In this document: piece after piece, positions 1 to 25,035 of the stretch
How positions within the stretch are numbered: position 1 is the stretch's first letter
Layout: each line of letters begins with the position of its first letter
Source of the DNA: a virus
Reading direction: 5' to 3' (one strand)
Virus record (IMG/VR): IMGVR_UViG_3300007541_009914
Span: 1-25,035 of that record
Length of the DNA: 25,035 nucleotides
The notes under the pieces: generated by a model
What the model saw: only the letters and a program-made list of their open reading frames with translations
Told to the model about the DNA's origin: nothing
The model's database searches: none
Translations under genes and position numbers: made by a program

Positions 1-831
1 ACTAAAGAAAAGCTGATCACTGAGATAAAAGACTTTGGAACCACTCACAGTGTTGCTGAAAAAACGGCTCGACTTGTTTTCAAATCAGAAATAGTCGCCT
101 CTATTCTTGATTGGATCGAGAAAAAACAGATGGCTCAAGAGAGAGCAGAACTTCGAAAACTCAACAAGAATTTAGATAAAAACAAAAGCCCAAAACTCAT
201 TGATGCTCAACGTAAAGTGGATCGAGGAATTTGCATATTGGGCATCTATGAGGGACTATCTGCCCTATCTGCCGTGAGAAAATTTAGGGATACTCAAACA
301 ATCGGTGCATTTCCATTAAAAGGAAAATTCATCAACGTTAGCGATATGAAGAGCTCCGATATCATTAAAAATGATGAGGCCGTCCAGCTAATGGCATCGC
401 TTGGTCTAAAATTAGGTGAAGAACCGACTGGATTACGGTACGGTCGAATCTATCTCTATACTGATGCTGATCCTGATGGAAATTCGATCGCTGCGCTTCT
501 AATAAATTTCTTTAATAGATTTTGGCCAGAGCTTTTTGATCAGGGCCGAGTCTATAAAGTAATGACACCATTGGTTGTTGCAAAACGAGGAGCGACTGTG
601 AAGAATTTCTATACCAATGCTGAATTTAACGAGTGGTTAAACAAAAACCAAAGTTCTAATTGGCAGATAGAATATAAAAAGGGTCTAGCTGCGCTTGAGG
701 ATTCTGAATATGAAGAAATTATTAGAAATCCAAGAGTCGTGCAGCTCACAAACGATAAAGAACATAGAGATTCCTTAGAAATCTGGTTTGGAAACGATTC
801 TGCTCCTAGAAAAGAAAAACTTTTAAGTTAA
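1..831 (+). CDS. 39: Type II DNA topoisomerase large subunit (GyrB/ParE-like, T4 gp39-like), 5' truncated
   Basis: The frame is open from base 1, so the gene starts before the window; 276 residues are visible. With the next gene it would form a phage type II topoisomerase, which passes one duplex through another using ATP. The visible part is the TOPRIM region: the metal-binding glutamate lies in GIYEGLSA (visible residue 84), the conserved block GAFPLKGKFINV follows at about 102-113, and the metal-binding DADPDG is at 155-160, followed by a GyrB-type helix (LLINFFNRFWPEL). The ATPase domain is outside the window. T4 splits this subunit between genes 39 and 60; here the visible part, including TOPRIM, is one continuous frame. 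It ends 1 nt before the start of the medium subunit, so the two are probably translated together. Confidence 0.93.
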   Translation, partial: TKEKLITEIKDFGTTHSVAEKTARLVFKSEIVASILDWIEKKQMAQERAELRKLNKNLDKNKSPKLIDAQRKVDRGICILGIYEGLSALSAVRKFRDTQTIGAFPLKGKFINVSDMKSSDIIKNDEAVQLMASLGLKLGEEPTGLRYGRIYLYTDADPDGNSIAALLINFFNRFWPELFDQGRVYKVMTPLVVAKRGATVKNFYTNAEFNEWLNKNQSSNWQIEYKKGLAALEDSEYEEIIRNPRVVQLTNDKEHRDSLEIWFGNDSAPRKEKLLS

Positions 832-832
832 T

Positions 833-2200
833 ATGGCAAAGCAACAAGTCACAAAAAAGTCAATTACTGAATACCTTGATGATGATTATCATGAATATGC
901 AAAATACGTTATTGAGCATCGAGCAATTCCATCAGTTATAGATGGATTTAAGCCGACTCAGCGTAAAGTAATATTTGTTGCAAATAAGGTATGGCGAAAA
1001 GGTAATGAAAAGGCCCTTAAGATATTTCAGTTGGCAGGTAAGGTCGCATCGGACGCTCATTACCACCATGGCGATGGATCTCTTAATGCTGCCATTGTGG
1101 GAATGGCACAAAAATTTAAAAACTCAATGCCAGTATTGGAGGAAATAGGCCAGTTCGGTTCACTAAGATCGCCAGAAGCCGGTGCGCCTCGATATATCTC
1201 AACTAAACTGCATCCAAACTTCAGACAGCTCTACATGGATTTTGAGCTCCTGACTCCTAGATATGAGGAAGGCAATGAAATCGAGCCCGAATATTTTTTA
1301 CCTATCATTCCGACCGTATTGCTAAATGGTGGGAGCGGTATCGCAGTCGGTTTTGCAACCAATATTCTAAACCGCAATCCGCTCGATCTAATCGATTGCT
1401 GCCTTAAACGCCTTGATGGTAAAAAGTTTAAGGAACCTGCTCCATGGTACTTTGGTTATTCTGGAGAGCGTATTCAGGACCCTGAGAAACCGTCGTCTTG
1501 GACATTTAAAGGAACGTTTGATGTTAAGAATACGACAACAGTCGAAATAACTGAACTTCCTCCATCTATGACCTATGAAAAATTTGATACTTATCTAAAT
1601 AAGCTATCGGATGAAAATAAGGTGGTTGACTATGAAAATAATTGTAAATCCGATGTAAATTACATACTTAAGTTTAGACGAAAAGATCTTTCTGATCTTG
1701 AAAAAGGGGACCGTCTCACTAGATTTCTTAAGATGGAGGAGCGTCAGACCGAAAACCTTACTGTGCTTGATGAAAACGGTAATCTTCGAGTATTTGATCG
1801 ACCTGCTGAGATTATTGAATACTTTGTCGATTTTAGATTAAAGTACTATGATAAACGAAAAGCTCATCTTATCTCTACTCTTGAACATGAATTAATGGTT
1901 CTTTCAAATCGTGCTAGATTTATTAAAGCAATCATTGACGGTAAGCTAAAAGTGAATAATGTTCCAAAGAGTCAAATCATTCTTTATCTTCAAACAGATA
2001 ATTTTGATGAGATCGACGGTTCATATAACTATCTTCTTAATATGCCCATTCATACCCTAACTAAAGAAAAATATGAGGAGCTGCTTTCTAATGAGCATCA
2101 AAAACAAATTGAGCTTGATGAAGTAAAAAAGAAAGAACCTGCTCAAATGTATAAAAGCGATTTGCTTGACTTAAAGAAATCACTCAGTAAAATCTATTAA
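833..2200 (+). CDS. 52: Type II DNA topoisomerase medium subunit (GyrA/ParC-like, T4 gp52-like)
   Basis: DNA-breaking and rejoining subunit, partner of the preceding gene. At 455 aa it is close to T4 gp52 and far shorter than bacterial GyrA, because the C-terminal DNA-wrapping propeller is absent. Diagnostic motifs are IPSVIDGFKPTQRKV (about 32-46), the histidine-rich AHYHHGDGSL (75-84) and APRYISTKL, in which Tyr121 is the expected catalytic tyrosine that links covalently to DNA. LLNGGSGIAVGFATN is also typical of the family. The C-terminal part is helical and charged, consistent with the coiled-coil gate. The start follows the previous stop by 1 nt (TTAATATGG) with no Shine-Dalgarno sequence. 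Confidence 0.95.
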   Translation: MAKQQVTKKSITEYLDDDYHEYAKYVIEHRAIPSVIDGFKPTQRKVIFVANKVWRKGNEKALKIFQLAGKVASDAHYHHGDGSLNAAIVGMAQKFKNSMPVLEEIGQFGSLRSPEAGAPRYISTKLHPNFRQLYMDFELLTPRYEEGNEIEPEYFLPIIPTVLLNGGSGIAVGFATNILNRNPLDLIDCCLKRLDGKKFKEPAPWYFGYSGERIQDPEKPSSWTFKGTFDVKNTTTVEITELPPSMTYEKFDTYLNKLSDENKVVDYENNCKSDVNYILKFRRKDLSDLEKGDRLTRFLKMEERQTENLTVLDENGNLRVFDRPAEIIEYFVDFRLKYYDKRKAHLISTLEHELMVLSNRARFIKAIIDGKLKVNNVPKSQIILYLQTDNFDEIDGSYNYLLNMPIHTLTKEKYEELLSNEHQKQIELDEVKKKEPAQMYKSDLLDLKKSLSKIY

Positions 2201-2213
2201 TACTTGATATATT

Positions 2214-3287
2214 ATGCGAACAGCATTAACTTATGATGACATTCAATTGGTTCCGGAGTATTCAAAAATACGGACCCGAAAAAACATCAATCTTCGTACC
2301 CTAGTTAGCCGTCGATATGGTATTATGCGACCTTTCGTTGCGTCTCCAATGGACACAGTCTGTGAAAAGGAAATGGCATTCGAAATATTCCTTAATGGGG
2401 GAGTCGGCTGTATACATCGATTCATGACGATTGGAGACCAGGCCGCTCAGGTAAAGTGGTTACATCAAATGATTTATGGAGACGGTAATGGGGGTCCATT
2501 CGAAGACTGGGGAATTATGTTTGATGATTGGCACTCTGAAATCGATCTTATTCCAATAATGGCTGCAATTGGTGTCCAAGAAGAAGATAAGGAGCGTGCC
2601 GAAGCCCTTGTTCAACATGGCGCTAACATACTTCTCATCGATGTTGCGCATGGGCACCATCAAAAGGTTTATGACATGGTCAAGTGGTGTAAAACAAATC
2701 TTAATGAGCGAGTCGACATCATTGCAGGTAATATCGCAACCCGAGAAGCCGCTGAATTTTTACAGGACGCTGGAGCGGATGGCTTGCGAGTTGGAATAGG
2801 CGGAGGCTCCCTCTGCACCACTAGAATTCAAACGGGTTTTGGGATTCCAAACGTTACTTCTCTTATTGATGTGGTCAGTGCGGCAAAGGTACCTGTCATG
2901 GCAGATGGCGGTATTCGAACCAGCGGCGATATAGCAAAGGCCTTGGCCGTTGGCGCAAGTAGTGTTATGTTAGGTTCTTTATTAGCAGGCACTAAGGAAT
3001 CTCCTGGAGATCTTATTGATGGACGCGACGGACGATTCTATAAAAAATATCGAGGATCCGCATCTGCTGAAACCAAATCTGCTCACAACCAGTCGGTTCG
3101 ACACATTGAGGGTGAATCTACCATTGTGCCCTATAAGTTTGAGGCAAACTTAACTTTTACTAAATTAACCGATGGATTAAAATCAGCATTATCATATGCC
3201 GGTGCGGCTGATCTCAATTCATTTCATCCAAAATGGGTTACCGTTACCCAAGCCGGGCAAACCGAAGCAAAACCTCATTTACTTTAA
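2214..3287 (+). CDS. IMP dehydrogenase / GMP reductase family protein without CBS domains
   Basis: TIM-barrel purine-nucleotide enzyme of 357 aa. It has the phosphate-binding and catalytic loop GIGGGSLCTTR with the nucleophilic Cys201, the cofactor-side motif IDVAHGH (142-148), MADGGIRTSGDIAKA (229-243) and MLGSLLAGTKESPG (252-265). The N-terminus (LTYDDIQLVPEYS) is also typical. IMPDH usually has about 490 aa with two CBS domains inserted in the barrel; this protein lacks them and has a short post-YRG flap, so its length and layout resemble GMP reductase (about 346 aa). Sequence alone does not settle whether it oxidises IMP to XMP or reduces GMP to IMP. It lies 13 nt after the topoisomerase gene in the same direction, suggesting co-expression for guanine-nucleotide supply during replication (inference). 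Confidence 0.9.
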   Translation: MRTALTYDDIQLVPEYSKIRTRKNINLRTLVSRRYGIMRPFVASPMDTVCEKEMAFEIFLNGGVGCIHRFMTIGDQAAQVKWLHQMIYGDGNGGPFEDWGIMFDDWHSEIDLIPIMAAIGVQEEDKERAEALVQHGANILLIDVAHGHHQKVYDMVKWCKTNLNERVDIIAGNIATREAAEFLQDAGADGLRVGIGGGSLCTTRIQTGFGIPNVTSLIDVVSAAKVPVMADGGIRTSGDIAKALAVGASSVMLGSLLAGTKESPGDLIDGRDGRFYKKYRGSASAETKSAHNQSVRHIEGESTIVPYKFEANLTFTKLTDGLKSALSYAGAADLNSFHPKWVTVTQAGQTEAKPHLL

Positions 3288-3297
3288 TATTAATGTA

Positions 3298-3861
3298 ATG
3301 GCAAAAATTGAATTGACTAATGATCAGCTGCATCTTATCCAGCGAGCATTAGATCTCTATTCCAGAATAGGAATCCTTCAATTCTGGACGATCCTAGATC
3401 ATCCGACTATAGATAATGTAATTGAAAAAAGATTTTCACTAGATCGTCCCCTAGAGGTCGGCGATCGTACTCTTCGTGGTGAGGTGATTGAGATCGGAGA
3501 CGGCTGGATCAAAACGAGGGGTAGTTGGGGCAATGGTGAGGAAATTCGTGAGTGGACCGACGTTGATTCTGTTAAACATGCACCAGATTGGAGTAAGGTC
3601 CATGAGATTCGAGACGCAATTCGTATACTTGGTGGAGAAATTGCATGTCAAGCCACCGGTAGTGACAATTATCGATCTGGTAATGCCAGCTATGGAATAC
3701 ACCATCCGGATGTAGACGAATCATGTCGACAGGCCTTCGATATTATTCAAGTGATTCGGCATGAGTTTTGGAAGGCGAATCCGGACCGAAAAACAATCAC
3801 AGTCGACTCTAGTATACATTTCACATCAATTGGCCCATCTGTAAAAGTCAAGATAGACTGA
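3298..3861 (+). CDS. Conserved hypothetical phage protein (187 aa)
   Basis: The start at 3298 is preferred: a longer in-frame start at 3196 would overlap the preceding enzyme gene by 92 nt, whereas 3298 begins MAKIELTNDQLHLIQRALDL just after that gene ends. The N-terminal helix (about residues 5-30, ending YSRIGILQFWTILDHP) resembles a helix I have seen in many uncharacterised phage proteins. A beta-rich middle (about 40-80, GEVIEIGDGWIKTRGSWGNG) and a second helical segment (about 95-160) follow. I see no catalytic motif, signal peptide or membrane segment, and I do not assign a function. It is the last gene of the topoisomerase run and is followed by a strong terminator. Confidence 0.8.
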   Translation: MAKIELTNDQLHLIQRALDLYSRIGILQFWTILDHPTIDNVIEKRFSLDRPLEVGDRTLRGEVIEIGDGWIKTRGSWGNGEEIREWTDVDSVKHAPDWSKVHEIRDAIRILGGEIACQATGSDNYRSGNASYGIHHPDVDESCRQAFDIIQVIRHEFWKANPDRKTITVDSSIHFTSIGPSVKVKID

Positions 3862-3886
3862 GATATGTGATAGAATTATTTACTCT

Positions 3887-3910
3887 AAAGGGAGCTTATG
3901 CTCCCTTTTT
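3887..3910 (+). terminator. Rho-independent terminator of the topoisomerase/guaB-like run
   Basis: A perfect 9-bp stem (AAAGGGAGC / GCTCCCTTT) with the 4-base loop TTAT lies 25 nt after the stop at 3861 and runs into a T tract. It separates the replication/nucleotide genes from the next promoter at 3926. Confidence 0.88.
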
Positions 3911-3925
3911 ATTTTAGTAAAGTTC

Positions 3926-3935
3926 GATAAATAAT
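3926..3935 (+). promoter_or_regulatory. Late-type promoter motif GATAAATAAT
   Basis: CGATAAATAATAAAAA spans 3925-3940, 18 nt before the GTG start of the lysozyme gene and just after a terminator. It matches 7 of 8 bases of the T4 late promoter TATAAATA. The same 10-mer occurs before two other virion-type genes on the opposite strand (9571-9580 and 5827-5836), which supports a real promoter. Confidence 0.7.
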
Positions 3936-3953
3936 AAAAAGAAACCAATAAGC

Positions 3954-4769
3954 GTGATTTCTAATTTCAATAAGTGGCTAAGCATATACGAACAGGCAAC
4001 AGAGTCTTCCTCTGAACCGACTGAGTATACTATTGATAGTCGTCCCAATCATATCTATCGAATTGCTTCTGGTGGGGGCTGGCAATATCAAAAAAAAGAT
4101 ACTAAAAACAAAAATGTTTGGCACTGGGTTGAAAATAAGGAAAGCGTTGCTGCCTTAAATAAGAAATACAATAAGACTTACAAGACATACGAAAAACCAA
4201 AGTTGCCTCTTGAAACAGAAAACGATGAGTCAAACTTTAATATGGCAAAGCACTATATTCAAAAAAACTTCAATCAACGTAAGGAAGTGGTCAATGCCAT
4301 TAAAAAAGCAGGTAAGACTCTAGGCATGTCCAATAATTCGATCGCCGTCCTATTGGGTAATGTCGGTCGAGAAAATGGTTTTAAATGGGAAACGATCGCA
4401 ACTCCTCACGTAGATCCAAAAAACAGCAAGACGAATTTTGGAATTATCAGCTGGCAGGGAGTTCGTCGTGATAAGTTATTAGAAAAACTGAAAGAAGCCG
4501 GTGTGTATAAGGACGGCAAGATAGTTGGAACAGTTGATAAGACCATCCTAACTATGATGCAATTCATTAAGGATGAAATGGGACCAACTACATTTGGCAA
4601 GTTACAATCGAACATTTCAACAGCTGATGCTGCAGATATATTTTACAAATACATCGTTTACTCAATGGGTAAATATAATAGACCTGATGATTATTTCCAC
4701 GCTTGGAAGAATCACATGTGGGCCAAGGCAGCAAAGGATGTTGGACTAATTGATTATAACTATGCTTAA
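3954..4769 (+). CDS. Phage tail-lysozyme-like muralytic protein with a capsid-targeting-like N-terminus
   Basis: 271 aa, GTG start, no Shine-Dalgarno sequence, directly behind a late-type promoter. Residues about 95-255 resemble the phage tail lysozyme domain: a helix with the likely catalytic glutamate (LLGNVGRENGF, Glu140), then NFGIISWQGVRRDKLL, in which family members have a G-x-x-Q-W-type block, then a helix (TMMQFIKDEM). It should cleave the peptidoglycan backbone. Residues about 33-72 (HIYRIASGGGWQYQ, VWHWVENKESVAALNKKY) form a small separate module. The first 13 residues are an amphipathic leader ending IYE, then QAT, like the capsid protein site IFE/QAT. This fits a prohead-protease cleavage site and a T4-type capsid-targeting sequence (inference). 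Alternatives are a tail-associated lysin or an endolysin. Confidence 0.75.
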   Translation: MISNFNKWLSIYEQATESSSEPTEYTIDSRPNHIYRIASGGGWQYQKKDTKNKNVWHWVENKESVAALNKKYNKTYKTYEKPKLPLETENDESNFNMAKHYIQKNFNQRKEVVNAIKKAGKTLGMSNNSIAVLLGNVGRENGFKWETIATPHVDPKNSKTNFGIISWQGVRRDKLLEKLKEAGVYKDGKIVGTVDKTILTMMQFIKDEMGPTTFGKLQSNISTADAADIFYKYIVYSMGKYNRPDDYFHAWKNHMWAKAAKDVGLIDYNYA

Positions 4770-5242
4770 TGAATTATGAAATCTTAAAAAGAATATTCGT
4801 CGTTGTTTTTTCGACAATTGCCCCATTTCTAATACACTTTACAGTTGGGCCGATTGATTCTATCTCTAAGTCATGGAATACTGATATGCAGCCCGTCTTT
4901 ATTTTAACCAATGCAATGGTCAGTTATTTCTTTTTTGGCACAAAACATTGGCAGATTCCAGGCATATCTCTGTTGTTATTGACTGCATTGTCAATAAATT
5001 ATTATCCTTCGTTACATAACGCAACCGCCGCCGTCTTTTTTATAAGCAGCGCAATCGGTTTATTAAGTCTGCGTAAATTTAGATATTATCTTTGGATCTA
5101 TTTAGCATCCGTACCCGTTGGGCTTTTTACGAATCTTTATTGGTTTGAGACCTTTGCGATATTGGTGCTTTGTGTATACCACCTGCATGTGATCATTTAT
5201 GGATACCTTCGAGTTGGAGACAAGTTATTTAAGGGTGAGTAA
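4769..5242 (+). CDS. Multi-pass membrane protein of unknown function
   Basis: 157 aa with about five hydrophobic segments (roughly residues 8-27, 42-58, 64-80, 86-101 and 106-145, the last probably two helices), joined by short loops; the C-terminus (RVGDKLFKGE) is charged. The start overlaps the lysozyme stop (TAATG), indicating translational coupling. A membrane protein directly after a lysozyme invites the idea of a holin or lysis regulator, but it has more segments than a typical holin and no family signature I recognise, so that remains a guess. Its 3' end overlaps the convergent gene on the other strand by 18 nt. Confidence 0.72.
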   Translation: MNYEILKRIFVVVFSTIAPFLIHFTVGPIDSISKSWNTDMQPVFILTNAMVSYFFFGTKHWQIPGISLLLLTALSINYYPSLHNATAAVFFISSAIGLLSLRKFRYYLWIYLASVPVGLFTNLYWFETFAILVLCVYHLHVIIYGYLRVGDKLFKGE

Positions 5243-5590
5243 GTATTTTAATTGATTGATTTCTCCAATCATTTCGTCCTTTAAATTTAAAAGATCGCTA
5301 TCCATCGTTTTGTCCAGTTGTTCACAAAAATCAATCATAAACTTTATAAATGATTCTAAAAACTCATCAATGCTCATTTCACCGATATTACTTAATACTA
5401 TCGTATCATTCGGCGTGACCACGACTCTCCCGTATTTTCCCATATAGATCTCAACGAACTTATCTGCAAGATCAGTAAGATTACCATGCACCTTACCGAA
5501 GGCTTTATGGCGAGCATATGACTGAGTCTGCCAGGGTAAAATCTTAAATTGATTTAATGTACCCAATAGGGCGCTTGCTAAAGATATCAT
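5225..5590 (-). CDS. Small helical protein, DUF5856-like (possible ferritin/Dps-like fold)
   Basis: 121 aa, all-helical. The segment LNQFKILPWQTQSYARHKAFGKVHG (about 12-36) followed by LADKFVEIYMGKYG resembles a family of phage and giant-virus proteins I recall as DUF5856. The spacing of W, H and E residues is also reminiscent of the first two helices of Dps/ferritin-like proteins, where such residues bind iron; this link is inference. It starts 3 nt after the upstream 75-aa gene, so both should be read from the GATAAATAAT promoter at 5827-5836. It could be a virion or late host-interaction protein; no function is established. Confidence 0.65.
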   Translation of the reverse strand: MISLASALLGTLNQFKILPWQTQSYARHKAFGKVHGNLTDLADKFVEIYMGKYGRVVVTPNDTIVLSNIGEMSIDEFLESFIKFMIDFCEQLDKTMDSDLLNLKDEMIGEINQLKYLLTLK

Positions 5591-5593
5591 AAC

Positions 5594-5821
5594 TTATTTC
5601 TTTTTTCTTTCTGGAACCTCAATGATTATCAAATTATCCTTTCTGGTGACCTTGAATCCCTTTGGACTAAGATTCTTATAGTAACTCAAATATTCTTTTG
5701 CCCTATCATGAGACTTTTCCGGTGCGTCCATCGGACGATCCTTCTTTTTTACTGGACCCGATAATGAGTCAGTGATCTTGATAAAAGAATCAAAGGAAAT
5801 TATTTTGTCAGAATCTTTCAT
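5594..5821 (-). CDS. Small hypothetical late protein (75 aa)
   Basis: 75 aa, strongly charged, with a lysine-rich C-terminus (VPERKKK) and a conserved-looking centre (SHDRAKEYLSYYKNLSPKGF). The N-terminal helix (KIISFDSFIKITDS) loosely resembles capsid-targeting leaders of T4-like internal proteins, but it lacks the glutamate expected at a cleavage site. The ATG at 5819-5821 lies only 5 nt past the GATAAATAAT motif, so the transcript may be nearly leaderless. It sits immediately downstream of the capsid gene terminator. I do not recognise the family. Confidence 0.65.
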   Translation of the reverse strand: MKDSDKIISFDSFIKITDSLSGPVKKKDRPMDAPEKSHDRAKEYLSYYKNLSPKGFKVTRKDNLIIIEVPERKKK

Positions 5822-5826
5822 TCTAA

Positions 5827-5836
5827 ATTATTTATC
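5827..5836 (-). promoter_or_regulatory. Late-type promoter motif GATAAATAAT (minus strand)
   Basis: The plus strand reads ATTATTTATC, the reverse complement of the motif at 3926-3935. It lies between the capsid gene terminator and the ATG at 5821, restarting transcription for the two small genes. The spacing to the ATG is very short. Confidence 0.65.
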
Positions 5837-5845
5837 TCTATAAAC

Positions 5846-5875
5846 AAAAAAAGAGGACCTAAAAAAGATCCTCTT
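5846..5875 (-). terminator. Terminator after the major capsid protein gene
   Basis: On the minus strand this is a 9-bp stem with one G-U wobble (AAGAGGATC / GGTCCTCTT), a 7-base loop and a following run of seven U. The wobble pairs only in minus-strand RNA; on the plus strand the same position is a C-A mismatch. This shows it is tuned for the capsid gene, whose stop is 23 nt upstream. Confidence 0.85.
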
Positions 5876-5898
5876 TTCTTTTATGCTAAGGGTTAAGA

Positions 5899-7542
5899 TT
5901 AGCTGAAGTTTGCAGGCGCAACACCTCCAGTAAGAACACCTAGATCACCAACAACGTTCATAGAAACGTATTGTGTTTCTGGGTGCCATCCAGCCTCAGT
6001 GATAGCATAGCGAGACTTCATTCCAATCTTAGGAGAGAAAGTACCCTCAGAGATTGTTTGAAGAGACTCAGCCATGATGTAAGGCATGAATTTAACTCCT
6101 GGTTCTTCGTCAGCACCTTTACGGCCGATCATGATACGTGAATCACCAAACTTCAAGTTAGGGTCAACATATACTTGAACTCCGTAAACTTTACCAGCTG
6201 GGTAAAGGTTACCGGCTACACCAGCCATATCTGTTGGAACCTGTGCGATTGAGTAACCAGCAACATCAGCAAGTGCAGAAGCAACTCGTCCGTTTGTTAC
6301 TAGGAATGTACCTGCACCGAAACGTCCTCTGTGGTAGATAAGGTTAGCAAGTTCAAGGATCTTGGTAACCAGACGTCTTTGTAATGTAGATACGTTCTCG
6401 AATCCACCTGCGCCAGTTGCGAGGTCTAGTGTAGTAAGACCTGTACCTTCAACTAGATCAATCTCGTCTGAGTGAGTATCAGCAAGCTGGAACACACGGT
6501 CAACAAGACGCTTGTTGATTGATTGTGCAAGGTCGTTAACTGCAACGTTCTCCAACATAGAGATTACGTCGTAGTTCCATACACGGTTAAGGTCTTGGAT
6601 CTGCTCAACAGTTGCAGAGATAGAAACTTGATCAGATTCTGCCTCAACAAACTTAGTGAACATTCTTAGACCCATTTGACGGAACCTAGAAACTTCTGAA
6701 TCCTCACGTCTCATGTTAGTAGGAAGCGAACCTGTAGTAGGTAGGTAAGGACCTTGGAAGTCTTGAGTTGCATAATTCGCATCAGAAACTCCAGAGAAAC
6801 CAGAAATATGGTTTTCAAGAGCAGATACTAGGCCAACCGCTCCAGTCGCAACTGCAGCTGAAGTGTCACCAGCAATGGTCAAGGTGTTTCCTTCCAATGC
6901 ACCGCTTAGAGTGTTTGTACCTGCATCAGATACCACTTTAAGGATAAGGAATCCGTCTACTCTTGAGTAACCCACTAAGTCTAGAACGAAGAGGCCGGCG
7001 CCGGCGCCTGAAACAGTTACTGTATCACCAGCGACCGCATTAGGGAAATCGTCTGCAGTAAGTCCTGTGACCTTAATCATGTAAGGATCACTGTCCGTGT
7101 CCGTGCGACCACCAGCATATACGTAATCCAAGTAAGGAAGGAATCCTACTGGAGAATCCATTGGTACAACAGGAACAAGGTCGAAACCGATTGTTTTAGC
7201 TGCAACTTGGATCGCTACTGGAAGTAGAGAAGGGAACTTGTCACCAGAACCAGAATCAGCGTAAGAATTCTTTGCTCCTGCTGAGAATGGAGTCTGATTT
7301 TGTAATGGAGCTGTTGGAGCTCCCATGTAACCGCCCAACGAGTTAGGAGTTTGGAAGAACAGACCTGGAGCAGTTGCTTGCTCAAAGATCGGTGCAGTAT
7401 TGTCAAAAATCGCGTGGTTGTGAGCGTACTCAGCCAACCAAGGAGTTTTTTCAAGGTTTGCTCCGTAACCTTCAAGTACAGGCTTCCAAGTGTTCACCAA
7501 CTTCTGGTCGCTCGAACGTTTAAAAACTTTAGTACGTGCCAT
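5899..7542 (-). CDS. 23: Major capsid protein (T4 gp23-like)
   Basis: 547 aa; T4 gp23 has 521. The N-terminal helix LVNTWKPVLEGYG (15-27) closely matches the T4 gp23 start region (LLNKWKPLLEG). LVPVVPMDSPVGFLPYLDYVYAG matches the gp23 block with the QPMNSPTG-type motif. A likely maturation site is IFE54/Q55-A-T, which fits the T4 gp21 rule (L/I-x-E); removal would shed a 54-residue propeptide, against 65 in T4. Residues about 158-250 form a Gly/Ala/Val/Thr-rich beta insertion, probably a surface domain. Base composition is less AT-rich than in neighbouring genes and AAC-type codons are favoured, as expected for a highly expressed protein. The leader has a run of twelve A and no Shine-Dalgarno sequence. 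It lies downstream of the protease-scaffold gene and ends at a strong terminator. Confidence 0.93.
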   Translation of the reverse strand: MARTKVFKRSSDQKLVNTWKPVLEGYGANLEKTPWLAEYAHNHAIFDNTAPIFEQATAPGLFFQTPNSLGGYMGAPTAPLQNQTPFSAGAKNSYADSGSGDKFPSLLPVAIQVAAKTIGFDLVPVVPMDSPVGFLPYLDYVYAGGRTDTDSDPYMIKVTGLTADDFPNAVAGDTVTVSGAGAGLFVLDLVGYSRVDGFLILKVVSDAGTNTLSGALEGNTLTIAGDTSAAVATGAVGLVSALENHISGFSGVSDANYATQDFQGPYLPTTGSLPTNMRREDSEVSRFRQMGLRMFTKFVEAESDQVSISATVEQIQDLNRVWNYDVISMLENVAVNDLAQSINKRLVDRVFQLADTHSDEIDLVEGTGLTTLDLATGAGGFENVSTLQRRLVTKILELANLIYHRGRFGAGTFLVTNGRVASALADVAGYSIAQVPTDMAGVAGNLYPAGKVYGVQVYVDPNLKFGDSRIMIGRKGADEEPGVKFMPYIMAESLQTISEGTFSPKIGMKSRYAITEAGWHPETQYVSMNVVGDLGVLTGGVAPANFS

Positions 7543-7571
7543 TTTTAAGTTGATTTTTTTTTTTTGTTGTT

Positions 7572-8819
7572 TTACTTACGATATGCCGCTTGGCGTTGCA
7601 ACATTTCTAAGTAGTTTTGAGAGTAACCTCTCTGCATCTCAACAACCTGATTAACAGGTACTAGGCCCTCTGTACTTTGGCTTTCGTTGAGTTTTTGCAT
7701 CTTATTATTGTGCTTTTCAATTTCTACTCTTTCCATGATACCTCTAAGATCTTGTTCATCCCAGAAAGATTTAACAGAATAAGGAGAGTTTAAGTTATAT
7801 AACTGCGATTTTGCAAATATTTTCGCTTTTTCGCTCTCATTCATCTCCGACCAAACTGCTTTGTATTCGTCAGGCATAAATTTAACTACGGTCGGAATAT
7901 TTGCGCTTTCATGATTGATCACTGATTCAATGATCGAAGTCACATCGTTTTCGTTAAACCATACCGACGCATTAAGTGCTTCAACCACAGCTTGTTTAGT
8001 CGATGATCCAAGGTTGAAGAACGCTTTTTGTTTAGCATTGCTCAATACCTTTAGGAATGGATATCTGCTTTCAAGAACTGCTTTTGAAGAAGAGTTAGTA
8101 ACTTCTGTTATTACTCGATCAACTTTAGAAACTAGTGCATCAATCGATGCGCTCTCGTCTAGCTTATTGATTCCATTCATTACGTTACGTTTTCCTCCTA
8201 CGACTGCTCCTTCATTTAGTGATTCAGCAATGTATTCAGTGTAACCAATGGTTTGTCCTAACTTTTCAGCGACATACTGAGAATATTCTCGGTTTTGATT
8301 AATGTTTTCAGAAAGATATTCTGCAAATTCGATTCCGCGATTTGCTCCTTCTGCAACATATTCAGTATATTGAAGACCTTTATCAAGTTCTTCTGCCAAA
8401 TAGTTTTGATATTTGATCGACTTAGTAAGATTCTCCTTTAAGTATTCAGCATAGTTAATAGATTGATCTAATTTTTCTGCTAAATAGTCCTGATGGCCAA
8501 TGCTTTGATTTAGTTTTTCTCCAATGTAATTAGAGTAGTCGATCGAGTTGTTAGTCGTCTCAGCAACGTGCTCTGAATATCTAATAGATTCATTGAGCTT
8601 GTTCGAAAGATAATCTGCGTAGTTAACGACTCCCTCCAACTGCTCAGCTAGATAATTAACAAATCCAACCAGTTTAGCTTGATCTACGCTATCGTTTGCG
8701 GTTTGAGCAGATTCAAGCAATTGCTTCTGTTGTCTCATTTCAGTTTTCATTTTAGTAAACTGATTTTTTAGAACTTCAGAATATTGGTCCATTTGCTCCT
8801 TAGTTACAAATTCGGCCAT
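7572..8819 (-). CDS. Probable nested, in-frame scaffold protein (gp22-like) from internal ATG
   Basis: Codon 246 of the protease-scaffold frame is ATG (8817-8819), preceded by CACAAAAAAATAATAACACG, an A-rich stretch like the leaders of real starts here, including the capsid gene. Starting there gives 415 aa holding exactly the coiled coil, the 14-residue repeats and the C-terminal domain, without the protease. Phage lambda makes its scaffold Nu3 in the same way from inside gene C. A separate start would let scaffold outnumber protease, as prohead assembly requires. Expression of the short form is inferred. Confidence 0.5.
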   Translation of the reverse strand: MAEFVTKEQMDQYSEVLKNQFTKMKTEMRQQKQLLESAQTANDSVDQAKLVGFVNYLAEQLEGVVNYADYLSNKLNESIRYSEHVAETTNNSIDYSNYIGEKLNQSIGHQDYLAEKLDQSINYAEYLKENLTKSIKYQNYLAEELDKGLQYTEYVAEGANRGIEFAEYLSENINQNREYSQYVAEKLGQTIGYTEYIAESLNEGAVVGGKRNVMNGINKLDESASIDALVSKVDRVITEVTNSSSKAVLESRYPFLKVLSNAKQKAFFNLGSSTKQAVVEALNASVWFNENDVTSIIESVINHESANIPTVVKFMPDEYKAVWSEMNESEKAKIFAKSQLYNLNSPYSVKSFWDEQDLRGIMERVEIEKHNNKMQKLNESQSTEGLVPVNQVVEMQRGYSQNYLEMLQRQAAYRK

Positions 8820-9554
8820 CGTGTTATTATTTTTTTGTGGTTTCGATGATTCGTTGAACGAAAGTCCTAACGTTTTATCAGATTTATTTATTCGATAAAT
8901 TTTTAAATTATCACCGTATCCTAAATTTTCGGAAATATCTTCTAGTCCCTGTTTTTCTATGACGGATGTTTCCTTTAGGTGATTATAACTTTCAGTGATA
9001 ATATCGAATTCACTCTTAAGCGATTCATTCACGGTTTTTCTTAAGATTGCTTCAGTAAATCCAGGTTCCCCGACAAGATCGTAAGTAAAGATGCGTTGTA
9101 ATTTTACCTTACCGCTTTCGTTTACCTGACCTGCGGCTCTTGAAGAGACTGAGAGATTTACTCCACCATCTAATAAAGCCTTTGCAATTTTTCCGTTAGG
9201 TGTGTTTTCAAGAATACGAACCTTAATGTTTACACGATCTCCTCCGTCGTATTCAAGTCCTTCGATGATGTGCGATGCACTCTTTAGAGTCACGTCAAAA
9301 TGTTGAGGGTGATCAAGATCACCTACTAGCTGACGCTTTTCAATTTTATCCTTTAGATAACTTAGGTGAGGAAGATATTCGTCTTTTTCGTAGATCCTGC
9401 GATTGTTATTCATTTGACCGAATACTGCGCAGACTCCCTCTAATACTGTTCCACTGGCACCCGATGATTTAACACTAAGTGCTTCATTGACATTTTCAAT
9501 GATTAGGACAGTATCTGCGCCAAGATTATCTACTGTGCTAGGTAAATTAGTCAA
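7572..9554 (-). CDS. 21: Prohead protease (gp21-like) fused to a repeat-rich scaffold (gp22-like)
   Basis: 660 aa from a TTG start, the only possible start since an in-frame TAG lies two codons upstream; a GATAAATAAT promoter is 16 nt before it. Residues about 33-175 resemble the T4 gp21 prohead protease: VLEGVCAVFGQMNNNRRIY, the catalytic His82 in GDLDHPQ, and the catalytic serine in LSVSSRAAG (136-142), followed by DLVGEPGFTEA. A charged linker (180-245) leads to a scaffold region with an internal methionine (246), a coiled coil (about 255-285), eleven 14-residue repeats (297-450) and a helical C-terminal domain. In T4 protease and scaffold are separate genes; a joined arrangement is common in other tailed phages. 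The protein would build the prohead core and later digest it and the capsid propeptide. Confidence 0.88.
   Translation of the reverse strand: MTNLPSTVDNLGADTVLIIENVNEALSVKSSGASGTVLEGVCAVFGQMNNNRRIYEKDEYLPHLSYLKDKIEKRQLVGDLDHPQHFDVTLKSASHIIEGLEYDGGDRVNIKVRILENTPNGKIAKALLDGGVNLSVSSRAAGQVNESGKVKLQRIFTYDLVGEPGFTEAILRKTVNESLKSEFDIITESYNHLKETSVIEKQGLEDISENLGYGDNLKIYRINKSDKTLGLSFNESSKPQKNNNTMAEFVTKEQMDQYSEVLKNQFTKMKTEMRQQKQLLESAQTANDSVDQAKLVGFVNYLAEQLEGVVNYADYLSNKLNESIRYSEHVAETTNNSIDYSNYIGEKLNQSIGHQDYLAEKLDQSINYAEYLKENLTKSIKYQNYLAEELDKGLQYTEYVAEGANRGIEFAEYLSENINQNREYSQYVAEKLGQTIGYTEYIAESLNEGAVVGGKRNVMNGINKLDESASIDALVSKVDRVITEVTNSSSKAVLESRYPFLKVLSNAKQKAFFNLGSSTKQAVVEALNASVWFNENDVTSIIESVINHESANIPTVVKFMPDEYKAVWSEMNESEKAKIFAKSQLYNLNSPYSVKSFWDEQDLRGIMERVEIEKHNNKMQKLNESQSTEGLVPVNQVVEMQRGYSQNYLEMLQRQAAYRK
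8205..8666 (-). repeat. Eleven tandem 42-nt (14-residue) repeats in the scaffold
   Basis: Residues 297-450 of the 660-aa protein divide without gaps into eleven 14-residue units with consensus [G/N/D/E]Y-x-x-Y-[L/V/I]-A-E-K-L-[N/D]-Q-S-I. Examples are DYSNYIGEKLNQSI, GHQDYLAEKLDQSI and EYSQYVAEKLGQTI. Fourteen residues equal two heptads, consistent with a regular helix or coiled coil. The repeats have diverged at DNA level, so this is an old, selected protein repeat. Confidence 0.9.
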
Positions 9555-9570
9555 AGTCTACAATTTTTTT

Positions 9571-9580
9571 ATTATTTATC
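9571..9580 (-). promoter_or_regulatory. Late-type promoter motif GATAAATAAT (minus strand)
   Basis: The minus strand reads CGATAAATAATAAAAAAATTG, almost the same 16-base context as at 3925-3940 on the plus strand. It lies 16 nt before the TTG start of the protease-scaffold gene, in the 53-nt gap after the DnaJ-like gene. Confidence 0.7.
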
Positions 9581-9607
9581 GCAGGCTCTGCTAAAAAATC
9601 ACAGAAA

Positions 9608-10603
9608 TTATTCTAGTTCTAGCAAGTAATTTAAGAAATTATCTCGATCCTTTTTCTTAAGCTTAGTGATATCTGGAGTTTTTACCTTGAATTTTACTAT
9701 GTATGGCGCATGCGATCCATCCATTGTAATTAGACCAGAACTCTTTAACACAAATTTAAGATTGCTTATTGTCTCCGGAACATAGATCTGTGCATCATAT
9801 TTTTTATCGAAAATAGTTTCAATCCTAATTTTTTCTCCCTCTACCAATAATTTACTTAGTGGTATTTCAATCCACTGCACGACGGTCCGATCCTCTAATT
9901 GAATATTGTCGGGCATTTCAAAATTAATGGTCACATAAAGATCTCCAAATATGGGCATTTTTTCCCTGTCTCCAAAAATAGTCTCAAATTCATGAATATC
10001 TTCATTACCCAGGTTTGCAACCCTCACCTTTGCAGAATATCGATCTCCTTCCTTAACAATGGGTAAAAACTGGTCCCGTAATCTTACATTTATGGTAATT
10101 TTTCGAGTTTCCCTAGTCTTAATAAATTCTCTAGTATTGGAAAGTTCAATTTTGTCCCTATCGAAACTTACCTCTACTTCTCCTCCATTAAATGCCGTTA
10201 CAAAGCTCATGGTTACTCCATAATTAATGTCTAGGTGAGCCGTTTGTGGAGGAGTCGAGTGTGTTCTGCCTTGACTTCTTCTTCTTTCTTGATTAGAGCG
10301 TCCTCCTCCGAAATCTCCTTTGAAATTATTCACCCAATCCTCAAAACCAAACCCTGAGGCACGTCGGCCTGTTTTTTCTCCAGTTGGACCCTTTCTTGAG
10401 GAATCATAGGCTTTTCTTTTTTCGATCGTGCTTAGCGTATCGTATGCCTCGGCCACTTCCTTAAAGCGTTCAGCCGCTTCTTCGTCACCTGCATTTTTAT
10501 CTGGGTGCCATTGCATCGCTTCTTTACGATATGCCTTTTTTATCTCTTCCTGGGTGGCATTCTGCCCACTTCCTAAAATTTTGTAATAATCTTTCAAGTG
10601 CAA
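9608..10603 (-). CDS. dnaJ: DnaJ-like co-chaperone (J domain plus C-terminal substrate-binding domains, no zinc finger)
   Basis: 331 aa from TTG, with an in-frame TAG just upstream; a second TTG two codons later would give the canonical MKDYYKILG beginning and may be the true start. Residues 3-67 are a complete J domain with the HPD motif at 33-35, which stimulates the ATPase of a DnaK (Hsp70). A short Gly/Arg/Ser-rich linker (about 70-115) replaces the zinc-finger region, as in CbpA-type J proteins. The rest (about 120-310) is beta-rich, with DLYVTINF and a following VQWIEIPLSKLLVEGEKIRI block like the DnaJ C-terminal domain. It lies directly upstream of the prohead genes, suggesting a role in folding capsid or scaffold with host DnaK (inference). 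Confidence 0.88.
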   Translation of the reverse strand: MHLKDYYKILGSGQNATQEEIKKAYRKEAMQWHPDKNAGDEEAAERFKEVAEAYDTLSTIEKRKAYDSSRKGPTGEKTGRRASGFGFEDWVNNFKGDFGGGRSNQERRRSQGRTHSTPPQTAHLDINYGVTMSFVTAFNGGEVEVSFDRDKIELSNTREFIKTRETRKITINVRLRDQFLPIVKEGDRYSAKVRVANLGNEDIHEFETIFGDREKMPIFGDLYVTINFEMPDNIQLEDRTVVQWIEIPLSKLLVEGEKIRIETIFDKKYDAQIYVPETISNLKFVLKSSGLITMDGSHAPYIVKFKVKTPDITKLKKKDRDNFLNYLLELE

Positions 10604-10627
10604 CTAAACTTTTTGCCTTATCTCTTG

Positions 10628-10633
10628 TATAAT
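10628..10633 (+). promoter_or_regulatory. Possible sigma70-like -10 box (TATAAT) in the divergent gap
   Basis: The 64-nt gap between the divergent head and glycan modules holds TTGTATAATAAAAA, 34 nt before the GTG start at 10668. I see no convincing -35 element at the expected distance, so support is weak. It is the only candidate I found that could start the glycan module. Confidence 0.25.
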
Positions 10634-10667
10634 AAAAACGACAAGGGTTCTAAAATAATATATCTAT

Positions 10668-11285
10668 GTGGCGAAGATAATTAAACGTCTTAGAGATTTT
10701 ATCGATATCCATCCAGATTCAAAAATAGTGGTCTGCGGATGTGGAATATCTCTGTTGGACTTTAAAGAACATCATCAAAAGTTTATCACAATTGGAGTAA
10801 ATGATGTTCCACAACTCTTCGACCCAACCTATCTCTTAATAACTGACTCTCCGCATAGATTCAATTTAAAGCGGCAGGGCTTTATTAATTCTTCAGGAGC
10901 CAATCATCTTTTTACCTGTGCTAAGGGCTGGAGACACCCCAATATGGTTCACTTTGATCTGGGTGAAAAAGGCAAAGCGTCAATCCGCCACCCCGATAGA
11001 ATCGATCATTTTGTAAATTCTCCATATGTTGCTCTAGGCCTTGCTTATCGACTTGGTGCTAGAAAAATAGGCATAGTTGGAGTCGATTTTACTGATGGGC
11101 ACTTCTATAACCCTCGAGACGGTTCACACCCAGTCATTAAGATGAATTACCTAAAACGGGTAAATTCATCATATCGGCTCATGTTAAAGACTTTGAAAGA
11201 TGGGGGAGCCGACCTATATAATTTAAGCCAAGTCAGTAAGCTGGACCTGCCTAGAATAACAATAGACGAATTCGAAAAGCTATGA
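10668..11285 (+). CDS. DUF115/Maf-like glycosyltransferase (sialyltransferase-like), first gene of the glycan module
   Basis: 205 aa from GTG; the ATG two bases earlier runs into a stop. The N-terminus KIVVCGCGISLLDF followed by FITIGVNDVPQLFDPTYLLITD matches the pattern G-x-G-x-S-L ... N-D ... P-x-Y-x-x-x-x-D. That pattern is seen in DUF115/MptE-like proteins, in Maf flagellin glycosyltransferases and, loosely, in bacterial sialyltransferases (GT42). VALGLAYRLGARKIGIVGVDF is the second typical block, ending in the conserved G-x-D. The likely substrate is a CMP-activated nonulosonic acid, because the next gene (overlapping by ATGA) is a CMP-sugar synthetase-like protein. A related gene ends the module at 22285-22911. 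Activity and acceptor are inferred. Confidence 0.65.
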   Translation: MAKIIKRLRDFIDIHPDSKIVVCGCGISLLDFKEHHQKFITIGVNDVPQLFDPTYLLITDSPHRFNLKRQGFINSSGANHLFTCAKGWRHPNMVHFDLGEKGKASIRHPDRIDHFVNSPYVALGLAYRLGARKIGIVGVDFTDGHFYNPRDGSHPVIKMNYLKRVNSSYRLMLKTLKDGGADLYNLSQVSKLDLPRITIDEFEKL

Positions 11286-11932
11286 AAATAATAATTCCTG
11301 CAAGAAAGGGATCAAAGGGGCTTCCATTTAAGAATCGTCAGCTGTTTCAATACACATCAGACATCGTTCCAAAAGAATTTTATGATCTTGTGTGGGTAAC
11401 AACGGATGACCATAAAATAATGGAATATGCTGGTGATTATCCATTTAACATAATTGATCGCCCGACCGATTTAGCTGAAGATGATACTTCAATTCGTGAT
11501 GTCATGACTCATGCAATATCTAATATTAAGGCGGATCCTGATGAACCTATTGTAATGCTATACTTGACCTATCCAGAAAGAACTTGGTCACATATAGAGG
11601 AGGCCGTTGAGCTATTTATAGAATATTACGATATGGGATTATGCGATTCTCTGCTGTGTCGAAAGGAGATCAAGTCACATCCATATCTCTATATGTATGA
11701 AAGAGGAGTCGACGGAATGTTTGGAGAGCAAGTGGTTCAACACGATGAATATCGTCGACAGACGTATCCTCCTTGCTTTGAAATAAGTCACTATATTTCA
11801 ATATTCACACCAGCCTCTATAAATAGATTAAATCGAAACCTTTATTCAAAGGACACCATATTTTTTAGCGTGCCTGATGTTATTGACGTCGACACAAAAT
11901 TTGACTTAAATCAATTTTATGGAAGAAACTAA
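11282..11932 (+). CDS. neuA: Acylneuraminate cytidylyltransferase-like protein (NeuA/PseF family)
   Basis: 216 aa. The N-terminal nucleotide-binding signature IIPARKGSKGLPFKN (3-17) is that of CMP-sugar synthetases, which activate sialic, pseudaminic or legionaminic acid, or KDO, with CTP. Other supporting blocks are VWVTTDDHKIMEYA (37-50), RPTDLAEDDTSIRDVMTHA (60-78) and the C-terminal VIDVDTKFDLNQF, where family members have an I-D-x-x-D-L element. The size is near the family norm of about 230 aa. It overlaps the upstream DUF115-like gene by 4 nt and the downstream glycosyltransferase by 14 nt, so the three are translationally linked. With the NeuB-like gene at 20709 it gives the two hallmark steps of CMP-nonulosonate synthesis. 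Confidence 0.82.
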   Translation: MKIIIPARKGSKGLPFKNRQLFQYTSDIVPKEFYDLVWVTTDDHKIMEYAGDYPFNIIDRPTDLAEDDTSIRDVMTHAISNIKADPDEPIVMLYLTYPERTWSHIEEAVELFIEYYDMGLCDSLLCRKEIKSHPYLYMYERGVDGMFGEQVVQHDEYRRQTYPPCFEISHYISIFTPASINRLNRNLYSKDTIFFSVPDVIDVDTKFDLNQFYGRN

Positions 11933-13370
11933 AATAAACATATCTACGACGGCTAGTGATCGTACGCTTCACCTAACTCGAACATCAATCTTTACTTTTT
12001 TAAAGACTAATACGTGGTTTGATGGAACGATTTATCTGCTTTCTCATCCAAAACTGCCTCTTTCAAAAAGATCAGCTGATCTCTTAAAAAATCTGTATAA
12101 CAAGATAGTTGTTGTCGATCTATATCACTATAAAGAAATCAATGATCTGTTTCAAAAAAACCGATCAAACACTTCTGAATTACATAAGTTATTAACGCTT
12201 GGAGTAGTTTCTCTTCCTATAAAAACAATCTATTTTTCAAATACGTCAGTCTTCATTAATAGCGTTGCCGATCTTCTTGATTCAGAAAAATCTGTCATTT
12301 TAGAAAATACGATTGACTTTATATACTTAAATGAAAGATTTGCTAATTGGTTTCCATCAAATGATGTCAAATCAAGCATTATAAGCAATCTTAGTGATCC
12401 TAAAATTTGTGAGAGCTATCTTTTTAAGACTTCTTTTGATTATCGAGACAACAGGTACCATCTCTTTATGAATGATTCAAAGACGATGAAGGCGATTATT
12501 TTTAATACGTTTAACGATAGTCAGAAATACATAAAGATAAATCAGTATTGGGCAAATTATAACCAAACTTCTAATAAATTTAGTATGCGTCCAATTAATA
12601 GAAAGAAAGTAATCGCATCTAATCAAAAAATAGTATCACAAGCTGATCCGACTCCAGTAAATTTGAACATAGATATTTCAGATATTTCTATTATCATTCC
12701 GGCATATCGCGCACAAGACTACATAGAAGAATGTTTAGATTCAATAGAAAAACAAGGCAAAAATATTGAAATTCTTGTTGGAATTGACAATTGTCAGACT
12801 ACTCTAGATAAACTTATTCAAATAAAGGAAAAATATTCAAAGTTATCCATATTTTTTTCAGAGAAAAAAGTTGGACCGTATATTCTTAGAAATTCGCTAT
12901 CAATACATGCAAAAACTAATAATTTGCTTTTTTTTGATGCCGACGACATAATGACAAATGACTCACTATCAATTATCTTATCTTATAATAATGGATCAAG
13001 GCCTATTCGATTTTCATACTTTAATTTTAAAGATGGGGAAAATCATCTTATTACAAATCAAAAAAATCAATCTGTTGCACACGGAGTATTTTTCATTCCA
13101 GTAAAAATCTTTAAATCAACTGGCGGTTTTCAATCATGGGAATTTGCAGCTGATACTGAATTTATGAAGAGATGTGATGCAAATAGAATTTTAAGTTTAA
13201 ATTTAAACCAAGGTCTTTTTTACAGACGCATCCATCCTATGAGTTTAACACAAAATTCATCAACAGGATATCAGTCAATTCAGCGAAAAAAAATTGCCGA
13301 GCGCATTCGAAAGACTAAAAAATGGCCAGTTCCAATCACTCCACAGTTAATAGAACTTAAAAAACTATGA
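11919..13370 (+). CDS. Two-domain glycosyltransferase with C-terminal GT2 (GT-A) domain
   Basis: 483 aa. The C-terminal half (about 255-480) is a family 2 glycosyltransferase: ISIIIPAYRAQDYIEECLDSI (256-276), GIDNCQTTL (288-296), VGPYILRNSL, the metal-binding FFDADD (338-343) and the late block RRIHPMSLT. The N-terminal half (about 1-235) begins KINISTTASDRTLHLTRTSI and contains IYFSNTSVFI, resembling a second sugar-transferase-like fold such as GT8, but this is weak. The C-terminal domain is clearly related to the separate gene at 13974-14681 (shared GIDNC-x-x-TL, GPY and ADDIM). Composition here is intermediate between the flanking genes and the AT-rich core. The acceptor is unknown. Confidence 0.8.
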   Translation: MEETKINISTTASDRTLHLTRTSIFTFLKTNTWFDGTIYLLSHPKLPLSKRSADLLKNLYNKIVVVDLYHYKEINDLFQKNRSNTSELHKLLTLGVVSLPIKTIYFSNTSVFINSVADLLDSEKSVILENTIDFIYLNERFANWFPSNDVKSSIISNLSDPKICESYLFKTSFDYRDNRYHLFMNDSKTMKAIIFNTFNDSQKYIKINQYWANYNQTSNKFSMRPINRKKVIASNQKIVSQADPTPVNLNIDISDISIIIPAYRAQDYIEECLDSIEKQGKNIEILVGIDNCQTTLDKLIQIKEKYSKLSIFFSEKKVGPYILRNSLSIHAKTNNLLFFDADDIMTNDSLSIILSYNNGSRPIRFSYFNFKDGENHLITNQKNQSVAHGVFFIPVKIFKSTGGFQSWEFAADTEFMKRCDANRILSLNLNQGLFYRRIHPMSLTQNSSTGYQSIQRKKIAERIRKTKKWPVPITPQLIELKKL

Positions 13371-13374
13371 TATT

Positions 13375-13974
13375 ATGAAACACCTAATATTTACTAGGAT
13401 ATTCTTTGATGATAAAGAACTAATGAAAAAGTATCTTGTATTGACTAAGGAAATATTAATCCCAAGTTTAAAATCCCAATCTTGTAAAAATTTCACTTGG
13501 GTTTTGATGATTAGAAAAGAAGATGAAGTCTTACTAAAAAGAGAATTAGATTATCCATTCAAAGCAGTTTACAGTCTTGCAGAATTTGTAAAGTATGCAA
13601 TCAATAATAATTTTGAAATACAAACTAGGCACGATTGTGATGATTGGATGTCTCCTAATTATGTTAATGCGATTCAAAATCAATATAATAACAATATTAA
13701 GAAGTGGAGTTCATTTCTAATACAATCTCAACCAATTCAGAGAATGTATCATACTAATGAAAAGAAAAAGTTAAGGGCATATCATAATAAGAGATGCTCG
13801 ATGCACTTATCATTATGCCAAAAGACAGTTACTAATCATATTAACGAAAGGCAACATGGTCAAATGTATGAAATCACTCCAAATGTTATATCATTAGGAG
13901 AAGGATTTACTGAATGGGTGATACATGGAGATAATATAACTATTAAAAGAGGAAATTTAAAAACAAATAACTGA
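13375..13974 (+). CDS. Putative glycosyltransferase (rhamnosyltransferase-like)
   Basis: 199 aa. The N-terminus MKHLIFTRIFFDD, then LVLTKEILIPSLKSQSCKNFTWVLMI and the acidic motif RHDCDDW (85-91), match the outline of the 'putative rhamnosyl transferase' family: an ordered start, a Q-x-x-x-x-F-x-W block, and an R-x-D-x-D-D metal site. It is shorter than the family norm of about 250-300 aa and may be a compact or trimmed version. It marks the start of the strongly AT-rich core. Its TGA shares ATGA-type overlap with the next gene's ATG at 13974. Confidence 0.68.
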   Translation: MKHLIFTRIFFDDKELMKKYLVLTKEILIPSLKSQSCKNFTWVLMIRKEDEVLLKRELDYPFKAVYSLAEFVKYAINNNFEIQTRHDCDDWMSPNYVNAIQNQYNNNIKKWSSFLIQSQPIQRMYHTNEKKKLRAYHNKRCSMHLSLCQKTVTNHINERQHGQMYEITPNVISLGEGFTEWVIHGDNITIKRGNLKTNN

Positions 13975-14681
13975 TGAATACTAAAATATCTATAATTATA
14001 TCAGCTTTTAATGCCAGTGAATATATTGAGGAATGTATAATGTCAGTAGTTAACCAAAGTTACTTTAAACTCTATAATAATTACGAAATAATATTAGGAA
14101 TAGATAATTGTGAAGATACTCTTAATGAAGTCATTAAATTTAAAGATAATATACACAATTTAAAACTAGTTTCATTTAATGAAAATAATGGACCTTATCT
14201 TGTATTTAATACATTAATAAGTATTAGCTCCGGAGAATATATTTCAATATTTGGTGCAGATGATATTATGCTTAGTAATTTTATAGAGGACAATCTTATG
14301 GAAATAAAAAATGGAAGTGACTTTGTTATAGCTAGGGGAAATAATTTTAATCATCCTAATAAAAATAAGGTCATAAAGACATATAATCCAGATGGTGTAA
14401 TTATTTTTAATAAAAGTGATTTTATGTTAATTAATGGATACGAAGGATGGAGATGTGCAGCTGACTCTGATTTAAAAAATAGATTTAATATAATGGGATT
14501 AAAATGTAAACATTCAGAAAATGTCACATATCTTAGACGATTGCATTCAGATAGTATTACAAATAGTAAAAATCATGGATTCAATACTGCATATAGATTA
14601 CGCTTAAAGAGTATTATTAATGATAGGCAGACTTCGAAAATAGATAAATTTAAAATAACTAAAAAATATAAAATAATATGA
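13974..14681 (+). CDS. GT2 family glycosyltransferase, paralogue of the C-terminal domain at 11919-13370
   Basis: 235 aa, nearly all one GT-A domain: ISIIISAFNASEYIEECIMSV (5-25), GIDNCEDTL (42-50), NNGPYLVFNTL (71-81), the metal site GADD (94-97), YEGWRCAADSDLKNRF (a typical acceptor-loop region) and RRLHSDSIT. The match of these blocks, in order and spacing, with the C-terminal half of the 11919 gene indicates duplication or acquisition of a relative from a similar cluster. Very AT-rich, Arg mostly AGA. Overlaps the following gene by 4 nt. Confidence 0.82.
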   Translation: MNTKISIIISAFNASEYIEECIMSVVNQSYFKLYNNYEIILGIDNCEDTLNEVIKFKDNIHNLKLVSFNENNGPYLVFNTLISISSGEYISIFGADDIMLSNFIEDNLMEIKNGSDFVIARGNNFNHPNKNKVIKTYNPDGVIIFNKSDFMLINGYEGWRCAADSDLKNRFNIMGLKCKHSENVTYLRRLHSDSITNSKNHGFNTAYRLRLKSIINDRQTSKIDKFKITKKYKII

Positions 14682-15412
14682 AAAATCAACCAGTAGATAT
14701 ATGCATTGTTACATATAACAGATTAGAATACTTAAAAAATTGTGTATGGTCAATTATTGCATCTACTAAGATTAATTATAGATTAATTGTAATATCTGAT
14801 AATTCAACTGATGGAACTAATGAATGGCTTAATGAAATGAAATCACATGGTAAGATAGATGAAATTATTATCAATGAAGAAAATCTTGGAAGTACTAAAA
14901 CTTTCAATAAGGTAATTAATGCATCTACCAGTGAGTTTTTTGTTATGCTTAATGACGACATGTGGTTTCATAGAGGATGGGATGAGGCATGTGTTCGATT
15001 ATTCAATGAAAATAAAGATTGTGGTATTGTCACCTTCTTTAATTATCCAATAGATCATCGAATAGAAAAAAGAAGACATAACAAATATTCATATAAATGG
15101 CCAGAAACTGGACTAGCTGCATCAATGATTAGAAAAAGATTATTTAATTCAACTAGAGGATTTAGGCTACCTGAGGGAGTTAAGATGGGATATTTTGCAA
15201 GAGTTTTTTGTAAAGAAGTTGCTGGTCTAAAGGATCTTCAAAATAAGCAATATATAACGGATCCATATTATGCAGAACAAATGGATAGATTTAATCCAGG
15301 AGTACCTGGACGACCTAAGCTACATCAAGAATATTTATATGGAGAATATAATAAACGACGCGGAATTGAAAAGACTAAACATAAAGATATATTAGCAGGA
15401 AAAAGAAAATAA
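14678..15412 (+). CDS. GT2 family glycosyltransferase
   Basis: 244 aa, standard family 2 layout: VDICIVTYNRLEYLKNCVWSI (6-26), VISDNSTDGTNEWL (38-51) for nucleotide binding, NLGSTKTFNKVINAS (69-83) and the metal-binding MLNDDMWF (90-97). The C-terminal region (RGFRLPEGVKMGYFARVFC) should form the acceptor site. I see no membrane segment, so it acts in the cytoplasm on a soluble, lipid-linked or protein acceptor. It starts inside the end of the previous gene (ATGA overlap). Confidence 0.87.
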   Translation: MKNQPVDICIVTYNRLEYLKNCVWSIIASTKINYRLIVISDNSTDGTNEWLNEMKSHGKIDEIIINEENLGSTKTFNKVINASTSEFFVMLNDDMWFHRGWDEACVRLFNENKDCGIVTFFNYPIDHRIEKRRHNKYSYKWPETGLAASMIRKRLFNSTRGFRLPEGVKMGYFARVFCKEVAGLKDLQNKQYITDPYYAEQMDRFNPGVPGRPKLHQEYLYGEYNKRRGIEKTKHKDILAGKRK

Positions 15413-15415
15413 ACT

Positions 15416-16195
15416 ATGAAAATATCTCAAGCATATGTATCTCCAACTCTTGAAAAAACATTTGGGTCTAATTTTAGAAGCAAATGGGGATTCAAAAAAT
15501 ACAGTGATATCCGTAAACCTGCAGTATTTTTTGGAATGTATTCAGACATAGATAGAAAAGCATTTATAAATCATAAAGGGATTTCGATAGTAGTCTGGGG
15601 AGGAGGCGATATGAAACCTAATAGCCTGCAATTAGTTAAGTCTGTAATTGATGCTAATCGATCTTATACTGGCGCATATTCAGGAGAGTTTTCAGATATA
15701 TTAAAATCTAATGGGATATCTCATAAACAAATATACATACCATTAAAAGATTATTCTAATTTTACTCCTACTCCCCTTGGAGATAAGATATACGCATATA
15801 GAGGAGTCAATGGAAACCGAGAATCATACTTTAAATGGAACGAAGTAATATCTCCAATAATAAAACACTTTGGAGAGGATACGGTGATATATACTGAACG
15901 CGAGTCAATTGATAATTTATTAGAAAATTATTATAAAAAATCATTTATATATATTAAGCCTACTCCTAAAGGTGGATGTACTGCTATGTTTGAGCTTGGG
16001 CATATGGGTAGAAAGACAATAGGAAATGGGTTAGGAAACTTACCTAATGTCTTATCGTATAAGTCTACTTCTGATATTATAAAATTAATAGAAGATGAAT
16101 CTAAATACATTGGAAAAATTAGGTATGACATATGTACAAGTACTAAAAATATATTTATAGGTAGTGAGTGGACCCATCTTGACTTCTGGAGGTAA
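15416..16195 (+). CDS. Putative GT-B-like glycosyltransferase, paralogue of 18437-19195
   Basis: 259 aa. Middle and C-terminal blocks PLGDKIYAYRGVNGN, FIYIKPTPKGGCTAMFELGHMGRKTIGNG and SYKSTSDIIKLIEDES resemble the second Rossmann half of GT4-type enzymes, in which E-x-x-x-x-G-x-x-x-I followed by a helix binds the nucleotide sugar. The gene at 18437-19195 shares the same blocks in order (FFFG/VFFG ... NHKG; PLGNKIYAHIG; ELAKMGRSTI; VGEEW...DFW), so these are paralogues. The N-terminal half is short for a full GT-B protein, so the assignment is tentative. It starts 3 nt after the previous stop. Confidence 0.62.
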   Translation: MKISQAYVSPTLEKTFGSNFRSKWGFKKYSDIRKPAVFFGMYSDIDRKAFINHKGISIVVWGGGDMKPNSLQLVKSVIDANRSYTGAYSGEFSDILKSNGISHKQIYIPLKDYSNFTPTPLGDKIYAYRGVNGNRESYFKWNEVISPIIKHFGEDTVIYTERESIDNLLENYYKKSFIYIKPTPKGGCTAMFELGHMGRKTIGNGLGNLPNVLSYKSTSDIIKLIEDESKYIGKIRYDICTSTKNIFIGSEWTHLDFWR

Positions 16196-16215
16196 AGTAA
16201 ATAAACAGAAATGAA

Positions 16216-16626
16216 ATGAAATTTAAATTAGTAAAAAATGAATCTAAATATTGGGAGTTTATCAGAGAACTTCGACTTGATTCAAATAATATAAACGGAT
16301 TTCTTGAGAAAATCGATATTTCAAAGGATGATCAAATTAAGTACATGAATAAATATAATGATTGTTATTATGTATGCTTATATGAAAGTAATCCTATTGG
16401 ATATATTGGTGTAATTGATAAAGATATTAGAATATGTACTTCTTCTAACTATAAACAAAAAGGAGTAGGAACATTTATGTTAAGTGAATTAATTAAAATT
16501 AAACCTGAGGCTACTGCAAAAATACTAAAAGATAATATTGCAAGCTTAAATCTATTTAAAAAATGTAAATTTAGTATCGTATCAGAAGATTCTAATATGT
16601 ATTATCTAGAATATAAAAATAATTAA
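16216..16626 (+). CDS. GNAT-family acetyltransferase (small)
   Basis: 136 aa. The fold outline fits GNAT N-acetyltransferases: an N-terminal strand and helix (LVKNESKYWEFIRELR), CYYVCLYESNPIGYIGVID (beta strands 2-4), an acetyl-CoA pyrophosphate loop in the region YKQKGVGTFMLSELI (Q/K-x-G-x-G), and NIASLNLFKKCKFSIV near the end, the usual N-x-x-A-x-x-x-F-x-x-x-x-F signature. In nonulosonate pathways a GNAT (PseH/LegH-like) acetylates the 4-amino group of a nucleotide-linked sugar; that role fits the neighbours but is inferred. An ATG 5 nt earlier hits a stop at once, so 16216 is the start. Confidence 0.8.
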   Translation: MKFKLVKNESKYWEFIRELRLDSNNINGFLEKIDISKDDQIKYMNKYNDCYYVCLYESNPIGYIGVIDKDIRICTSSNYKQKGVGTFMLSELIKIKPEATAKILKDNIASLNLFKKCKFSIVSEDSNMYYLEYKNN

Positions 16627-16631
16627 ATAAT

Positions 16632-17264
16632 ATGCCAATACACAAACACAATCCTTATAAAATAGTTAGAATGTTTGAAGAGGAAATAGCTCACTATACT
16701 GGAGCTCCATTTGCGGTATCTGTAGATAGCTGCACTAACGCTCTCTTCTTAGCTTGTAAATACTTAGAAGTAAAAGAAGTTACAATCCCATCTAAAACAT
16801 ATTTGTCTGTTCCAATGAGTATTATTCATGCAGGCGGTGAAGTAGTATTTAATACTAGCCCGACAGCTAATCATTGGAAGGGAATATATAAGCTCGAGCC
16901 ATATCCAATATATGATTCAGCTAAAAGGTTGACCTCAAATATGTATATACCAGGATCATTTATGTGCCTATCGTTCCACATTAAAAAACAGCTAGGAATA
17001 GGAAAAGGTGGAATGATATTAACAGATAATGAGCAAGCAGTAGAATGGTTTAAAAAAGCGAGATATGAGGGAAGAAGCGAAAAATACTACAAGGAAGATA
17101 GCATTGAATCTTATGGATGGAATATGTATATGACTCCACAGGAGGCATCACAAGGTTTATGTTTAATGCAAAATTACCCAGAGCATAATCGAGACTTAGA
17201 TGAATTAAATGGATATAGAGATTTAACTGAATTTCCAATATTTAAAGATAATAAAAAAATATAA
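16632..17264 (+). CDS. Shortened DegT/DnrJ/EryC1/StrS-type aminotransferase
   Basis: 210 aa with the family layout: AVSVDSCTNALFLACKYL (28-45, the usual S-G-T-x-A-L block), TIPSKTYLSVPMSIIHAGG (51-69), IYDSAKRL (93-100) whose Asp95 would contact the cofactor pyridine nitrogen, and SFHIKKQLGIGKGGMILTDN (114-133) in which Lys119 is the likely PLP lysine. Such enzymes install amino groups on keto-sugars such as the PseC/LegC substrates. Full-length members have about 370-400 aa; this one ends soon after the large domain, so most of the C-terminal small domain is missing. A clean start and stop with 5-nt spacing on either side argue against recent decay. It may be a compact enzyme, a partner-dependent subunit or a non-catalytic relative. 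Confidence 0.78.
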   Translation: MPIHKHNPYKIVRMFEEEIAHYTGAPFAVSVDSCTNALFLACKYLEVKEVTIPSKTYLSVPMSIIHAGGEVVFNTSPTANHWKGIYKLEPYPIYDSAKRLTSNMYIPGSFMCLSFHIKKQLGIGKGGMILTDNEQAVEWFKKARYEGRSEKYYKEDSIESYGWNMYMTPQEASQGLCLMQNYPEHNRDLDELNGYRDLTEFPIFKDNKKI

Positions 17265-17268
17265 TAAT

Positions 17269-17754
17269 ATGATATCTCAAAATGCTATAATTGGAGAGAA
17301 TGTAGAAATTTCTGAATACGTAATAATTGAAGATGGTGCTCAAATTGGAGATAATTGTAAAATTGGACCTTTTTCTATAATAAGAAGAAATGCTAAAATT
17401 GGAAAAAATTGTAAGTTTACTGCATATGATGAAATTAGAGAAAATGCAGTAATTGGAGACAATTGTACATTCGGAAGCAGATGTACAATATGCGCAGACT
17501 TTATTATTGGAAACAACGTAACAATTAAATATGGATTTGTCAGTACAACTCTAGATTTTAATAAAGGAGTAGATTTACATGCGGGTACTATTGGAGATAA
17601 TACTATGATAGGAGCAAATGTAATGTTGGCTCCAGGTTCAAGTGTTGGAAAAAACTGTATTATTGGAGCATGTTCACAAGTTAGAAATATAGTAAATGAT
17701 GGGGAAATATGGTTTGGAAACCCTGCAAAATTTTATAAGAATGTTAGAAGTTAA
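17269..17754 (+). CDS. Left-handed beta-helix (hexapeptide repeat) acyltransferase
   Basis: 161 aa made almost entirely of hexapeptide repeats [I/V]-G-x-x-x-x: IGENVEISEYVIIEDGAQIG, IGDNCKIGPFSII, AKIGKNCKF, AVIGDNCTFG, IIGNNVTI, TIGDNTMIGANVMLAPGSSVG, IIGACSQV, ending WFGNPAKFYKN, the usual capping segment. Members form trimers with the acyl-CoA or acyl-ACP site between subunits. PglD and WbpD/WlbB-type relatives acetylate amino-sugar nucleotides made by a DegT aminotransferase, which is exactly the preceding gene. All six Arg codons are AGA, in keeping with the AT-rich core. Confidence 0.88.
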   Translation: MISQNAIIGENVEISEYVIIEDGAQIGDNCKIGPFSIIRRNAKIGKNCKFTAYDEIRENAVIGDNCTFGSRCTICADFIIGNNVTIKYGFVSTTLDFNKGVDLHAGTIGDNTMIGANVMLAPGSSVGKNCIIGACSQVRNIVNDGEIWFGNPAKFYKNVRS

Positions 17755-17761
17755 TAAATGG

Positions 17762-18436
17762 ATGAGCGAGTTCTATGGAAGAACATGGTATGATATAAAA
17801 TCATCAAAGTGCTTAGAAATAGCCAACGCTCAAGCAAATACTCCATGTGTTCTAGAATGGAGAATACCTACTAATCAATATAAAGATATTGAATTAGCTC
17901 AGAGTTTAGGTTTTACCTTAGTTGAATCTATGGTAAAGTTTCAGACTTTAATAAGTAAATCTAAATCAAATACAGATGGCATCAGATTATCAAAAGATGA
18001 GGATTTTAATGATCTAATAAATATTATGGAAGAATGTTACTTCAATCACCATAAATTTTATAATAGATTTAAAAATAGAGACTTTTTTACAGAATCCCAA
18101 TCTAAAGAATATTACATGAAAAGCTTAACTAATTTCTTTAATAAAGATGGATCTATTGTATTAGTTGCTGAAGATGATATTGGAGTATATGGATTTAGAA
18201 TAATAAAAAAAATTAATGAAACTGAATACAGTGGAGTTGTTGCAGGAGTTTTAAATAGAGCAAAGGGAAGATCAACATTAAGAAAATTACAAGAAAAAAC
18301 CTATGATATTATAGGTCATGACTATCTTGAGAATAACGCAACTCAATTAGGAAATTATCAAGTTATTAATAATCACATATCAGCCGGAAGGAAGCTTTTA
18401 AAAATAGAGCATATATTTCTAAAAAAAATAGATTAA
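17762..18436 (+). CDS. GNAT acetyltransferase, WecD/RffC-like
   Basis: 224 aa from the ATG at 17762; an earlier in-frame ATG at 17696 would overlap the previous gene by 59 nt. The block VLEWRIPTNQYKDIELAQSLGFTLVESMVKFQ (about 28-59) matches the N-terminal segment of WecD-like enzymes (dTDP-fucosamine acetyltransferase family). The GNAT core follows: GIRLSKDEDFNDLINIM, IVLVAEDDIGVYGFRI, and an acetyl-CoA loop in VVAGVLNRAKGRSTLRKL. The closing QLGNYQVINNHISAGRKLLKI equals the typical T-x-x-x-N-x-x-x-N-x-x-A-x-x-x-x-x-G-F end. It should N-acetylate an amino sugar linked to a nucleotide. Confidence 0.75.
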   Translation: MSEFYGRTWYDIKSSKCLEIANAQANTPCVLEWRIPTNQYKDIELAQSLGFTLVESMVKFQTLISKSKSNTDGIRLSKDEDFNDLINIMEECYFNHHKFYNRFKNRDFFTESQSKEYYMKSLTNFFNKDGSIVLVAEDDIGVYGFRIIKKINETEYSGVVAGVLNRAKGRSTLRKLQEKTYDIIGHDYLENNATQLGNYQVINNHISAGRKLLKIEHIFLKKID

Positions 18437-19195
18437 ATGATAGATAAGATTATTCAATCATCAAGTAGCCCAGATGCTAAGTATTTTCTAGATAAGTTCA
18501 ATAAAAGGTGGAATCTATTAGATTACCATAATCCAGACGCCCCATGCTTTTTCTTTGGATGTTTAGGGCAGCATGATACTATTAATAACCATAAAGGATT
18601 TAAAATACTAATGTTCATGTCCCCATCAGATAATAGATATTTAAATTTAATTAAGCCATCTCCTAATTTGATCTTAATAACGTCTCAGTTCTTTAAAATT
18701 CCAAGTATATTTAAAACTAGAGATGTCATTATAGAAACTCAAGATTATTCTATATTTAAACCAAGCCCACTTGGAAATAAGATATACGCCCATATTGGTA
18801 AAATGGGAAGACGTAAAATATTTAAGTATGACGATTTATTAAGATTACAAGATAAGTTAGATTGGGAAATAATATTTGGAATGTCTGAAACTGGTGCGTC
18901 TACATATATTTCTCCTAATGATTTAAAATCTAAATATTATGATAAATCATTTGTAAGTATAAATCTATCATCAGGTGCAGGAAGAACTACTATTCGAGAA
19001 CTTGCTAAAATGGGACGCTCTACAATAACTAATTCATCAAATGATTATCAATGGGTTATTAAGTATAGAGATTATGATCATATAATAGAATTAATAAAAG
19101 AAGAAAGTAAAAAAATAGGAACTGTTCAACCCGATCTGATGAAAAACTATCCATATGTCGGAGAAGAATGGTTAAATGTAGATTTTTGGATATGA
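18437..19195 (+). CDS. Putative GT-B-like glycosyltransferase, paralogue of 15416-16195
   Basis: 252 aa beginning directly after the preceding stop (TAA then ATG). Shared blocks with the 15416 gene are APCFFFGCLG ... NHKG, SPLGNKIYAHIGKMG, SFVSINLSSGAGRTTIRELAKMGRSTITNS and the near-identical end YVGEEWLNVDFW (versus FIGSEWTHLDFW). The E-x-x-K-M-G-x-x-x-I element and following helix (DYDHIIELIKEESKKIG) are like GT4 donor-binding halves. Substrate unknown. It is the last of the strongly AT-rich genes and overlaps the next start by 4 nt (ATGA). Confidence 0.62.
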   Translation: MIDKIIQSSSSPDAKYFLDKFNKRWNLLDYHNPDAPCFFFGCLGQHDTINNHKGFKILMFMSPSDNRYLNLIKPSPNLILITSQFFKIPSIFKTRDVIIETQDYSIFKPSPLGNKIYAHIGKMGRRKIFKYDDLLRLQDKLDWEIIFGMSETGASTYISPNDLKSKYYDKSFVSINLSSGAGRTTIRELAKMGRSTITNSSNDYQWVIKYRDYDHIIELIKEESKKIGTVQPDLMKNYPYVGEEWLNVDFWI

Positions 19196-20022
19196 AATTA
19201 GGCGTAGCATATATCGCATTTGATGGAACTGAATTATTAGAACACTCGATTCGACAGATTAGGAATAACGTCGATTATATCTGCGTATTATATCAAAAAA
19301 GATCATGGTTTGGCCATCCAATTTCCAAAGAAGATCTTCAGAATCTAGAGCTGCTCAAAAAATCAAATTTAATAGACGATTTAATCGATTTCGATCGTTT
19401 TATTCCGGTCAGGGGCGCAAATACTAAAAATATTAAGAAAGTAAAGCATTACGAACTTCAAAAAAGGCAATTTGGATTAAATGTATGTCTAAATAAAGGC
19501 TGCACGCACTACTTATGCATGGATGTTGATGAGTTTTACGAATCCAGCGAATTTAAAAGGGCAAAAAGGGAAATTGAGATCAATGATTATGACATAACTG
19601 CTGTGAAATTCATCAATTATGTTAATTTACCTATTATTCATCGCGGATTTGACTCAAGTCATGTTCCATTTATCTGTAAAATCAACCCAGCAGCAAAAAT
19701 GACATCTAATTTTTTCGTAAGGGTCGATCCTACTCGTGGAATAAAGAATGGTGGTAAAAAATCACATCAATTCAACAAATCTGAGATAAAAATGCATCAC
19801 ATGGAAACAGTGAGAAAAAATCTTACTGTGAAGTATGCATCCACGACTAGGGCGATATTCCAGCGAAATAGAACCTCTGAGCTAGTTAGTCGTATAAAAT
19901 CAGTGAATGAACAAAGTACAAATTTTACGTTCAATAAAATAATTTTTCCAAAATCAGGAAAAATGAAGTTGACTCAATGTCAAAATATCTTCAATATCCC
20001 TTATCAACAATGGCAGAAATAG
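19192..20022 (+). CDS. Putative glycosyltransferase with DVDEFY motif
   Basis: 276 aa from the ATG at 19192, chosen over an in-frame ATG at 19168 because it forms the usual ATGA overlap with the preceding gene and gives a natural beginning (MKLGVAYIAFDGTELLEHSI). YLCMDVDEFYES (108-119) is a D-x-D metal/nucleotide-sugar motif of the sort in GT2-related and GT92-like enzymes. RQFGLNVCLNKGCTHYL just before it is the helix and strand leading to that motif. A conserved-looking MHHMETVRKNL (about 197-207) may belong to the acceptor site. From here on composition returns to the level of the rest of the phage. Confidence 0.65.
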   Translation: MKLGVAYIAFDGTELLEHSIRQIRNNVDYICVLYQKRSWFGHPISKEDLQNLELLKKSNLIDDLIDFDRFIPVRGANTKNIKKVKHYELQKRQFGLNVCLNKGCTHYLCMDVDEFYESSEFKRAKREIEINDYDITAVKFINYVNLPIIHRGFDSSHVPFICKINPAAKMTSNFFVRVDPTRGIKNGGKKSHQFNKSEIKMHHMETVRKNLTVKYASTTRAIFQRNRTSELVSRIKSVNEQSTNFTFNKIIFPKSGKMKLTQCQNIFNIPYQQWQK

Positions 20023-20702
20023 CTTTAGAATTTACAACCACTTCATGTAATAGGCCTGAGATATTAGATCTAACATATAGTTCATATGTTTCCAGATTAA
20101 AGGGAATTGATTTTCAAAAATCAACTCTTTATATAAACATTGACCCTGCTCCAGATTCTTCCAATATTTCAGAGATGGAAAAAGTAGCTAAAAAATATTT
20201 CGGTAAAGTAGTTGCTAATTATCCAAAAGAACCTAATTTTGCGGCTGCAATAATATGGTGTTTTTCTCAAGTAAAAGGAGAATACTTCTTTCATCTAGAA
20301 GACGATTGGATGCTGAAACAAAGAGTCGATGTTGCAACCATGATAAAGAAAGTAGGGGAGCATAATATCCAATGCGTATTGAACAAAAAGGTAATGCTTA
20401 AAAATGAATTAGGAGAACCCTGCTTTATACCTTCTTTATTTAGAACCGAGATAGTTAAAAGATATTTACCCTTAATGAATTCAGCGTCCAATCCTGAATA
20501 TCAAATGAAAATGATATTTAGAAAAAATAAAGCAGGACTAAATACGTATAGGAGCGTTTTATGGAGAAAATCTCATGAAATATCTAAAGACATAGGTAGA
20601 GCCTGGTTAAAAAAGAATGGGATCGTTAGAGATTATGCTAAAACAGGCAAATCCTCTGCAAAATGGTCGCCTTGGATAACTTGGAGAACTAAAAAGAAAT
20701 AA
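20010..20702 (+). CDS. Putative GT2-like glycosyltransferase with LEDDW motif
   Basis: 230 aa from the ATG at 20010 (13-nt overlap with the previous gene); an in-frame ATG at 19977 would overlap 46 nt and add an unconvincing 11 residues. LEFTTTSCNRPEILDLTYSSY (6-26) is a GT2-type start, YINIDPAPDSSN replaces the D-x-S/G turn, NFAAAIIWCFSQVKGEYFFHLEDDW (76-100) carries the helix and the acidic E-D-D metal site. The C-terminus is strongly basic (WSPWITWRTKKK). No membrane segment seen. Acceptor unknown. Confidence 0.72.
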   Translation: MAEIALEFTTTSCNRPEILDLTYSSYVSRLKGIDFQKSTLYINIDPAPDSSNISEMEKVAKKYFGKVVANYPKEPNFAAAIIWCFSQVKGEYFFHLEDDWMLKQRVDVATMIKKVGEHNIQCVLNKKVMLKNELGEPCFIPSLFRTEIVKRYLPLMNSASNPEYQMKMIFRKNKAGLNTYRSVLWRKSHEISKDIGRAWLKKNGIVRDYAKTGKSSAKWSPWITWRTKKK

Positions 20703-20708
20703 TATATT

Positions 20709-21602
20709 ATGAAAAAGGTTGTTATTTGTGCAGAGATCGGAATAAACTTTGCTTTTGGGGAAGATCCTTCAAAGTTTATGGACAATGTCAAAAGGCTTAT
20801 CGACGTTGCGTCAGTTGCGGGCTGTGATTACGTAAAATTTCAAAAGCGCACTCCTAGTCTTTGTGTACCTGAAGAACAAAAGAGTCTACCCAAATCTGTT
20901 CCTTGGAGAAAAGAGGAAACTACTTATTTTGAGTACAAATTAGACTCGGAACTGGGTACAGACGATTATAAAGAAATTGATAGATATTGTGATGAAAAAG
21001 GAATCAAATGGTTTGCATCCGCTTGGGATAAGACTGCTGTTGATTTCTTAAGGGGATTCGAAACGCTCTTGCCTAATAATAAATGGGGAGTAATGATGAA
21101 AATTCCATCTGCCATAATCACGGACCTTGATCTATTGGAATATGCTCGAGAAAATTGTGATTTCCTAATCATTTCAACCGGCATGAGTACCCAAAAAGAG
21201 ATCGATATTGCAATTGAAGTCGGTCAGCCTGATGTTGTGATGCACACCAATTCGACTTATCCGTCTCCTTCTAATGAACTTAATTTAGATTACATTCAGT
21301 ATCTTAAGGACATTTCTCGAGGTGGAGATTTCAGTAAGTCATTTGATGTCGGTTATTCTGGTCATGAATTTGGACTGACTACAACAATTGCGGCTACCCT
21401 GTTGGGTGCAAACTGGATAGAGCGACATATTACGTTAGACCGCTCCCTATGGGGAAGTGATCAGATTGCCTCAGTTGAACCTCAAGGTCTAATTAAATTG
21501 GTTAAGAGCATTAGGGATATTGAGCTCGCCAGAGGAGGCTATGGACCACGTAAGATACTTGATTCTGAGCTTTCAAAAAGAAAATCATTAAGAGGCAAAT
21601 GA
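20709..21602 (+). CDS. neuB: N-acetylneuraminate synthase family protein (NeuB/PseI/LegI-like), no SAF domain
   Basis: 297 aa TIM barrel condensing phosphoenolpyruvate with a hexose derivative to form a nonulosonic acid. Motifs in order: VVICAEIGINF (4-14), GCDYVKFQKRTP (38-49), WFASAWD, FLIISTGMSTQKEI, VVMHTNSTYPSPSNELNL, VGYSGHEFGLTTTIAA and NWIERHITLDRSLWGSDQIASVEP, which hold the metal- and substrate-binding residues. Family members have about 340-350 aa because of a C-terminal antifreeze-like SAF domain that caps the neighbouring subunit's active site; this one stops at the junction (KSLRGK), so the cap is absent. Which sugar it makes (neuraminic, pseudaminic or legionaminic type) cannot be read here. 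The next small gene overlaps its stop (ATGA). Confidence 0.9.
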   Translation: MKKVVICAEIGINFAFGEDPSKFMDNVKRLIDVASVAGCDYVKFQKRTPSLCVPEEQKSLPKSVPWRKEETTYFEYKLDSELGTDDYKEIDRYCDEKGIKWFASAWDKTAVDFLRGFETLLPNNKWGVMMKIPSAIITDLDLLEYARENCDFLIISTGMSTQKEIDIAIEVGQPDVVMHTNSTYPSPSNELNLDYIQYLKDISRGGDFSKSFDVGYSGHEFGLTTTIAATLLGANWIERHITLDRSLWGSDQIASVEPQGLIKLVKSIRDIELARGGYGPRKILDSELSKRKSLRGK

Positions 21603-21736
21603 AGAGCTCAAGACAAAAGTATGTCGATCTAATTAAGTCTGAACTTGCGCATTCAAATTATCTAAACGGCTGGTTGATTAATTGGTATCAAGAAAAACTA
21701 AAAGAACTTACTCAAGATGAAAATAACTTCAACTAA
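21599..21736 (+). CDS. Small coupled ORF (45 aa)
   Basis: ATG at 21599 overlaps the NeuB-like stop in an ATGA, and the frame runs to TAA at 21734-21736, overlapping the next gene by 20 nt. The product (MKSSRQKYVDLIKSEL, then NYLNGWLINWYQEKLKELTQ) would be mostly one or two amphipathic helices with three tryptophan/tyrosine-rich turns and no Cys or signal. It fills a 114-nt gap that is otherwise unusual in this tightly packed module. I do not recognise it. Confidence 0.5.
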   Translation: MKSSRQKYVDLIKSELAHSNYLNGWLINWYQEKLKELTQDENNFN

Positions 21737-22004
21737 AATTCTTCAGTTCATTGAAGGTAACTTAAAGATGTTGGGAGACCAATTCGATATCCTTCCTCAT
21801 CATGAAAAGGAACAAGTGCTTTATCGAATGGATATCTGCAAGGATGACTGTGTAAAACAGGGATACTGTAAGTATTGTGGCTGTTCTGTACCTGGAAAAA
21901 TGTATGTAAACTCCTCATGTAATAACGGAGAACGCTTTCCAGACATGATGACCCGAGAAAAATGGCAAAAATACAAGGAGGAAAATAACATTACTGTCGT
22001 ATGA
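21717..22004 (+). CDS. Cys-rich conserved hypothetical protein
   Basis: 95 aa. An N-terminal helix region (1-38) precedes a cysteine cluster at residues 41, 45, 51, 54, 56 and 68 (CKDDCVKQGYCKYCGCSVPG ... SSCNNG) and a closing GERFPDMMTREKWQKYKEEN. The arrangement suggests a small zinc-binding or disulfide-stabilised fold. I recall similar C-x-x-C-G-C ... FPDMM proteins as unassigned genes in other phages but cannot name the family. It overlaps the HAD-like gene downstream by 4 nt (ATGA), so it is translated with the sugar genes. Confidence 0.7.
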   Translation: MKITSTKILQFIEGNLKMLGDQFDILPHHEKEQVLYRMDICKDDCVKQGYCKYCGCSVPGKMYVNSSCNNGERFPDMMTREKWQKYKEENNITVV

Positions 22005-22315
22005 TCATCTTTATAGACATTGATGATACGATATGTAAACTACATTCGCCAGTGGACTATGAATCGGCAGTGCCGATCATACCCGCAATTGAAAAAGCCA
22101 ATGCTCTATATGATGAAGGCCATACTATAATTTATTGGACGGCTCGAGGAACGGGTAGCGGAACTGATTGGCGCGAATTGACAGAATCTCAATTTAAGAA
22201 GTGGGGAGTCAAATATCATGAGCTAAGATTTGGAAAACCCATCTATGATCTCTTTATCGATGATAAAAATATGAATTCAGCAGAATGGCACTTAAAGGGG
22301 GTAAACACATATTAG
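22001..22315 (+). CDS. Small HAD-superfamily phosphatase-like protein
   Basis: 104 aa with all HAD motifs: I, FIDIDDTIC with nucleophile Asp6 and acid/base Asp8; II, IIYWTARG (Thr47); III, Lys79 in FGKPIYDLF; IV, FIDDKN (Asp87, Asp88). It has no cap domain, as in KdsC-like or capsule-biosynthesis phosphatases of about this size. In a nonulosonate pathway it could remove the phosphate from a 9-phosphate sugar (NeuB products formed from ManNAc-6-P-like substrates) or act on a sugar phosphate precursor. Which substrate is inference. Coupled to both neighbours by overlaps of 4 and 31 nt. Confidence 0.82.
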   Translation: MIIFIDIDDTICKLHSPVDYESAVPIIPAIEKANALYDEGHTIIYWTARGTGSGTDWRELTESQFKKWGVKYHELRFGKPIYDLFIDDKNMNSAEWHLKGVNTY

Positions 22316-22911
22316 TCTTAGGTAATTCTCCTCAAATCAACGAGATTGACTTTGATCGATTAGACCCGTCCGTGATCACGTTAGGTGTAAATAGAATCTG
22401 GCTCAAACACAAACCCGACTATCTATTTTTTCACGACTATGATATCGTTCAAGAATTAGGGGCGCATCCTGAACTGCTTGCCCAATTGCAAGATACTTCT
22501 GAGATCTACTCAAGTGATTGGTTAAGGGCCAGCAAAAAACCCATACCCAATTGGGTAAATGTGTATAACCGTCAAGTCAACACGCGTCGAATGTTTCCTG
22601 ACTCTGTAACAACGGCTATGTTACTTTTTTCAACTCATTATGAAAAGATTAATGACTGTACATTTTACATTGCTGGAGTTCCGTTAAAATGGTGTAGTCC
22701 TAGTCACTTTTGGAAGCAATTAGATTACCCTAATGCCCTAAATAAAAATCAAAGTAATTGGTATGACCCTAGATTTCAACGAGTCATACATAATTTTAAA
22801 AGATTACGCAATATCGGCTTTCGAATGGTTTCGGCGACCCCTCATTCCGAACTTAATCGATTCTTAAGATTCGAAAATATCGAAAATCTCTATATTAAAG
22901 GGAAACCCTAA
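22285..22911 (+). CDS. DUF115/Maf-like glycosyltransferase, last gene of the glycan module
   Basis: 208 aa. ILVLGNSPQINEIDFDRLDP (about 9-28), then VITLGVNRIWLKHKPDYLFFHDYD, repeats the pattern of the first gene of the module (G-x-G/N-x-S ... GVN ... P-x-Y-x-x-x-x-D). SVTTAMLLFSTHYEKINDCTFYIAGVPL is the second block. The family includes flagellin Maf transferases and resembles sialyltransferases. It differs enough from the 10668 gene that the two probably use different acceptors. Its start lies 31 nt inside the HAD-like gene, and its 3' end overlaps the convergent spike gene by 17 nt with no terminator between. Confidence 0.62.
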   Translation: MALKGGKHILVLGNSPQINEIDFDRLDPSVITLGVNRIWLKHKPDYLFFHDYDIVQELGAHPELLAQLQDTSEIYSSDWLRASKKPIPNWVNVYNRQVNTRRMFPDSVTTAMLLFSTHYEKINDCTFYIAGVPLKWCSPSHFWKQLDYPNALNKNQSNWYDPRFQRVIHNFKRLRNIGFRMVSATPHSELNRFLRFENIENLYIKGKP

Positions 22912-23686
22912 CCGTCTTAGATAGCATGGCTTCCCTGGCCGTCTCAACGATTCCGCTTACCGCTCCAGGAGTCGGTGGAAACTTGCCGTCCACTGCGGCT
23001 GCCATGCCTATCAATAGTGCATACAATTTGTCTCCAAGCACGGCTGGTCCTTTTACCGGATTGTGACCCAAATCCACAAAATTACCATTTAACCAAATGG
23101 AATTGGAAGCAGCTTCAATTTCACTACCTGCTGTTGCTTCAATCCTTGAGTTTGAATGTATAGTAATTGTTCCTCCTTGCAGAGTTATGGATGATTGAGA
23201 TTGATCATGTTCGATATTGATCGACTTATCCCTAGCAATGTTTATTCGGGATCCCTTTAATTGCAGAGTAAGACCTTTGCTGAGGGTAAACCAAATCTTA
23301 AGTTCCTCGTCCCCATCAAAAAGAACAATATGCGAACCTAGATATTCTCCCTCCTTGCCCAACTCCTCGCGCACGTCTTCAGCAATCTCATGCAACGAAT
23401 AATATTCTGGAGAGTATGGATTTCCATTATCGAATCGTACAGCAACAATCGATCCTTTTTTAGGCACAGATAATGATCCTCCGCGACCGTCCTGACCAAA
23501 AAAGGAGCTCTTTTGTTTTGGATATGCCCACGGCAGGTCCTCAACATCGAGTCCATCGTGAATGCTGACCACTCTTATTCGAGCTCTGCCCTCTTTTCGA
23601 GGATCATTTGGATCTTCAATTATACCTAAGAATTGTTTGTCTAGTAAGTCCGACGCTCGTTTATCTATATCGTGATTCTGGTCCAT
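22895..23686 (-). CDS. 5: Baseplate central spike protein (gp5/gpV-like OB fold plus beta-helix), no lysozyme domain
   Basis: 263 aa. The N-terminal OB-fold signature FLGIIEDPNDPRKEGRARIRVV (about 19-40) with DLPWAYP (51-57) and VPKKGSIVAVRFDNGNP is that of contractile-tail spike proteins (T4 gp5 N-terminal domain, P2 gpV, VgrG). A beta-rich middle and a beta-helix-like stretch (about 150-215: RINIARDKSINIEHDQSQSS, TITIHSNSRIEATAGSEIEA, SIWLNGNFVDLG) would form the trimeric needle. T4 gp5 carries a lysozyme domain between these parts; here it is missing, while a lysozyme gene stands alone at 3954-4769. The C-terminus (VETAREAMLSKTVRVSL) is helical. The start lies 30 nt after the upstream baseplate gene. 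Confidence 0.85.
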   Translation of the reverse strand: MDQNHDIDKRASDLLDKQFLGIIEDPNDPRKEGRARIRVVSIHDGLDVEDLPWAYPKQKSSFFGQDGRGGSLSVPKKGSIVAVRFDNGNPYSPEYYSLHEIAEDVREELGKEGEYLGSHIVLFDGDEELKIWFTLSKGLTLQLKGSRINIARDKSINIEHDQSQSSITLQGGTITIHSNSRIEATAGSEIEAASNSIWLNGNFVDLGHNPVKGPAVLGDKLYALLIGMAAAVDGKFPPTPGAVSGIVETAREAMLSKTVRVSL

Positions 23687-23716
23687 GTAATTTTATATCA
23701 AGTTTTAAGTCAAAGT

Positions 23717-24778
23717 TTAATCATTTCCATAAATATTTCCAAGATTATTTGGACTTGGATTTAAAAACTGACTTGCTGCCTGTAAGGAAGGATTTATTAG
23801 GCCTCCAACCTGAGCAAATGCATTCTGTAGGGCTTCTCCAGCATTAGTAATATTATCTCCAATCACAGGCAGTCCACTTAAGAACGAACCCACGTTTTGA
23901 GCAGCGGTTCCTAGGTTTTGAGCAGACCATGGATTTCTGATATTCGTTTTGATCGGATCGTCAAATAATCTAGTTCCATTTGCATATTCGCTCTCCTCCT
24001 CAAAGTAACCAACGTTTATTTTAAAGCTATTTGATGCCATTTCAGTCTTGCCGTTTGTTAGCGCAACGCTTAATCTATTTCCTCCTGAAAAACTTTCAGA
24101 AAAATCAAATTCGCATTGTCTGCATCTAAATTTGACAAATCCATACTGCTCCATTACATTAGATAATACATTACCGCTTCCTGTAATATTACTTAAGAGC
24201 CCAGTATTAATTCCTAGAGTATTTGCAACATTACCCGCGACTCCAGGTAATCTATATCTAAGGTTTCTTGCTTCGGCTATGTAAATGTCCATTGAAAACC
24301 ATCTTAAGTTATCGGGAACTCTTTCTCTCATGTACCTCTTATCATAAATCGCATTACGATATATGTCAGCCATTTGAGCGATTCGAAGATCGACCGCTTC
24401 TAGAGTATTGATGGTCAGCGTTACTCCTTTGTTTGCTTTATCAATATTCGTCCCGGCTTGCCACATTTTATCGAGTCCGGATATCTCTTGAAAATACCAT
24501 GGAGCATTAAATGTAAGATATCTAAGTATTTCCCTAAATGTGACAATTCCATTTTGCTGAGCAGTATATCCTCTACTCTCTAGAAAATCAGCGGCACTGT
24601 TTTCAGAGCGATTAAAGAGTGGAGACTCCCATAGGTGATTTCCAGTAAGGGAACTTGAATTTTCTCCAAAATTAAAATCTAAAGCAAATGTCAAATAAGT
24701 CGGCTCATCATATGGGTCAACATATATGCCTTTTCTAAAATTATCAGTCTTTCTCTTTATTCCATAAAAATTATGCAT
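23717..24778 (-). CDS. Putative baseplate / tail-tube-junction protein
   Basis: 353 aa. The start MHNFYGIKRK lies 2 nt after the previous gene. Readable features are PTYLTFALDFNFG (about 26-38), SPLFNRSENSAADFLESRGY, a long alpha/beta middle with FREILRYLTFNAPWYFQEISGLDKMW, a beta block FVKFRCRQCEFDFSESFSGG ... FKINVGYFEEESEY (strands like a tail-tube-type fold) and a low-complexity, Asn/Gly/Ala-rich tail (about 275-353). Length and position next to the spike fit T4 gp48/gp54-type proteins that start the tail tube on the baseplate, but I see no decisive motif, so this rests mainly on context. Confidence 0.6.
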   Translation of the reverse strand: MHNFYGIKRKTDNFRKGIYVDPYDEPTYLTFALDFNFGENSSSLTGNHLWESPLFNRSENSAADFLESRGYTAQQNGIVTFREILRYLTFNAPWYFQEISGLDKMWQAGTNIDKANKGVTLTINTLEAVDLRIAQMADIYRNAIYDKRYMRERVPDNLRWFSMDIYIAEARNLRYRLPGVAGNVANTLGINTGLLSNITGSGNVLSNVMEQYGFVKFRCRQCEFDFSESFSGGNRLSVALTNGKTEMASNSFKINVGYFEEESEYANGTRLFDDPIKTNIRNPWSAQNLGTAAQNVGSFLSGLPVIGDNITNAGEALQNAFAQVGGLINPSLQAASQFLNPSPNNLGNIYGND

Positions 24779-24780
24779 CC

Positions 24781-25035
24781 TTAATCAATTGTTTTAGACG
24801 GTTTCCAATCTCGTTTCGTTAGGAAAAGTTCAGTATATAATAAGTTCGGATCTAACCGGTCATACCAATATTTTGCTCCCTGAACATAGTAATAATCCGT
24901 AAGCTGACTATCAGGTAACTGTTCATCTAGCGAATAATCAGAAGAAGCTTTTTTATTTTGTTTAGTCTGATCGTTATCCGTCGCTTTTAAAATCTCCTCA
25001 GCCTTTTGAATGGTTACTAATAGGGGAACTGAGAA
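24781..25035 (-). CDS. Tail/baseplate protein, C-terminal 84 residues (5' end outside window)
   Basis: The frame is open on the minus strand to the window edge and ends with TAA 2 nt before the next gene. Visible order: an N-terminal stretch VPLLVTIQKAEEILKA, a polar low-complexity linker (TDNDQTKQNKKASSDYSL), then LTDYYYVQGAKYWYDRLDPN and LLYTELFLTKRDWKPS. A strand pair of the form YYxVxGxxxxY ... YTELxLxRR also ends many baseplate hub proteins (late-control D/gp27-like), so a hub component is possible, but support is thin. Confidence 0.5.
   Translation of the reverse strand, partial: FSVPLLVTIQKAEEILKATDNDQTKQNKKASSDYSLDEQLPDSQLTDYYYVQGAKYWYDRLDPNLLYTELFLTKRDWKPSKTID

Follow-up and report, generated by a model that had tools for sequence, protein, structure and literature searches.

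Gene layout and the protease-scaffold fusion

The window analysed here is a stretch of 25,035 bases of a virus record, with the head genes on the minus strand. The gene at 7572 to 9554 (minus strand, stop included; TTG start as listed) encodes a 660-aa protease-scaffold fusion with Pfam and PHROG matches, whose residues we number from the TTG at 9554 as residue 1. The scaffold is fused behind the protease, and the gene for a gp23-type major capsid protein comes next (5899 to 7542, minus strand; PF07068, Gp23, E 3e-36, 126.1 bits against a cut-off of 24.4); the corresponding order in T4 is 21-22-23. The original prediction, that the protease is encoded in the same reading frame as the scaffold, is borne out by this fusion and its Peptidase_S77/S80 match. 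Directly upstream, at 9608-10603 on the minus strand, lies a DnaJ-type phage gene.

The protease domain spans residues 24-172 (9039 to 9485, minus strand), as placed by alignment of an AF2 model with T4 gp21 (5jbl). Matches to PF03420 (Peptidase_S77; 39.2 bits against a cut-off of 27) and PF20034 (S80; 31.5 against 23.4 bits) fall within residues 33-193, and the 660-aa protein also matches PHROG 207, head maturation protease. Superposition of the model on 5jbl_B gave a Z of 17.2 and 2.1 Å over 140 aligned residues (24-164 of the model); T4 gp21 was the best entry in the fold search, and the next reached Z 7.3. Herpesvirus proteases appeared in this list at Z 7.3 and below, as expected of distant gp21 relatives. 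The candidate catalytic residues are His-82 (9309 to 9311, minus strand) and Ser-138 (9141 to 9143, minus strand), the latter in an SSRAAG motif aligned with the ASRG motif of T4 gp21. Both are invariant in A3 and lie within matching stretches of the 5jbl alignment, where the solved 5jbl chain has no His at the place of His-82. Judged by its model and family matches, the encoded protease is gp21-like in fold and family.

D-I-S-E209 (8928 to 8939, minus strand) is a candidate site for release of the protease; all 15 aligned clade members retain its [LI]-x-E motif (ISE209), in a linker that is otherwise variable. The presumed scaffold part comprises 415 aa (7572 to 8819, minus strand) and begins at an internal ATG, Met-246 (8817 to 8819, minus strand), the candidate start of a free scaffold. 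A Met just before the scaffold's conserved VTK-like motif was present in 51 of 51 representatives, always as ATG, and the 25 nt upstream averaged 53% A, compared with 38% for whole genes. This conserved ATG with its A-rich leader suggests that a free scaffold may be made besides the fusion. The C-terminal scaffold part (7575 to 8210, minus strand) contains nine further [LIVM]-x-E motifs, with a mean Glu conservation of 0.98 in the 15-member clade alignment.

The 14-residue array and its relatives

Eleven tandem 14-residue units occupy residues 295-448 (8211 to 8672, minus strand), as found by unit detection and in relatives; the array originally placed at 8205-8666 is the same one, shifted by two residues. 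Tandem Repeats Finder reported no DNA array over this region, and the repeat is visible in the protein only. The unit consensus is [S/G/N]-I-x-Y-x-[E/N/D]-Y-[L/I/V]-[A/S/G]-E-x-L-[N/D]-x, with Glu at unit position 10 (residue 304, then 332-444 in steps of 14). Where Y-[L/I/V]-x-E had been predicted at a fixed place in the units, the seven strict [L/I]-x-E motifs (YLAE, YIGE, YLAE, YLKE, YLAE, YLSE, YIAE) and three V-A-E are present, but unit 3 reads HVAE rather than YVAE. Unit 2 (YLSN) indeed lacks Glu at this place, yet it has a motif of its own four residues on, L-N-E322, at unit position 14 (8589 to 8597, minus strand). Unit 11 holds a second motif, L-N-E448, at its end (8211 to 8219, minus strand).

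AF2 modelled the repeats as a single helix (290-432) at low confidence, with pLDDT in the block mostly 46-65, and therefore no contacts were read from it. If the helix is straight, position 10 would be exposed: on a helical wheel drawn with 100 degrees per residue, the angle from the hydrophobic face is 162 degrees for position 10 and -157 degrees for position 14. A sequence search of the PDB with the repeats gave nothing useful (one match, E 0.095). Pfam and PHROG matches to the repeats at relaxed thresholds were scattered and mostly below cut-off, and they were taken as compositional.

The repeat region contains nine strict [LI]-x-E motifs (3.6 expected; 6 of 2000 composition shuffles reach nine) and 12 [LIVM]-x-E (4.5 expected; 0 of 2000 shuffles reach 12). 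The reversed E-x-[LI] is as common inside the repeats (12, with 3.5 expected), so a directional test is uninformative there and the motif count alone is weak evidence; as proof of protease sites it was rejected. Outside the repeats, the scaffolds of 51 genomes showed [LI]-x-E at 1.77-fold and the reversed motif at 1.13-fold, with 6 against 2.5 expected in the window scaffold. The control values were 1.13 and 1.11 (reversed) for 27 other window genes, and 1.11 and 1.18 (reversed) for 273 other ORFs of the family loci. The protease domain has a motif excess of its own (2.46 vs 1.33 reversed).

T4-like scaffolds provided a yardstick. gp21 is described in the excerpted text of PMC9026906 and PMC9958956 as degrading T4 gp22 to small peptides, with the motif L/I-X-E. 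All eight T4-like gp22 scaffolds compared were enriched in [LI]-x-E (12-19 observed vs 5.1-6.8 expected, z 3.3-6.0; E-x-[LI] z -1.3 to 1.9), at a mean spacing of 13.2-20.4 residues. Three gp21 proteins were enriched as well, and gp21 pentamers degrade each other according to the same excerpt of PMC9958956. Comparing profiles of 10 and 8 sequences with hhalign revealed no homology to gp22 (probability 0.4%). A motif roughly every 15 residues is thus usual for T4 scaffolds, and the novelty here is its regular phasing in a tandem array.

Similar proteins were found by tblastn in 954 phage records; in only two of them does a single place account for 80% or more of the query. A search with the repeats alone matched six records, LR756500-LR756504 and LR745206, of 462-735 kb; we call these relatives Mahaphage-type, a label of our own that does not come from a tree. 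In the excerpted text of PMC7162821, the four longest complete genomes measure 634, 636, 642 and 735 kb, the Mahaphage clade takes in every one of that study's largest genomes, and the five above 634 kb are predicted to infect Bacteroidetes. In IMG/VR the array has at least 544 relatives, of which the best 80 were kept. In the set of loci compared, 113 of 117 repeat-bearing ORFs contained the protease.

Small proteins that lack the protease can carry the 14-residue unit too: L034:2261-2884 and L036 (207 aa), L035:2436-2687 (minus strand, 83 aa) and L139:847-1077 (76 aa). Their settings differ: one has collagen-like stretches near a gene for an ssDNA-binding protein, one lies beside DnaJ and a head-tail adaptor gene, and one has a hydrophobic C-terminus. 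Another DnaJ-type protein (L035:2829-3911) adjoins the repeat protein in LR745206. In 2 of the 22 records searched, a separate ORF carried strong extra repeat copies (E below 1e-10). A separate octapeptide, DPYGEE[D/N]W, is encoded by varying codons. Its exact back-translated matches number 59 in LR756501.1, the 735-kb phage, for example in L034:2261-2884, L139, L140 and L142-L161; none occurred in the four other records searched, and the reversed pattern gave none. When 45 of them were read in frame, 23 ended at most 15 residues from the stop and 6 lay within 20 residues of the first Met. With 71 stretches carrying it in IMG/VR, the octapeptide looks, by its sequence, like a short tag common to many proteins.

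For the conservation test, units were detected without using positions 8 and 10. Among 39 representatives, Mahaphage-type and others, Glu10 was the most informative unit position (146 of 152 distinct units); among 12 from the window clade it ranked third (97 of 114 distinct units). The idea that this Glu might be kept better than other surface positions in related phages therefore fared well, as Glu10 outranks the other polar positions 3, 6, 11, 13 and 14. In the alignment of 15 clade members, Glu within [LIVM]-x-E and other Glu differed little inside the repeats (0.90 vs 0.87). The protease domain shows the same bias more strongly (0.92 at 11 sites vs 0.44 at 5), so motif conservation is not specific, and the comparison of in-motif with out-of-motif Glu was rejected as specific evidence.

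All 12 window-clade representatives have 11 units; the 39 others range from 10 to 14, with 12 units in 30 of them. Single units keep their own features across the window clade, and together with the constant number this indicates that units are not in quick turnover there. Three loci (L025, L182, L204) have an extra 7 residues, the length of half a unit, inserted within the array. In L002 the repeat is kept but Glu10 is present in just 5 of its 10 units. A related protease protein in L007 (Prevotella phage Lak-A1) has no 14-residue repeats and carries an acidic low-complexity stretch in the corresponding part. Two further ideas were dropped. That Asp never replaces Glu10 was true in 266 distinct units and fell with more (Asp 3 and Gln 9 of 107 replacements); coupling of Tyr7 with Glu10 was not needed, since 21 of 21 distinct units without Tyr or His at position 7 keep Glu10.

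Motif relocation and the capsid site

The fate of lost sites was followed in 52 distinct scaffolds, each 380 residues or longer, obtained from 105 loci by way of 94 proteins; the rest of the loci had no recognised protein or gave short or duplicate ones. In units 3-10, Glu10 was missing in 32 of 416 unit copies, and [LIVM]-x-E appeared at positions 12-14 in 20 of these 32, compared with 5 of the 384 copies that have Glu10. Unit 5 alone contributed 13 of 13 without Glu10 vs 4 of 39 with it, and after its removal the counts were 7 of 19 vs 1 of 345 (Fisher p 2.5e-9, ignoring relatedness). Relatedness was addressed by comparing independent pairs on a tree from which the repeat columns had been left out. 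Averaged over random pairings, 7.6 pairs changed in the same direction, 0 in the opposite one and 10.4 showed no difference; 8 of 8 such pairs would correspond to p 0.008, and 7 of 7 to p 0.016.

Relocated motifs include YLGKKLNE in unit 4, YLSSKLNE (as in L020) and YLGQKVNE in unit 5, YLGKELDE in unit 7, YLSKSINE in unit 9, and YLANKLSE, YIATKLGE (as in L180) and YISNKLTE in unit 10. It is at position 14 that the unit offers an aliphatic residue two places earlier. Losses in units 3-10 went unreplaced in 12 of 32 cases. Unit 1 had lost Glu10 in 23 of 52 scaffolds with none replaced, and in unit 2 a replacement was present in 23 of 49 and absent in 26 of 49. On these sequences, lost sites in the window clade are often replaced by a new [LIVM]-x-E within the same unit.

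The capsid motif named in the original prediction, I-F-E54 (7381 to 7389, minus strand), is present and is the likely maturation site of the capsid protein. From 107 capsid ORFs, 105 had the bounding motifs and yielded 77 distinct stretches; in all 77 the conserved propeptide ends in [LIVM]-x-E, for the most part I-N-E in Mahaphage types. In window-clade capsids I-F-D stands at the aligned place, closely followed by a new [ILV]-F-E, with Val at the first motif position in L012 and L019; the exception, L028, has M-F-E and I-N-E instead. Going by the alignment, the window-clade capsid site again looks like a moved site. The T4 capsid protein loses a 65-residue N-terminal region (excerpted text of PMC9958956) and its sequence reads L-T-E65 at that place; by analogy with T4, [LIVM]-x-E would be the cleavage site in these capsid proteins.

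A proposed perforated scaffold, its rivals and known systems

With a probability of roughly 0.6, we regard the 415-residue part as the head scaffold of a huge T4-like phage, its array forming a long helix with a gp21-type motif in nearly every unit. We infer the scaffold role from gene order and the fusion, and the motif as the specificity of this protease is likewise a presumption. The scaffold, made as part of the protease fusion and probably also separately by starting at the internal ATG, would build the prohead core, around which the capsid protein would assemble. The enclosed protease would then turn active, free itself by a cut in the linker (candidate ISE209), remove the capsid propeptide at IFE54 and cut the scaffold helix after the Glu of [L/I/V]-x-E, about once per unit. 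The resulting short peptides would exit before DNA entry.

The perforated scaffold proposed in the original prediction is supported in part, by the conservation of Glu10, the motif relocation, the gp21 fold and the capsid site; conservation of the motif taken alone is unspecific. It makes a simple prediction for the emptying of a very large prohead, namely a ladder of named peptides. Computed MH+ values for peptides ending at a motif Glu are 1590.69 for TTNNSIDYSNYIGE, 1615.81 for KLNQSIGHQDYLAE, 1684.89 for NLTKSIKYQNYLAE, 1555.74 for GANRGIEFAEYLSE and 1190.58 for SIRYSEHVAE. More tentatively, and with the odds somewhat against it, the 14-residue period could be a digestion register, in which selection keeps the motif in nearly every unit, movable by four residues, and the core would come apart entirely as short peptides of uniform size; small Mahaphage-type proteins that carry these units may in this way join the core and be cut.

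The Glu could instead be structural, pairing charges on the helix surface at i+4 or with a neighbouring helix, such that Glu14 offsets the loss of Glu10 and the motif is incidental. Positions 10 and 14 share a polar face as i,i+4 neighbours, and electrostatic exchange could therefore give part of the relocation pattern; Lys is the most frequent residue at position 14 when Glu10 is present, and Glu10 persists in the repeat units of other small proteins (L034, L035) that are not known as head proteins. We consider this account less likely, but a serious rival. The acid gained at position 14 on loss of Glu10 is Glu, with Asp14 in 0 of 32 losses, although Asp is common at positions 3, 6 and 13. 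Such losses bring no increase in acid at 3 or 13 and hardly any at 6 and 11, Glu10 and Glu14 coexist in 28 of 52 copies of unit 11, and loss of the acid at position 6 had no partner effect (Fisher p 1.0, ignoring relatedness; units 3-10, 52 scaffolds).

Relocation within units is left unexplained if the array serves chiefly as a rod for assembly or a ruler of length, whose unit number sets the core size and whose removal uses few motifs, those in the linker and the C-terminal part. The steady unit number (11 throughout the window clade, mostly 12 elsewhere) and the nine well-conserved motifs of the C-terminal part fit such a ruler, which is compatible with the perforated scaffold; as the main function of the array we hold it to be improbable. 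Least probable is that relocation reflects recombinational copying of unit 2 (YLSxKLNE) into other units in place of selection on the motif. Unit 2 often ends K-L-N-E and is the most similar other unit over positions 7-14 in several relocated units, but the 24 nt of these positions share just 42-79% identity with unit 2 in their own genome (21 of 23 cases with DNA recovered), and the relocated residues vary (LSE, LGE, LTE, LDE, INE, VNE). With DNA identity this low, gene conversion from unit 2 is not supported.

If the perforated-scaffold reading holds, the array is a candidate scaffold for the largest known phages, those with records of 462-735 kb. The motif-relocation pattern would offer a sequence-only route to protease substrates, which could be tried on other uncultivated phages. 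In titles and abstract openings of the open-access literature, we found no description of a repeat-built scaffold with a protease motif in each unit.

A protease fused to a scaffold that is also made alone from an internal start is the arrangement of lambda C/Nu3 and of herpesvirus UL26/UL26.5; in our case the conserved ATG and its A-rich leader are what points to the internal start. To our knowledge, neither lambda C/Nu3 nor UL26/UL26.5 has a repeat array. The phiKZ gp175 and SPN3US gp245 (S80) proteases, with their multi-site propeptides, cut after Glu in a short motif, as is predicted from sequence for the window protease. Redundant sites in phiKZ and SPN3US are thought to shrink the fragments, according to the excerpts of PMC5694885 and PMC10052503. 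The SPN3US motif is A-x-E, unlike that of the window, and the excerpted accounts of these phages do not describe a scaffold built of repeats; a gp22 counterpart is called unconfirmed for giant phages in the excerpt of PMC5694885.

The closest parallel is T4 gp21/gp22/gp23, with which the window shares the protease-scaffold-capsid order, the gp21 fold, a gp23-type capsid protein, [LIVM]-x-E at the capsid maturation site and about one [LI]-x-E per 15 residues of scaffold. Unlike in T4, protease and scaffold form one reading frame here, and the scaffold carries a regular 14-residue array and has no detectable sequence similarity to gp22. The proposed pathway is a regular variant of the known T4 process and not a new process; what is new is the array, the fusion with its conserved internal ATG and the relocating motif.

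Follow-up and report, generated by a model that had tools for sequence, protein, structure and literature searches.

Gene clusters that modify lipopolysaccharide or capsule have been described in jumbo cyanophages and pelagimyophages (PMC7824862, PMC7029224); they combine glycosyltransferases, sugar-modifying enzymes and HAD phosphatases, are polymorphic and, in the pelagimyophages, have structural genes nearby. The island described here lies on a 25,035-base fragment of one virus record, which we call the window, and is a variant of these phage surface-glycan clusters. It resembles them in the traits just listed but differs in its core, where CMP-ulosonate synthesis and sialyltransferase-fold enzymes frame an exchangeable middle; a text search of the two papers for sialic and NeuB (or neuraminic) terms found none. 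A further likeness is to the Moraphages, aquatic jumbo Bacteroidota phages that carry DnaJ and four core putative glycosyltransferases, although no sialic or neuraminic annotation was found in the text of PMC12619734, in which they are described. Glycosylation of mycobacteriophage virions (Freeman et al. 2023, as cited in PMC12619734) provides a precedent for glycans on virion proteins, albeit in different phages.

On the enzymatic side, the island has a counterpart in the Kdn pathway of Bacteroides thetaiotaomicron (BT1713-1715) and Prymnesium parvum, in which a NeuB-type synthase, a HAD phosphatase and a CMP-synthetase act together; the route from Man-6-P through Kdn-9-P and Kdn to CMP-Kdn is experimentally known (PMC6200933). 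The phage HAD is, however, smaller and of a different subfamily, and the phage synthase lacks the SAF domain. Searches of the openly accessible literature turned up no description of such a system built on phage NeuB, sialic acid or nonulosonate genes. We estimate at roughly 55% the probability that the island is a phage locus which produces a nine-carbon, nonulosonate-like sugar acid, activates it with CMP and incorporates it into a glycan.

Genomic setting and gene content

ORF calling places 18 overlapping or tightly spaced plus-strand frames at 10668-22911, with inter-ORF gaps of -59 to +20 nt and a sole larger gap of 114 nt after the NeuB gene. The island is flanked on the left by capsid, head protease and DnaJ genes (minus strand, 5899-10603) and on the right by baseplate genes (minus strand, from 22895 onward), as the preliminary description had it: about eighteen tightly coupled genes between head and baseplate functions. 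Among the flanking genes, the capsid protein is encoded at 5899-7542 and a baseplate protein at 22895-23686. The DnaJ-like gene (9608-10603) adjoins the head maturation protease and is the conserved left neighbor of the island in relatives. Elsewhere in the window, an IMP dehydrogenase/GMP reductase-type gene (2214-3287, PF00478 E 3e-100) directly follows the topoisomerase II genes and is also matched in the huge phage LR756500 (L004).

That description had also called the phage T4-like. A T4-type major head protein, head protease and type II topoisomerase are indeed all matched (PHROG 138, 207, 543/551, 430), but the capsid protein is closest to those of uncultured huge phages, Lak phages, and Tenacibaculum and Flavobacterium phages, at 27-38% identity (30-38% for the huge and Lak phages), and the next baseplate-side protein matches mostly Bacteroidota phages. 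By these nearest matches, the phage is huge-phage/Bacteroidota-phage-like and T4-related in a broad sense only, and its host is probably a bacteroidote. The genes of the island are as follows.

a, 10668..11285, + strand: putative nonulosonate transferase with Maf/GT42 fold, 205 aa; conserved left end
b, 11282..11932, + strand: NeuA/PseF-like CMP-sugar synthetase (CTP_transf_3); conserved left end
c, 11919..13370, + strand: modular glycosyltransferase, family-specific N-domain plus GT2 (PF00535)
d, 13375..13974, + strand: putative rhamnosyltransferase-like protein, marginal PF11316 match (25.7 bits vs 23)
e, 13974..14681, + strand: GT2 glycosyltransferase (PF00535 E 6e-18)
f, 14678..15412, + strand: GT2 glycosyltransferase (PF00535 E 2e-25)
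g, 15416..16195, + strand: no family match, resembles l; possibly GT-B-like (by eye only)
h, 16216..16626, + strand: GNAT acetyltransferase (PF00583), weak PseH match of 19.7 bits
i, 16632..17264, + strand: mini-DegT PLP-type aminotransferase, 210 aa (PF01041)
j, 17269..17754, + strand: hexapeptide-repeat acyltransferase (PF00132 E 2e-32; NeuD_NnaD 89 bits)
k, 17696..18436, + strand: WecD-like acyltransferase (PRK10975, 42.7 bits)
l, 18437..19195, + strand: no family match, resembles g
m, 19168..20022, + strand: no family match, GT-A-like by eye; often beside NeuB in relatives
n, 19977..20702, + strand: no family match, GT-A-like by eye
o, 20709..21602, + strand: short NeuB-family synthase without SAF, 297 aa (PF03102 E 1e-57); conserved right end
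p, 21717..22004, + strand: small Cys-rich conserved protein, no family match
q, 22001..22315, + strand: small cap-less HAD phosphatase (PHROG 1238 E 3e-28)
r, 22285..22911, + strand: putative nonulosonate transferase with GT42 (CstII) fold; conserved right end

Profile searches uphold the earlier NeuB-like, NeuA/PseF-like, DegT, GNAT, hexapeptide and HAD assignments. They also identify h (16216) as a GNAT by PF00583 and k (17696) as a WecD-like acyltransferase. One count needs adjustment: of at least seven proposed glycosyltransferases, c, d, e and f are recognized by profile while g, l, m and n are glycosyltransferase-like by eye only. Both g and l match the same locus genes.

Recurrence and exchange of the middle genes

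A scan of IMG/VR added 80 loci that carry this NeuB. In about 66 of 83 phage loci a NeuA-like gene is found within 10 kb of NeuB, and in 75 of the 83 the HAD q; these genes almost always share a strand and are often neighbors. The relatives were reached through these NeuB neighborhoods; a search by DNA pattern that used only the NeuA protein b found none. Whole islands occupy the same site in seven other contigs, giving eight with the window (the L190 island is the L005 contig and is counted once), and their order is DnaJ, then a b c ... o p q r, then the baseplate side. Because NeuB, NeuA and the HAD co-occur in most of the 83 loci and whole islands recur at one site, the arrangement is beyond chance. 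The earlier picture of a phage-borne pathway for late steps of nonulosonate-type synthesis, rich in glycosyltransferases and placed where virion genes meet, is supported. The reverse search from q recovered NeuB in 50 of 72 loci, and q occurs in sugar clusters that lack NeuB as well, so q is associated with NeuB and not exclusive to it, which weakens the idea that q is NeuB-specific.

Relatives keep the ends of the island (a, b ... o, p, q, r) and exchange its AT-rich middle. Across the eight islands, end genes have a homolog in another island in 98% of comparisons, a value that is partly by construction since end labels were assigned by homology to the window; for the third gene the figure is 48% and for the other middle genes 11.5%. 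The base composition, which is independent of this labeling, agrees: in the window the end genes have a GC content of 0.37-0.40, as do the flanks, and the middle genes 0.22-0.34. Taken together, the GC contrast and the homology pattern point to fixed ends and imported middles. The smallest island (L178) consists only of a, b, a third gene (GT8 + GT29), NeuB, a methyltransferase, p, q and r. In at least 15 relatives, the Cys-rich p is conserved between the NeuB and HAD genes. Exchange extends into the third gene itself (window 11919-13370; L178 5873-8185; L020 2012-4396), whose N-terminal domain is similar across relatives while its C-terminal modules are swapped (GT2, GT8+GT29, GT8+RgpF, GT29). 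By analogy, the swap of the middle looks like a bacterial change of surface-sugar type or serotype cassette.

AT-rich middle genes that are exchanged between relatives could also be taken as passenger DNA, a recently captured fragment of a host capsule locus with no function in the phage. We regard this as highly improbable: all 18 frames are open, and the end genes, conserved at a fixed site, share ~45-60% identity between divergent contigs. The aminotransferase i keeps the Lys and Asp columns and lacks internal and C-terminal parts of DegT; it was considered as a broken gene, a reading rejected because a mini-DegT form of about 198-240 aa with both columns kept recurs in many phages. This mini-DegT family also occurs inside glycosyltransferase clusters, including those of the cultured Flavobacterium phages immuto, and at 8986-9630 of L249.

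Synthase, CMP-sugar synthetase and a proposed route to the sugar

The synthase o belongs to the NeuB family (PF03102, 195.5 bits against a gathering cutoff of 22.1), but at 297 aa it stops before the C-terminal SAF domain, and full-length phage NeuBs (270-320 aa) likewise end where SAF would begin. Against the canonical N-acetylneuraminate synthase model TIGR03569 it scores 163 bits, below the cutoff of 399.65, aligned over positions 2-274 of 329; against the pseudaminate synthase PseI model TIGR03586 it scores 120 bits (cutoff 340.25), and a tree places it apart from the equivalog PseI rows. That tree has 84 rows, among them ten equivalog NeuB proteins and eight of equivalog PseI. In it, a split with SH-aLRT 99 separates the short NeuBs of phages and cells from both equivalog groups; strict monophyly of the phage NeuB clade is neither established nor rejected (p-AU 0.11). 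Eight MAG or single-cell contigs labeled bacteria or archaea (L086-L093) fall inside the phage clade, perhaps through misbinning of phage DNA or through gene transfer. Its sequence thus sets o apart from the canonical synthases of Neu5Ac, legionaminate and pseudaminate and assigns it to a short, SAF-less subfamily that we name here. The sialic-, pseudaminic- or legionaminic-type sugar proposed earlier is not supported in that wording, because o lies in a short clade of its own, distinct from the equivalog NeuB and PseI proteins. Short SAF-less NeuBs are common in Bacteroidota, many of 148 sampled matching the NeuB profile over roughly positions 1-278 only, and some Bacteroidota short-NeuB loci (among L086-L165) carry a split transketolase, a class III aminotransferase, an SDR and a KDN-9-phosphatase-like HAD.

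The synthetase b matches CTP_transf_3 (27.7 bits, cutoff 22.6) and has full-length similarity to Neisseria CMP-Neu5Ac synthetase (PDB 1eyr, E 4e-14). It keeps the P-loop ARxGSKGxPxKN, RQ and the C-terminal DVDT (DxDT) for nucleotide and metal binding. From the CTP_transf_3 match, the P-loop and DxDT, b classifies as a member of the CMP-sialate/CMP-pseudaminate synthetase family; its score against the CMP-pseudaminate synthetase PseF equivalog TIGR03584 is 43.8 bits, below the cutoff of 205.7. The sugar-binding motif reads SHY where characterized enzymes have NGA, so the sugar of b may be unusual. In q, the DxDxT, T, K and DD motifs are present. It has no match to the KDN-9-phosphate phosphatase/KdsC models NF058599 or TIGR01670, with only BT0820-like (22 bits) and EcbF-like (18 bits) scores.

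Given these families, we consider it quite likely that the island makes a CMP-nonulosonate-like sugar. The divergence of the NeuB subfamily and of the NeuA sugar motif from characterized enzymes would also suit a product that is not a nonulosonate, such as another 3-deoxy-ulosonate, and since phage glycosyltransferases can act on DNA (reviewed in PMC12619734), the glycan might be placed on phage DNA. Either proposal appears improbable, as NeuB, a CMP-synthetase and sialyltransferase folds fit CMP-ulosonate chemistry and the combination is repeated in dozens of phages.

The window has no PseB- or NeuC-type gene, in accord with the earlier remark that no dehydratase or NeuC-type early gene is present. 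Among 14 related records (380, 299 and 207 kb among them; possibly incomplete), the NeuC-type PF02350 is absent from 13, and only one has a strong full-length PF02719 match. The earlier conclusion that early intermediates must come from the host does not follow: the NeuB-HAD-NeuA set is also compatible with a phosphorylated route that starts from a common hexose-6-phosphate, and such a 9-phosphate route from central metabolism would explain the missing PseB and NeuC steps. In this route, o would condense PEP with a sugar, most likely a hexose-6-phosphate (mannose-6-P or ManNAc-6-P), to give a 9-phosphate, and q would strip the phosphate as a functional counterpart of KdsC/KDN-9-phosphatase. 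The product would be converted to the CMP-sugar by b, a step with family-level support, and transferred by the GT42/Maf-fold proteins a and r, for which the support is at the level of fold. The exchangeable middle (glycosyltransferases, acyltransferases, mini-DegT) would build or decorate the rest of the glycan in a phage-specific manner, like a serotype cassette.

We give the phosphorylated route about even odds. A KdsC/KDN-9-phosphatase-like HAD lies within two genes of cellular short NeuBs in 48 of 74 loci and is fused to NeuA in nine, as against 0 of 32 equivalog NeuB/PseI loci in Bacteroidota, where the flanks are shorter (one to three genes); such a pattern would be expected of a short NeuB whose product is a 9-phosphate, as it is in the Kdn pathway. 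The argument is weaker for the phages, because, among cellular short NeuBs, those closest to the phage clade mostly lack an adjacent KdsC. Phage short NeuBs usually sit beside a small HAD other than the KdsC/KDN-9-phosphatase type, and the different subfamily of q and its presence in sugar clusters without NeuB count against the phosphorylated route. A non-phosphorylated route, in which the host supplies ManNAc or a 2,4-diacetamido-hexose or the phage's own DegT and GNAT partly do so, and o acts like NeuB/LegI, would account for the DegT, GNAT and NeuD-like acyltransferase of the island and for the nucleotide-sugar dehydratases and SDRs carried by several related phages. We find it unlikely, however, since o lies outside the canonical clades, the DegT is reduced, the DegT, GNAT and hexapeptide genes belong to the exchangeable middle rather than the conserved core, and the adjacent HAD is left unexplained.

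Proposed transfer of the sugar and its possible acceptor

AlphaFold2 models of a (pLDDT 87.6) and r (pLDDT 92.3) were compared with the PDB by Foldseek and VIA. The model of a matches the Maf flagellin glycosyltransferase 5mu5 first (VIA Z 15.8), followed by the pterin kinase MptE/HPPK (Z 12.3) and CstII (Z 11.8). Maf enzymes transfer nonulosonates from CMP onto protein Ser/Thr (PMC11339370), and a shares their central fold; unlike them, it is a single domain of 205 aa, aligned to residues 257-512 of 5mu5, with the N- and C-terminal Maf domains absent. PF01973 (Maf_flag10) is matched by 18 of 20 a-family members, the window member itself being without a match. The a-family profile (A2) had also matched CstII (E 5e-4), but this match was discarded because it disappeared once one divergent row was dropped.

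The first 14 Foldseek matches of r are all bacterial GT42-type sialyltransferases. Its full-length fold is like that of CstI/CstII and the Pasteurella enzyme 9c08, with VIA Z 13.3 to CstII (195 residues aligned, 3.8 A rmsd), 11.5 to the Pasteurella enzyme and 11.2 to Maf, but identity is ~15% and there is no Pfam match. Since the r profile (A1) has no meaningful PDB or Pfam match, only the fold identifies r. Within the family S-H-F-W-K, N14 and N36 are invariant and are candidates for catalytic or CMP-sugar-binding residues. Comparison by hhalign relates the a and r families (E 1.4e-7), and these comparisons refine their previous DUF115/Maf-like label to a GT42/Maf sialyltransferase fold.

GT42 enzymes use CMP-nonulosonates as donors. 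As Maf enzymes do too, a and r are the best candidates for the transfer step, and on the modeled folds it is likely that one or both transfer the CMP-nonulosonate-like sugar. A fold is no proof of donor or acceptor, however, and the fold of a also matches MptE/HPPK. GT29 sialyltransferase domains also occur in related phages, beside NeuB or fused in the third gene, one with E 7e-27.

The preliminary description took the position between head and baseplate genes to favor a virion or surface role. Position alone does not settle the target; the absence of membrane proteins and the Maf-like fold are better, if indirect, indications. None of the 18 island proteins is a candidate for membrane spanning, and the 88 proteins of related islands have only two weak hydrophobic segments between them, which speaks against a dedicated export system. 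Together with the Maf-like fold, this favors a cytoplasmic acceptor, most simply virion proteins, and we see an evenly balanced chance that a phage structural protein is glycosylated in the cytoplasm. The glycan might instead be directed to the host envelope, where altered LPS or capsule would block competing phages or change recognition. Clusters of glycosyltransferase genes in jumbo cyanophages and pelagimyophages are usually interpreted in this way (PMC7824862, PMC7029224), and the exchangeable middle resembles O-antigen loci. Elsewhere, GT42 and GT29 enzymes usually cap oligosaccharides, which also suits an envelope target. No flippase, polymerase or membrane-anchored initiating transferase is found among the 18 proteins; the host's own machinery could serve, so their absence is not decisive, and we judge the envelope a doubtful target.

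The fullest version of our proposal is that a lineage of large phages possesses a complete route from hexose-phosphate to CMP-nonulosonate and uses it for a sialic-acid-like virion glycan whose composition is switched by cassette swap. Stated in full it is rather improbable, but if it is true, cassette swap between fixed end genes would be the virus equivalent of capsule serotypes. If the core works as its families suggest, no host pathway would be needed for phages to produce sugars like sialic acid, which enzymes of sialyltransferase fold would then attach, and the hiding or diversifying of virions or host cells by acidic sugars would become directly testable. Short NeuBs with phosphatase neighbors are common in Bacteroidota, and an understanding of the phage enzymes would clarify the cellular pathway as well.
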